Assembly: GCA_001247695.2 (NCBI GenBank)
Contig: LGRX02034684.1
Span: forward strand, 1-64,000
Direction of reading: 5' to 3'
From: Cymbomonas tetramitiformis
Taxonomy: Eukaryota > Chlorophyta > Pyramimonadophyceae > Pyramimonadales > Pyramimonadaceae
Length of the DNA: 64,000 nt
The notes below the pieces were generated by a model. That model did no database searches. It had not been told where the DNA came from and saw only the letters and a program-made list of their open reading frames with translations. This document shows, piece by piece, positions 1 through 64,000 of the stretch (position 1 is the first letter of the stretch; each line of letters begins with the position of its first letter). The translations under genes and the position numbers were made by a program.

Positions 1-788
1 GCTTCCACCGCCTAAGGCGCAATAGCCGAAGGTGTTGACTCTCTCTTTTGCGTATAACTTCCCCCCAAAACACATTATGTGTTTGGCGTTCACAAAAGTT
101 TGAGAACACATGAGGGAACTTATCGACTTTAAAAGGGAATTCATCCCGTTTGTCATATAACGTGATGTGTACATCACGAGTAGTCACCGGGACATGTATA
201 TACATGTCCAAAAAATGTGCATGGGTGACCATACTTGGGTCATCCCTCATTTGCACAGGTGACAAAACAACTCCAGTATGTACCGGATATATATCACGAT
301 ACGAAGCCTGAAAAAGTGGGCTGTTGACGATGCAAAAATCATCGACATACCGCCACACGTTGTGTTGGAACGGTGTGCCAGGATTTGCCGTCACATACAA
401 CTTCTCCATGTGCACGAGCGTAAGGTTAGCAAGGTGTGGCGATGCTGCGCCACCCATAGGGATGCCCTTAAGCTGTTTAAAGATAGCATCTCCGACAGTC
501 AAGAAATAGCATGTTGTGTAAATCAATGATATCAAACCACTTATTCACGTGTTCCACCAAGAGGAACGTATCACTGCAAGTTGTCGGATCCCCGACAACA
601 GTATCCGATACGTAATACAAATTACGATCACGGCTGACCGCGGCATGGTCGTACACACACAGCACCGTACGAAGCAAAACGCAAGCGAATATAAACACGC
701 AGCGTATCAAAGCTCGGGTATTGTAACCAAGTGTATACATCTTAAGACAGCGTATGCCGTATACTATGGACGAGAATGAATCCGGCAT
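1..788 (-). pseudogene. Reverse transcriptase fragment, cut by window edge
   Basis: Copy A of the RT frame described for 1781-2627. It holds the same upstream frame (788-477) and the same motif region, but its C-terminal part lies off the left edge. It shares the frame offset with copy B, so the lesion predates the duplication or the junction is a real but unrecognised feature. Confidence 0.65.
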
Positions 789-1196
789 ACGTAAGTATTA
801 TGTGTATGTGTATGTAACTCTCACATCCTGTGTCGCGAGCCTGTTAGACTGAAAATATTCATTTTGTGAAAGCGAAATATATATATATAGTATTCACTCT
901 GGCTTACCACCACGCATTGTGCGATATGTGCCAAGCAACAGAGGCATCCGATTGTCAAATCAGACCGTGATAATCACGACGCGTGTCCCGGCGCGACGGG
1001 GCAAACAAGGCTACACACGAAGCGATTCACAGCGTGAAACACACATACTGCAGGTATGAGCGAAGGTCGCTGCATACACAGACCATATTAGCATGCACCA
1101 CGTGATTATCTCTACACGTATAGTAATGCATGCTGCGTTATGAACACATGCATGTAGGCAACTGTGTCGATAACGCGTACCCTTGGATTATATCGT
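1..1196. repeat. Direct repeat copy A (reverse-transcriptase element)
   Basis: Positions 1-1196 are repeated almost base for base at 1840-3034, a constant offset of 1839 until a 2-base difference in an AT run near 875. The copy runs off the left edge of the window, so its true start is unknown. On the minus strand it carries the middle of a reverse-transcriptase frame. Between the copies lies 1197-1839, which holds the RT C-terminal codons for copy B. Tandem, partly truncated copies are typical of Penelope-like elements, but simple tandem duplication is also possible. Confidence 0.85.
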
Positions 1197-1780
1197 CTCG
1201 AAGCCGAACTTGTGCGTGGTCGTTAGGAACCGGATCGTTCGCCGCACGTGCGTATGTATATACTATACTTGCAATATGCTAGCAATAGTCGCACTGACCA
1301 CTAACAAACACTTCGTGACTTCGTGTATGGTTGGTGTATTATATCCGTGTCGTCCTGAGCTGAGCTTTGGATGCAGCTTGCTCGTTTACACACGCGGATG
1401 ATACTGGGTTGTATGCATTGATGGAAGAATATATAGCTCATACGCCATGGCTTGTACACGTCGTATCGAATATTGCAAACGTTTCGTATGACGTGCCGGT
1501 GTTAAGCCTCCTGTCTTGTCTTATATATAATTACCGACTTCGTTACAGGATTTCGGATCTTCCGGATGCAATGCATGTAGATAATCAACCCGGTATCTTC
1601 GCAACACGTTGTTGCAATACACCATCACGTACCCATCCTAGAGTAGCGTGTCATACAGTTCATGACCAAGGGTTACAATCATATCATGCATGTATCATCT
1701 CAACCGTCGTGTGCCATCACGTATCAGGACTGCCACCGTATGCTACAGTGACACCATTCGTTATTGATGGAACTACTTTA

Positions 1781-2627
1781 TTAGGTAATCGTACTGGAAG
1801 TATTCAGTCTCTTCCTAAATCTCTGAAAACGTTTATTACGCTTCCACCGCCTAAGGCGCAATAGCCGAAGGTGTTGACTCTCTCTTTTGCGTATAACTTC
1901 CCCCCAAAACACATTATGTGTTTGGCGTTCACAAAAGTTTGAGAACACATGAGGGAACTTATCGACTTTAAAAGGGAATTCATCCCGTTTGTCATATAAC
2001 GTGATGTGTACATCACGAGTAGTCACCGGGACATGTATATACATGTCCAAAAAATGTGCATGGGTGACCATACTTGGGTCATCCCTCATTTGCACAGGTG
2101 ACAAAACAACTCCAGTATGTACCGGATATATATCACGATACGAAGCCTGAAAAAGTGGGCTGTTGACGATGCAAAAATCATCGACATACCGCCACACGTT
2201 GTGTTGGAACGGTGTGCCAGGATTTGCCGTCACATACAACTTCTCCATGTGCACGAGCGCAAGGTTAGCAAGGTGTGGCGATGCTGCGCCACCCATAGGG
2301 ATGCCCTTAAGCTGTTTAAAGATAGCATCTCCGACAGTCAAGAAATAGCATGTTGTGTAAATCAATGATATCAAACCACTTATTCACGTGTTCCACCAAG
2401 AGGAACGTATCACTGCAAGTTGTCGGATCCCCGACAACAGTATCCGATACGTAATACAAATTACGATCACGGCTGACCGCGGCATGGTCGTACACACACA
2501 GCACCGTACGAAGCAAAACGCAAGCGAATATAAACACGCAGCGTATCAAAGCTCGGGTATTGTAACCAAGTGTATACATCTTAAGACAGCGTATGCCGTA
2601 TACTATGGACGAGAATGAATCCGGCAT
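1781..2627 (-). pseudogene. Reverse transcriptase, frameshifted
   Basis: The frame 2374-1781 holds the RT core: GIPMGGAASPHLANL (motif B region), RYVDDF (the catalytic YVDD box), then HFLDMYIHV and ITLYDKRDEFPF, matching the LD..I and Y-K-R-x-x-F-P-F stretches that follow the palm in Penelope-like and related RTs. The upstream frame 2627-2316 supplies the preceding helix (DTFLLVEHVNKWFD). The two frames meet about 2370 with a one-base offset, and neither intron borders nor a start are visible. No first catalytic Asp (motif A), endonuclease or GIY-YIG domain was found, so the copy is partial. Family placement is tentative; RT identity is firm. Confidence 0.75.
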
Positions 2628-3034
2628 ACGTAAGTATTATGTGTATGTGTATGTAACTCTCACATCCTGTGTCGCGAGCCTGTTAGACTGAAAATATTCA
2701 TTTTGTGAAAGCGAAATATATATATAGTATTCACTCTGGCTTACCACCACGCATTGTGCGATATGTGCCAAGCAACAGAGGCATCCGATTGTCAAATCAG
2801 ACCGTGATAATCACGACGCGTGTCCCGGCGCGACGGGGCAAACAAGGCTACACACGAAGCGATTCACAGCGTGAAACACACATACTGCAGGTATGAGCGA
2901 AGGTCGCTGCATACACAGACCATATTAGCAAGCACCACGTGATTATCTCTACACGTATAGTAATGCATGCTGCGTTATGAACACATGCATGTAGGCAACT
3001 GTGTCGATAACGCGTACCCTTGGATTATATCTAT
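1840..3034. repeat. Direct repeat copy B (reverse-transcriptase element)
   Basis: Second copy of the 1-1196 repeat, differing at only a few bases, including the length of the AT run near 2715. Identity stops abruptly after ATTATATC at about 3034. A diverged echo of its last part (the CACTCTGGCTTAC and CAAGCAACAGAGGCATCCG motifs) recurs at about 3150-3210, so older copies lie further right. Confidence 0.85.
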
Positions 3035-4430
3035 CATATCGTATCGTATTCGTACTGAGAGAAATGTAAACACACTCGCACTTGTGTAAAGAACGTCGTC
3101 GGTGTCAGCATATGATGATGTATATTGAGGCGTACCCTGTTATTATTCAATTACACTCTGGCTTACTACAAAGCGACTGGCATGCCCCAAGCAACAGAGG
3201 CATCCGATATTACACAGACCGCGACTTACATGTACACCGGGCGATACCACCGGCATACATACGCGACGCTTTACCCGGCGCGGGCGGGGCATGCAAGGCT
3301 GCAATGACGATTTACGGATGCGAAGCTGTATGGCACTGAGATTAATGTATGCGTACAATAATGTACGCAACGTGAAATTGCGGTGACGAGGCGCACCAGG
3401 TTTCAGTATATAATGGCGCAAAATACAATAGATCCTCGACTGTATCTGAAATTCGTACCAAAGATCACTGAAATAAGTTACCAATAACTATGCTTACACG
3501 CATATAATATGTTGCAATGTCTCGGTAGCCGGATGTATATGTGCACAATATGTAACAAATCTATCCTGAGCGGCACTTTGGACTCCGCTAGTTAGCTTAC
3601 ACACAAACAATACTGGCAATCCGTAAGTGGCGTACGGTAGATATACCAGAGCATGGCTCTGACGTAAGTCTGATACCGTACCCGGCCGTTTGGTCGTGTC
3701 ATGTAACTGTCGTTACTGACATGACGTGGCCATGGACAAATGTCTGCGACACAATTTTGTTCGGACCCCAGTGTGTCCAAAAATATGTGACCGTTAAATA
3801 CTGGATGGGTATCATTCGGCATCTCTAGTTACGTGTCATCATTGTCACCACACCCGATCTGGGTATTTTTAGTAGTACGACCACTGATGATCGCGTGTGT
3901 ACACGAAGTCGATGGTGGTTTGTCACCTCGCTCACGTGCCAAGTATCATAATCAACATTTTTGAAATCCGTTACCAATACCGACGGTAGTATGTATATGA
4001 TCATACTCCACCATCTCGGTAACCGGATGCACATATGCGCAATGTCGAAGCGTGTATAATCACTCCGCCGGTGGTCGACATGCTCGTCATCTCAGTGCGT
4101 GTTTTGCTGCGTGCCATCACTCATCAGGATGGACTACCGTTTATGTAATTAAATGGACTACCGTTTATGACAGTAGTATATGTGATATAACATGGGTTAT
4201 ATTTACAGTTTATGTACTGCGTAGCATGCGCTTCCGGTGTAGCGCACTGCGCCTCCACCGTTTCACACGCATAAGTCGTAAGACTTCACGTTCTCTTTTC
4301 GTTTGATTACTAACGCGTTTCTTACTAGCCGCATTATTAGCTTGTGTCGCCCACTGGATATTGCATAATGTGTAGTGCAATAATGTATTAGTTCTATCAA
4401 TCACTCACATGTGATGCAACGAAGAGTGTG
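3035..4430. other. Decayed mobile-element sequence, no intact gene
   Basis: No convincing gene. Short minus-strand frames contain weak echoes of the RT element. At about 3775-3822, for example, GHIFLD resembles the HAHFLDM segment of the RT at 1781-2627. The block 3150-3300 is a diverged copy of the end of the direct repeat. I treat this as a graveyard of older copies. Confidence 0.4.
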
Positions 4431-4432
4431 GA

Positions 4433-4680
4433 ATACCCGGTTTCGCACCAAGTACCTTATGTATTACCATGTCAAAAATGGCAAACCCGATAGCATCCCT
4501 ACCACTGTGAGCATATAGTTGTGGGCAGTATAACCCAATGAACGCTCGATCACCAATCACGTCACATGCATATGATGTGCTTCGTGCATTATGAACCCTC
4601 GCACATATCCCTGTTTAATGCAACCAATTTGGATGGTCTTGATTATAGGATAGCCGATTGCACCCTGATATTATGCAATA
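4433..4680 (-). pseudogene. Decayed gene fragment, copy 1 of a repeated family
   Basis: A minus-strand reading gives ARVHNARSTSYACDVIGDRA followed by FIGLYCPQLYAHSGRDAIGF and then FAIFDMVIHKVLG, ending at a stop near 4409. It aligns with the copy at 6170-6363: HPNW, RVH, DRAF(I/V)GLYCPQ are shared. A stop codon follows HPNWLH in this copy. Function not recognised; it may be a domain of the surrounding RT element. Confidence 0.45.
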
Positions 4681-4919
4681 GATCTCGTCACCGGCGCAAT
4701 AACGAATATATATAAAAAGAGGTATCAGATACTTTAAATGGATATACGCTGCAGTCACCGCAATACGCACGTACTATATTACCAGTATGGTATGCACCAG
4801 TCTTGCGAAGCTCGCTTTGCTTATCATATCACTGATTATATGTTTCCGTTGATTTCGTTTGCGAGAAGGAAGCGCGAAGCTAATTTGAGGTAACTAATTA
4901 GGGGTAACTAATTTGGGCA

Positions 4920-5330
4920 TTCTCGGTTTTCTTGTGTAGTCGCATGCGAGGAGCTCAACTCGATATTGAACGTCCAAGCCCAACACGATGTTTACGTGGA
5001 CTTGGTTAAGAAGGTCGCGAATGAATCCGGTCACGATTTGAACACTGACGTGACCACAGCCCCCTTCATTCAAAACAAAATCCGGATCGACATTTCCAAC
5101 TTCCGGTTCCAATGGCGGTGTGGGCGTTGATGGCTCAAGGTCTTCAAGGAGGAGTACGAATTGAGACCGCCCGAAAGCCACCCGTATAGCAAGGTGGGGG
5201 GCAAGGGCTTGCGGATAAAACAACTGAACGATCGGGAGAAGCTGCCGCAAGCCCTGAAAGCTGCGGGAATCGATCCCTTGGAGCTCCCTGATCACAACAA
5301 TCCCAAAGAGGAGTTGAGGGGTGAAGCAAG
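4920..5330 (+). pseudogene. Decayed coding fragment, unknown
   Basis: The plus strand reads as protein-like sequence from about 4935 (CEELNSILNVQAQHDVYVDL) through NKIRIDISNFRFQW to a stop at 5128-5130. It continues in another frame from 5155 (YELRPPESHPYSKVGGKG, then LPQALKAAGIDPLELPDHNN). The amino-acid texture suggests a real gene broken by at least one stop or frameshift. I do not recognise the family. Confidence 0.35.
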
Positions 5331-5379
5331 TAAGTGCCCACCAACTCTGCCAGTTCACCCTGAGTTAGTTTGCTTTTAC

Positions 5380-5600
5380 AAGTTGACAAAATTGGCGGCT
5401 TCTGATCAGGGGTGGCGAGGATGCAGGTCCTTCGGGGGGGTGTACTCGAAGGCCGGATACAACTATGAGTCGAAGTTGGCAAAATTGGCGGCTTCTGATC
5501 AGGGGTGGTGAGGTACAGGAGTCCTTAAGTACTAAGACGACCGAGCCACCACCAAAGTTGAAGTTGACAAAATTGGCGGCTTCGATCAGGGGGTGGTGAG
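5380..5600. repeat. Three copies of a 35-bp motif
   Basis: The motif AGTTGACAAAATTGGCGGCT followed by TCTGATCAGGGGTGG occurs at 5381-5415, 5474-5508 and 5561-5597 with small changes. The spacing is about 90 bp, so this is a short tandem repeat with diverged spacers. Confidence 0.7.
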
Positions 5601-6169
5601 GGGTACATGAACGCAATCCAACGGCTGATAAAGTCCCGTGAACAACGACCGTCGCATCGCGCGGAGCGAGGCCTCATTCGTGAGACTCGTTCGGATATCC
5701 ATCTCAGCCCCAGCATAACCTCAACCCATCCCCCGATCAGAATCCAACGGCCGAGAGCCGAGCCCGTAAACAGCTTTTCCTAGTGGAGCGCCCAACGTGT
5801 GGCGCACCACCTACTCAAACGGGGTCTTTAGCCTAACATGGCAAATCTATGGCTTAGTATAAACGAATAATTCGTGGAATGGGTCCACGACCTAGAGGGA
5901 TATATCCAAACGATATATCCTGGTGAGTCAGAATGCAGTGTACCGTTCACTTGTGCGAGTGTAAAAAGTCTTATAATGATTAGTGAGAGATAACTTAAAA
6001 CCTAAACCCGCTCGATCGGTCGGTCACGCACGATACTGTACTCCGACTACTACTACTGCCAAGTCACTGCGGTCTGTACAGACACATACTAGAATCTAGC
6101 GGGTCAGGGGCTTGCCTGTCAGGGCTGCCTGAAACACAGATCTCAGCGTTGCATCTGCCATGATGGTTG

Positions 6170-6674
6170 TACAATTATTGTGGACAATATAATCCAACAA
6201 ATGCTCTATCATCCACAACATCCCACGCGTATGTGTATTCAGCATGAACCCGTGAACATAATCCTTGAAAATGCTGCCAATTCGGATGAGCAGCCAATCG
6301 AATGCCATCAGCATGTATATATTTAATCACACGGGTCGGTTGCATCCCGGTTGTCGGTGACACATATATGGAGTGGACACATGCAGGACTTTGACGTGCC
6401 TATCGGCCCGGTATGGGGAGTCAAGAAAGTGTGCTTCAACTTTCGCGAACCACGTTGGTGAGGTGGTCTCACCAAAGTAGTTCACACATCCCGAGTTGCA
6501 GCAACATCTACCCATAGCTCTCACTTTGGTTTGACCCACCGTAAGGCTTGTAGGCTCAAAATCTCCGACACATTTCGCTATCCGCGCATTGCCACAGCCA
6601 TTAAATATGCAATTCTCGTGAATATGGAGGACCATATATATTTTCGGCGTGCAATTACCTGCAAAGTGTCCCAA
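6170..6674 (-). pseudogene. Relic of the reverse-transcriptase element
   Basis: The frame 6674-6327 contains AKVEAHFLDSPYRADRHVKV, which resembles the HAHFLDMYIHV..TRDVHI segment of the RT at 1781-2627. Immediately downstream, in another frame (6363-6175), HPNWQHF, CSRVHAE and DDRAFVGLYCPQ match the fragment at 4433-4680 and then stop. The juxtaposition suggests both fragment types belonged to one element. Confidence 0.4.
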
Positions 6675-6779
6675 AATTTTAATGGAGCTGCTGAGATATG
6701 GCCGCCATCATCAGAGTATGGCAGGTCATCGCTCACTGAGTCCGAACGCGTAGTATATCTCGACTCGGTTATTGGTTGA

Positions 6780-8500
6780 TTCTAGGTATATTTTCACTCA
6801 ACAAGTTCTACTAGTACCTGGAATAATACAGTAGGCTCTTGATGAGTAGTATGCCTCGGTAGGGCATGGGCCCGCCACTTGACGCAACCGAATAGTATGA
6901 TATTTGCATAGAGCGTGCTGCTGGTGTGAGACTACGTGGGGCGGCTGCGCTTCCTTCCATCTTTCGAGCAATAGCCTCAAACCACGCCAATTCGTGCGCA
7001 GTTACTCCATCTTCTGTTAAGACAGGCCAGCTCATTACGAAACGCAAGATGGCTCATATTCGAGATGCCGAGTGAGGTTTGTCGGTTGTTTTTGCCCCTT
7101 TGGGAAATCGTACAACCGTTATCGTATAGGTCATGTCGAATTTTCAGGTCTTGCCCGATTCCCCAAAAATCCTTAAGTTATCAAGGGCTTCACTATATGT
7201 CTCCTTATATAAAGGGATACCCAAATTTTGGGGATATTTTTCAAAAAATATATTATATCACTATATGTCTCCTCATATGAAATTGAGGGCTTCACTATAT
7301 GGTAAGAACATGTACCGTACCCTTGTACGAATCATACCCTTATTGTAATAATCGTACCCTTGTAATAATCGCACCTAACAATTTATTGTTTGGGTATACA
7401 ATATCGCTATTCCAAAAGGGAGCGTAGGTTTCTTTTCTATATCGCTATCGCGTGAGTCGTTCACTCACAGGCGTCGCCGAAACAACGGTCACGCCCATTG
7501 TGCTCGCTCGGGTACAAGAAGACAGAGGAGATGGATCCACTCGCTTCTTGCGATTATGGGCGCTAAGCCGCACAACTTTCAAACCTTATTATTTTGTCTC
7601 GGCCGGAGATGAACTTGGGACGAATCGGTAACGTATGTGCTCCTACTGCTAAGCCTGTTCCCTCGAGATCTGTTGTTCGTCCGTAGGAACCAGCACCCAC
7701 CAAAAACAATTTCTTATCCGCGCATGTCCGATGGTCCACTTCATGACCCTCGTCGGACCATTTCTAAATACGGTATGGCTCACATCCTATCTCATGGCAT
7801 GCTTATGTATAAATTATTAGAATATCTTATAGGTACATGTGGACTTCCTGTCCTCCTTAGCGCTCATGAGTAGACAACAGCAGTTACGTTACTATAGAAG
7901 GTGATACGTCCTTCATAGCATATTATACATGACACCATCCAGATGAATCTCACTCCAATCCATGTTTTCTCCTACACACCCCACGCGACGGTGGGTGGGT
8001 GTGTATTCGTATCCTTGGACCGACTCCTTTGGCACACCGTAGTCGCAGAAGACCGGCTGCATTATGTACACACGCCGGGGATCAAAGGATTCAGCACACA
8101 CTTCGGGACACAGTACGGGGGTGTGTGTGCACAGAATAAATGTGTAAACAACAGAACTTTAAACTACCGCCTAACTTGATCAGCCTCGGCTGTCAATTCT
8201 TCCAGCAACTTCTCCTCATATCAGGCAAAGATATCATATCTTAATACTTTAATCAATGCACACTCGGGTAGACCAGAGAACTGTGAGTGCACATTCGCAA
8301 TCTTAGTTCTCAGGTGTATAGTATGCCAGTTTCAATCTTACTGTCCACAATACAGGCTCTCTTCTACTGGAGTAAGGTGAAGGAATTGTACTCCGAGGCT
8401 TCTTTCTGCAAGGTTCACGGCGGGCGCAGTTGAGACAGAAGGAATTCACAGCATACTTCTCGCAACAGGTTTACTACTGCTAGGTGCGCCTTTTCAGTGG
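6780..8500. other. No gene seen; AT-rich repeats and a possible RT relic
   Basis: No supported gene. Short repeated phrases (CTTCACTATATG, TACCCTTGTA) occur between 7165 and 7380. A minus-strand frame at 7913-8101 ends in SEIHLDGVMYNML, which may be another decayed copy of the RT HFLDM.Y segment; this is weak. Confidence 0.3.
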
Positions 8501-8511
8501 ACTACAACCAC

Positions 8512-10518
8512 TTAGAGTCCAAGCATGTTGGATCGTCTGGGATAAATGACTCGATCGATCACCCCATATTCCTTGGCGGCCTCGGCAGAGAAGTATTTGT
8601 CACGTCCAAAATCTTCCTTGATGACGTCAACAGGTCTGTCCATAGACTTTGACATCACCTGTGCATGACGCCCTCTGCAACTCATCACTCGCTTTCGACA
8701 ACAGAGCAAGTGATGGTCTTCAGGTTCTGAAGCCCTCGAGCTTTCCTCGTCCAAGGAACGTGTTACAAGCATTCCGCGCACACGAGACACATATATCTTC
8801 GTGCAAGCTCGAGCTGAAACCCTCGACTACAAGGGCCCCTGCTACTTACTGAGTTGCCAACATATCGAGTTTTTTCGCGCCGAAAATCCTTCACGGACGT
8901 TTGAAATACCAAACACTGGGTTCGCTGCGTTGACGAGAATGAAGTATGCACTAAAGGCAGGCGAAACACAAATATAAAACTTGAAGAGCAGCATCGTAGA
9001 TAATCCGTCACAAACCTGCAGCAGGTATCTTCGCAAACGGAGAAGCTCCCTTGCTTCATTGTGGATGTCCGCCGCTTGACCACGTGCAGTACCAGAGGGC
9101 TGATGCAGCATAATTTTCGTGTTCGGCAAAGCGCAGCGCTTTCCCTGCGAACGTGGGTGACGCTTGATTCACACCAAAAGGGTGGAAATGAAATCTAAGA
9201 CAAGTGGCCGAGCCTCAGGGTGGGAGAGAGCCACAGTTCAGTGCAAGACTTTGAGGGAGCGGAGTATGCAAGACGTTGCTCACCTTTGCACCGCAGGAGA
9301 GAAGTAAGCCTGCCATTGCCATCGCTCCTCCGAAGGCGACAGTTCCGACATCGCTTTTGCAGGCCCTCATCGTGTCATGAAGAGCGAGGGTTGGAACGAT
9401 CTGCGAGCATCGCTCCCGTGTCGCAGGCCTTCAGACATACGCAACGTAGTGACAGGTCCGCTTAGTGAAAAGACACAAACCTAAAACGAGTAATTGTCAC
9501 AGCGTACCTCACCACCCATACTATTGATATACAAATAGATATCCTTGCCGTTATCAATGGAGTCCAGATAAAGAAGCGTTCCGACGAGCTGGTTTCCAAG
9601 TTCCTCGTTGATTTGCTGTCCAACGAAGATGATGCGTTCCCGGTACTGCAAGGACAAGTAAGCGTGGTGGTAAGCCTTTCTGTCTCGGAAAATATTACCG
9701 TTGAGTCTAAAGGCAAACCTTCCTGGAAGTCGGCGAAAACCTTGGAACCCTTCGATAGCGGTGTACAAATACTGATCGGGAATCGAGCCTAAAATGTGAT
9801 CAGCACAGAGGTGCGACTCCCCAAGACATAATTGATTTAGCTGCCACACAGCACTAAAAACGATTTCGACCTAAGCTTAAAGAATATGATCGAGAACGGG
9901 CTGCTTCGGGTAGGAGGGATGTTCCCGACAAGTTAGGCAATGAAGGGTATGGCCCGGTTCCTCAGCTCGGTTTCAGGAAAAGCTGTACGGAAGTGAGGTG
10001 AAAGGATATGCGCTCACACCAGGCAATTCCAGATATCCACCCACTGCCACGTATTTTCTTTTGGCGTACGGTAGGGTACACGAGGGACACCAATGGGCAT
10101 CATCTTGGTGGTTTGCTTAACGGGGCCTTTGCGCCTGGTCCAAGACAACTAGAGAGGAGTGAAGCACGGTGAAGCTAGTATACGCTTGTCAAAACCCGAA
10201 GAAAAAAAAAAGGATCTGAGCGCACCCGACTCGGATGTTCGTTGAGTTTCTGACTGCTGTGCTGAAGCTTTTTGGTTGCTTTTGAGCGAGATTTCCTGCA
10301 GGTGTGACAAGGGTGAGGAGTGTCTTTACGAAAGACTCCAGCGAGTCTTCATATCTGAAGAAATAGGCGCGTACCTGAGTCCGTCCTGAAACCAGAATAT
10401 CCTGTGGGAATGGACATTCTCTGTGAATCAACCTGGGCAATCGCCCGACGGACCGCACACCGAGATTGGACACGTTTTGCCCCAACGGAAAACGTGGAAG
10501 AACGGTCGCTGGCAGCAC
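8512..10518 (-). CDS. CLPR2: ClpR2-like plastid Clp protease subunit (catalytically inactive)
   Basis: Host gene. Exons that join in frame: (10518-10375), 10148-10020, 9645-9508, 9400-9284, 9144-9016 and 8658-8512. Introns have GT-AG borders. The exons read [111 protein letters not shown] and [19 protein letters not shown]. This is the full ClpP fold. At the nucleophile position (E. coli AASMGAFLL) the sequence is AMAMAGLLL, so Ser is replaced by Ala. The His (LHQ) and Asp (KED) are kept. The PYRTP..TWQW segment and loss of Ser match ClpR2, a structural subunit of the plastid ClpPR core. The first exon, probably a transit peptide (10518-10375), has no ATG in the chosen frame, so the true start is unresolved. 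Confidence 0.85.
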
Positions 10519-10539
10519 AACGGTTTGGCATTCGCAAAC

Positions 10540-11690
10540 TTTGAGACATATGGACGGGCATGGTGAGGGATCTGGAAAATGCGGGCTGGGAAACGTTCAA
10601 AAAAGTGGCCGCAAAACCTTTTAGCCTTTCGGTGTAAACTAAAAGGGTTTCCAATCTGTTTTGACGGGAGAGACGTGATGAGGTGATCCATCGCACCATG
10701 GTGTTTCTATCATTCATGTTTAATCGGCCGATGGATGCGAGGATCGCGATGATCCGTGATATTCGCGACGACGCGTGCTTCGTTTTGGGCACATCGAGTC
10801 TGCCCCTGACAAATAAGACCCCTTCATTTTTATGCATACTTTTCGAATCGGGTATAAATTTGTGAGAAACACCACCCCAAATTTATGGTTTTGGAACCGC
10901 TGAATATATTCCGGCTTTCCTTTAAATCGATCGAACGGTACAACATGAGGTATTTGTGCATCGATCGAGGAGAACGTGGCCAAGAGGATAAGGTACGATT
11001 TTCACGTGAACATTTGCACATCAATGCGAATGGGATCATAGACGAAGTTTATTGAATCCCTTATTCGTTATTGAAATAACTTCAAACTTGCCCACTTCTT
11101 GGATTTGCGATTTCGAGATCGAGTGGGTAGTCCCCACCCCCCTCCCTACCCATCTTTTCAAGCCAAGGTGGGTAGCCCCCCCAACCCGCCTTGGGCACCG
11201 CAGGCACAAGTCCCTCCCCCCACCCTTGTTGAAGCCGGCTCGTCCAAATGGGTAGTCCCCCACAGCCCACACCCTATTTCAGCTAAAATATAACTTTGAA
11301 TTTCGATAGTTTACACATAGCGCCACGAGGCACTTTCGATATACCCCCGCGCTTCGATTCGATAGAAGTCTACCCCAATGAATTGATATTCGAGATCATT
11401 GGACCCATATATATATACATCAATAATCGATATTCCGATTATGCAACGATTTTCTTTATCAAATACACCAAACATGATACATATTCTCGTTTTTGAGATT
11501 CAGGTTTCTCGTACGTGTTCAAAGGTAATAATAATAATAATAAAACATTTACGCTAGCAAAGGGGAAAATTTCCCGAGAGTGCGGTATCCCTGCAGAGCA
11601 GGCTAGTGAAAACACCAGGGGCTAGTCCCTCTGTTATAGCGCGCCCCAAAAAGGGCGAGGGCTCAACCCACTTTTCAGCAGGGTGACATC
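10540..11690. other. Intergenic, no gene seen
   Basis: Nothing I can support as a gene. It contains a C-rich block at 11130-11290 with repeated GGGTAG(T/C)CCCC phrases and an AAT microsatellite at about 11526-11546. The right half of the ClpR gene promoter should lie just above 10520. Confidence 0.4.
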
Positions 11691-11692
11691 TA

Positions 11693-11861
11693 CAGTGCGT
11701 GCTCAGTTGTAAGAATAATGTCTTATAAGAATATCATACCGGAATTCCTAGACGAGTGTTATGTGCTTATATATGGGCGTGATGTGCTTAAGTATGGAAA
11801 TTTGCTAAGAATGTTCGGTCCAACCCGATTTTCCGATATTCTTATATATGAGCACGCACTG
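11693..11861. mobile_element. Tc1/mariner-type MITE, 169 bp
   Basis: Perfect terminal inverted repeats CAGTGCGTGCTCA (11693-11705) and TGAGCACGCACTG (11849-11861), flanked on both sides by TA (11691-11692 and 11862-11863), the target duplication of Tc1/mariner elements. The interior also pairs (ATAAGAATATC against GATATTCTTATA). It has no coding capacity. Confidence 0.8.
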
Positions 11862-11999
11862 TAGAGAAAAAAGCTAAGTGCTAGGCGATAAAAAACTCTA
11901 GAAGGTGGAGAAGCAGCCATGACCGGGTGAGTGGAGGGGTGGCTGAATCGAGCAGTGGGGAAGGAAGTCGAAGAATTAAGGGGTTTGGAGACGTTGAGG

Positions 12000-12062
12000 A
12001 AGGTGGTCGGGGTGGGCGGGGGAGGGGGTGGCGGGGAGGGGAGGGGGGGACGGCCCCTCCCC
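12000..12062 (+). other. G-rich tract with quadruplex potential
   Basis: An almost pure purine, G-run-rich stretch (GGGGTGGGCGGGGGAGGGGG and similar) within 12000-12060. It holds well over four runs of three or more G, so a G-quadruplex is possible. The surrounding 11864-12250 has no gene. Confidence 0.6.
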
Positions 12063-12251
12063 TTGGGGTCTCGTTGGGAGCCGGGAGTTTTACACTCCCA
12101 GCTCCCAACCCATCTTATATTGCAAGACTTCTAAAAATTATTGCAAGAGGGTTTGGAGAAAATCGTTTGACTGTTGCACAGCTTCTGTTTCTGTCAAGGT
12201 TTCATTGCTCGAGATGTCAACTGTATGTGGGTCAGTGTTTAAGGTGGTGGT

Positions 12252-12462
12252 TGTCAGATATATAGTCGAGTGTATATATCGGATAACGGAGAATAAACCC
12301 TGAGTTAAGGGTTTCGATATCAGAACGGTAAAAGTCTCAGATTGATAAAAGAGGTACACATAAATACTAACGGGTGTTTCCCGTCTACTGGTGACGGTCA
12401 CCCAGCCTACTATAGGAAGTGACAAGTGACATATTTTGACTGTCGGTGTGTCACATCCAGCA
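12252..12462 (-). repeat. 3' LTR of TR-GAG 1
   Basis: 211-bp LTR, TG...CA on the minus strand, near-identical to 15410-15620. Confidence 0.9.
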
Positions 12463-12714
12463 CACCACCTAGGGTGGTGACCGGAGCTAGTAGTGAACGA
12501 AGCAAACAAACTCCCTACTTAACTTCAGGAGGAAACTGTAGCACAACTGGGGGCCTGTACTCTTGGTCAGGGCGGTCCCAGGTCACAGCAAGATTGTCAG
12601 ATACTGCTGTTACTTTGCTAAAACCCTAAACACAGCTCAAATGTAGAGAGCCCTTCTGCACATCTAGGAGGCTATACTACAGCTAACTCCCAGGCAGGCA
12701 CGGCGTGAATAATT

Positions 12715-15021
12715 CTAGCCACTAGTGGTCTTCGGAGCTGTCTGCCCGGCTCGGAGCAGCGTGACTGTGAAGCAGTTGCCGGCCCCCGGGGCCGGTGATG
12801 AATCATTCGTAGAAGAAATTGACGAGTTCTCGATCACGGGAGGCTGCACCGCACCGGGATGCTGCCAAGTGCCGCCCGACGGTGGAGCCTCGTCATCTGA
12901 AGACGAAGCCGGCGACAGCGGAGGGCCGTCCACAAACAACTCGGCAGGCGGTGGCGGCCCGGGATGCCACGGCATCGGAGCCATGTAGAGGCCCTGCCGT
13001 CTCTGCTCCCGCCGTTGGCGACGAGGTGGGATAGCACACGGCACGGCATGAACCATGTCAGTCGGCGAAGCCTCCGTAGCCGGGATCGCCGAGGTAGTCC
13101 ACGTAGCACCACCGACCGGTGGAGCCGTGCATGTGTGCGCATCGGCACCACCGACACCGGCAACGGCGTGCGGTGCGGCGGCGGCACAGATTACAAAGAG
13201 TGCGCACACCAAGGAGGAAGTGAGGAGAGACCTCGCGAACCTCGGAATGCCGTTCCCGCAGCCGTAGCGTGGCCGCGGCGGTGTCACCGAGGCATCTTCG
13301 TCGTCATCGTCGCTCGTAGCGCGAGACGCGGGCTTGTAGTCGATCACGCGTTCCGTCTCCCCAACCGCGGAGAGCAAATTCATGCTCGGGGCCGGTTCGT
13401 CGGGCACCAATGCAATCCCCGTGCCCTCAATGAAGTCGGCAAACGTGCGGGTGACGGGAGGGCAGAAGGGGTTTGGCGGACCAGTCCAATCCCCCTCGGA
13501 CCCAACCGACGCAGGCGGGGAGTGTGCGGACGGCTCCGACACCACCGGCACGTCGGCAGTGAAGGTGTTGATGTTGAACGTGGAAGCTCCAGCCGCGTGC
13601 GCCATCGCAGAGAACTCGGCGATGGCGGACACGAGGACCTCACCGTCCTCCTCGCAGAACGAGCACGCGGAGAGATCGGTGAAGACCTCCGGCTTCCCGC
13701 CCGCAAGCATGCAGAGGGCGTCGAATTCCACGGGGTCGCCGTTGTCGATGGCGTGTTGGAACCTCGCGGCCAACACGGAGTTCTCGGCCTCCTCGGCGAA
13801 GGCGAAGGCGAAGGCCGAGAGTCCGGTCCTGCCCCCGTTTGGGCAGTCCCTGTGCCAATGCCTCGCCTTCCCCTTAGCACACACCTGATTTTGGCAGTAC
13901 GGGATCGCCGCACCGCTGTCGCGGTGGAAGGCCACCTTCCGTGAGACGGACTGAGACCAATTCCCCCCTTTGGGGAGGGGCGAGGCTGCGAAACGGGTCT
14001 TGACCCGGCGGTCCGGTTTGTCCGCGCGAGGGGTAAACCCCCGCGGAGACGATTCGGATTCGGCGGTGACGAGGAAGGTGGCCAACTGCCTCTTCAAGTC
14101 GAGCACCATGGTCCGCAAGTCCGCGATCTCACTCGCCGCACCCGACTCATCGACGCCCTTCTCCATGAAGTGCGTGCCGTGGGAGTACCGGTGTGCGGAT
14201 GCGGTGGCGGTGCCCGCCCGCACGTGCTCGCCGTAGCACTCCCGCACCCACTGCTGAATGGTGAGTAGGTCGTGGGCGGCTCGTTGGTCGTGAAGGAGCA
14301 AACGGGACACCACCGGCTGGTAGAAGGTGGCGTCGAGGGCTTTGATGAAAAGGGACTTCACGTCCTCGTCCTGGAGCGTCGACCTGGTCCTAGCAGCTTT
14401 GAGCGCGGCGTTGAAGTCCTCAATGGGTCCATGAGGGTCCACGCCCGCAACGATGCGGACGGCAAACATGTCCGCTTGCCCCTGGAAGGGGTCCCCGACC
14501 GGGATCATCCGACGGGCGAACTCGAGTAGGACACGCTTACCGTCTGCTGGGAAGCTGGCGCCGGACGAGTCCAACCAGTCCGCTGCGGGCGACGAGGGGT
14601 CGATCAGCAGCTCGATCGTGGAGAACAATAAATTGTTGGCCTCCACGCGGACGGCCAAAGTAGCGTCGTCCAGCGTGAAGAGTGGGAGGAAACCGGTGTC
14701 CTCAGTGACGAATGCTGCCTGCAGGGCAGAGACCATCCTCGTGAAGATGGCCGCCGCGTGGGGCTCCGCACCGGAAAATCTCCCCTCTTTGCCGTCGAAC
14801 AACTTGCGCTGGACGTGCTTCGCCACCTTCATGTCGAAGTGCTCCCGCTGTAAGGTGCGCACCGATGCCAGAAATGTAGCACCCGCCGAATTAGCGGCCG
14901 GCTGTGCCGCTGTCGGGGTCGCGGGCGTGTTGGCATGCCTGGCAGCAACGGAGTCAAAGATCGTACTTAATGTGCGGCGGCGATGCGCCATGCTAGCCGT
15001 TGATCTAGTAGAAGCAACCAT
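12715..15021 (-). CDS. Gag-like polyprotein of TR-GAG 1
   Basis: Structural (nucleocapsid-type) protein of the element, 768 residues from the ATG at 15021. The frame is open further upstream to 15246, but MVASTRSTASMAHRR aligns with the start of the related protein at 20331, which decides the start. An N-terminal RRTLSTIFDSVAARHANTPA segment is followed by a helical capsid-like region (KSLFIKALDATFYQPVVSRL, IQQWVRECYGEH). A zinc knuckle of C-x4-C-x8-H-x2-C form follows (CQNQVCAKGKARHWHRDC). Near the C-terminus YGCGNGIPRF precedes a hydrophobic segment (SLVCALFVICAAAAP). No protease or polymerase follows the stop. Confidence 0.8.
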   Translation of the reverse strand: MVASTRSTASMAHRRRTLSTIFDSVAARHANTPATPTAAQPAANSAGATFLASVRTLQREHFDMKVAKHVQRKLFDGKEGRFSGAEPHAAAIFTRMVSALQAAFVTEDTGFLPLFTLDDATLAVRVEANNLLFSTIELLIDPSSPAADWLDSSGASFPADGKRVLLEFARRMIPVGDPFQGQADMFAVRIVAGVDPHGPIEDFNAALKAARTRSTLQDEDVKSLFIKALDATFYQPVVSRLLLHDQRAAHDLLTIQQWVRECYGEHVRAGTATASAHRYSHGTHFMEKGVDESGAASEIADLRTMVLDLKRQLATFLVTAESESSPRGFTPRADKPDRRVKTRFAASPLPKGGNWSQSVSRKVAFHRDSGAAIPYCQNQVCAKGKARHWHRDCPNGGRTGLSAFAFAFAEEAENSVLAARFQHAIDNGDPVEFDALCMLAGGKPEVFTDLSACSFCEEDGEVLVSAIAEFSAMAHAAGASTFNINTFTADVPVVSEPSAHSPPASVGSEGDWTGPPNPFCPPVTRTFADFIEGTGIALVPDEPAPSMNLLSAVGETERVIDYKPASRATSDDDDEDASVTPPRPRYGCGNGIPRFARSLLTSSLVCALFVICAAAAPHAVAGVGGADAHTCTAPPVGGATWTTSAIPATEASPTDMVHAVPCAIPPRRQRREQRRQGLYMAPMPWHPGPPPPAELFVDGPPLSPASSSDDEAPPSGGTWQHPGAVQPPVIENSSISSTNDSSPAPGAGNCFTVTLLRAGQTAPKTTSG

Positions 15022-15409
15022 GATGAAGAAGACTACAGGGGTGGAGTGAGGCAAGAAGACGTGGGGAAAAAATGCGGTAGTCTTGGGCGGCCAAGAAATG
15101 TGGTGGGTCGTCGATACGGCTGCCGTGAGAGAGCAGAAATTTCGAGAAGTCGTGTGGTAGATGGCGGCCGATACGAAACGGTGTGGTGACCAACCAGGAT
15201 GCGTAAACCAATCCAACGTTAAATCCCGTAGAAAAAATGTCCTCAAAGGCCTTCAGCTAGCCGTAAATCAACCCACAAAACTTAGGCCATACCCGCGACT
15301 GCCGGCACTCCCACGCGCGGAGCGCCTCACTCCATCCCAAGCGTCCGGCTTTAGCCAATCATCCTCGCGGTGTCGCGGTGGCTAAATAAAACGTAAGTGG
15401 GGTCAAACC

Positions 15410-15620
15410 TGTCAGATATATAGTCGGGTGTATATATCGGATAACGGAGAATAAACCCTGAGTTAAGGGTTTCGATATCAGAACGGTAAAAGTCTCAGAT
15501 TGATAAAAGAGGTACACATAAATACTAACGGGTGTTTCCCGTCTACTGGTGACGGTCACCCAGCCTACTATAGGAAGTGACAAGTGACATATTTTGACTG
15601 TCGGTGTGTCACATCCAGCA
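15410..15620 (-). repeat. 5' LTR of TR-GAG 1
   Basis: 211-bp LTR. On the minus strand it is followed by GGTTTGACCCC, where a primer-binding site would be expected; I cannot assign a tRNA. Confidence 0.9.
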
Positions 15621-15872
15621 GTGGTGGTGTTTAACAAAAACACGTCTCGCCTGTTTTTGGTGTGTTGCCTACAAATTCTTGAAAGTTTTTTGAGGAGTGG
15701 TTTAATCTTACCACGTGGAACACCTATCGTGTTGAGGACAGTACCAAAAAGAGGAGGGAAGTATCCCATGAGTGTAAGAATTTTAGGCCATTTCACGGTG
15801 CTTATAAAGGGCTTGGAATTTGCATTGGCGATTGTCGTGTCGTGGTGACCACCATAATAGGGCTCAATATCA

Positions 15873-18100
15873 CTATGGTGATAAGGATGGTCTTGAGTGG
15901 GCCATGGACAAAGCGAAGACCTTGTCGCTTTCGTTCAGAACTTCATTCCAAATATCAGGGCAAACTCCTGTGTATTCTAGCCTCTTCTTCGTGACTCTGG
16001 ACTTGGGAAGGACGTTAAGGAACCATCTGGCAATCTTTTTCTGTGTAGGCCTCCAGTCAAAGGCTGGTTGGGTATCACTGGGTGCACTGTCTATAGCTAT
16101 GATAACAACATCCGAAAAGTCATCCGTATAGCATCCACCACCTGGAAGAACGTAGGGGTCATCACCCGTCCAATAACCATGTGGGATAAATGGAATAGTG
16201 TTATGCGGGAATCTGAAAACAAGTTTAAAGTCTTTATCGAACCATCTTTTTTGGTTTTTGGGAGACGGCGGAAGGATCCATGTTCCTGAAAATCCAGGGA
16301 CGGTGTTGGCCGCTTTATGTCCCATTTTCAAGGTAGTCATAACCGCCGAAGATTTGCCCTTATCTTTCCCATCAAAGGGGGGATTTCCATAAACGATTCT
16401 GCCAATGCCTGTTATCGGGTCCACGTAGGCATCCCAAGCGAGACCATCAAAGCCTATTTTCCCATGATGGCAGAAGGGCCTGAGGGCTTTTTTCATTCTT
16501 GTGGTGGGTATGCATCTTCTCGAGTGAATTCTAGGGTGGGTATTTAGTGGGTTGGAGAAAAGTTCACAACCGTTTTTGTCCAGGTTTCTGTCATCCACCA
16601 AAATATCTAAGAGGCTCCTTCTGATTGCGTGGCAGTTTTTAGGATCTCCCGATTCAAACTTACATGCATTGAGTGCTTCATGAATTATATCGTGTGCCCT
16701 ATTCGAGTACTCCGCAAGTGAGCATGGGACTGCTTTGTTGGAAAGGCGGTGCCAGGCCAAAAGTTTCCAAAACTCTTTCTTTTGGACATGTTGAAGTTCG
16801 GGATATTTAATTGTTCCCGTGACATGGTCCACTTCGGGTTTAGCGGTCACAGCAATGGTATTCTTTTTTGAACTCGATGGTCGGTACATGCTAGCTTCCG
16901 GGAGAGCGTGTAAGTATAATTCCTCATTCATTTCCTGTCTTAGGTCAGCAAGTGGAAAAAGTTTCGATGGCTGTGTTTTGATGTATGTGGTACCTTTCCC
17001 AGGGTTTAGGAGTTCAGGCTTTTCTGAGATTTCTTCAGCAATGATTTTCCTTAGTTCGACATCCTGGGTTGTTCTAAGATTATACAAGCTATTATTATGT
17101 CCTGAGCATTCAAGTTGGATGTGTTCGAAGGTGCATTTTGTATTCTGTTGGCAGTGGGGGCAGTTTTCAGTTTCGATTTTCCCCAGTTTAAATAAACGTG
17201 CTGGAGAGGCTTGGAGACCCAGGAGTTCTCTGCTTCTAGAAGCAGTGAAAGCTTTAGGTGTTATTTTGGAAATGTCTTTAGTGGGGGTAATGTTATTCTC
17301 GTTGAGCATCCTCAAGTACTTCCCTTGAGACTGTAGAGTTCTCCAATTATGATAGTGTGAGAGACGTTGGATTCTTCTAATGTGACTGCGGATATCACCT
17401 AAAATAGGGACCTCAAAAAAGAATAAAGAGAAGGGCAGTTCCTCGGCAGGGTCGTAGCGGGAGATGTCTAAACAACCCCCTCTGAATGAGGCTCTTTTGG
17501 CAGTACGGTCCACTCTGTCATGGACTTTGTCATTATTGTGACCCCTGATCCATTTAAGGATGATTTTACTGTGGTCTCCTTCACTGTAGAAGCCAAGTTC
17601 TTCTAACAGTAGGCGAACAGCCTGCACATCTCTGCGGTTAGCTTCACGTAATTTGTCCAGGGCACTCATGGATCTGCCATCCTTTGTTACAGCAGATATT
17701 GCGGCCATGGAGTCAATGGCATGTACCATTGGAGTCATGGATTTGAGGAGTTTCTCTTTTTGTTCTGTGAGTAAGAATCGCAGTCCCGCAATTTCAGCAG
17801 ATGTGCTACTAGGGTTTTGGATATCTTCCTTGATAAGAAGCCCGGGTGCGGCGAAAGTTCTTGAGGGAGGAATATTCATCTTCCGCACAAGTGGCATTCC
17901 GTTGTCAAAGATTTTTATGGCATATGCTGCACCACTGCATGCTGATTTTTTACCGGCAAATACAGTAGGGAACCATCGCTTGCCATATCATAATCCTCCA
18001 TTTGTTTGCTCTTTTCAGCAGGGGGGGTAGATTCTTCTTCTGAGTCGCTAGGGCAGCTGTATTCACTTTCTTCTTCCGCAGTTTTGTTTTTCATTCTGGC
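15873..18100 (-). pseudogene. LINE C-terminus: RNase H, zinc knuckle, NPPF methylase-like domain
   Basis: The 3' part of a non-LTR retrotransposon ORF2. The open frame 17897-15873 (674 residues) begins inside an RNase H domain: DSMAAISAV, then WIRGHNNDKVHDRVDRTAKR, the last catalytic region. A CPHCQQNTKCTFEHIQLEC zinc knuckle follows. The last third contains GKIGFDGLAW and IGRIVYGNPPFDG, where NPPF is the motif IV signature of N6-adenine methyltransferases, then PHGYWTGDDPYVLPGG. Upstream, the first RNase H motif (ASDGS) lies in a different frame at about 17985-18020 and frames 18050-18480 are broken. The element is dead and lacks its RT domain here. TR-GAG 1 sits in its 3' flank. Confidence 0.7.
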
Positions 18101-18499
18101 AATAATGGTCTCATACTGTCTGTCTGAGATGTACAGTAATCATAGTGTGAGTTAATATCACTAACTTTAGCAAGAACAAAAGAGGGCGGGTCCATATGGT
18201 CATTATATTCGAAAATGGAACCTACTGGAATTAGGATGCAGCCGTCATTGGTGATGCTATATTCAAAGTCGTATTGAAGCCTATTGGTTCCTTCGATTTT
18301 GACAAAGACATTAGGGTTTTTGGCATTGTTACTGTATTCTGTATACAGTATTGGATTGACATGGCCTCTAAGTCAATATTGGTAATGTGGATAAGAGAGA
18401 TGGAATCTCGGTCACCATTTCCTTTCCAATGAAACTCACCCGTGTCCGGGGGTACTATGCTGTCTCTATATTGTTTCTTGACATATCTGGCCTGATGAG

Positions 18500-19199
18500 G
18501 TAAGGTGCTATTTCTTTTTATTTACATATATAAGTACAGAGAGATCGAATGCTTCGTATCACCAACTAGCCTATGGAGGAGGCTCAAAGGTTCAAATCTG
18601 GAATCAAATATTTCGTCGTTCCCACCGTTCGACGGCTAGTTGCGGATGCTGAATTCACGATTTGGGCATACAACTTTCTGATGGTCGCAACTTGAAGCAG
18701 TGCTGCGATCAAGGCGCTGCGGACCGGTCCTTGACTCATCGGGGTCGTGAAAATGGGTACCCGGACCTACGGGGGACCTATACCTCTTTTCTCGCGGGGC
18801 TTATGCCGCTCCAGGGTGGATCGTATGGCCCGGACAGTCTGGGACCGTGCCGGACCTATGGCGGACCTACGTCGACTCTCAGATTAAGAATGATAATATC
18901 GGAGTTCAGACGTTCAAACCCTTTATGAGCGTTGCAGCGGCTGCTCGTGTCACGTGGCTATCATACCGTTTTAATGATGCGTGGCATGTATGTGTTTTCA
19001 AATACATTCAGAGATCCGGCAAGCTCAAGGGGTGGCATGCGGTTTATTATACACATGATAGACTGATTTATGAGCACTGTTTGACGATTGATACGTATGG
19101 CATCGACCAGGATTGGATTTTTGTTAAGAAAGACTCCAGTGCGACTCGCAAAGGGAAAGACGATTAGACGTGTGGGGTCCACGATCCATTTGCATTACT
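18500..19199 (+). other. Unassigned stretch with a 106-residue ORF
   Basis: An ORF at 18847-19167 reads VTWLSYRFNDAWHVCVFKYI and later GWHAVYYTHDRLIYEHCLTI, protein-like but not recognised. It runs up to the start of the LTR at 19200, so it may be flanking sequence truncated by that insertion. The GGACC-rich block 18770-18870 (GGACCTACGGGGGACCTA) is locally repetitive. Confidence 0.3.
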
Positions 19200-19450
19200 T
19201 GCTGAAATCTGTAAAGGCAGCCCTGACCGGGATTCCCGGTGCAGGCCCCTATGACAGACTCCTAGGCCAACACTGGACTGCTGACTGATCTATAGGTTCG
19301 TGCTGTGACACACGCTGTGTCACAGGTAGGCTAGACTCCGAAACCGTCCGAGACCGTTCCGGGTATATCTAGCTTAGGGTTTATTTATCTAATGAGTTTA
19401 TCCACACAGTTCGGGAGTTTCTGATATCTAGTGAACTAGGATATTCCGGT
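19200..19450 (+). repeat. 5' LTR of TR-GAG 3 (right end uncertain)
   Basis: It starts TGCTGAAATCTG, and the matching 3' copy covers only its first 32 bases, so the length cannot be fixed. It contains a hairpin, CTGTGACACACGCTGTGTCACAG, near 19303-19325. Confidence 0.55.
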
Positions 19451-19768
19451 AGGTCGTGGCCCCATTCACGCTTTTATTCCACTTGCTGATTTGGCCATGC
19501 GATTGGCTAAACGGCCGCTTGGAGAGGTGGTGCGCACGGGCGCGTTTGGGTGCGACTAGGAATTACGGTATGAGCTGTTTGCGGTAAGCGACTGGGAGTG
19601 GCGGCCATGGGGACCGCGCCTCGTTACGGACTAGTCCTAGCAATGTTCGGATTCAGTTTTGCACCGGCACTGACCCTGCTGGTTACTGTTCTTTGGGCTG
19701 GTGTTCGCGACACCTTCGACTTCGACGACATCTTCGAGTGCCCCTCGCCGCTCCACTCTCTTCGCTCC

Positions 19769-19939
19769 TGCTGGAAGTGACGCCCCGACTGTCACTCCTA
19801 TAGTTAGGGTGTATGACTGTCACCGGTCCCGGAACCCTAGACCCCGAACATATAACGGGAAGACTCGGTATTCTCCTGTTCCGTTTATCTATTCTGATTA
19901 CCGCACTCCGAATATACAGTCAAGCTGATATATTCAGCA
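19769..19939 (+). repeat. 5' LTR of TR-GAG 2
   Basis: 171 bp, apparently identical to 44378-44548. Confidence 0.95.
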
Positions 19940-20330
19940 GGTTTGGTACCACGCACGCTTAATTTTACACTGCGACTTTGGCCATGATTGGCTAAACACC
20001 GACGCTTGAGATGGGGTGAGGGACCCGCGTTAGAGGGGCTTTCGGTACGGGCGGTATGGCTCAGTTACGGACGCACGGTTGATTGGACATGATTGGGCAG
20101 CGCTGACGACAGCTTATTTTCCGTGCAGTATCGTTGGGCTCGATTTTGTTGTTTCTGGTCTCTAGAACACCGTCCGACATTGATCGCGTCCTTTCGTTCC
20201 ACACGACCGCGTGAAATTTGCTGTTTCCCTGATTATCCTCGACGACCCGCCGCAACTCGCTAGCCGTCGCCCACGCCGTTAGCCGCACCTTGCATGTTCC
20301 ACCTCACCCTGTCTCTGCAGTCATTTCGCT

Positions 20331-21859
20331 ATGGGTACTTCTACGAGATCGCACACTGCGGCCGCACGCCGCTCACTAGTTACAATTTTCGACGATGCCG
20401 CGGCTCGACATGCAACCACGCCAGCCACTCCTACGGTTACGGCTACACCGACTGCCCAGTCGGCAGGGGCACTGTTCCTCGACGCGGTCAGACGTCTGGC
20501 GAAGGAATCCTTCGACGAGCGCGCCGCCAAGCTCGTCATCAAGAAGGTGTACGACGACAAACATGGGCGTTTCGATGGTACGGAGGTGAACGTCGGCTCC
20601 GTTTTCGCCCGTCTTGTGCTGGCATTACGGGACATTTTCGTCACTGAGGAGTCCGCGTTTTCCTCTTTGTTCGACCTGGATGATGCCACACTCCCCGTAC
20701 GCGCTGAGGCGAACAAGCTCTTGTTTTCGACACTGGAATTCATCGTTGCTCCGGTGTCACCCGCAGCAGACTGGATGGAGTCTTCGGCGGAGGCACACCC
20801 GTTCGATGGGAAACGGGTGTTGCTGGAGATCGCCAGAATGCTCCTGGATTCCGGCGGCCCCTTCCAGGGCACCGCGGACCTTCTGGCCATCAAGATCAAC
20901 CAGTTCGACCCGTCGCGGGCTATCGCCGCCTTCAACGCCGCTCTCCGGTCCGCTCGGCGGAAAAGCACTCTCGACGACATGGAGGTCAAGTCCCTCTTCA
21001 TCAAGTCCCTCGACCCGGTTTTCTACGCCCCAGTCGTCAACCGGCTGCTGTTACACGACCAACGTGCGGCGGAGTCCCTTGCCACCATTCAGCAATGGAC
21101 CCGTGAGTGCTACGCACAAAACGGGACGGACTCGCACGTCCCGCCTGCTGCGCGCACGGTCTCCGCCCTCACTATGGTTAGGCAGAGCGACGCCGAGGAC
21201 TACAAGGCCGTCTTCGGCGAGCTCCGCGACCAAATCTACGACATGAAGAAGGAGCTGAAGGCCCTTCACAACCGTCTCGACGACACGAAGGGCTACACGC
21301 CCCGCAACGACAAGAAGAACACCATCGGACGCGGTGGACATGGTGACGGCTACCGCTTCGCGGCGAAGCCCCTCCCCGAGCACGGTAACTTCCCGCAGAC
21401 CTTCCGTGGGAAGTCTTCGGGTAAAGTGGCTTTCCACAAACCCACCGGTACGTTCGTTCCGTTGTGCCGGCACCCGGCATGCTCCGCTACGGCGGAGAAG
21501 CATTGGCATCGGGACTGCCCGAACGGCGGGCCACGCGGACATGTTGGCGCACACGGTTTCAGCATTGCGGACAGCGAGAACGACGTGCTCGCCATGATGT
21601 TCCAGAACGCCGTGGGCGACGACGACGCCGCCCGTTTCGACGCCGTCTGCTACATTGCGGACGGGAAACCGGAGCTCTACGACACCGCCTCCGCCTTCTC
21701 CTTCGCTGTCGCCGAGGAGCGGGTGCCCGACACCATCGACGAGTACCTGGGGTACCGCCAGCCCGCTGACACCCGCCTCGGGGTTTGCGCGGTTGGTGGT
21801 GCTACGAACATCCACAACTTCAAGATTCATGACGGAGTCCGTGACGGGGGATTAATATC
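20331..21859 (+). pseudogene. Gag-like protein of TR-GAG 2, N-terminal part (interrupted)
   Basis: Paralogue of the gag at 12715-15021. The start MGTSTRSHTAAARRSL, the region KSLFIKSLDPVFYAPVVNRL with IQQWTRECYAQN, and the zinc knuckle CRHPACSATAEKHWHRDC (C-x4-C-x8-H-x2-C) are shared. The frame runs into the terminal inverted repeat of the giant element at 21860 and stops within it at 21965. The C-terminal part is at 43272-44126. Confidence 0.85.
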
Positions 21860-22095
21860 GGTCCAAGATTTCGTCCGTCCGTCCGTCCAAAAACTCGTCC
21901 GTCCAAGATTCCGTCCAACTGGACGGACCAATTTTTGGACGGACGGACGGACCAAACATTCTTAACATTCTAAGATTTTCAAAATTAGGGCTCCCATACT
22001 TAAGCCCATACTTAAGGAGGGTAACGCGTCGGCCCGCGTCGACGCCTGCGTTTTCCCATACTTAAGAAAATTTAAATTTTTCTTCATACTTAAGG
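21860..22095 (+). repeat. Left terminal inverted repeat of the outer element
   Basis: The outer part is built of GTCCGTCC/GGACGGAC iterations; the inner part carries four CATACTTAAG motifs and a GTCGACGC block. It is mirrored at 42996-43265. Confidence 0.9.
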
Positions 22096-22205
22096 AATAT
22101 ACACTGACTCCCCCCTCCCACCCTGACCAGGAACTCAGGGGGTATAACCCAGTCGCATGCGAGTGTCAAACGTGCGTCAGGGAGTCGAACCCAACGACAG
22201 AGCTT

Positions 22206-22225
22206 GACAATCGTATACGATTGTC
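22206..22225. promoter_or_regulatory. Element palindrome, upstream of 22392 gene
   Basis: Exact GACAATCGTATACGATTGTC, 167 bp before the ATG at 22392. An ATATATATAT box lies between (about 22295-22305). Confidence 0.7.
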
Positions 22226-22391
22226 ACACGTCAGTCTGGGTGTCAGGTGTGCTTCACATAGACATATCGGGGCGTCCAAGGTTCCGAGTTTTAGAATATA
22301 TATATTGGAGGAGTCGTAACCGGAGGTCATTTGCACACACCTGCGTTCGTCACATAGAACCACAACCCGCACCTTAGACTACCTCACCAGT

Positions 22392-22892
22392 ATGCCCAAT
22401 ATTGGAATATTGCAGTATTGGATATGGCCTTTCGATACTTTTACGTTTCGCGACTGCCAGTTACAACAAGCCCAATGGGTTCCTGAAGACCGTTTAATTC
22501 TCCGCTTGTGGCGGCAAGCACGGCAACAAGCTGAAGAAGACTGGGAGGACTTCGGGCAACATGCAGTTAATCTCAGGACCTATCACTGGTGGAGTTTTTG
22601 GCCGATGTACGTCCACGGCCGTAGATCCAGCGAAAGGTTCGGTGTGAGGCATCTCGTGTACTGGTATGAGGGCGGGTGGATCTACCACCGATACTCAGAT
22701 TTGGAGTGGCGGGGTTGGCGAAATAGACACCGCTACAGCGAAACTACGCACGGTGCCCTGACAGAGCTGGAAAGCGATCTGCTGCAGGAAGATGAAAGGA
22801 GATGCGCAGTTTGCGGGCGTATGTTCAGAATCTGCACCCTAACTCGCATAATTGATGCTAGCGCGTGCAATGAGGAGACGTATGCTTGGTAG
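22392..22892 (+). CDS. Trp/Tyr-rich protein with C-terminal CxxC, unknown
   Basis: 166 residues, not recognised. It is unusually rich in Trp, Tyr and Arg (TYHWWSFWPMYVHG, YWYEGGWIYHRYSDLEWRG) and ends with a possible metal-binding CAVCGRMF and later DASACNEE. There is no signal peptide or membrane helix. It is the first gene inside the left end of the outer element, preceded by the shared palindrome and an AT-rich TATA-like box. It is probably an accessory protein; function unknown. Confidence 0.55.
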   Translation: MPNIGILQYWIWPFDTFTFRDCQLQQAQWVPEDRLILRLWRQARQQAEEDWEDFGQHAVNLRTYHWWSFWPMYVHGRRSSERFGVRHLVYWYEGGWIYHRYSDLEWRGWRNRHRYSETTHGALTELESDLLQEDERRCAVCGRMFRICTLTRIIDASACNEETYAW

Positions 22893-22999
22893 CTAACACT
22901 TATGTCACGTGACAGTACACAAATAAACCGTATATTTACATGTATGGAAAACAATAAGTTTCACGCCGTGCATACCAAAACTACCCTCCGGACACTTCT

Positions 23000-23019
23000 G
23001 ACAATCGTACACGATTGTC
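23000..23019. promoter_or_regulatory. Element palindrome, one-base variant
   Basis: GACAATCGTACACGATTGTC, one change from the consensus, 105 bp before the ATG at 23124. GTTATATAAC lies between. Confidence 0.65.
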
Positions 23020-23123
23020 AACACCGTGTTGGAAGGAAGTCCCGCGAAGTTTATTGTTATATAACTAATGTTACATGTCTTATATTCATTTATTTTCGCA
23101 GTAAAAACCTAGCCTCCTACAAT

Positions 23124-23519
23124 ATGAATACTCCTCAGTTCATGGAAGACGCACTTGTTGAACTTGAACGTATGTATATCGAATACGAAAAATGCAGTGT
23201 GTGCCATTCCTGGAATTTGTTCTTATATCGCGAGGAAGTGTTCGTTGATCCTGCGCTGTTTCCTACCCATGACCCCTCTGAGGCTAAATGGAGGTTTATC
23301 CGCGAGACTCGGGAAACATGGTATTTTCAACTGTTGGATGCGCATCGGTATCCTGCCACTACTGCGCAATATACGTACACTCCAACGCACGCCAACCCTG
23401 GCGCACTCACCCAAAAAATAATGGCGGTTCCCACAGATTTCATTCCGGAGTTGATTGACCAGGGCACAGGCTGTAATCCCGAACCTGATGACGACGGAAA
23501 GTGGTGCAATTGCCGTTAG
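23124..23519 (+). CDS. Small CxxC protein, paralogue 1
   Basis: 131 residues from the ATG at 23124. The frame is open upstream to 22902, but the palindrome and a TATA-like box lie in that stretch, so the inner ATG is preferred. It contains CSVCHSWNLFLYREE, a helix-like WRFIRETRETWYFQLLDAHR, VPTDFIPELI, and ends GKWCNCR. It aligns along its length with the next gene (23608-24039). It is probably a small zinc-binding protein; role unknown. Confidence 0.6.
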   Translation: MNTPQFMEDALVELERMYIEYEKCSVCHSWNLFLYREEVFVDPALFPTHDPSEAKWRFIRETRETWYFQLLDAHRYPATTAQYTYTPTHANPGALTQKIMAVPTDFIPELIDQGTGCNPEPDDDGKWCNCR

Positions 23520-23607
23520 GAAAAAAATACCTGGCTCCCATGCCTACTTGAGACGTGTTGTAGCGAGTTTTAATCATTTATTTTCGCGTTGAAGAACTTC
23601 CTGAGAA

Positions 23608-24039
23608 ATGGCGCTGACCCGGCAGGTTGAGCGCGTCTTGCATTGGTTAGATGGTTTTGACGAGGATGAAGATATGATAAATAATGTGTCCATTTTCGGT
23701 CATACACCTTGCGTAAACTGTAATGCGGAAAACGTATATGTGTTGTGCGAAAGGCTTATCATTGTGGGAAATTGGGACTTTGACGAAATCTGTGCAGGAT
23801 ACCGTTATGTACGCCGAACTCGGTTTTTCCTATTCTTTACCTTGATGCATCTCGAACGATTTCCCTCGAGGAACCCTTGGACGGGGAAGTGGGTAACGCC
23901 TAGAAATCTGAAAATACCTGTGGACAAGATAAATGATTTATTGTTACCGGAGCAACGCGGTGAGAGTATAGAGGAATATTTAGGAGCTTGCAACTGTGCG
24001 GCGGATATGCCAGACGAAGACTTGGATTTTGGCTTCTAA
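23608..24039 (+). CDS. Small CxxC protein, paralogue 2
   Basis: 143 residues. CVNCNAENVYVLCERLI, YRYVRRTRFFLFFTLMHLER, IPVDKINDLLLPEQRG and a C-terminal ACNCAADM correspond in order to segments of the 23124 protein. Tandem duplication and divergence inside the element are likely. There is no palindrome directly upstream; the gap to the previous gene is 88 bp, so the two may share a transcript. Confidence 0.6.
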   Translation: MALTRQVERVLHWLDGFDEDEDMINNVSIFGHTPCVNCNAENVYVLCERLIIVGNWDFDEICAGYRYVRRTRFFLFFTLMHLERFPSRNPWTGKWVTPRNLKIPVDKINDLLLPEQRGESIEEYLGACNCAADMPDEDLDFGF

Positions 24040-24292
24040 CAAAATGATAATTGTAACAAATATTATAACAAAATAATAGATTGTTCTAAGTAGTGTTTTA
24101 TTCATACCCTGCATACTCCACACAGCTACCATTATACCTACTTCCGTAGCCGTGTGATGGTGGGAAAACGTAATCCACCCACTCCCCGACATCGTTATAG
24201 AACCCATAACACAGATATCACATGCTTTGTGGACCATCAGCGTTCTCATCATTCCATACTCGCAGTGTGGGTATGACCTAGTGCAACTGCTT

Positions 24293-24312
24293 GACAATCG
24301 TATACGATTGTC
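24293..24312. promoter_or_regulatory. Element palindrome, upstream of F-box-like gene
   Basis: Exact copy, 95 bp before the ATG at 24407. AAATATAAGG at about 24357 may act as a TATA box. Confidence 0.7.
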
Positions 24313-24406
24313 ACACGTGAGTCTGAGTGTCGGAGCTAGTGCCCTTCGGCTGTTTCGAAATATAAGGGGTTGAAGTAATAGATAAACGTCATTTTTTTGA
24401 CACATA

Positions 24407-25305
24407 ATGCATCTTCCGAACAACGTCTTGTTAAAAATCTTTCAGGCCATTCCTTACGGACCTGATCATTCCAATGAACCGTTATGTATGTATCTCGGGA
24501 ATCTCTGCCGAATAAGATGTGTCTGCGTACAGTTCAATGATACAATAATCGGGCGTGCGCAACCCGCGCTAAGTGTTGGGCTAGTCCCTTGCGGCAACGC
24601 TATCACCCGCTCTCTTCTTACCGCCTACATTTTTTTATGGAGGACGCCAACCTTCGTCTCTTAATTCACCGAGCCCATGTCTCCCTCCTACGCCTACAAA
24701 GCATGTTTCATCAAAAGTATCCTGAAATGGTGGCTCCTAGCGGAATGTGCATGTCTCCGAAATTAATCGCGGACCACCTCAAAATGTTCGCGCTGGACAC
24801 CATTCTTTTAACCCCACTGCCCGAGTCCCCCCACGAACATGTTTTACATGTGCGATTCAATTCGACTGAAAGATCAGAATCGTCCTCACTTCCCATCTTG
24901 GAATGGCAGATTCGATGTGGCGATGATACTTGCTCCCCATTCGTTTCCATGCTCCATGTGCCCAATGTTCCGTTAGTAAATATCAGTGTGTTGTTCCGTT
25001 ACGATGACCTGTCAAACGCTGGGGTGTGGGCCATCGACAGCTTATCAAACGCGCCGGCAACCGATAGAATTTTGAATCGTTACCCCGATGTGTACATGAC
25101 ATGCCGGCTTGCTGCACGCGTGATACGCATTGTTGATAAATATTTGCGCTCTGGTCGCTCCTATTTCCACCCGGTTCCCCGTGAAGAGAGTTTATTTGCC
25201 AAAGTATGCCAATGGATGACATATACAAGAAAAACACTTCAACAAGATGAACTCGACAGTACAACGGATGGGCTCGGGGGATGGATCATAGCGAACGATT
25301 TATGA
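24407..25305 (+). CDS. F-box-like protein, split by a one-base shift
   Basis: The N-terminus LPNNVLLKIFQAIPYG followed by LGNLCRIRCVCVQFNDTI fits the F-box pattern (LP.evl..If..l....L..l..VC..fn..i), the Skp1-binding part of SCF ubiquitin ligases. This frame (24407-24664) stops soon after a run of seven T (near 24631-24637). The second frame (to 25305) picks up there with MEDANLRLLIHRAHVSLLRL and continues for over 200 residues. A one-base change in the T run would join them. It may be a decayed gene, a sequencing slip or a slippery site. The C-terminal domain is not recognised. F-box assignment is by pattern only. Confidence 0.5.
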
Positions 25306-25457
25306 TCGGGTATGTGCAACATTTTTATTGTGCACGCAGATAGTATTATTACAATTAATTGGATATGTTGTGATACCCTGAATTGTATGTTTTGTGGGTG
25401 TCCTCGGTTCTAGGGTCGGAGCCCGCCAGTGTCAAATTTCCTAGCATTCATGCAGAT

Positions 25458-28322
25458 TTACACGCTATGTACAGGGTCGGGGTGCTCGAGCAACGCTGCC
25501 GCGAGATCGTCTGGCATCTCGAAACAACCTTCTGGCTGATCAGCCTCCATACCCGTGTCTGGCTGCACAGTCTCCATACCTAAACAGGCCGCGACTTCAA
25601 CCAATTCCATTACGTGGTCATCACCCACATTGGCCTTTTGTTTTTCTATCAGCGCTATGTCACCTGCGAGCACCTCGGAATACCGTGCTCTGGCAATTTT
25701 CAACACCTCTGCATCCATGTCGATCGAAAGGACATGCCTTTGCTCCATATACCCCGCCATGGAGGCTGGAGCCGTTCCGCAAGGAAATTCCATAACACAA
25801 GCATCCATGTTGCTGTACAAGCGCATCAGCTCACGGTAAAGACGGATTGGCTTCTGAACGCTGCGAATATTTTGTCCATCTTCTTTCTTCAGGTACTCCT
25901 TAGGTGGCAGCGGTACCTCCTGTTCATAAACAAACAACACACGCGAGTCTGAGTGTCGGACCTAGTGCACCTGCTCGACAATCGTATACGATTGTCACAC
26001 GCGAGTCTGAGTGTCGGACCTAGTGCACCTGCTTGACAATCGTATACGATTGTCACACGTGAGTCTGGGTGTCCGAGCTAGTGCACCTGCTTGACAATCG
26101 TATACGATTGTCACACGCGAGTCTGGGTGTCTGAGCTAGTGCACCTGCTTGACAATTTTGTTTAGCGGAGTTGCATTCATGACAAGATATGAATGCATAC
26201 CAGGATTCTTACCATGATGTTCGTGAACGCGTTCGCAAACTTTCCGACCGTTGTTCGCAGCGGGGCCCACTTCGGTAGTTTATTACTCTTTGAGGGATCT
26301 TCCACCAAGTGCAGCAACACATACGGTTGCAAAACGCTGACCGGACCAGCCGCATTATTACCTATGCGTCCTCCGCCTCGATTCCAGTATTGAACCGTTT
26401 GGTGGCATGTCCATTGCAGCGCCCATCCGGTGGTCGAAGCGCAGAAGGCATCGATGATTGCTTGCTGCCTCGATATCGCGCAGGTTTTTCCATTAATAGT
26501 CACGTTACTGCGGGTAGTCGAGTCCGGTAAGAATAGAATCACAATGCCACCATAATCCATAGTCGACATGCAAATACCACCCATGTATGAGTAGAAGTCT
26601 GTTGAATAGGTATCCCATACCTCCGAAAACAGCCCAAAAGGACCATCCACAAAGATCAGATCCACTCCATAGCGAGCGTGTTGCAATGTTTTTTCATTGC
26701 GCCAATTGACCATGACTTGATTGCTGCGTGCACCCTTATTCCTTTCGGCGAGAGATTCGTTAACCTGTGGAACATTGCTTTCATCAGTCTGCTTTGAAAT
26801 ACATACGCAGCAAATACTTAATACATTGCAATGTAGATATTTGAACAGCTCTAACCTTTATTCCGAAATCCAGCAATCCCGTCAGAAGCTTCGCCTGCAA
26901 CGCGCGATGGCACTTGTTGAAGTCCACCGGCTGCTGGACTCCCTCGGCAGCATGCAGCTCCTTGTGTTCGATTTTCAGCTCCATGAATTCAATCACCGCG
27001 CTCTTCGGCTCCCAATCATGATCGAAAATCTCCGTTTGAATCAGAGCATCCGGCATCCCCTCGCCCCGGCGTGACGCTTTCACACGGAGTTCCAGCCATT
27101 CCCAAACGGCCTGTAATACGCATCAGAATCAGTCTTCGAACTCAGAGACAGAGCAGACTCTAAGTCAAGGTAACGCCAGAGCTTGACAATCGTATACGAT
27201 TGTCACACTTCTCAGTGGATTTACCAACTGACCTTACATCCCCATGGCATGATCATCACAAGTGTATCAACGGGGTCACCTTCGCACTGAACGCGGCGAT
27301 CTCGTTATTGATATCTGGCATTTCTTTGGCTTCCATCATCCGCGACGCTGCCAGTACTGCAGGGGCCATATTAATGTGAGACCCAGCTGCTGCTTGAATC
27401 GCCCATAGCAAATGCAGGCAGTTTTCCTCAAACCCCCTTTTCGTATGGGTGATGCCCAACGTCTGCAGAAACCATGCGGGGTCGTATACGGGTGCCTCAG
27501 TGTAGGCAGGGCCATAAAGCTTCGGAATCGTGAACGTAGCCCCAAAGCGACGGGCATTTCCAATCTCGATGTAGTCACCCGGCAAGGAGTGAATGTAGCA
27601 CAAGATCATACGCGTGGCTGCATAGCAAACATAACTCTCATTTGGACTTGAAATCCTGCAACTTAAAAAAAAATACTTGTGAGGACTAACTCACCAGCGC
27701 AATCCACAAGAGTCTTGTAAGTATGCATGGTATCCTGCGATGGCTTATTCACACTCTTGTCCATAGCCCTTCCTTCCTTGGAATCAACGCGCTTCCATCG
27801 TTTTGCTTTCATCATGCTCTTCGTGACCTCATCGAAGCGTGCAGTGTAGAATTTGTTGGAAGATTGGATTAACATCCACACCAGAAGCTTGGTTTCCAAA
27901 TCAGGCTCTCCGTGGACGTCTTGCATAAGTGTCTGGTGATGATTTTGCACGTACGTCATATGCTGCGAATCACGGTACGTTTCCCCATTAAAGTCATAGG
28001 GTCCCCAAGGGGTGTCAACGTTTAGTTTGAGTATAGTCTAATGCGTATCCTCATCATCATCATAGACGTCCCTGATAGCCTCTGCGTGTTCATACCAATC
28101 TGGGTATTTAGTCCAACCCATCAGCGAGGCAAACTTGGCCTTGGCAGATTCGATGACATCCTTGATGAAACCAAGACGATGACAATACGAGCTGAACTCA
28201 GTGCCAGTCAAAAACTTGCCCTTGCAACTGATCCCATATTTCTGGTAGAACTCCTTCCGTTTGTCCACATCGGCCACTAATACTCCTTCCTTCGCCACAT
28301 TAAGAACAAAGAAATAATACAT
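25458..28322 (-). CDS. DNA methyltransferase A (beta class) of the outer element
   Basis: Spliced gene: exons 28322-27695, 27617-27280, 27110-26856, 26734-26213 and 25919-25458. All joins keep phase (735 codons in total). Predicted S-adenosylmethionine-dependent base methylase. VDLIFVDGPFG (exon 4) is the motif IV (DPPY-type) position, and YRELMRLYS then VMEFPCGTAPASMAGYMEQR (exon 5) is the SAM-binding motif I (DPFxGSGT-type) with the following IDMDAEV. Motif IV before motif I is the beta order of N4-C/N6-A methylases. The sequence around motif I matches methyltransferase B. Both motifs are degenerate (GP for PP, EFPCGTA for DPFCGTG), so activity is uncertain. Codon 95 is an in-frame TAG (28040-28038): a nonsense change, an unusual 30-base intron, or a sign that the start is the ATG at 27959. 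Introns 2 and 4 carry the element palindrome. Confidence 0.65.
25977..26160. repeat. Palindrome array in methyltransferase A intron 4
   Basis: Three exact palindromes (25977-25996, 26035-26054, 26093-26112) and a broken fourth (26151) in a tandem repeat of 58 bp (spacer CACACG(C/T)GAGTCTG(A/G)GTGTC...). All lie inside the intron 26212-25920. Confidence 0.85.
27185..27204. promoter_or_regulatory. Element palindrome in methyltransferase A intron 2
   Basis: Single exact copy inside the intron 27279-27111. Confidence 0.7.
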
Positions 28323-28329
28323 TTTACAC

Positions 28330-28700
28330 CTCTGCCGAGGTTACGGGGTAATTTTTTTGAAAATTCTAATTTGTTTTTGGCAAATCTCTCAAAATGATAC
28401 CTTCGGAGCATACGCTTGTGGGTCGGTTTTGCATGCACGAAATGCCTTTGTATTCATGGATTTTTTTTGGGGGGGGGGTCGGGGGTTGCGGGTAAACTTT
28501 GTGATATTATGTGGCTCGTTCTTATGCGTTTCCTTACAAGCACAAGTTGTGGAATTGGTATGTAGAACACCACTGTATTCATACATTTTTTTTAAAGGCT
28601 TTAATAGTATACGTCAAAGATAATAACTTTTCATCAAACACACAACATGTACACGTGAAACCTTTCAGAGAAATTTTCTAATAACATAGTTACCGTTCGA
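28330..28700. other. Upstream region of methyltransferase A
   Basis: AT-rich, with a G11 run at about 28470 and no ORF I trust. No palindrome is present here, unlike the other outer-element promoters; the inner element begins at its far edge and may have separated one. Confidence 0.4.
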
Positions 28701-28708
28701 TCACTCAG

Positions 28709-28975
28709 TTTGGCAATTTTTGCACCTCAATACTAAGCCAGTGTAACTGTCTCTTCTCGACTCATGCAAAACATTCCTTAGGCGATTCTTACACCTCAAT
28801 ACTAACGCAGTGTAACTGCACCTTCTCGACTCGCGTAAGACTTTCCCATCGGTGTTCTCGATCACTACAAGCTGCTATGAGTAATTACCTCTGAGTGCCA
28901 TTCTCGTGCTGCGGCAAAAACTGTTTCCTACAGTTCTCCATCCTTAGGGACCTTCCCGCTTACACTTGGCATCAT
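28709..28975 (+). repeat. Left inverted repeat of the inner element
   Basis: Two tandem CACCTCAATACTA..CTTCTCGACTC units (about 28721-28840), then GCGGCAAAAACT and ACCTTCCCGCTTACAC. Mirrored at 37588-37845. Confidence 0.8.
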
Positions 28976-28985
28976 TCCACGTTGC

Positions 28986-31900
28986 TCATTCACGGAACGT
29001 TAACGCGCCAGACTTCCGCAATAGCTCGGCAGTCAACTCCACATCGGGGTGCACTTGGATGTCGGTAGGCTTTGGAGCAATCTGAACATAGTTGGGCATC
29101 ACCCGGGTGCAGCAAGCATGTGACACGCAGAACTGGAACTTGCTCTCATGCCATGCACCATTTACCTGCCTTTTCCCCTGCACCACCACCCTTGGTGCGT
29201 CGGCTTCCAGCACAGGTTGCTTCACAGGTTTGCCTTCATCCTTGGTTCGTGTCTTCTGTGTGGCACACCCTTGACCGACGTTCAAGGCGGCAGCACATGA
29301 CGCCTGACGACCCGAACCAGGCACCAGCATCCACTCACCCTGTTTCAGTCCAGTACCACCCGCACCCACCTCCGACGTACGAGGAGTGATCTTCACCTTC
29401 TCAAGTTCCTTCAGAATGTAATCCACTTCCTGGACGGTGAACCCAGCTTGGACGTAAAAGGCGTGCCCCGGAGAGAACTCCGCTTCCTTCAGCACAAAAC
29501 ATATATGCACGCACCAGTGCACCGCGCTGCTACGGCCATGCCTGCCCATCAAGTTCGTCCATGCCTTGCAGCTGCAAGAAACGCGTTGCTTTCGGACTTG
29601 GGACGCCCCTCTCTCTCCGAAGTGGATGTCCCGGGCAGCATCCAGGTACCCGAAGACCACCGTCTGCGAACTGCCTCCCTCCACCGCAACCGTGAAGGCC
29701 CTGTCCAAGACCCCGTTCACCACGTTGAACCTGGTCAGGCGTGGAGTGGGTGCTCCCACTTGCAGCACCTTCAGCTTTGTCTCTCCCAGAAAAAGCTCGG
29801 CTAGCATCTTTGCCTGGCCTTTCGTGGTTTTCAACCGGTAGGCAACCTCCGCCTGAGTGCCAACCGACATCCGTGAGCCCAACCGGTCCGTCGAGTGAAT
29901 GTGTGCCTCCATCAAGTACTCCACCACCAACGTCTTGTCAACCCGGGAAGAAAGCTGCCACGACCGATCGGCGGTGGGGTTGTTGCGATCAGGATCGACT
30001 GACCACTCCCACGCACCGCTTTCCGGAATGCGACGCGCCATCCGAATGCAGGGCTCCGCGTCGGTCAAGTCCACGGTCAAGCGCCTCTTCTTCGGAAACG
30101 AGCGCCGTGTGTCCGGTCGATGGTTGCGATGCTCCGAGGTGTCCGGAGTTTTCTCCAAGTAAGTTTCCGCGAACTCCTGCAGAACATCATAGCTGAAGTG
30201 ACGTCCCCGACGAGCCGCTTGACACTCCTCGCGACGTTCTTGGTAGAGAGCTCCGGTACGCCCATGTTCCCTAGCCTCATGACCACCAGCCAACATGAAT
30301 TCCAACCTCCAAGATTGTTGGATGAAGCTGACAATAGTCACCGAGAAGAACTCGGACATGGTCACGATTTCTCCGAATACCTTTTTGTCACGTCCAATCA
30401 AAGGCTCGGCCAGGTTTGCACCCTTATTCTTGAAGAAGTGCATGCAGCGCTGGGCTTCACGCTCGTAGAAGGCAAGGAACTGGGTCAAGTTGTCTTCCAC
30501 GTCCTTTCGTGACTGTTGCTCGATGAAAGTCACCAGGGCTTTACGACTATCCATGACCTGCTCATTCCCCTATATCGTTAGTGGCGAAGGGTTTAAAAGG
30601 GGGTTGGGGATAGTTTTAGGGCGTTACATTACCTTTCGAGGGGATAAAGCGTGTAGCCAGGTGTAGGTTAAGTTGATGAATTGCTCTTCCTCGAAATCGT
30701 CGGTCAGCCACTTGCAATGCACACCAACTGCCTTGGCCACATGAAGCTCGCAATCCTTCTCGATGCATTCGCCCTCTTCGTTCGTGATCCGAACCCCGCG
30801 ACGTTCCTTCTCAGGAAGATGTTTGTTGAAGTGCAGCCGTGCTCCAGCCCACCCGCCTCCTCCGCTGTCCCGCACCAACATGAACGGACGAAACTCCGGT
30901 TTCCCTCCGTTGAACTCTTTTTGGCACGCGTGCTTGTCCAGGAATTTCCCCGAGACGTCTTCCTGGTGCCTCACGGAAATTACATGGTCACAACCAGCCC
31001 ACATCTTTGCTTCGTCCTCCCCTCTTTCTCCACCGGGTAAAGGGAAGGTAGCCAGTTTCAGTATACCGATGCCGTGGATCACCGTGCACATCTGTCGAAG
31101 ACATTTATTCTCTCTCAGAATAATTTGAGTAACAACGTGTTATTTCGAAACTTGGAGGTGAAAACAAACCATACCTGCTCAACTGCTGAACTCTTCACAC
31201 AACTATGCCCCGCATCGGAGTAACATGCCGCGGTGTTGAAGGGAGGTTTGCCGATGCGCCGGTCCATCAGCAACATGATTTCAGCCGGACACCATGGAAT
31301 GTCCAGAGGAGACATGAAGAACTTGAGGGGATGGCGGTCGAAGTGGAAGACTCTCAAGTTCTTCTTCTTCAACATGCGATCCAGTTCTCCCCACTCGATG
31401 TCCGCATCCTTCTGCATGGGGCGCTTCCCGGTGTTCGCCTTGGCTTTAAGGACTTCCTCTTTGACTGCGCGTTGGTCTTGAACCTCCCTCGCAACCTTGA
31501 AGACATCTTCCAGGGACCCTTCGTCGGACGAAAGCATTTTCTGGAAGGCTTCCATTGTCGCGGCAGCTTTCAGTTTTTCTCCACTAGCGTTCCCAAAAGT
31601 TGGCACGACTTTCGCAATCGCTTCCTGCGTGTCGGGTGAAAGAATTGCTTTTCCTTTTTTCTGCACAGGAGTGCAAGTGTGCACACCCTTGTGCTCGAAA
31701 AATAGCAGACACCCTGGCACGTCCTCCAGGTCGACACGTGCAGCGATGGCACGAGCGGAACAAGCAACGTACTCGGTAGGGGTTTGGCACTTGGGGCAAG
31801 CCGGACCATGCACCTGTAAAGCACGAAGTTTTTTTAGGAAGCTACCCAAGCTATCGGTGGAAACAAAGGTTTGTGTTTCACGAAAACAGAAATATATACC

Positions 31901-32661
31901 TTGTGCCCAAGGAAGTCGTCCTCGTTTTTACCGGTCGTGCGCGACATTCGCTTCACGAAGTGTTTGCCTCCAACTTGAAAGAACACACACTCCTCGTCTT
32001 TACAGACATATTCACCCAGGCAGTGCATTGAACGAGCCAGAACATTCTGTTTACCGTAAACGTCGCTCAGTCCCTTCCAAGTAGTCTTCCCAGCCTCCGA
32101 CCAAGTTCGGTTGTTCACGAAGAAATCTAGTTGAAGTAAAGGTAGCCCTTTCCTCCCTCCAGTGAGCTCGCCTTTGAAGTGCGTACCGAAAAGTTTCGAG
32201 CCGTCAACGTCAAGTGGGACTTTAGAGGTGTGCGAAACTCCAACAGGCCAGATAATTTTCGTAGAAACATTGTTAGTACTAGCTGCGTCGTTTTTGAAAG
32301 GCTCCGAAGTACAACTTGCCTTTGAACTTTCGCCAGTGATTTTAAAGTCTTCAGAATCGGAGTCGCTGTCTGAGTCTGACTCGGACACGAGTTCAGGCAT
32401 GATTTCTTCCTCTGGTTCCGAAAACTCGATAAAAATCTGGTAAAGGTGTTCTGGATTAATTGGCAACAAGTCAACACTTTCGAATATTTCGTCGGTGTTC
32501 ATGTTCATCAAGGTGTAACTTTGTTCGTCAGGAATTTTGAAAACCTTTCGAAGCACCTGCCCAACCGCGTAAGGCTCGCCTTTTGCAAAAGAAACCGGAA
32601 CTTCGGAGATGGTTTGTTCACCATCTTTGCGAAAGACGACGTTAAAAAATTGTTTTGACAT
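28986..32661 (-). CDS. SWIM/WRKY-GCM1 zinc-finger protein of the inner element
   Basis: Four exons, all phase 0: 32661-31900, 31813-31175, 31091-30633 and 30557-28986; 1143 residues, intact. Residues 1-80 look like a beta-grasp (ubiquitin/PB1-like) domain and are followed by an acidic linker (SESDSDSDSDSEDF). About 216-310 form a WRKY-GCM1-like zinc finger (CLGEYVCKDEECVFF, CPKCQTPTEYV, GVHTCTP). TVDLTDAE (about 780) resembles a SUMO-interacting motif. About 948-973 is a SWIM finger (CSCKAW...HWCVHICF, C-x-C-xn-C-x-H). WRKY-GCM1 plus SWIM is the known accessory set of MULE-type transposases, so this may be the transposase, but I cannot point to a DDE triad in the middle third. The layout matches the shorter protein at 41142-42824. 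Confidence 0.75.
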
Positions 32662-33073
32662 CTTTTATCTACATATTTCCAGTTGCTAAACATGAAAACA
32701 GAAAGAATTAAGACAAAACAGCGACTCTAAGTCTTTATAGCGCACACAAAAATAATACACCACCAGCGTAAGTTTGGAAAAAAATTCATAAGTATAAAAT
32801 ATGTCAGTAAAAATATTTATTTGAAAAATAATAGCTAAAAAAAACCGAACTTAAAAAAAAAAGAATATATAAAGAAATTCAATTTCTTTATTTTAAAAAA
32901 AAATATTGTCTCACAGAACCTCGCGCCGTCACGCTCAGTAGCGTTGCGAAGAAGAGTTGCGTCGTAAGTTTTCTTCACTTAACTCTAAAAGCCTGAAAGT
33001 CTTTTGACTGAATATTTTCACGCTTTAACTTACTTTACGTTCTCAGTAAAAAAACTTCACCGTCTCCGAAAAC
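32662..33073. promoter_or_regulatory. Divergent promoter region of the inner element
   Basis: 412 bp between two head-to-head starts, very AT-rich (A and T runs at 32830-32920, AATATATAAAG near 32862). It should drive both inner-element genes. No palindrome of either family is present. Confidence 0.55.
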
Positions 33074-36000
33074 ATGCCTCCAAAGAACAAAAAGTCAGCA
33101 GCGGCTCCTCAACGAAGTAGCGTGCGCCACAATTACCAAGAGATCTTCGACTCGCATTTTGTCGAACTGAAACCAGAGGCAACTCTGGAAGAGTGTTGGT
33201 TCGGGGACAACCCACGAGGCGACGAGAACGACGGAGAGGCTGTTAAAGCATCTTACGCGCAGCACGGCAAGCTCCGGGATGAACCAGCGATGCTCTGGGC
33301 GGTGCTGCCCTCAAAGCGGCCGCCCCACTACGAGCACGTGCCCAAGCGGTAAGATTCCAAAGCTCTACTAACTGTGCTGTACTGTTTTACCTGATTAGCT
33401 TTCTTCTTTGCGCATTTCTCTGGCAAAACAAGACATCTCAGAGAGTTTTGACATTAATGTCAAAAGCTTTCTTCTTCGCGCATTTCTCTGGCAAAACATG
33501 ACATCTCAGAGAGTTTTGACATTAATGTCAAAAGCTTTCTTCTTCGCGCATTTCTCAGGCAAAACAAGACAACTCAGAGAGTTTTAACATTAATGTCAAA
33601 ACTTTTCTTCTTCGCGCATTTCTCAAGCAAAACAAGACATCTCAGAGAGTTTTGACATTAATGTCAAAAGCTTTCTTCTTTGCGCATTTCTCAGGTAAAA
33701 CAAGACATCTCAGAGAGTTTTGACATTAATGTCAAAACTCTCTGAGATGTCTTGTTTTGCTAGAGAACTGCGCAAAGAAGTAAGCTTTTAACATTAATGT
33801 TAAAACTCTCTGAGTTGTCTTGTTTTGCCTGAGAAATGCGCGAAGAAGAAAGCTTTTGACATTAATGTCAAAACTCTCTGAGATGTCTTGTTTTACCTGA
33901 GAAATGCGCAAAGAAGAAAGCTTTTGACATTAATGTCAAAACTCTCTGAGTTGTCTTGTTTTGCTTGAGAAATGCGCGAAGAAGAAAGCTTTTGACATTA
34001 ATGTCAAAACTCTTTAAGCGGTCATGTTTTGCCTGAGAAATTCACAAAGAAGAAAGCTTTTGACATTAATGTTAAAACGACTCGAGCTGACGAGTTTTGT
34101 TTGCAGGTCTGAAAGCGTTGAGTCCTCACAGAGTCTCAACTTTTTAGTAGACCCTTCTTCATCTTCAGAAGACGAGACAGTTCAACGCCCGATCCCACGT
34201 GGCTGGTACAACTGTGCGGACACGGCGACAGCAAAAAAGCGACGCAAAAACAAGGCTGATGCCAAACGCGATCTGAAGAAACGTAGGGAGAGTTGTCCTC
34301 TGTGGATGCTAGACTCGCAGTGGTAAATGGATGTTTAGCTCAAACATTAGAAAGTGTAAAAATATATAACATTTTATAGAATATTTTATACTGAAACCTT
34401 GCCTTGAAAAGCTGTTGTTTTCTTTTGAAAAAAGGTTTTGTGCCTTTCAGTTACAAGTACGTGTGTATTGACGGGCACGGACGACACGCATTCTACGCGC
34501 ATGCCTTTGCGCACGGCTGCCAGCTTAGGCAGAAAGATGTGGAACCGGGTAATGGCATGTTCCTCACCCACAACGCCAACATCTTGGATGAGACTCTCAC
34601 CCTTGATGAGATCACCACCTTGGCAGTCGCCAAGATCTCGGTTAACGACTCCGGGTCCAAGACCCGGACGTTTTTTCAAGACTACTCGATGTTCAAGTGA
34701 GATCCTTTTTACTTGAATTCTAAACCCTATTTTAAAATATTGCGAGTTTTGAGTTTGTTCGCATATTTTTCAGATGGAACATCTTGGCTTTTCAAAAAAG
34801 CACAAAGAAGAAAGTTAAATCAACGGACCTCTTGGCTCAGTACCAAAGTGATGAGTTCGATCAACGCTTTTTTACGAGGCTTCTCAAGATCGTGGAGTAC
34901 CTCCAGGACAAGCTCAAGATCGAGGAGATCATCCGCCAGTGCAGCAACGCTCTTGGCAAAGGTTGTTGCTTGAACTTTGACTCCTTGTACAGCAACAAGG
35001 AGTTGGAGAGGCTCAACGCGGTCCAGCAAGTGCAAGTCTTCGAGGAGTGCTTGAAGAGCCTGCCTTTCGTTGAAAACACCCAGGGTGGAGGTGTTAGAAA
35101 GATCACTGACGCGAAGAAGTTGAAGGCCGTGGAGACAAGTCCGAAACCGACACGTGTGATTACATCTCCACGGTCCTTCACGGATTGCTGCACGGCGTTC
35201 TGGATGAGGTCCCTCACAATCGATCACATCAATTCCATGGGCGGGAAGGTAATGGACTCTGAGAAAGCGGCCCAATGGATGGAAAGCCTGAATCAGGGAA
35301 AGCTCGACCACGTTCTCTTGGGAGAGGTACGTAGAGCTCTGAAAACTTGTTCTTCTTTTATTTCACTCTTGAAAGATGTTTCTTAAAAAAACACCCCACA
35401 CTTCTTTCAGGCTGACAATCTGAAGGCGCCATCAGCGGTGAATGCTGGCCGTCTGGCTGGAAAGGAGGACCTTTACATGAAGAAGGCCGTGAAGAGGTAC
35501 ATCGATCACTGCCGATGGAAGGAGGTCAGTGAGGTGTCGACAAAAGCCGAAGACGATGATGAGGTTGAAGTTGAGGTTGATGATGCGGGGGATGAAAGTG
35601 GTGAAGAGATGGAGGTGGATGACTTTGCCCTTTCTGAAGAAGAGGATGACGAACGGGACGCCCGACTCCAAAGGAAGCAGGAGCGTAAGAAAGTCGAGGA
35701 GTTCGAGGCCCGCGCGGAAAAACTTACCAGGGTGGAGAAGCGGAATGAAGAGTTCAAAGAAGAACGGTGAGTGCAACTGGGTGGAGTATTTCATGGTTAC
35801 CCCTCACACATCTTGCTCACCTGTTTAAGGTCTCGCAGAAACAAGATGGACGAGTTAGCCGTTGAACTGGAAAAGAAGGAAGCCGAAGACCTGGAGGTGG
35901 AACAGAAGCTCCAAGCTAAGTTGGCGGAGAAGGCCGCAGAGTTACGTGCGGCGAAGTTGCAGAAGAAGGCCGAGGCGGAAGAGGTAGAGAAGGAAGAGGA

Positions 36001-37573
36001 GGAAGAGGTGCCGGAGCCACTCGATCTGTCTAACGTGTCCGTGGACAAGGTTTTGGCCACGGGCGGGCCCTTGCGCAACGGTACGGAGCCTGTTTTTGAT
36101 GAGACACATGCTGAGGAACTCATGAGTTTCATCGCCTTGCGGTGGACTTCTCTTGAATATGAGAAGGATTACCCGGTGTACGTTGAAGTCAAGACAACAA
36201 CTGACCTGAAGAAAGAGGCCAAAGGGGCGGGAAGAAAGAAGAAGCAGGCGGCGGAGCCGAAGGTTATGTTTCGCCTGCGCAAGCACAAGATGGCGGGAGC
36301 TGTGCAAGACCCGATCGTATTGACATCCCGTGCCATCATTGGTGCAGGTAAGCTCTTGTTCATGTGTGGCTTAATTGTTTGTTGTTGGCCAGACATTGCG
36401 GGGGCTGAAAAGAGTTGAGTTCATTGCAGGAATTCCATTGTTGACTTTGGTCCTGGGGACGTACGAGGAGATTGCAAAGGACTTGCATGCCAAGTTGATG
36501 GAGGGAGTCGGGATCGCGGCGGTCATCACGGATGTCCCATGGGGTGACGAGAAGGACACTGGGTACAACACGGAGGTTGAATGGGGTGCAGCATTGCAGG
36601 CAATCAGCACTGTATTTGATCTGAACGCGGCCCTGTCAGAGGACAGCAAGAAGCAGGACCTGGGCAAGGCGGATGGCGAGGCCATCGTGTTCGCAATGGG
36701 AGACATCACGGCATTGAACTGCATAAACCACGAGGCCTCAAAGAACCGTCTGAAGGTACACGGGATGCTTCGCTGTTAGTTTGAGGGTGTGCTTGAAGCC
36801 ACGGGGACTGAAGTGGTATGTTTGCACAGGTATACAAGAACATGCCGGGGTTCGTGCTGTTGGATGGTGTACGCCAAAGTGAGGTACGGGGGAACACACC
36901 CACGGCTTCAGGGCACCTGTACACCACTCTGGCACGTTCCCTGAACAAGCCGAAGCTGGATTACAAGAAGGCGGTGCTGGCAAAGTTCGGCCCGGACTTG
37001 GAGGGTATAGCCGGTGTGCAGACCTTGACTAACTTTTTTTGCGGGAATGTCTTGGGCCCGTTGTCCTTGTTCGAGTACCAATCTTTGGAGGCGGTCCTTG
37101 AGAAGAACGTGAAGGAGTTCGGGGCGAAGGAGAACTGGACTTCCAAAAAGACCTCGGACATGGTGAAATATCTGTGTGAGATGGCAATGGAGCATTACCA
37201 GGAGTACGCGGCGCCGTTCCAGGCTTTGCACTCGACTGGTACATTCAAGCATAACTGCCAGATCACGGGATGTGCGGCTTTGAAGAGCAAGTGTAGCGAG
37301 GACGGCAAGACTTTGGTGGTGGGACAGAAGAGCGTCGAGCTTGGGGAGTATCTGGTGGAGAGGTACACGTCCTCTGCGGGTCAGGTGGTGATGGACCCTT
37401 TCATGGGCTCGGGCAGTGGGGGGATTGCGGCCCTACGAAAGGGCCGCTGCTTCCTAGGCTACGAACAGAAGCAGACCAACTATTTCTCGGCGGTTTTCCA
37501 TCTCAGTTGCGCCCTGCAGAAGATGATTGAGGGCGATGAAGACTTTGTTCTTTTCAAGTATGAGATTCCTTAG
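33074..37573 (+). CDS. DNA methyltransferase B (beta class) of the inner element
   Basis: Eight exons: 33074-33348, 34107-34322, 34451-34696, 34774-35326, 35411-35766, 35830-36347, 36430-36755 and 36830-37573. Every join is GT-AG and in phase, giving 1077 residues. Predicted SAM-dependent DNA base methylase. IAAVITDVPWGDEKD (exon 7) is motif IV; QKSVELGEYLVERYT followed by VVMDPFMGSGSGGIAALRKG and RCFLGYEQ (exon 8) is a textbook motif I block of N4-C/N6-A methylases in beta order. The N-terminal two thirds are element-specific: a basic stretch (KKRRKNKADAKRDLKKRR, exon 2), a long acidic then coiled-coil region in exons 5-6. Motif IV has VPW where PPW/PPY is usual. Intron 1 (33349-34106) contains a large repeat hairpin. 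Ends 15 bp before the right inverted repeat. Confidence 0.85.
33400..34090. repeat. Giant imperfect hairpin of palindromic repeats in intron 1
   Basis: About five units of about 68 bp (GCTTTCTTCTTCGCGCATTT...AAAACAAGACATCTCAGAG, then TTTTGACATTAATGTCAAAA) run forward to about 33727. The same units run inverted from about 33735, giving arms of about 330 bp around a centre near 33730. Each unit boundary is itself the palindrome TTGACATTAATGTCAA (some copies with AACATTAATGTT). It lies wholly within the first intron of methyltransferase B, so a transcript could fold into long double-stranded RNA. Confidence 0.9.
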
Positions 37574-37587
37574 GCCCTCCATAGATA

Positions 37588-37845
37588 TTTGTCATTGTGT
37601 AAGCGGGAAGGTCCCAAAGGATGAAGAGCTGCAGAGTGTAGTTTTTGCCGCGGCACAAGTGTGACAATGGCCGAAAGATGAAGAAGTAGACTGATAATTA
37701 CAGAAGTTCGAAAGGAAGGTCTTACGCGAGTCGAGAAGGGGCGGTACCACCGTGCTAGTATTGAGGTGTAAGAATAGCCTACGGAAAGTTTTGCGCGAGT
37801 CGAGAAGGTGTAGCTTTGCTGCGTTAGTATTGAGGTGCAAAAATT
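37588..37845 (-). repeat. Right inverted repeat of the inner element
   Basis: Inverted counterpart of 28709-28975, beginning about 15 bp after the methyltransferase B stop codon. Confidence 0.8.
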
Positions 37846-37869
37846 GCCAACTGGACAAATCTGTAAAGT

Positions 37870-38077
37870 ATAAGTATGTTGTTAAACGGCCCATTTAGAA
37901 CCCTGTATTTACATAGAAACCTATATGCGGTGCGCGTATCGTAGACGGAGAGTAAAATACGGAGCAAATAAGAGCAACCGCGTGCCGTTAACTAAATTAC
38001 CTCGTAAACACGGACTCTAAATACTAAGAGTTTCACCTCGTTGTATTCATGGGTCCCTCGTAGTGGTGACGAAATTT
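37870..38077. other. Outer-element flank between inner element and DGQHR gene
   Basis: No gene; the 3' flank of the minus-strand gene ending at 38078. Confidence 0.4.
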
Positions 38078-40434
38078 TTACAAATATTGTTTTGGCAAAC
38101 TCGGGTCCTCGGGACCCCGTAACCTCGGCACTTGCGTTTGGTGGAAATAATATCGTACATCAAACCCTAAGGCTGTTAGCGAGGTGCTTATAGCCTCTAG
38201 GGTAAGAACAGGCTGCAGTTCTTTCGGATAGTTCTTCAACTCCAGAGCTTCCTTCCGCCATTCCTCTCCCAGTTTTGGATCCAGTAACCGCAAAATCTGC
38301 AAGCAAGACACGTTGGACACATGTAAGGGGGGCGACACGATTGTCACGCGTGGGTGAGAACTGAAGCTAGCGCCAAAGCTTGACAATCGTATACGATTGT
38401 CACGCGTGGGTGAGAACTGAAGCTAGCGCCAAAGCTTGGCAATCGTATACGATTGTCACGCGTGGGTGAGAACTGAAGCTAGCGCCAAAGCTTGACAATC
38501 GTATACGATTGTCAAGCGTGAGTCAGGGGCGAAGCTAGCGCCAAAGCTTGACAATCGTATACGATTGTCACGCGTGGGTGAGAACTGAAGCTTGACAATC
38601 GTATACGATTGTCACGCGTGGGTGAGGACACATGAGAGAGCGCGGAAGTTTCATACCTTTTGCGCATCCCGCTCGCGCGATTGGAGGAGGGCAACTTTTG
38701 CCGAACGATCCTGAATCCTGGAAATCTCGTTCGAGTAGGCCGCCGCGGTCGTATCGCTCAGATTGTTCCGATACCAAGCGTTACTCTTGGCACTAGCTTG
38801 CCTTACCGGGAATTGTGTAAAATGCGCCAGTTGTTCTTCCGAGGCGTCGGCAATATTCAACAGCAAAATCCATTTATCGTGTTCGTGAGAGTCAACAAGA
38901 CTTTCTGTTTGGTCGGTGTTCGTCAGTGTCCCGATAAGGCTCTGCGCAAACCGAAACTTGTAAAAATCTCATTCATGTACACACGGTATTTTATTGAAAC
39001 GATGAAACAAACGATATCATACAAGGATTGCTTACCAAAACACAAAGAGGTGTTTCTTTCTTCAGAATTATAATCGTTGTGGCCAACCCCTCCAGAGAGG
39101 ACCTATTATTGGTCTCGGTACCGTTCCAGAATGCTTTACGTTTCCTTGCGTCCAGGACAAGGTCAAGCCAGGCGTCATAGCGATGCTGGCCATCCACCAC
39201 GACAAGCTGCATTCGCATGAACTTCTTCTTCACCCACCTCTTGTAGTCGTCAGGATCATTATCGAATAGGCTGAGATAGTCTTTTTCCAGATTGCTCACC
39301 ATTTTATCGAAGTTGATTAATTCCTCAGGAGCCACCGCATCCGCCGCTGCAAGCAACCGAAATGAACTCAGGTCTGACAATCGTATACGATTGTCAAGCT
39401 TTGTAGGAAAGTCCCGAACCCTTGCATAATGCTAGTGCTGACAAGCAATGCCTCACCGGGATAAAACTTGGACATGAGCATTTGCCTATACTCTTCGTCC
39501 GTGTAATAGTGTCCAGTCCACCACGCGATGACATGTGATTTGTCCACCTCCCATCGCTCCATGATGACCTTCTTCTGCTTCTCTATTCCCTCTTGTGAAG
39601 TCGCGCGGGTAAACGAAAGTTGGTTTGCGTCCCCCTCAACATCAGCAGGATGTAACAGCAAGCCAAGAGGGGCAACTAATGGAAGCTTTTTGTCTTCTCG
39701 AGAATTATGCTGGGGACGATAAGTCCATTCTGAGATCACTTTTTTGATATTCAGCGGTCCTGGGAATACGTAGTCTTGCCTGTTGTCGCACCAGTGGTCC
39801 CAGATATCGCTGCCTTACCCTTCGTGTCACGAGCACGCTTTCGCGGTGGTGCACTCCCCGAAGCCTCGGGTGCAGGAGCTGACGCTGCCTCTGGCGCTGC
39901 CTCTGGCGCAGCATCTGCATCAGCTTTTCTCTTACCTAGCATTCTTTTAAGAGTGTTAGCAGTTTTAGTTGCGTTCTGATTCTTCAGTAATGCAACAGCT
40001 GTATCAACTATCTCCCCACCATCTCCACCTTCCACAAGGGCCAGAATTCCTGTCTCGAGGTTTTGCTTCTCCTTCTGTTTATTTGTAGCGGCATACTCGA
40101 GCATTAGCGCAACGACTTGCTCAGCTGGTTGCTGAGCTGGTTGCTGAGCTGGTTGCTGAGCTGGTTTCGGCGCACCAACTTTAATAGTCAGCCTTTGCGA
40201 TTTAGCTGTAGCTTGAGGATCACTTGCGACTGGAGTGGCATCTCCACTTGCGACTGGAGTGGCATCTCCTGCGGTACCTGGAGCAACACCAGCGGCGGGT
40301 AACTCATTTGAACCACCTTCACCGGATGCCATAGATCCGCTCTGAGAGGCCTGTGCACCTCCGGAGGCCATACGCTGTAAATCTCTAATTGTGCCTCCGA
40401 ATTTCTTTCGAGCGGTTTGTTTTGTACGAGCCAT
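38078..40434 (-). CDS. Histone H3-tail-mimic / DGQHR (ParB-like) protein
   Basis: Exons 40434-39936, 39774-39457, 39346-39036, 38941-38657 and 38296-38078; phases agree, 543 residues. The product begins MARTKQTARKKFGG; residues 2-10 equal histone H3 residues 1-9 (ARTKQTARK, including Lys4 and Lys9), and GG aligns with H3 G12-G13. No histone fold follows. Next comes a low-complexity Ala/Pro/Gly region (three AQQP units). Exon 3 has QLVVVDGQHRYDAWLDLVLD, the DGQHR signature of DndB/ParB-like domains. A TATAAATG box (40473-40466) 32 bp above the ATG supports this start; an in-frame ATG at 40566 would add 44 residues. If the intron 39935-39775 is kept, a 227-residue form results that ends with nuclear-signal-like PPRKRARDTKGK. 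Introns 2 and 4 and the promoter carry the element palindrome. H3 match is certain, DGQHR assignment probable. Confidence 0.75.
38334..38613. repeat. Palindrome array in the last intron of the DGQHR gene
   Basis: Exact palindromes at 38382, 38494, 38550 and 38594, a one-base variant at 38438 and a half site at about 38334. They form a 56-bp tandem repeat (spacer CACGCGTGGGTGAGAACTGA then AGCTAGCGCCAAAGCTT). All lie inside the intron 38656-38297. Confidence 0.9.
39376..39395. promoter_or_regulatory. Element palindrome in DGQHR gene intron 2
   Basis: Single exact copy within the intron 39456-39347. Confidence 0.7.
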
Positions 40435-40465
40435 GCAATAATGAAATAAATGACACCCCGACATG

Positions 40466-40473
40466 CATTTATA
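40466..40473 (-). promoter_or_regulatory. TATA box of the H3-tail/DGQHR gene
   Basis: TATAAATG on the minus strand, 32 bp from the ATG at 40434. This implies a very short leader and favours that ATG, which exposes the histone-like residues at the N-terminus once Met is removed. Confidence 0.55.
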
Positions 40474-40640
40474 GGGCTGCAGGTACGCACCTCCCTCACG
40501 CCCGGCAGCCACAGCCTGTGCCTTAGCAGTGGGCTTTCTGACTCTTGATAATCTCCCTGTAGACATCTGTAAAATTATGAATTATTTTAATATTTTCCTA
40601 GTATATATAGATAAAAAATCTATAAATATATCTACTACAA

Positions 40641-41010
40641 TACTCACGTGTGACAATCGTATACGATTGTCAAGCTTCGACCGTACGGTTAATCATATTC
40701 AGATGTGCACGAGTAGTGACAAACTCTTCGCGAATATCCAGGCAGGGTTATACGACATGCAATAGGATACACGATCTCGGCGCTAAGTTCGGCTCTCTCT
40801 CACGTGTGACAATCGTATACGATTGTCAAGCTTCGACCGTACGGTTAATCATATTCAGATGTGCACGAGTAGTGACAAACTCTTCGCGAATATCCAGGCA
40901 GGGTTATACGACATGGAATAGGATACACGATCTCGGCGCTAAGTTCGGCTCTCTCTCACGTGTGACAATCGTATACGATTGTCAAGCTGAAACCGTATGG
41001 TTAATCATAT
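40641..41010. repeat. 156-bp tandem repeat with three palindromes, promoter of the DGQHR gene
   Basis: Units begin CACGTGTGACAATCG and continue AAGCTTCGACCGTACGGTTA; exact palindromes sit at 40652, 40808 and 40964, exactly 156 bp apart. The first two units are almost identical and the third diverges after the palindrome. The block lies 85-420 bp upstream of the possible starts of the 40434 gene and downstream (3') of nothing else, since the SWIM gene ends at 41142. Confidence 0.85.
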
Positions 41011-41141
41011 TCGAATGTGGACGAGAGTGCTAATACATGCAATGGTATACAAAATGTTTTGAATAACGTATATGAAAATGCATACACTGTAAAATATATA
41101 AGATGCCATCACAGATTTACGTTTGTATTCTAGCTAAGCAA

Positions 41142-42824
41142 CTAGAGATCGAAGTTGTCCGGAATTCCAGGATAATACGACAGTATTTTGCGAACTTCTG
41201 AGGATAGCAGAGATGGCTCGTGAAGGTATCCCACACTCGTAATGATCGGAATTTCGAATATCTCGGAGTACAGCCAAAGGAAATGCTTGCATGGAGCAGG
41301 TCGGGTCCTCGCCATTTCTCGAAAACACGGACACGAACAACGGTATTCTCGTCCAAACTCCAAGAGGTATTCACGGCCATCGGAATCAGGGTGACAAACT
41401 CGGAAGTTATAGACGGTTGCACCACCAGGAACACATTTCCGGATTTGAGTCAGTGCAAGGTTATCGGTCTTAACCATGCTGTGGAGCGCGGTATAGAAAT
41501 TCGCTATCTTCTTCGTCAAGAAACCCTTGCCACTCGCTTTCACCTTAACACCGTTGCGAAGTCTCTCCTCCACGTCCATCTCCGAATTCTCCGATCTCAC
41601 CGCGAAAGATTGCAGTAGGCCCTTACCGTGCTTGGCAGCCCATTGGGAAACGGCTTGCATGCCCTCATCCTGTCGACGACCTCGCACGAGATTCTGGTCC
41701 ACTGCCTTATCAATCACTTTCATTTTCCTCGCGATGTCTGGTAGCTGGCTAGGGTCAAAAGAAGAATCTTTTGGAAAGACGATTTCCGAGAGTAAAGTCC
41801 TTTTCACGTCGCAAACGTTTCGCACTCCACCGGTATTTAGAACCTCCGCAGCCCTAGCCTTAGCCGTTTTCATCTCATTCACGCTGGGGTTGTCGGTGGA
41901 CAATACCACATGGTTGTGCGCATCGGCGCCGGTATACAGGACGAGGATATTCCCATCGGAGTCAGGTTCGGTGGTTACCAAAAACGGACAACTGCCAGAA
42001 TGAAGCGGCTCGGCGTTGCAATGGGCACAAGCCAGATTGCGGTTTTTAAAGGTACCGGTGAAGTCGGAATGGTTCTGGTCACCCGTTTGACGATATACGA
42101 TACATGCAACGTTCTTACAGGTTAAAGCCCCACCACATCGCGTAGTTCTACTGAGTCGGCCTCTGATACGTTTTTTGTCGGACGAGCGCAGCCAGGTCTG
42201 CGGATCGTATTTTAAGAAATCTCTCCAAGGAGACAAAACTCCGGCACGTGGCTTGTAAACTACCCCCGGAAGAAGAGGCACTGGTAGTTCGTCGACAAGC
42301 TCTTCAGGCTGAACTGGCGCTACGTCTTGGGACAAATCAACGTGCTGCGAAAAATCAATCGGAATAGTTGGTCCGTTGTAGGCTGCATATTCCGATTTGA
42401 CCTTGTGCTTGAGCTTTGGTTCTAGTCCCGCGCTGGAGGATTTCGTAGATTCATACGAGTCTTTTGGAGGTGGGGGCGATTCGGTTAAGTCACAAACAAC
42501 ATGTTCTTGCTTTATTTCAGGGCGAGGCGGAGAAGCTGATGCTTGGGAAGATTCGTGGGTGGCTGTTTCGAGATTCGCACAACCGGTCTTCACGTCACTC
42601 GTAGATCCGGGGGTTGAGCTGACACCACCGATCACAAGTACGACAGCTCCGTCAGGGAACACGGTACCGAGCTCGACAGTTTGCACATTTTCTGTGCTGC
42701 GCATGTGAAGAAGCATCGGGGTATCGGTAAGGGTTGGAAACAAGGCCTGTAGTAACTGAAGAGAGATTGGCACCGCATGCGGGACATCCAAAGCATGGTT
42801 ACCGTATCGTAGGGAAGTCGGCAT
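41142..42824 (-). CDS. SWIM/WRKY-GCM1 zinc-finger protein of the outer element
   Basis: Single-exon 560-residue protein. Residues 1-67 are beta-grasp-like. 100-150 carry two SUMO-acceptor-like motifs (IKQE, VKSE) and VVCDLTES, a SUMO-interacting-like motif. 230-305 form a WRKY-GCM1-type finger (CGGALTCKNVACIVY, CAHCNAEPLHSGSC, AHNHVV). Near the C-terminus YRCSCPCFREMARTRPAPCK with the following H is a SWIM finger (C-x-C-xn-C-x-H). Domain order equals that of the 1143-residue inner-element protein but the middle region is much shorter, too short for a usual DDE domain. Likely a DNA-binding protein of the element (transposase, or regulator binding the palindrome). TATATAG at about 42875-42881 and an exact palindrome at 42946-42965 lie upstream. 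Confidence 0.75.
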   Translation of the reverse strand: MPTSLRYGNHALDVPHAVPISLQLLQALFPTLTDTPMLLHMRSTENVQTVELGTVFPDGAVVLVIGGVSSTPGSTSDVKTGCANLETATHESSQASASPPRPEIKQEHVVCDLTESPPPPKDSYESTKSSSAGLEPKLKHKVKSEYAAYNGPTIPIDFSQHVDLSQDVAPVQPEELVDELPVPLLPGVVYKPRAGVLSPWRDFLKYDPQTWLRSSDKKRIRGRLSRTTRCGGALTCKNVACIVYRQTGDQNHSDFTGTFKNRNLACAHCNAEPLHSGSCPFLVTTEPDSDGNILVLYTGADAHNHVVLSTDNPSVNEMKTAKARAAEVLNTGGVRNVCDVKRTLLSEIVFPKDSSFDPSQLPDIARKMKVIDKAVDQNLVRGRRQDEGMQAVSQWAAKHGKGLLQSFAVRSENSEMDVEERLRNGVKVKASGKGFLTKKIANFYTALHSMVKTDNLALTQIRKCVPGGATVYNFRVCHPDSDGREYLLEFGREYRCSCPCFREMARTRPAPCKHFLWLYSEIFEIPIITSVGYLHEPSLLSSEVRKILSYYPGIPDNFDL

Positions 42825-42945
42825 GGTATCCTAAGGTACCATGAGAAATGAAATATTTTATGAAAGGAATACTCTATATAGACATGGGTTCAGTGTAAGT
42901 TTTGAAGAACGAAGCATTGCAGTTAATCGCTTGGGAAACAGTTCT

Positions 42946-42965
42946 GACAATCGTATACGATTGTC
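42946..42965. promoter_or_regulatory. Element palindrome, upstream of the SWIM gene
   Basis: Exact copy, 122 bp above the ATG at 42824 and just inside the right inverted repeat. Confidence 0.7.
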
Positions 42966-42995
42966 AGAACCGTCTGGAATATTAATGTTATAAGA

Positions 42996-43265
42996 CCTTA
43001 AGTATGAAGAAAAAAAATAAAATTTTCTTAAGTATGTGAAAACGCAGGCGTCGACGCGGACCGACGCGTTACCCTCCTTAAGTATGGGCTTAAGTATGGG
43101 AGCCCTAATTTTCAAAATCTTAGAATGTTAAGAATGTTTGGTCCGTCCGTCCGTCCGTCCAAAAATTGGTCCGTCCAGTTGGACGGAATCTTGGACGGAC
43201 GAGTTTTTGGACGGACGGACGAGTTTTTGGACGGACGGACGAGTTTTTGGACGCGTCACTGGACC
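42996..43265 (-). repeat. Right terminal inverted repeat of the outer element
   Basis: Inverted copy of 21860-22095. It has extra GGACGGACGAGTTTTT iterations near the tip, which makes it about 30 bp longer. Confidence 0.9.
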
Positions 43266-43271
43266 AATATC

Positions 43272-44126
43272 ACCTCTCTCCGTGACGACGCTCTAGACGT
43301 GCCACCACCGCCGGCACCGCCCTCCGCTCCGCAGTCGGTGGTGTCCGACGAGGGGATGTACCCCGTCAGCGCGCTACACGCGCACGAGCCACACGCGACC
43401 TTCCAGGACAGGTTCGCGTTCAACTTGGACATCGCGGGACCGGAGCCGACCCTTGCAATGCACCACATGGGCCCCGTCGCGCCCGTGGACTCCGTCTCCG
43501 TGACGACAGGCGGCTCCGGTGGTGACGGCGAGTGTCTTCCGCCACGGCGACAGGCTTTGGGATGCGGCAGGCCGCCGATGGGTTTCGGGTTCTCTGCCCT
43601 CACATCTCTCGCAGTCTGCCTACTGTTTGTTGTTTGTGCAGCTGCCGCGCCTTCACGTGATCGCTCCGCGCCAACATCTTCAGCAACATGGCGCATCGGC
43701 GACGAGGTCGGTGGTGCTGGTGTGCTAACGCCCACAGCCATCCCGCCGGACCTCTACTGGCGGCCGGAGGGCTGGTACCACACCTGGTACCGGACTACGT
43801 ACGGGTACGGGTGGACGTGGCTCCCGGGCCCCCTGCAGACACCTGAGGCAGCTCCGATCGTTACCGGGCCGCCCTCGCCGGGTGGTGCTCCACCGTCACC
43901 GGACTACGAGCCACCCGCCTGGGGCGGTGGGACCGGGGATGAGCTTTCTTCCTCAAATCGGCACCGGACCGGACTGGTTGCACCCGGTGTAACTGCCTGC
44001 AACGACATCGGCACATCTTCAATTCCCTCAATTTGCTCTACGCATGATTTGACAAACAGTGGTACCAGCTCTCCTGGGCACTGTAACAGTGACACCGGCT
44101 CTCCCGGGCACTTTCGACGTGGCTAG
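43272..44126 (+). pseudogene. Gag-like protein of TR-GAG 2, C-terminal part (separated)
   Basis: Continuation of the gag at 20331-21859 after the 21.4-kb insertion. It has acidic and proline-rich sequence, then LGCGRPPMGFGF and a hydrophobic segment LTSLAVCLLFVVCAAAAP, matching the YGCG..P plus hydrophobic tail of the other two gag proteins. The left part reads the target site AATATC from the third codon position and the right part from the first, so simple removal of the insert with one target copy would not restore a single frame; the copy was probably already frameshifted. Confidence 0.7.
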
Positions 44127-44377
44127 AGTTGACGGGATTGAGATTAGCCTGCCTCCAGACTGTTGTACTGCTGGTTCAGGTTGCCCCAAGATGGGCTTAG
44201 TTTAGGGTTTTAACTGTATCCGTATTCTGCAGTATGCCTCACTATCTGCTAATTTCAGGAGTTACCCTGCCAGAAGGGACAGGTTCTCCTATAGGATGCT
44301 TATTTCCACCGAAGCTGAGTAGGTGTTTGTTTCAGTTCCGTGACCACCTAGTTTGCCAGTCACCACCCTAGGTGGTG

Positions 44378-44548
44378 TGCTGGAAGTGACGCCCCGACTG
44401 TCACTCCTATAGTTAGGGTGTATGACTGTCACCGGTCCCGGAACCCTAGACCCCGAACATATAACGGGAAGACTCGGTATTCTCCTGTTCCGTTTATCTA
44501 TTCTGATTACCGCACTCCGAATATACAGTCAAGCTGATATATTCAGCA
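44378..44548 (+). repeat. 3' LTR of TR-GAG 2
   Basis: 171 bp, TG...CA, followed by target duplication GCTCC. Confidence 0.95.
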
Positions 44549-44640
44549 GCTCCTCTCCGCTGCTGGGCATTACCATTTTTCCGCTACCACACCCAACCGC
44601 GCGACTGCGTACCACCTCCCCTCTGGCTTTTCAGAGTATT

Positions 44641-46788
44641 ATGGGCATGTTGACCCGAGCGAAGAAGTCCCTAGACCGGGACAGTGACATCGACGCCTCA
44701 CTGAGGCTATTAGACGGGGTTCGGAACAGTCCGACGGTGCGTGCGCCAACTGTTCCGACCCCCGCTCCGACTTCCAACGAGGATGCAGACGTGGCGACCA
44801 GGAAGTACTTGCAGGAGCAGCGCAGGCTGGTCGACGACATCTACAAGGCGCGTCTTCACCGCCAGTGGGCCAAGGGTATCCGCGAGGATGTCCTTGGTGA
44901 CAAGAAGCACCACTTCAGGGGTACGGACGACGCTGGCCTCCTTTCCGAGCTGGTGGTGCAGCTGCGTACGGAGTTTCATTCGGCTGGGCTGGAGCTGGCA
45001 TCCTTTGACCTCGACGACCCTCTGGCTCGTGTGGTGACCAAGGTCAACGGCTTGCTCTACGACGTTCTGGCTCTGGTTATCGAGAAGCAAAGCAACGCCT
45101 ACGTCTGGTTGACTGGCACCGACGCCTCGTCTGACCGTGATGGACGGCGAGCTTTGGTGGACATCATCAAGGGCTGTGTGCCGGTGGCGCTACGTGAGTC
45201 GCACCAGGAGGAGCACGCCGCGTTGCGTTATCCCGCAGACACTGACCCGCAGCCCATCTTGGCTCGGGAACAGCGTGTGGTGCGGGATAACAAAGCTACG
45301 GACTGGACACCCACCGAGGAGACCAGGAAGCTCTCCCTGTACAACCGGCTAGACCCGGTGTTTTACACCGCGGTCAAGGTGCGGTATCCTCTCGCGGCCG
45401 ATCTCGCGCATGTCTCCTTGGCGTCTCTCCGCTCCCTTGTGGTAGAGATCTTTCAGGCTTGGGCGCAGACGGAGACGGGGAAGGCGGTTTCGGGCAAGAG
45501 CGGCGTCTCTGCACAGCTCTCCAGCACGGAGTACGGCGCTCTCCTCGACAAGATCAACGAGCTTCAGGCCTTGCTGCGGCAGCAGCTCGGGACGGACGCG
45601 CCACCGGCGCAGCAGCAGCGGCAGCAGCTGCAGCGCGGTGCGCGGCGGGGATTCCGTGTCGGCACGCACCCATTGCCTGCGGTCGGTTTCGACCGTGACG
45701 ACCAAAAGGCGAAGCCCTTTTGCGGAAGGTGCAAGAAGGCGGGAAAAGGTGAGCAGTACCACTTTTACCGCGACTGTCCCTTGGGTGGGCGTCAGCATCC
45801 CCCACACTCGGCTGCAGCATTCTGCACTCCCATCGACGAGGAGGACGCGGAGGGGGTGCGGGTTTTAGCCATGTGCGCCCTGTTCCAGCAGGCGGCAGAC
45901 GATGGGGCGGAGGCCTTTGCCAGTGCGGCCTCCACGTACGGGCCGCCTGCGGTGCTCTGTGCGGGTGCGGTGGGCGGGATCGACGTGTCCACCTATGGCT
46001 TCACGGTAGAGCCGCAGCAGCCTGCTGACGAGCCCGCAGGTGATGACATTCATCAGCGGCTGGACGATCTCGCCGCGGAGGTCCATGCCGCGGCGAACTG
46101 CAAGGTGCACTACACCCACGCATCCTTCCCACCACGGGCGGTTCTCGAGCCGCATGCATCGGCTCTGGTGTGCGGCCCCGCGGCAGCGGGGAACATGCCG
46201 GAGGAGCAGGTTCCGGCAGGTGGTGCGGCGGCATCGGCATCCGCCGCGCCGGCCCCTGCTATACCTGTCTCGCAGGAGGAAGATGTGAAGCCCGTGCCGC
46301 TTCAATCGGCGCGAGTGACTGCCACGACGGACGGTGAGTTCACTGGGTTCGTTCAGACCGTCAACCACGCCGCCATCGCGCCGGTTGACCTCACCGGCTA
46401 CGACACCGACGACTACGAGGACCTTGCCGACGGCAGCTTCCGGCTGAAGCCGCGGGGCTCGCCTCCGTCGGCCAATCATGTGTCCGGACCACCCGTGGAC
46501 AACCAGCGAGCCTACGGTTGTGGGAAGCCGCCCTGGGGCTTTCCTACCACGGTTGGGCCGTGGGGAATTCCTTTCATCCGTTCCCTCATTCTTTGCATCT
46601 CGATCATGGGGGTGGCTGCCGTGCCCGACGCTCAGTCGGCTGCGGGATTGCCTTCGCCTGGTGGTGATCTCGATTGGGAGACTCCGTCAATTTTCTCCAC
46701 GAATGAATTTGTTGAATCAGTGATCCCGGCTCAGGGTTTCTTTGTGGCTGACAATGTGCCACCGCTTGAGCCGCCTGAGCCCCCCTGA
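44641..46788 (+). CDS. Gag-like polyprotein of TR-GAG 3
   Basis: 715 residues from the ATG at 44641 (MGMLTRAKKSLDRDSD). The open frame extends up to 44422, but that part is the LTR of TR-GAG 2. It shares the layout of the other two gags: capsid-like helices (LYNRLDPVFYTAVKVRYPLA), a Gln-rich stretch, a knuckle CGRCKKAGKGEQYHFYRDC, and at the C-terminus YGCGKPPWGF before a hydrophobic segment (RSLILCISIMGVAAVP). No polymerase gene follows. The stop is followed by a 500-bp 3' region up to the LTR start at 47291. Confidence 0.8.
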   Translation: MGMLTRAKKSLDRDSDIDASLRLLDGVRNSPTVRAPTVPTPAPTSNEDADVATRKYLQEQRRLVDDIYKARLHRQWAKGIREDVLGDKKHHFRGTDDAGLLSELVVQLRTEFHSAGLELASFDLDDPLARVVTKVNGLLYDVLALVIEKQSNAYVWLTGTDASSDRDGRRALVDIIKGCVPVALRESHQEEHAALRYPADTDPQPILAREQRVVRDNKATDWTPTEETRKLSLYNRLDPVFYTAVKVRYPLAADLAHVSLASLRSLVVEIFQAWAQTETGKAVSGKSGVSAQLSSTEYGALLDKINELQALLRQQLGTDAPPAQQQRQQLQRGARRGFRVGTHPLPAVGFDRDDQKAKPFCGRCKKAGKGEQYHFYRDCPLGGRQHPPHSAAAFCTPIDEEDAEGVRVLAMCALFQQAADDGAEAFASAASTYGPPAVLCAGAVGGIDVSTYGFTVEPQQPADEPAGDDIHQRLDDLAAEVHAAANCKVHYTHASFPPRAVLEPHASALVCGPAAAGNMPEEQVPAGGAAASASAAPAPAIPVSQEEDVKPVPLQSARVTATTDGEFTGFVQTVNHAAIAPVDLTGYDTDDYEDLADGSFRLKPRGSPPSANHVSGPPVDNQRAYGCGKPPWGFPTTVGPWGIPFIRSLILCISIMGVAAVPDAQSAAGLPSPGGDLDWETPSIFSTNEFVESVIPAQGFFVADNVPPLEPPEPP

Positions 46789-47290
46789 CCTCTTTCAGGA
46801 CCTTGCTCAGGCAGATTTGGGCTTTGACATGGCTCACTACTACGGTATGGCTTTGCATGAGACCGGTCCACTCGTGATGTGGAGCACTACTATGGTGCTG
46901 GCTTTTTCACATCTTACTACGGCATGGACTTCCGTGAAGCCGCCACTGGCTACTTTGGTGCTGTCGATTGACTTCTTGTTCACTCTGGATGCACACCAAC
47001 ATGGTGGTGTGCGGAACTCCGGTGACTTCAACAATTTTTCTGGTTTATGGTTTTGCTTTTGACATCCACAAGTTATGTTCTGGCTTGCTAGCTCGGTGCT
47101 TTTCAGTTGTTTAGCGGGTGCACAATGCCCGTAGGTTTCTGCACCTGTGCTAGCTAGAGGGTTTCCAATTTGTGTTTTAGAATTGCACAGTTGGATTAGC
47201 AGTTAGGTCTGTCAACCTGGCTCCTGCCCTGACTTATCTTACATTATCTGACTCTCCTAGACAGTCACCACCCACAGTGCTGGGGTGGTG

Positions 47291-47322
47291 TGCTGAAATC
47301 TGTATAGGCAGCCCTGACCGGG
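47291..47322 (+). repeat. Truncated 3' LTR of TR-GAG 3
   Basis: Only the first 32 bp match the 5' LTR at 19200; the rest is missing. Confidence 0.65.
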
Positions 47323-47427
47323 GAAATGAGATCGAGCTGTCCGACGGCTGCGAGACGCTGCTTGCACAAAAAAAAATTAAATAAATTTCAGGCGATAAAA
47401 TGGGTAAAGGGAAGATATTATTGAAAT

Positions 47428-48285
47428 TTGACGCAGGAATTTTGTGTTAAAGCGCGCTTTCACGATATGGGGGGGCGAAAGCCGGCATCGCGCGGACTAG
47501 CGACCAGTCCGCAACACGAAGCTGCGGAAATGAGCTTGGAGTTGCTCATCAGCACGGCTCAGGCTGCGCTGAGAGCCCAACGGCTTGCACGAAGGCAAGG
47601 AGCACCCCTGCCTGAGTGCATCGGTGACGACGAGACCATCGCGCTCACGCCTCAGCAGAATCTGACATACTTGGCTCTGCACGCCACTCGTGCAGTGGCG
47701 ACGGCAGCAACGGTTTGCTTTCCCGCATTTCAGCGGGCTAGCAAAACCGTGACGGGCTTGGCGACTACATCGACTTTTCCGCCTCCTCCATCCGCGCAAG
47801 GCACCGCCCACACGCAGGGGCCCAGCGCCAGAACGCAACGACGCAGCTCGCAGAGGCATAAGGCGAGGGGAAGAGCTGAGGAGCGGAACCATCCGCCAGC
47901 AGCTACGGGTTTTTTCACGACCAGCTCCCCTATGCCAACCGTGGTGCCAGGCGGTAAATTCACGTTTGGTAAAGTCTCTGGGCAAGTGCAGCCCACAGAC
48001 TTCAGTCTGGCTGCGCCGCCATCTGGCAGCGGAGCAGTCAGCGACTTCAGCAGTTTCAGCGACGTCGTGCGGACATCGACAGCAGAGCAACCGCCCTCTC
48101 CTGGTGAGAAGCGCAGTGGAAAGCCGCCATCGGTGCCGCCAAGACCGCCGCGAATCAGCAAAAAGGGGAAGGCAGCAGAGCAGCCTGGTAGCCATGAGGA
48201 CGAGGACATTGCCGACCTCGAGTACGAGGACCCTTGGCACGAGGCGGACGGCTTGGACACTGACGTGCACGACTCGTGCATTTAG
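47428..48285 (+). CDS. Unknown 285-residue ORF
   Basis: Not recognised. The frame opens at 47428, but the start could be MGGRKPASRG (47467) or MSLELLISTAQAAL (47530). It begins with an Ala/Leu/Arg-rich helix, then long low-complexity Ser/Pro/Arg-rich sequence and an acidic C-terminus (HEDEDIADLEYEDPWHEADG). Composition resembles a nucleic-acid-binding leader protein of a retroelement; the ORF at 53703 has similar texture. It is open for over 850 bp in GC-rich DNA, so chance cannot be excluded. Confidence 0.4.
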   Translation: MTQEFCVKARFHDMGGRKPASRGLATSPQHEAAEMSLELLISTAQAALRAQRLARRQGAPLPECIGDDETIALTPQQNLTYLALHATRAVATAATVCFPAFQRASKTVTGLATTSTFPPPPSAQGTAHTQGPSARTQRRSSQRHKARGRAEERNHPPAATGFFTTSSPMPTVVPGGKFTFGKVSGQVQPTDFSLAAPPSGSGAVSDFSSFSDVVRTSTAEQPPSPGEKRSGKPPSVPPRPPRISKKGKAAEQPGSHEDEDIADLEYEDPWHEADGLDTDVHDSCI

Positions 48286-48394
48286 GATCCAACGCCGATG
48301 CGTAAGCACGTCTAAGAAGACGTCGGTAAGATGTCGGGGAGATGTCTTCTGCGTGTCTTCCGCGCGCCTTCTGAACGTCTTCTGAGTGTCTTCC

Positions 48395-49010
48395 GCAACT
48401 CTTCTGATATATGGGCTGCATATCGGCTGATATATCGGCTGATATATCGGCTGGTATATAGGGTGCATATCGGTTGATATATGGGCTGATGTATGGGATG
48501 CATGTCGGCTGATATACAGGGTGCATATCGGCTGATATATCGGCTGCATATCGACCGATGAAACTAACGTAGAGCAAAATGACAGTAGCAGAATCTGAAA
48601 TCAAGCATTCCAAAACTGAAATCTGAAATCCACCGTAGAGCAAAATCAGCCAAAACTGAAAATCGGAAATCTAATGTGGAGCAAAATGACACATATTAAA
48701 ATCTGAAGTTGGTTTGTAAAATCTGAAATCAAGCATTCAAAAAACTGAAATCTGAAATCTAACGTAGAGCAAAATCAGCCAAAATTGAAATTTGGAAAAT
48801 CTAACATAGAGCAAAATGACAAATGCAAAAGTCTGAAATCGAGCATTCCAAAAACTGAAAACTGACATCCAACATAGAGCAAAATTAGCCAAAACTGAAA
48901 ATCGGAAATCTAACGTAGAGCAAAATGACAAATGTGAGAAATATGAAAGCAAGCATTCCAACAACTGAAATCAGAAAACTAACGTAGAGCAAAATGACAT
49001 ATGTAAAATT
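48395..49010. repeat. Two blocks of short degenerate tandem repeats
   Basis: 48415-48555 is built from GGCTGATATATC-type 12-mers. 48560-49010 holds about eight diverged copies of CTGAAATCTAACGTAGAGCA followed by AAATGACA/AAATCAGCC. No genes. Confidence 0.75.
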
Positions 49011-49208
49011 GCACTTTCGCATTTTCCCTTCAATTTCAACAAATGCAACAATCTTGATTATTGCTAATTAATTACAAATGCAACCGACTCCGGCCCTTGT
49101 GGTCACGGCAGGGATCGAGCGTATTCGCAAGAAAACAGGATGTCGAGGAATTCATATATCAAGGATTTGACATATTGTTGATATATAAATGTAGATTCCG
49201 CGGTTGGT

Positions 49209-50067
49209 GTGGATGCCGTGAATGATGGCACTGCGTCGGTGGCTGCTAATGTAATGGGTGATGCCAGTGGGGCTTTCCTGGGCGACATCGAGACGCCTAT
49301 CTTGACACAAGAGGAGGTCATGACAAACATCGACCAGCTGCTTCACTCACCACTCCTTCATGACTGCACTGGCATCTTGAATCAGCTGAAGGAAAAGGTG
49401 TTGTCGAGAACGACATCTGGGGTGGTGCTGGATGACCCGCATGTCATGGATGGTACTATGATCACAGAACTCGCTGGGCAAACCTCGTACGAGATGGCCA
49501 ATGCTCATTCCGATTCTGAATCAAGTCTTTCCATCGAGCTATCCTGTTCCGAAGCTTCAGACGAATCCGATTCCAGCTTTGAGGGGGAGGAAGCAACCTG
49601 TGCCGATGTGGATATGGGGAGCCATTTGCCTGATGTGGATTTAGAGGCTCTAGGCGGCGCAATGGATGTGGAGTTGCGGAAGATCAAAAAGCATTCACTT
49701 GATGGGTACGTTCAAGAGATCGGGCGAGCGGGTAGAGATGGAAATGATAGCACATGTTTGTTGCTATACTCGGCACAAGATTTTAATAAGCTTGCTTCGT
49801 CCCTTACTAACTAACGCACAAACGCAAGATGTGGGTCATGAACGCTAGAAAATCATGAAGGAATATTGTGATGAGAAAGAGATATGCCGCCACAAGAAGA
49901 TAGCGATGTATTTTGGAGATGCGAACGTCGGAAAGGCGAGTTGCAGTAGCAAGTGCGACATTTGTAGGGCAAGGGAACGTACGACTTCAAATAAAAGGAG
50001 AAAGACAGAGCCGGTAGTACCGATCACGGCGCGTAGCCGAAGTAAGAAGGCTAGAAAAAGTATGTAA
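49209..50067 (+). pseudogene. RecQ helicase C-terminal fragment
   Basis: LDGYVQEIGRAGRDGNDSTC followed by LLLYSAQDF (end of the frame 49209-49814) is helicase motif VI of RecQ proteins. In the next frame (49855-50067) MKEYCDEKEICRHKKIAMYF, then G..SSKCDICRARE is the RecQ zinc-binding domain. The two frames are offset and each meets a stop (49812 and 49846), so either a junction intron is missed or the gene is broken. The N-terminal 160 residues are acidic and unlike RecQ. Helicase motifs I-V are absent, so this is a fragment, perhaps captured by an element. Confidence 0.65.
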
Positions 50068-50099
50068 CTCGTTGAAGTGAACATCATCAATATCTATAT

Positions 50100-50570
50100 A
50101 ATTGTATACGATCGACATGTTGGGTGAAATGGATATACGTGGCAACATATTAGCGTAGCATAGTTGATTCCGAAAGTGGGAGTGTTTGACTCGACTAGGG
50201 AGGCGAGATATTTCATATGCCTAGAGATGAAATTTAAGGTAACCATGTGCATACGGGAGATGGGGGTGAAAATCCAGTTTGGAATGATGGTTAGATGATC
50301 GAAAATAGAGGATCCATTGAAAAGTTATGCACTTTGTAAGATTTACAGTTTTGCTGTCTGCCAGTGTTTACTGTAAAAATCCTATTACCAGTGTTTGTGA
50401 AGAGCCGAATGACTTTTTGACCCCGCTCCAAGCAGAACTTCTGCTTGTCTAAACATATTCTCGGCCCTGTAAAGTTTTTAAAGCATTCGGAGAACCTCTT
50501 TTTTTGGCCTCACGCGAAAAGTACTACCAGAGCCTCCGGTGTAATACAGAAAAATAAAAAAGCCTTAAAA
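50100..50570. other. No feature seen
   Basis: No gene, repeat or RNA recognised. Confidence 0.5.
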
Positions 50571-50825
50571 AAGTGAAAAAAAAATCGCGTCCGGAGGCTC
50601 GTGGTCTCAGCCAGAGTAGGGCGCTGGGAACTCGTCTAACTTTTCTGATGACACATGATGACTGCATGTCACGGCTGCGGCTGCGGCTGCGTCTATCGCG
50701 TGAGAGACAGCGACACAGTGACCGCAATGAACGTCGCCGGCAGCAGACGGTGAACACATCGACATCGCGGACACCATTGCCGCTGCCGATGCCGTTGCGT
50801 GACTGCTTACTGTTATTACAGTGAC

Positions 50826-52037
50826 ACTCGTTCTTCGTTGACCCATCCCAATCCGCAATTGCATCGTGAAATTCTTCAGCTACGCAATTTCTTCAACGTT
50901 CCTCCGCCTCATGGGGCGAACGGTGCTGTGACTGCTGTGATACACGCAGGGATTTCCAAAGTGCTCGGCTACTTTTATTTTTCATTTCGCTTATCATAAT
51001 GTGTAAACTTAGGATACTATGTGTGCGCAGGTCATGTCGCAGGTATCCGATGGCGAGGAGGGACGCGCGCTCTTGAGATGTGGAAGTCGAGGTTGGCGTA
51101 TGCCAACCTTGCTTGGGATGAAACCCAACCATATCGAACGTATGGTATTAAGATATACATATTTCACGTTTGCATTCTTGGCATCTATGCAAAGTATGAG
51201 AAGCATTGAGTGAGCATAAGTCTTAGGCTGTTTTGGTTTTTGGTTCATGGCGCATTCGTGACCTCTTGGGGTGTGGAAGTCGAGGTTGGTTTATAACCAA
51301 CCTTGCTTGGGATGAAACCCAACCACAACGGATTATCTTATCGCACCTATCGTAGTTAAGTAATATACATTACAAGTTTGAAGGGCTTTCGAGAACGGTA
51401 AGGCGATGGCTGATTTTGTTTTTTGGGGTCGTAATACATCAAGGAAAACAAAATCAGCCTACGAACTTGTCCTAACCGTTTGAGGCTCAAACCTTACAGG
51501 TTCATTGAGAAAAATGTACCGATGAGATAAGTTCGATGTGGTTGGGTTTCATCCCAAGCAAGGTTGGTTTTAACCAACCTCGACTTCCACACCCCAAGAG
51601 GTCACGAATGCGCCATGAACCAAAAACCAAAACAGCCTAAGACTTATGTCCACTCAATGCTCCTCAAACTTTGCATAGATGCCAAGAATGCAAACGTGAA
51701 ATATGTACGATAAGTTCGATATGGTTGGATGGGTTTCATCCCAAGCAAGGTTGGCATACGCCAACCTCGACTTCCACATCTCAAGAGCGCGCGTCCCTCC
51801 TCGCCATCGGATACCTGCGACATGACCTGCGCACACATAGTATCCTAATTTTACACATTATGATAAGCGAAATGAAAAATAAAAGTAGCCGAGCACTTTG
51901 GAAATCCCTGCGTGTATCACAGCAGTCACAGCACCGTTCGCCCCATGAGGCGGAGGAACGTTGAAGAAATTGCGTAGCTCTAGCTGAAGAATTTCACGAT
52001 GCAATTGCGGATTGGGATGGGTCAACGAAGAACGAGT
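50826..52037. mobile_element. Foldback element, 1.2 kb
   Basis: Inverted arms of about 520 bp (50826-51350 and 51520-52037) start ACTCGTTCTTCGTTGACCCA and pair almost throughout, around a loop of about 170 bp. A second, shorter inverted pair (GTGGAAGTCGAGGTTGG / CCAACCTCGACTTCCAC) recurs within each arm. The ORFs in it are mirror images of each other and non-coding in appearance. I found no clear target duplication. Probably a non-autonomous foldback/MITE-like DNA element. Confidence 0.8.
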
Positions 52038-52039
52038 TG

Positions 52040-52660
52040 TAACAAACGCCGGCTTCCCATGGTACCGTGCCGGGTTTGTCCAGCTGGTGACAGGCGTGAC
52101 AGATATGACAAGTATGACAGGCCTCGCGTAAGATGATTGCTCGAGAAGTGTAGACCTGCCAGAGAAGATATGGCCATTATCGGGTGACCAAGAAGTGATA
52201 AGACGATATGACAGTTACTACTTTGCCACTGACGTGTCAGTCAGAATGTGGTAAACGGTAACATTGTTAAAGCTGGCATGGAATAGTGACTTTCCATTGG
52301 CTAGATGAAGATTTCAGGGCGGAAGCCTGTTACAGTTTTGGGAGATGTAACAGAGAATTGAGATATAAGTAACCTCTGACCACAGGTCAAGGCTAGTGGA
52401 CTCATTATTGTTTTGCCTTCCCAAGTGCTAGGTGGCTGTTCGCGTGCCAGTGCTAGACCGCTAAAACAGTTCTGCTCACAGTTTTGTACAATAATTCGTA
52501 CTTTTGGATATTATACCGATCTTTTGATGAATATATTTTACTGCTGTTTTTACTCTTTTACAAAACAATAATGTCCTGCGCGGAGCGGCTTTTTATTTCA
52601 GTGCTAATTCGGAAGTAGAGACCCTCTGGCGAGAAGACAACAGCAGTTTGTGATAGCGGA
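52040..52660. other. No gene; possible retroelement leader
   Basis: No ORF of note. It contains repeated TGACAG(A/G) phrases (52085-52130) and an AT-rich stretch 52480-52570. It may be LTR or leader sequence of the gag-like gene at 55691, but no matching LTR is in the window. Confidence 0.3.
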
Positions 52661-52669
52661 TTCGGAAGT

Positions 52670-53300
52670 CAGGCGACTCCAGGGGCACCCAAGGTGCACT
52701 GGCGGACCCTTCTTCTTTTCTGTACTTGGTGGTACTTGCACGGAAAAAGGGTACCAGTGGCGGCGGCAGCGGATCAGCACTGAATTTACTGCTTAATGAG
52801 CGGCCTTTTATTATCCTGCAATATGCCCAGCTTTACCACCTCGTTCTACAGTGAATCCAGGGACACCCCTGGTGTACTGGCCTAACTGTAGACAAGTTTG
52901 CTTCACTGATAAGCTAATCAGCACGGCATCAGCTTGGGCGGCGGCAGCAACAGAGCAGATCAGCAGTGAATGACCACCTTAATGAGCGGCTATTTTCCTG
53001 CGGTCCCTCTAGTGGACCACCTTGTCTGAAGTGAATCCAGGGACACCCCTGGTGTACTGGCCTAACCGGAAGGCAAGTGTGTGACCTAGAAGCTAATTAG
53101 CAGCGGCATCTGCCTGGGCTGACTAATTAGAAGTGGATTAGCAGTGAGTTATTACCTGTATGAGTGGCCTCACACCTTACGGCTTCCCTGACGGTGCCAC
53201 CCTGTCTGACGGCTAATCCAGGGACACCCCTGGTGTACTGGCCTAAGCCTGAAGCAGGGGTGTGCTCACAAGAGAATTGGCAGCGGCATCAGCCCTAAAG
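52670..53300. repeat. Tandem repeat of about 180 bp
   Basis: Units share GAATCCAGGGACACCCCTGG followed by TGTACTGGCCTAA, at 52853, 53033 and 53214 (spacing 180-181), with a diverged first unit near 52677. Each unit also has an ATCAGCAGTGAAT..TGAGCGGC part. Confidence 0.8.
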
Positions 53301-53702
53301 GCAGTAACTGGGTCAGCTTCATATATATTATCTACTGTTCTGGCAGAGATATCTGGTGAATTCAGACTTGATTTGAGTACCGGCTCAGCCTGGAGTGTTG
53401 CTGGTTATTTTTGGAACACCTGAAGATGTTTGCTAAAACTCTCTTAGCTCTCCTGCGGTACCTGGCAACTGGTGAGGCCCTTATGACACCGGTCACCTTC
53501 TTAATGAGCAGTGGTGTTGCGAAACACTTCTCCGAACGCGGTCAACGCATGCAACCCTCCGAAAAAATTCCAGCCGCCTTTATTGTTTTATTATTGCGAT
53601 AACTTTTATGATAATGAGTGGCAATTTTTTCGTTCATATGGTTTTATTACTGCATTTCTCAGGTGTATTTTGATACGCGTTATGCGACAAGCAGCGTTCA
53701 GT

Positions 53703-54503
53703 ATGGCCAAGAAGCCTAGTCGGAAAAATCAGCCGTCGGAACCGCTTTTTGTGAGTCTCGAGATACAATTGCGTCAGGTGTTAAGCAGCGCAGCCTCAGC
53801 CTTACACTTGCTGAAAATCTCGAAGGGGAACTATGCCACGCTTTCGAGTGACTCTGTCAGTTGTCGTGCAGTGGAATCGCTCCCATCGAAACTCTCCGAC
53901 TCACAGTTACTGTCGAAAAATCTGCTCGAGTCAATCAAACTAGTGGAAGCGAAATCAATTGCAGTAGTTACCACAGCAGAGAGAGTACTCATCGCATCAA
54001 AGGAAAGTGATAAATCTGAGTGCGCAGAGCGTCTGGGAGCCAAGGAAAAGAAAAGCCCCAGTGCTAGAACGCTCAGGCGCAAAAATCTCCGAGCATCGCG
54101 CAAAGCTGACAAGCAATCTGGAAAAAGAGACAAAGAGCCAACAGAAGGCACAGCGCCACGCGCGAAAACACCCTCGCAGAAGAAGAACTCAGATGTCCTG
54201 GTATTACCTAGCGCATCTCCTGTTAAAACAAGGGAGGCAGATCCAGTGACACCAGCCGCGACCACATCCTGTATGGCCTTAGCACCTAAGTCCACAGGAA
54301 AGAAGCGTGCCAAGGGCAGCACTGGCGACAAGGGAAATCGTACGCACTCGAAGGCAAGAAGGTCGTTCACATGGAGCAAACAGGAGCATCGCAAACGCTC
54401 AGAATCGGTGCCTGCTGTAGATAAGCAGGCGAACGAATCCCTGCAGCGTTCGACTTCACTTAGCCCTGAAGGGCGATCTATGTTCAGAGTCTATGATAGA
54501 TAA
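53703..54503 (+). CDS. Unknown Lys/Ser-rich ORF
   Basis: 266 residues from the ATG at 53703 (MAKKPSRKNQPSEPLFVSLE). A short helical N-terminus (IQLRQVLSSAASALHLLKIS) is followed by very basic, Ser/Lys-rich sequence (RTLRRKNLRASRKADKQSGK, STGKKRAKGSTGDKGNRTHS) suggestive of nucleic-acid binding. The family is not recognised. It sits upstream of the gag-like gene at 55691 and may belong to the same element. Confidence 0.45.
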   Translation: MAKKPSRKNQPSEPLFVSLEIQLRQVLSSAASALHLLKISKGNYATLSSDSVSCRAVESLPSKLSDSQLLSKNLLESIKLVEAKSIAVVTTAERVLIASKESDKSECAERLGAKEKKSPSARTLRRKNLRASRKADKQSGKRDKEPTEGTAPRAKTPSQKKNSDVLVLPSASPVKTREADPVTPAATTSCMALAPKSTGKKRAKGSTGDKGNRTHSKARRSFTWSKQEHRKRSESVPAVDKQANESLQRSTSLSPEGRSMFRVYDR

Positions 54504-55139
54504 GTACCCGAGACAGTGGAGACACATGTATCAGTCACCTTATTCGCTGTTGGAAGGGCATCACGAAACGAACGCTTTCGAGGAATCGCACGTCTTGCTA
54601 ATCTCACAGACTTTATTTGGTGCCAACACGTCAAACGTAATAGCCGCTTTTCCCATGAAGGTTTTTTCAGCGGCGTAACCAGTGTTGAATTTGCGGTGAG
54701 TGGATCCAGAGGACCCGTGGGGCCGCGGGCAACGGCTTACCCTAAATCTCAAGAACCTTCAAGAGGACTGCTTGGGATCCCACAGCACCCTAGACACCGC
54801 GTAGAAGTATGATGGCTTCGTTTGCCGCTCTACCTGCCTGTTTAAAGTAATCCTGTACCGCGCGAACGGATCCTTAGGCTGCTTAACCGGGTGGGGCAAC
54901 TCCCTCCTGTAACCGAAGTCGGGGTTGAGATCTTGCCTGCTAGCATCTGCAGTACTGGAATACTGTTTAGTTCCTGCCGTAGGACTTCAGTAAGGGGACG
55001 GCCGACCGAAATGTAGACCGAGTTACTTGCTCTATACGTAGGTGCAAAACAGATCATAATCCTAAATAGCGGTGGGGGGTGGAAAGGGAATGGCTCCCTT
55101 TAGAATCCAGCCCACACCAGTCCAATGGTGTCTTTATTT

Positions 55140-55600
55140 TATTTTGGTGTTGCGAATCCAGGGGTGCTCAGCACACTGGCTTAGCCTCCAGCTCTGCGTA
55201 GCGACTTGCACTCTTGCTTGCTGGGCTGAGAACGAACTTCCATGGCAACTTCTGAACTCTTGATGAGCAGTGGCGTTGCGAATCCAGGGGTGCTCAGCAA
55301 ACTGGCTTAGCCCCCAGCTCTGTGTAGTGACGTTGTTCCTGGTACTTTGGCTGAGAAAGAGTTCCCATGGCAACCTCTGTGCTCTTGATGAACAGTGGCT
55401 CTGCGAATCGAGGGGTGCTCAGCACACCGGCTCAGCTTTAAGCCTTTCTCACACAAGTACTCTGCATCTGCTGCTGATTCAGAGCGCCAAGACATATTGT
55501 TGGACCCTTGGGCCTGCGCTGGTTATACGCGTCTCGCCCTCCTGCTTGTTCAGAACGGTGTGAATCCAGGGGCACTCAGTGCACTGGCCTAAACCAGCCT
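55140..55600. repeat. Diverged repeat related to the 180-bp units
   Basis: The phrase GAATCCAGGGGTGCTCAGCA followed by ACTGGCTTAGCC recurs at about 55149, 55280, 55405 and 55562 with irregular spacing. It is a diverged form of the motif at 52670-53300, so both blocks belong to one leader or element. Confidence 0.65.
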
Positions 55601-55690
55601 GAATTAAGCCTGCATCCTGCTGGTGAACGAGCTTTGCGCTGAGGAAGGGCACACCTCCTTTGCCCCACTCGTTGAGCATTAACGCAGTAC

Positions 55691-58036
55691 TTGACCACGG
55701 AGGGAGAAGCGGAGTTGAGTGTCGCCGCTGTCCAGTCCACAGAACGCGAGGCACAGCGATTGGCTCGGGAAAGAAATAGCCAGAGGCGGATCACTGGCTA
55801 TATGAGCACAGGGGGGTCGGCTCCAGAATCCAGCCCCTCTACACCAGTATCACCATCATCAGCATCAGCAGCAGCAGCAGCATCAGCAGCAGCAGCAGCA
55901 GCACTTGCAGGAGGAGTGGCAGCCTCAGTGCCCGCAGCCTGTCCGTTTCCCTTCGCAATCGATAGCTTAGACGAGATGGACCAGTATGACAGGAACAGTG
56001 ACACACTTGACAAGGCTGACACGAAGCTTTGTTACACTGGTGGCAAGAATGAGGACAGGGCGCTCTTTATCAGGCGTTTCGTTGAATTGGTGGGGAAGGT
56101 GCAGCGGACTCATGAGGCCAGGATACGCAGGCACATGAGGTCAGCGGCTTTCCAGGCACTCAGCCCGCAGGCGAAGAAGGCCCTGAGGGAGTCCCAGCCA
56201 GATTACAGATCATTATGGGATGGCCTGCCTTCGTTCCTAGCAGGGGATGACCATTCCACCTCAGTCGCCTATGACTGGTGGTGCGCTGCATACATGAAGA
56301 ATGGCCTCATGGCTTCACACGCGTATCATGTCCTGAAGGATCTCACTCGGAGGGACTCTTTCCAGGGCTCTGTGCGCTGTGCACAACCTCCTTTCCATGA
56401 GCTGATGCCAGGCGTGACATGGGCAGTCTGCAGAAGGGTCCAGGATGGCGATGTCGATGGTGAACAGTCTGACGAGTGGGAATTCGAGGGAACCTCCACC
56501 AAGGGTCTCACAGGCACGGATGGCAAGGAGGATTCTCACTATTTCTGGGCCTTGAGGGCTTTCGTTGCAGAACTCGAGGCCAAGTTCTTGATGAAGGGTA
56601 CCAAGGAGATGGAGGACCTTCTGGTCGCCAAGTCGCAGACTCCCGAACAAGATGGCCTCGCTTACGTGAAGAGCTGCCGCCGCAGGGAGTCAGCGCTCAA
56701 CGCTGGCAAGATGGTGGAGGACTCCATCGTCAGGCAGGACATTGAGGAATATATCAAGGGGCTGCGTATCAAGGAGTACAGGGAGCGCGTCTCCGAGCAG
56801 CTGCGAGTCAGCCATCCTGCCCCCAACAAGGTCACGTGGGAGGACCTGGAGGTTATCGTGGACGTCCAGGATAAGCTGAAGAACGATGCGGAAGCCTGGG
56901 CGCTGGCGCAGCAGCAGGACCTCGTTCGCAGGGCTAGCTGCGTGTACTCTTGCTATGAGGCGAGGCAACTCGGACTCGACCTCCCCGAGCTGGTGGCTTC
57001 CATGAGGCGCTCTGGCTCTTCCCGAAAGACTGGGGGCAGGCGCAGGGACAACAAGAAGAAGGAGCCGGCGCAGCCTGGCGACGATGATGCAAAGAAGCCA
57101 CCGAGGGAGGCGAACAATGCTGAGAGGAACAAGGCCACGTACGGCAGAGTTCCGCCACCCGACGCTCCTAAGGACGGGCAGTGCGAGTATTGCTTCACGC
57201 GCTTGCCTCATACCCCAGACCGCTGCTGGACTGGCTGTCGTGACTCCCGGGTGCCCCCGAACTTCCACAAGGACCGGCAGAACTCCAAGTACCCGAATGA
57301 AGTCAAGAACGCACAGCTGCGCGCCTACAACATCGCGCATCGCTTCGACAAGCACAAGATGGGGATCACCACGAAGGAGTGGCTCAAGCTGCCGGAGGCC
57401 AAGCAGCAGCAGCAGCAGGTGGCAGCCAGCGCCGAAGTGAAGGAGAAGCTCGCTGCTGAGCTATCAGGCTTGCAGGCAGCAGCACCGGCTAAGGGAGGCA
57501 AGAGCACCGAGGCGCAGGCCCAGTCAGAGGCGAGTGATGACGACGCTGAGTATCACTCCAACTTCAACGAGCGAGCGGAGTATGATGTGGACGAGTGCGA
57601 CTGCCTCACCGATGAAGGGCTGGGTGTCAGCGACCGCGCTGGTGTAAGCCACGCGCCAGAGCTCCAGGCTAGGGCCGCAGTTGCCCTGGGGAGTACGCAG
57701 AAGATGCAGGGCTTCAAGGTCAAGACGCCTGAGGAGTTTGACAAAGCTGCCCAGGTGCCCAGAGCTGTCCCTCCCAACGTCCTCAGCAGGAAGTTCCATC
57801 TGTTGGCGTCCAATCTCCGCAGCTCCATGCGGACCTGCTCGCAGATTGCTGCGATCTTACTGTCCCAGCGCGCCATAGACCTTCCAAAGGACATCGAGAA
57901 CCTCCTGGCCCTGGAGGAGCTCGAGGGCAATGAGCCGGGGGACACAGTCGAGCAACCCACCGACACACCACTGAGGATTTCTGTTAATAAAGTGTTAAAA
58001 AGTGTTAATTATGTGTTAAAAAGTGTTAACGGGTAG
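55691..58036 (+). CDS. Gag-like protein, C-terminus disrupted near 57980
   Basis: 781 residues as read; a different lineage from the TR-GAG proteins. The start at 55691 is preceded by a stop-rich leader. An Ala-rich low-complexity tract (about 50-75) comes first, then a capsid-like helical domain (LFIRRFVELVGKVQRTHEAR, YVKSCRRRESALNAGKMVED) and a basic linker (SSRKTGGRRRDNKKKEPAQ). CEYCFTRLPHTPDRCWTGC is a zinc-binding motif. The last 15 or so residues (VNKVLKSVNYVLKSVNG) are read from GTGTTAA repeats of a following element, so the real C-terminus was cut off there. Confidence 0.65.
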   Translation: MTTEGEAELSVAAVQSTEREAQRLARERNSQRRITGYMSTGGSAPESSPSTPVSPSSASAAAAASAAAAAALAGGVAASVPAACPFPFAIDSLDEMDQYDRNSDTLDKADTKLCYTGGKNEDRALFIRRFVELVGKVQRTHEARIRRHMRSAAFQALSPQAKKALRESQPDYRSLWDGLPSFLAGDDHSTSVAYDWWCAAYMKNGLMASHAYHVLKDLTRRDSFQGSVRCAQPPFHELMPGVTWAVCRRVQDGDVDGEQSDEWEFEGTSTKGLTGTDGKEDSHYFWALRAFVAELEAKFLMKGTKEMEDLLVAKSQTPEQDGLAYVKSCRRRESALNAGKMVEDSIVRQDIEEYIKGLRIKEYRERVSEQLRVSHPAPNKVTWEDLEVIVDVQDKLKNDAEAWALAQQQDLVRRASCVYSCYEARQLGLDLPELVASMRRSGSSRKTGGRRRDNKKKEPAQPGDDDAKKPPREANNAERNKATYGRVPPPDAPKDGQCEYCFTRLPHTPDRCWTGCRDSRVPPNFHKDRQNSKYPNEVKNAQLRAYNIAHRFDKHKMGITTKEWLKLPEAKQQQQQVAASAEVKEKLAAELSGLQAAAPAKGGKSTEAQAQSEASDDDAEYHSNFNERAEYDVDECDCLTDEGLGVSDRAGVSHAPELQARAAVALGSTQKMQGFKVKTPEEFDKAAQVPRAVPPNVLSRKFHLLASNLRSSMRTCSQIAAILLSQRAIDLPKDIENLLALEELEGNEPGDTVEQPTDTPLRISVNKVLKSVNYVLKSVNG

Positions 58037-58378
58037 GAACTGTTAATAGTGGTGGTATAAATCCCGGTGGTAAATAATGATTGGCTTGGGAAAAAGTTAA
58101 GGAATAATATAATTCATGTTAACAGAATGTTAACAGAATGTTAACAGAATGTTAAATTAACACAATTTTAACAGAATGTTAACACTTAATCGGAGGGGTG
58201 CCGGAGGGAGTTGAAATAGCCCCCCCTCGCGAGATCGTTACACATGTAAGGAATATTAACAGAAATTTTACACTTTTAATAGGAATCATACACGTGGCAC
58301 TCGGATTAACAGTTTTGCCGGATACTAACACTTGGCAGACTGTAAACGGTCATAAATTAACAGATTTGGCCGGATCGT

Positions 58379-58510
58379 CCACGTGGCATGACTATTAACA
58401 CTAGCACCACTAGATATTAACAGAAATTCCAGATTGTTCCACGTGGCATGTCTATTAACACTAGCACCACTAGCTATTAACAGAAATTCCAGATTGTTCC
58501 ACGTGGCATG
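58379..58510. repeat. 60-bp tandem repeat, two full copies
   Basis: CCACGTGGCATGACTATTAA followed by CACTAGCACCACTAG...CCAGATTGTT, repeated with three or so differences, then a partial third copy. It is part of the left end of the TTAACA-rich element. Confidence 0.8.
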
Positions 58511-59159
58511 CTAAGAGGGACTGCCGATGCTACTAAAAGTACCACTGGAACAGATACGTTCCATGTGGCAAGCAGGCATTCGCAATCTACACAGAGCAAT
58601 TGGACGGAGCTGATGAAGCTGCGCTGGCGTTCGGTGTCCTCCTTCGATTGCTGCGCGGAGCTGATGAAGTAGCTTGCGCTATTGCTTCTTGCAACGTACC
58701 GCTTTCATCCCCGGCCATAGGTAAGTGGCGTGTAGAGGTACGCGGTTTCCAGGTGAGCCGATCCAGCCCCTGCCCCTATTCAGCCCCTGCCACGATCCAG
58801 CCCCCCCCGATCCAGCCCATGCCCCGATGGTTTAGCACAATTGCACCTGTCGTGGAATTGCACCGATGCCGGCGTTTACCTTAGCGTAGGGTGCGACAAA
58901 CGCCGCGCCCCGTGCGCCACCGGGAGCCTGAACAACGCCCGCTTCAGTTTATTCACACTTAAAATAAACCAACATTATGTTCCCAGAAACTGCACGTACC
59001 GCGTTATTACCAGTTCGCGGTTGCTTTCCAACATTCACCAAGTCCGCGCGCACGTCCTCCATCTGATATGAACACCACCTTCACCCTTGGCTTTGCAGTC
59101 TATAAATTAAGCAGATACCTACCAACCATTGTGTGGATGAAAATATAACAGCAATTGTG

Positions 59160-60000
59160 CTTCTTCTAGTTCTCGGCGGAACGCTTCAGGAAGATCAAGT
59201 AGTAAGCCTCCACGGTGCCGTACTCAAAAGCGTCGGCCGCGGGTTTTCCTGGACGTGCGCCACAGTCGATATGTCATCAACAGTGCAAACTGCGAAACAT
59301 TGCATCCCGTGCTTACCATGCCCGATTCGAATGGGTTTTTCTCGGTATCCGACAACACGAGGATCTCCCCCACACCTTCCACATGGAGGGAGTCCGCACC
59401 TCCGGGTTGACACCCCACAAACTCAATGACGGTAACCGGAGGGAAATCACCGGTCTCCCACTCTTCGCGCGACCACATGGGGTACGACACACCGCACACA
59501 ATAACGTTTCCATGTCTCTCACCCTGCATGCGCCAATTGTGTATAATCCGGAATATCGTGCGTGCGCACTGTGCTCACACAGCACAAGGGCCAGGAACAA
59601 CGCTTGCCGACATGGGAGGACCCCCTCGCCAGAACACACGGTGCCCACACGTTGTCCCAACATAAGCCGCACGGCGTTATCACTTGCGCTAAGCGGGACG
59701 TTCAACATGTACCACTCCGTGACAACTGGGCGGACGATCCCTGCATGTGCATCAACCCGACGGGCTACGTTTTGTCCCACTCGATGTTGGGTTGTACAAC
59801 CACGTGTGTCCGTGAAACAGGAGTTTCATGAGGTTGTCCAGGGGGGGGAAGCAGATACAGCAGGAAGCGGGAATGGCGGGTGCATAGCGTACCTTGTGGC
59901 CAACCGCAGCCGCCGCGTCTTCAGAAGCGGGGGTGGCAGAGGCGCCCCCTTCAGTTGCGGCTGCTGGTGCTGCGGGAGCATCCTGAGTGGGACGCGACAA
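59160..60000 (-). CDS. Possible multi-exon gene, unknown
   Basis: Several protein-like blocks with splice-like borders: MSRPTQDAPAAPAAATEGGA...AVGHK with a GTACGC donor (about 60000-59894); RRVDAHAGIVRPVVTEWYML (about 59755); WRMQGERHGNVIVCGVSYPM, then EEWETGDFPPVTVIEFVG and DTEKNPFESGM with a GTAAGC donor (about 59545-59321); a possible last exon near 59210-59165. Frames change between blocks, as expected with introns, but I could not phase the whole model. Family not recognised. Confidence 0.35.
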
Positions 60001-60094
60001 TCGGAACGTGTAGTTAGAACCTGCTCATCCGGCGTGACCGACCGTGCTTGACCGTGCGTCCGCCAACCGTGCGTAACCTCATGATGGAGGGTGA

Positions 60095-61790
60095 GTGTCA
60101 TGGGACCCGGTGAACACAAAAATAAAACACTTCAAACAACCATTAGCTGCCCACTGGCGACAATATGTCCCCAGCAAGCCTCCGGTTGGTATGAGATGCA
60201 CCCTTAAAAAAGAAAACAGGGACACGAGGCTTCCAAACCGCCGCATCGTTGCGCGACCGGCCCGTTGGCGATCAGCGCACGAGCTACACGGTTGAGCGGC
60301 ATGGGACCCGATGATAAAAAACCCCCACTTCAAACAACCATAAGCAACCCACTGGCGACAATATGTCCCCAGCAAGCTGCCGGTTGATATGAGATGCACC
60401 CTTAAAAAAGAAAACAGGGACAAGAGGCTTGCAAACCGCCGCATCGTTGCGCGACCGGCCCGTTGGCGATCAGCGCACGAGCTACACGGTTGAGCGGCAT
60501 GGGACCCGATGACAAAAAACCCCCACTTCAAACAACCATAAGTTGCCCACTGGCGACAATATGTCCCCAGCAAGCCTCCGGTTGATATGAGATGCACCCT
60601 CAAAAAAGAAAACAGGGACAAGAGGCTTGCAAACCGCCGCATCGTTGCGCGACCGGCCCGTTGGCGATCAGCGCACGAGCTACACGGTTGAGCGGCATGG
60701 GACCCGATGACAAAAAACCCCCACTTCAAACAACCATAAGCTGCCCACTGGCGACAATATGTCCCCAGCAAGCCTCCGGTTGATGTGAGATGCACCCTTA
60801 AAAAAGAAAACAGGGACAAGAGGCTTGCAAACCGCCGCATCGTTGCGCGACCGGCCCGTTGGCGATCAGCGCACGAGCTACACGGTTGAGCGGCATGGGA
60901 CCCGATGATAAAAAAACCCCCACTTCAAACAACCATAAGCTGCCCACTGGCGACAATATGTCCCCAGCAAGCTGCCGGTTGATATGAGATGCACCCTCAA
61001 AAAAGAAAACAGGGACACGAGGCTTGCAAACCGCCGCATCGTTGCGCGACCGGCCCGTTGGCGATCAGCGCACGAGCTACACGGTTGAGCGGCATGGGAC
61101 CCGATGATAAAAAACCCCCACTTCAAACAACCATAAGCTGCCCACTGGCGACAATATGTCCCCAGCAAGCCTCCGGTTGATGTGAGATGCACCCTTAAAA
61201 AAGAAAACAGGGACAAGAGGCTTGCAAACCGCCGCATCGTTGCGCGACCGGCCCGTTGGCGATCAGCGCACGAGCTACACGGTTGAGCGGCATGGGACCC
61301 GATGATAAAAAACCCCCACTTCAAACAACCATAAGCTGCCCACTGGCGACAATATGTCCCCAGCAAGCCTCCGGTTGATATGAGATGCACCCTTAAAAAA
61401 GAAAACAGGGACAAGAGGCTTGCAAACCGCCGCATCGTTGCGCGACCGGCCCGTTGGCGATCAGCGCACGAGCTACACGGTTGAGCGGCATGGGACCCGA
61501 TGACAAAAAACCCCCACTTCAAACAACCATAAGTTGCCCACTGGCGACAGTATGTCCCCAGCAAGCCTCCGGTTGATATGAGATGCACCCTCAAAAAAGA
61601 AAACAGGGACAAGAGGCTTGCAAACCGCCGCATCGTTGCGCGACCGGCCCGTTGGCGATCAGCGCACGAGCTACACGGTTGAGCGGCATGGGACCCGATG
61701 ACAAAAAACCCCCACTTCAAACAACCATAAGCAACCCACTGGCGACAATATGTCCCCAGCAAGCTGCCGATTGAGATGAAGTGCACCCTT
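60095..61790. repeat. 198-bp satellite array, nine units
   Basis: Units starting at GGGACCC(G/A)(G/A)TGA occur at 60099, 60303, 60501, 60699, 60897, 61096, 61294, 61492 and 61690. The spacing is 198 bp, with one of 199 and a more diverged first unit. Units are about 97-99% alike by eye. 198 is divisible by 3, so one minus-strand frame stays open across many units as a 66-residue repeat. The single 199-bp unit breaks it. Confidence 0.95.
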
Positions 61791-61799
61791 TTTAAAAAA

Positions 61800-62385
61800 A
61801 AGTTGAGTTCAATCAAGTTGAGTTAGTGTTGAAACCTGTTACTAGCTTAAAACCTATAAGAGTGTACTGAGGCGCTCTACTTTGGTAGTGTGCTAACTTT
61901 GGTACAGTTGGTACTATGTACTAACTCAGCTGTTAGTGTTGAATACTGTTTAAAGTTAGCTTAATTAGGTTCTCGTCTTTATTTGTCTTGCCCCTATGCT
62001 CACTTCATCTTCTTTTATCTATGCCACAAGAAACAACCAAACCAAACCGGAAATTCAGTAGCCAATATTGTAGAGCGAAAAACTGAGTAACTTTCAAGAG
62101 GGACCATGATGGTTTGGCGTTCTACATTTGAGCTAGTGCCACCAAATTTTGTACCCAAAATGTTAAGGGCTTACCCAAGAGCGACAAAGCAAATAAGGTT
62201 TCACAAGACTCTAGGTGGGCTAGTTTTCACAGCTTTGACTTGAAAGTGGTTACTTTTTGGCAAGCGGATTGCTAAGTTCCTAGTAAGCACAAGACTACCA
62301 GGTCATCTAGTTAGCACTAAGATGGACAAGATGCAGTTAAACACTAGTGCTTTCTATGCCTCAAGTCCGGTCCTATCAAAGTAGG
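61800..62385. other. No gene; diverged first copy of the 340-bp repeat
   Basis: Nothing coding. At 62095-62165 the phrase ATGGTTTGGCGTTCTACATT with GAGCTAGTGCCACCAAA is a diverged match to the repeats that follow. Confidence 0.45.
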
Positions 62386-62389
62386 AAGC

Positions 62390-63315
62390 GCACCTCTATT
62401 GTGTGGCATCCCGGACTTTCACCGAGAACCTCCAAACCGTTTGGTTTGGCGCTCTAAAAGTTGAGCTAATGCCACTAAAAACTATCAAACTGAAAAAACT
62501 GTAGCCTACATACGTCGTAGGGTGGCGAAGTGAGAACCCATTTTTTCGATAAATCACTCAAAACATACCAATGAAGTCCCTACATGTGTTAGTTTTTCGC
62601 GAGGAAAACGTCGGTCAAGTCAAAAAGGTCGTGTGACGAGCGGATTTTCCGCTAGCGAAAGGTCTGAAAAACAGTGATTGTACAAGAGGGAAAATGTAGG
62701 TTTATGGAAGGTGAGGGGACGTGCATGAGACGAGGCGCACCTCTATTGTGTGGCATCTCGGACTTTCACCGAGAACCTCCAAACCGATTGGTCTGGCGCT
62801 CTAAAAGTTGAGCTAATGCCACTAGAAACTATCAAACTGGAAAAAAACTGTAGCCTACATCGTAGGGTTGCGAAGCAAGATCCCATATTCCCGATAAATC
62901 ACTCAAAACATACGAATGAAGTCCCTACATGTGTCAGTTTTTCGCGACGAAAACGCAGGTCAAGTTAAAAAAAGTCGTGCGATGAGTACTTTTCCCGCTA
63001 GCGAAGGGTCTGAAAAACAGTGTATCTTCAAGAGGAAGATGGGAAGATGGTGAAAGAGAGTCTATTGTGTGGCATCTCGGACTTTCACCGATAACCTCCA
63101 AACCGATTGGTTTGGCGCTCTAAAAGTTGAGCTAATGCCACTAGAAACTATCAAACTGAAAAAACTGTAGCCTACATCGTAGGGTTGCGAAGTGAGAACC
63201 CATTTTCCCGATAAATTACTCAAACCATACGAATGAAGTGGCTACATATGTTAGTTTTTCGCGACGAAAACGCCGGTCAAGTCAAAAAGGTCGTTTGGTG
63301 AACAGTTTTTCCGCT
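62390..63315. repeat. Three tandem copies of a 335-bp repeat
   Basis: Copies start CTATTGTGTGGCATC(C/T)CGGAC at about 62395, 62735 and 63062. They share TTGAGCTAATGCCACTA, AAACTGTAGCCTACAT, ATAAATCACTCAAAACATAC and TTTTTCGCGA(G/C)GAAAACG. No ORF is conserved across them, so they are non-coding repeats. Confidence 0.85.
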
Positions 63316-63785
63316 AGCCAAGGGTCTGCAGATCTGTGAAATTCTCAACGAAGAGCAGAAACCTCAAGTGCACACGCCAGTAACAAGGGACATACGGAAA
63401 ATATTCATTAAAGAACACAACGGTACGACTACGAGGGTTGGTCAGTCGAATAAGTGGGCGTCGGTTGTCGAAGAAAGCTGAAAAGTCGTCGTGGTGGAAG
63501 TTTGAGGTGAAGGAAGTTTGAGGAAAACTACGGTCGGGTGAGGTTCTTTCAAATTCTCGTGACACAAGTCGTCGCGAGGGTGTTGACTACATGTACGTGT
63601 ACAGCAGGGGGAGATCCAGGCGGACATTTTCTTGTGTATAATTGCTTCCAGTCCCCCAACACCCAAATTATATTTTCTTCAGTCACCAGAGCACGGTTTT
63701 GGTCTAATATATAATTAATACCTTGTTCTAGTGCCAGGAGACCCTCATCCTCATCACGCACGGTGGCTGCGCTGGGTATTAACAC
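63314..63785 (-). CDS. Hypothetical gene fragment, two frames
   Basis: The frame 63785-63549 gives DEDEGLLALEQGINYILDQN and NIIWVLGDWKQLYTRKCPPG. The frame 63565-63314 gives REFERTSPDRSFPQTSFTSN and VVFFNEYFPYVPCYWRVHLR. Both look protein-like and may be exons or frameshifted parts of one gene. Not recognised; low confidence. Confidence 0.3.
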
Positions 63786-64000
63786 TTTTCAAATGCATCG
63801 GCGAAACAGGCGTGTGTTCTGGCTCCAATATAATTCCCAGCAGCGTGATTATACCGCGATGATTATACCGCGATTAACAGATGCAGCCTTCCGTTAACAC
63901 TCCTGAACTGTCCCATTAACACTCCCTCGCCAACGTTTAACACTTTCTTCACACCTCATTAACACATTTCCGCCTATAATATAGCCCATTATGAAATTTT

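Follow-up and report, generated by a model that had tools for sequence, protein, structure and literature searches.

Histone mimicry is known mainly from viruses and host proteins. Short histone-like sequences occur on non-histone proteins such as SNAG-domain factors, influenza NS1 and G9a; these mimics are shorter or less exact than the tail described below and, to our knowledge, none of them is encoded by a transposon. A search of the literature by titles and abstract openings, covering few subscription papers, found no transposon-encoded H3 tail.

Transposon proteins that combine ParB-like and methyltransferase regions are already in print, and the closest published one is from Ectocarpus, where the 21.5-kb transposon Sola1-1_Ec32 encodes an accessory protein with ParB-like and N4/N6 DNA methyltransferase parts; relatives of that protein are reported there from green and red algae (PMC12477816). 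The locus described here resembles it in being a large DNA transposon whose accessory gene appears to fuse a prokaryote-like DNA-binding region with an N6/N4-type methyltransferase-like region. Sola1-1_Ec32 belongs, however, to another transposon superfamily, its accessory gene runs opposite to the transposase whereas ours lies on the same strand, and no histone tail is mentioned for it in the portions of the report available (PMC12477816); the ParB assignment of our protein, in turn, is by motif only.

The anti-silencing VANC proteins of Arabidopsis bind family-specific motifs which stand in tandem repeats of the noncoding DNA of VANDAL elements, themselves Mutator-like (PMC5735166, PMC10398659). 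The protein predicted here is likewise an accessory protein of a provisionally Mutator-like element with a private short motif in introns and intergenic parts; it too changes fast, and related families carry different motifs. This is a likeness by description: the available parts of the VANC reports mention no histone tail or methyltransferase, and binding and demethylation have been demonstrated for VANC, whereas the tail protein is known from sequence alone (PMC5735166, PMC10398659). In the engineered system CHARM, an H3 tail-Dnmt3l fusion recruits DNMT3A and, as far as the available portion of that report goes, seems to need a free N-terminus (PMC11875203). In CHARM, and by prediction at our locus, a free N-terminal H3 tail sits on a DNA-targeted protein tied to DNA methylation, but CHARM is man-made, mammalian, concerned with 5mC and keeps S10-T11, while the tail protein is natural, has K-F at these positions and has a methyltransferase-like region of another type (PMC11875203). 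The bdelloid rotifer N4CMT joins a prokaryote-like N6_N4 methyltransferase to a chromatin module in a eukaryote, as the tail protein may do; it is a host gene whose chromodomain reads H3, whereas the tail protein itself looks like H3 (PMC8885841).

The histone H3 tail

The locus lies in a 64,000-nucleotide stretch of Cymbomonas tetramitiformis DNA (contig LGRX02034684.1, positions 1 to 64,000 of the forward strand), referred to below as the window. Two features define the start of the gene:

40405..40434, minus strand: H3-tail mimic, Met plus ARTKQTARK, 10 codons (codon reading and genome pattern search)
40393..40404, minus strand: K10-F11-G12-G13, with H3 S10-T11 replaced and GG kept (41 distinct intact copies)

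The minus-strand ATG at 40434 opens MARTKQTARKKFGG, and the window codons (MARTKQTARKKFGGTIRDLQRMASGG) give residues 2-10 identical to histone H3 residues 1-9 (9/9), followed by K-F in place of H3 S10-T11 and by the retained G12-G13. The original prediction had claimed precisely such a mimic, encoded by a transposon and with no histone fold after it. The codons bear out the first claim; the second is supported by an element with inverted repeats and 9-bp target duplications that was delimited around the gene; and in agreement with the third, the 271-aa ORF containing the tail (39751-40566) matched no family in a Pfam scan with E up to 1. Pfam detected no histone family in exon 1, and when the N-terminal 71 residues were searched against the PDB, histone H3 scored no better than E=0.21. 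At the level of sequence this is a histone mimic, a histone-like stretch on a non-histone protein.

The transposon

Two complete-looking copies of the element, C898 and C1841, were aligned, and their alignment ends together after 16.5 kb. The inverted ends of C898 align across 356 columns at 91% (inverted repeats of ~350 bp); a 9-bp duplication without mismatches (CACCGCGAA) borders C1841 on both sides, and C898 has no clear one. The window copy and its transposase were placed as follows:

21847..43278, no strand assigned: whole element copy (9-bp duplication TCCGTGACG at 21838-21846 and 43279-43287)
41142..42824, minus strand: remnant of the transposase, lacking its middle part, with a SWIM-like CxC..CxH at the C-terminus (SWIM E=0.13, below cut-off)

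The tail gene thus sits in a DNA transposon beside the provisionally called transposase, on the same strand. A stretch in the transposase, CTFHWGQNL, resembles what we take to be the transposase C..H motif. Pfam at E up to 1 found no family in two unspliced C898 transposase ORFs, which makes the Mutator-like assignment provisional. Mutator-like elements have 8-11 bp target duplications, long inverted ends and a MULE-domain transposase often accompanied by SWIM (PMC6446971). A duplication of that size and long terminal inverted repeats are both present here, and on its ends and SWIM-like transposase end we provisionally classify the element as a large Mutator-like DNA transposon. It is present in hundreds of copies, with 150 scored of 375 and of 422 candidates in genome searches.

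The window copy itself is inserted in the gag ORF of an LTR retrotransposon and is damaged, by a frame shift in the tail gene, by the loss of 2.2 kb of the transposase region at 41600/41601 and by a 9.8-kb second transposon in exon 4. In another copy, an F-box-like gene was seen on the opposite strand near the right end of the element (L040:6509-6805, minus strand; Pfam F-box-like E=9.1e-4, below cut-off).

The predicted protein

In C898 the tail ATG opens a modelled 1309-residue protein of 8 exons, with all introns GT-AG and in phase; the model was built from genomic DNA only, with splice sites picked by hand to keep the frame. An earlier splice model with 20 stops was replaced by this one, which uses a later exon 5 acceptor. 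Comparison with other copies gave the window equivalents:

39457..40434, minus strand: exon 1 equivalent, with tail, low-complexity linker and core start
39036..39346, minus strand: exon 2 equivalent, with VVVDGQHRYDAW motif (ParB/DGQHR-like by motif only)
38657..38941, minus strand: exon 3 equivalent
38144..38296, minus strand: exon 4 equivalent, first part, as far as the nested element
28320..38143, no strand assigned: second transposon, nested in exon 4 of the tail gene (duplication GAAATAATA, copy comparison)
27695..28319, minus strand: exon 4 equivalent, second part, past the nested insertion
27280..27617, minus strand: exon 5 equivalent
26856..27110, minus strand: exon 6 equivalent
26213..26764, minus strand: exon 7 equivalent, with VDLIFVDGPFG (methyltransferase motif IV-like)
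25473..25919, minus strand: exon 8 equivalent (methyltransferase motif I-like in C898), with 4 gap positions against C898

An open reading frame runs from the tail through all of exon 1 in 43 of 52 tail-bearing loci. The window copy is among the nine broken ones: relative to other copies its frame shifts between 39751 and 39814, so that the ORF from the tail ATG is 227 aa long. A 59-nt intron at 39759-39817 was rejected, since other copies read through there in one frame.

In the modelled protein, the H3 tail is followed by a variable low-complexity linker, a DGQHR motif and an N6/N4 DNA methyltransferase-like region. The linker has basic runs, KRK and PKRAR by eye, which could be nuclear signals. 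The exon 2 motif VVVDGQHRYDAW is, we assume, of the kind found in ParB/DndB-like proteins; VVVDGQHR was recognised by eye, the Pfam scan gave DUF1015 at E=0.17 and DUF688 at E=0.12, and no ParB domain was matched by Pfam in the modelled protein, so that we describe the region as possibly ParB-like. For the C-terminal 333 residues, PHROG returned a methyltransferase family at E=4.2e-5; the Pfam match to N6_N4_Mtase, at E=0.07, stays under its cut-off. VDGPFG and FPCGTA stand at what we take to be the DPPY and FxGxG places and are degenerate with respect to those motifs. The C-terminal region is accordingly termed a predicted N6/N4 DNA methyltransferase-like region, resembling such enzymes with degenerate motifs.

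A search of 5.8 billion proteins at E up to 0.001 found no match for the tail ORF or for model residues 225-1290, which is weak evidence of absence because only ~8000 word-sharing candidates were scored and the tail ORF returned no histone. Viral contigs searched with one core piece gave no match.

The tail in the host genome

A degenerate 30-base pattern for M plus ARTKQTARK had 293 matches in the 852-Mb source genome, and the reversed-pattern control had 0. By codon class, ~31 of these belong to histone H3 genes or variants and ~262 to the transposon (the latter by subtraction, with part of them read). The Lys4 codon was AAG in 13 and AAA in 87 of the 100 matches listed, and 86 of those 87 were exactly the window tail DNA. 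The AAG-class pattern, which additionally allowed AGR arginines, had 31 matches; among the 30 read, 28 were histone H3, H3 variants or broken H3, and the other two had an H3 tail without a histone fold behind it. Both matches of the AAA plus CAG class were host genes, one an H3 gene and one an H3-like gene with introns. About 55 of the ~262 element-class loci were read, and every one continues as the transposon.

The two AAG-class exceptions (L059 and L062; G000 C9958 and C12101, position 1501) are a separate type of gene start that likewise encodes the H3 tail exactly, MARTKQTARKSTGGKATRIVTS... They have their own codon choice and, downstream in a different frame, a von Willebrand A-like stretch (ALDISGSM), and are 97% alike across 2 kb.

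In DNA sequence, the element tail is identical to none of the 32 host starts, H3 or H3-like, that were read. The closest two differ by 4 nt and the others by 5 (10 starts), 6 (15), 7 (3) or 8 (2), all of these differences being synonymous by construction of the search pattern. BLAST similarity between the element and host H3 starts was limited to the tail, ending at codon 10 with none upstream. The host H3 itself we take, by eye, to be of the plant, alga or stramenopile kind. The sequence CGGAGGC after K-F is by eye also present in many host H3 genes, which hints that the tail descends from an H3 gene in which S10-T11 were replaced.

Conservation of the tail

In order to follow the tail among copies, 50 were picked for their match to a part of exon 1 outside the tail, and not for the tail itself (the 30 best matches, including the window copy, and 20 further matches). 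The exact tail was encoded in 46 of the 50, and in 46 of the 47 that have the region, which is the conservation of ARTKQTARK in related elements that the original prediction looked to for support; of the remaining copies, L086 has a 1-bp deletion in the tail and L013, L079 and L085 are without the region. Among 41 distinct intact copies, close kin that had been filtered for a tail with the right residues, 0 of 10 tail codons were variable against 98 of 314 other exon-1 codons (hypergeometric 0.022). Residue 10 in this set was K in 40 and E in 1, and residue 11 was F in 33 and I in 8.

The sampled copies are closely related, however, so that conservation alone is weak evidence. The tail DNA is also nearly invariant, with one synonymous change in one of 50 tail-bearing copies, and together with the close kinship this means that recent spread explains part of the conservation.

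Outside the tail the gene has changed rapidly between subfamilies. In linker and core, pN/pS was ~4 between diverged subfamilies (for the rest of exon 1 in L043 against L017, changes at 62/713 nonsynonymous and 5/226 synonymous sites, p=2.7e-4) and about 0.3 to 2 among closer copies, dropping to 0.3-1 where the relationship is close. Between the window copy and C898 the exons, at 0.907-0.979 identity, are not better kept than the introns, at 0.935-1.000, and exon-1 mismatches per codon position (21, 15 and 3) are not confined to third positions. This comparison with C898 speaks against strong constraint on the gene as a whole.

Mutator-like elements pick up gene pieces, and it might be argued that one of them once caught the first codons of an H3 gene and has copied them along without function. 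The near-invariance of the tail DNA among copies is what recent spread predicts, the shared CGGAGGC fits a capture, and an H3 donor from outside the source genome could account for the codon differences. Yet the tail lies at least 4 (synonymous) nt from all 32 host starts with no similarity upstream, it sits precisely where a long open gene begins, and neighbouring codons have often changed at the amino-acid level. We consider a functionless fragment unlikely.

Insertion sites

An H3 tail could also act as a tether, binding H3 readers in active chromatin so that insertion or maintenance is steered there instead of silencing being opposed. H3K4 readers do act in active chromatin, but the tail is on the accessory protein and not on the transposase. 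Of three duplications read, two lie in other transposons (the LTR gag ORF in the window and exon 4), which does not favour targeting to genes, a sample that is far too small to carry weight. Tethering seems to us a rather improbable use of the tail.

Start of the protein

Two features upstream of the tail bear on where the protein begins:

40462..40473, minus strand: TATAAATGCATG, candidate TATA box that would serve the tail ATG (33/33 copies)
40435..40566, minus strand: upstream ORF MSTGRLSRVRKPTAKAQAVAAGREGG..., in frame with the tail here (copy comparison)

TATAAATGCATG begins 39 nt upstream of the A of the tail ATG in all 33 copies with enough upstream sequence. A TATA box had been predicted 32 bp upstream; the candidate lies at the larger distance, and its position would give a leader of roughly 5-15 nt. 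The same prediction made the tail Met the first residue. Of 50 tail-bearing copies, picked for a tail with the right residues, 36 have an in-frame stop among the 33 codons that precede the tail ATG, and such stops exclude an internal tail in most copies unless splicing intervenes. The window copy is an exception, being among the 14 without such a stop: its upstream ATG at 40566, which the original prediction passed over, is in frame, has its own TATA-like stretch and would make the tail internal. The tail is the probable N-terminus of the protein in most copies, and less surely so in the window copy.

Across copies the upstream ORF reads MSTGR(L/F)(S/T)RVRKPTAKAQAVAAGREGG and is maintained with 3-nt indels, which raises an alternative: the protein may start at this upstream Met, or the MSTGR ORF may be an alternative first exon that replaces the tail. 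Of 33 copies, 32 contain the ORF in frame and 31 its TATA-like stretch; insertions of 3 nt are tolerated in it, and a splice from GGAG|GTGCGT to TTCGGAG|GC would preserve the frame, with MSTGR...GREG replacing the tail. Against this, the ORF terminates just before the tail in 25 of 32 copies (stops in 36 of 50 by the wider count), the splice acceptor is poor and without a pyrimidine tract, and the candidate TATA box of the tail ATG is constant in all 33 copies. A tail that is not N-terminal is thus improbable.

Palindromes and a possible role in chromatin

The C898 element has 42 copies of a 22-bp palindrome, TGACAATCGTATACGATTGTCA, of which 39 are perfect and 3 differ at one position, all of them outside the modelled exons of the H3-tail gene. 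Many of these copies were multiplied by tandem duplication and are not independent. As described for the targets of VANC, the noncoding DNA of this element has arrays of a private motif. In the source genome the palindrome is perfect in 7606 places, against 0 for the reversed control, with family membership checked at most for the places listed and two elements. The window has 17 copies overall, 14 of them perfect, including one cluster:

38381..38614, no strand assigned: TGACAATCGTATACGATTGTCA five times, once with a mismatch, within the intron that follows exon 3

A methyltransferase-like region and a private palindrome in the same element fit a chromatin role, and the H3 tail joined to such a C-terminal end suggests that the element steers or fools the chromatin machinery of its host. 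Our preferred reading, to which we assign a probability of about 0.55, is that a Mutator-like transposon encodes a self-targeting chromatin effector which shows an H3 tail to host readers or writers, probably against silencing. As read from the sequence, the protein would present exact H3 1-9 ahead of its fast-changing linker, DGQHR region and methyltransferase-like region, and the element bears dozens of one palindrome outside the modelled exons. The protein may bind this palindrome, perhaps by means of its DGQHR region in the way that ParB binds parS, and many molecules would then gather on the element. Removal of Met would leave a free H3-like N-terminus, which might be read or modified by host proteins acting on H3K4 and H3K9, and without S10-T11 it would escape phosphorylation at these positions. 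The silencing machinery could in this way be occupied or redirected locally, as VANC achieves for VANDAL, to which the C-terminal part might or might not add DNA methylation. On this chain of steps, we infer that the most likely use of the tail is to weaken silencing of the element. The original prediction, in which the tail recruits or sequesters chromatin readers or writers for escape from silencing or targeting of insertion, is as a whole supported in part.

We suggest, more tentatively, that this may be the first transposon-encoded histone mimic, in which a free, phosphorylation-proof tail that retains K4 and K9 would act, on palindrome arrays, as a decoy nucleosome surface capturing the host H3K4/H3K9 machinery on the DNA of the element itself. 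That the tail instead recruits silencing or DNA methylation to the element itself, as an N-terminal H3 tail in the engineered CHARM can recruit and activate DNMT3A (PMC11875203), is very unlikely, since a high copy number and a rapidly changing protein point to conflict and not to self-limitation.

Should host proteins read or modify the tail, this would be a natural instance of histone mimicry by a mobile element, tied to sequence-specific self-targeting, and a natural counterpart of engineered H3-tail editors. The peptide raises the questions of binding by PHD, ADD, chromodomain and WD40 proteins, of the role of K4 versus K9 and of the effect of losing S10-T11.

The nested transposon and other palindromes

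The nested element carries a clear N6_N4 methyltransferase gene (Pfam E=4.8e-10). Assignment of this methyltransferase (36815-37573) to the tail element was rejected, as comparison with C898 and C1841 puts it in the nested transposon. The apparent start of this gene, MPPKNKKSAAAPQRSS, has no H3 tail. The methyltransferase has 17 relatives, the named ones being from Cymbomonas tetramitiformis (57% over 93%; 87% over 24%), and none of the nine relatives read has an H3 tail. The nested element has a 20-bp palindrome of its own, TTTTGACATTAATGTCAAAA, distinct from TGACAATCGTATACGATTGTCA, in 7 exact copies and 1 variant; the array lies at 33446-34009, and a perfect 62-bp palindrome at 33697-33758 forms its centre. 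Elsewhere in the window, another perfect 20-bp palindrome, GGACATGTATATACATGTCC, was observed at 190-209 and 2029-2048.
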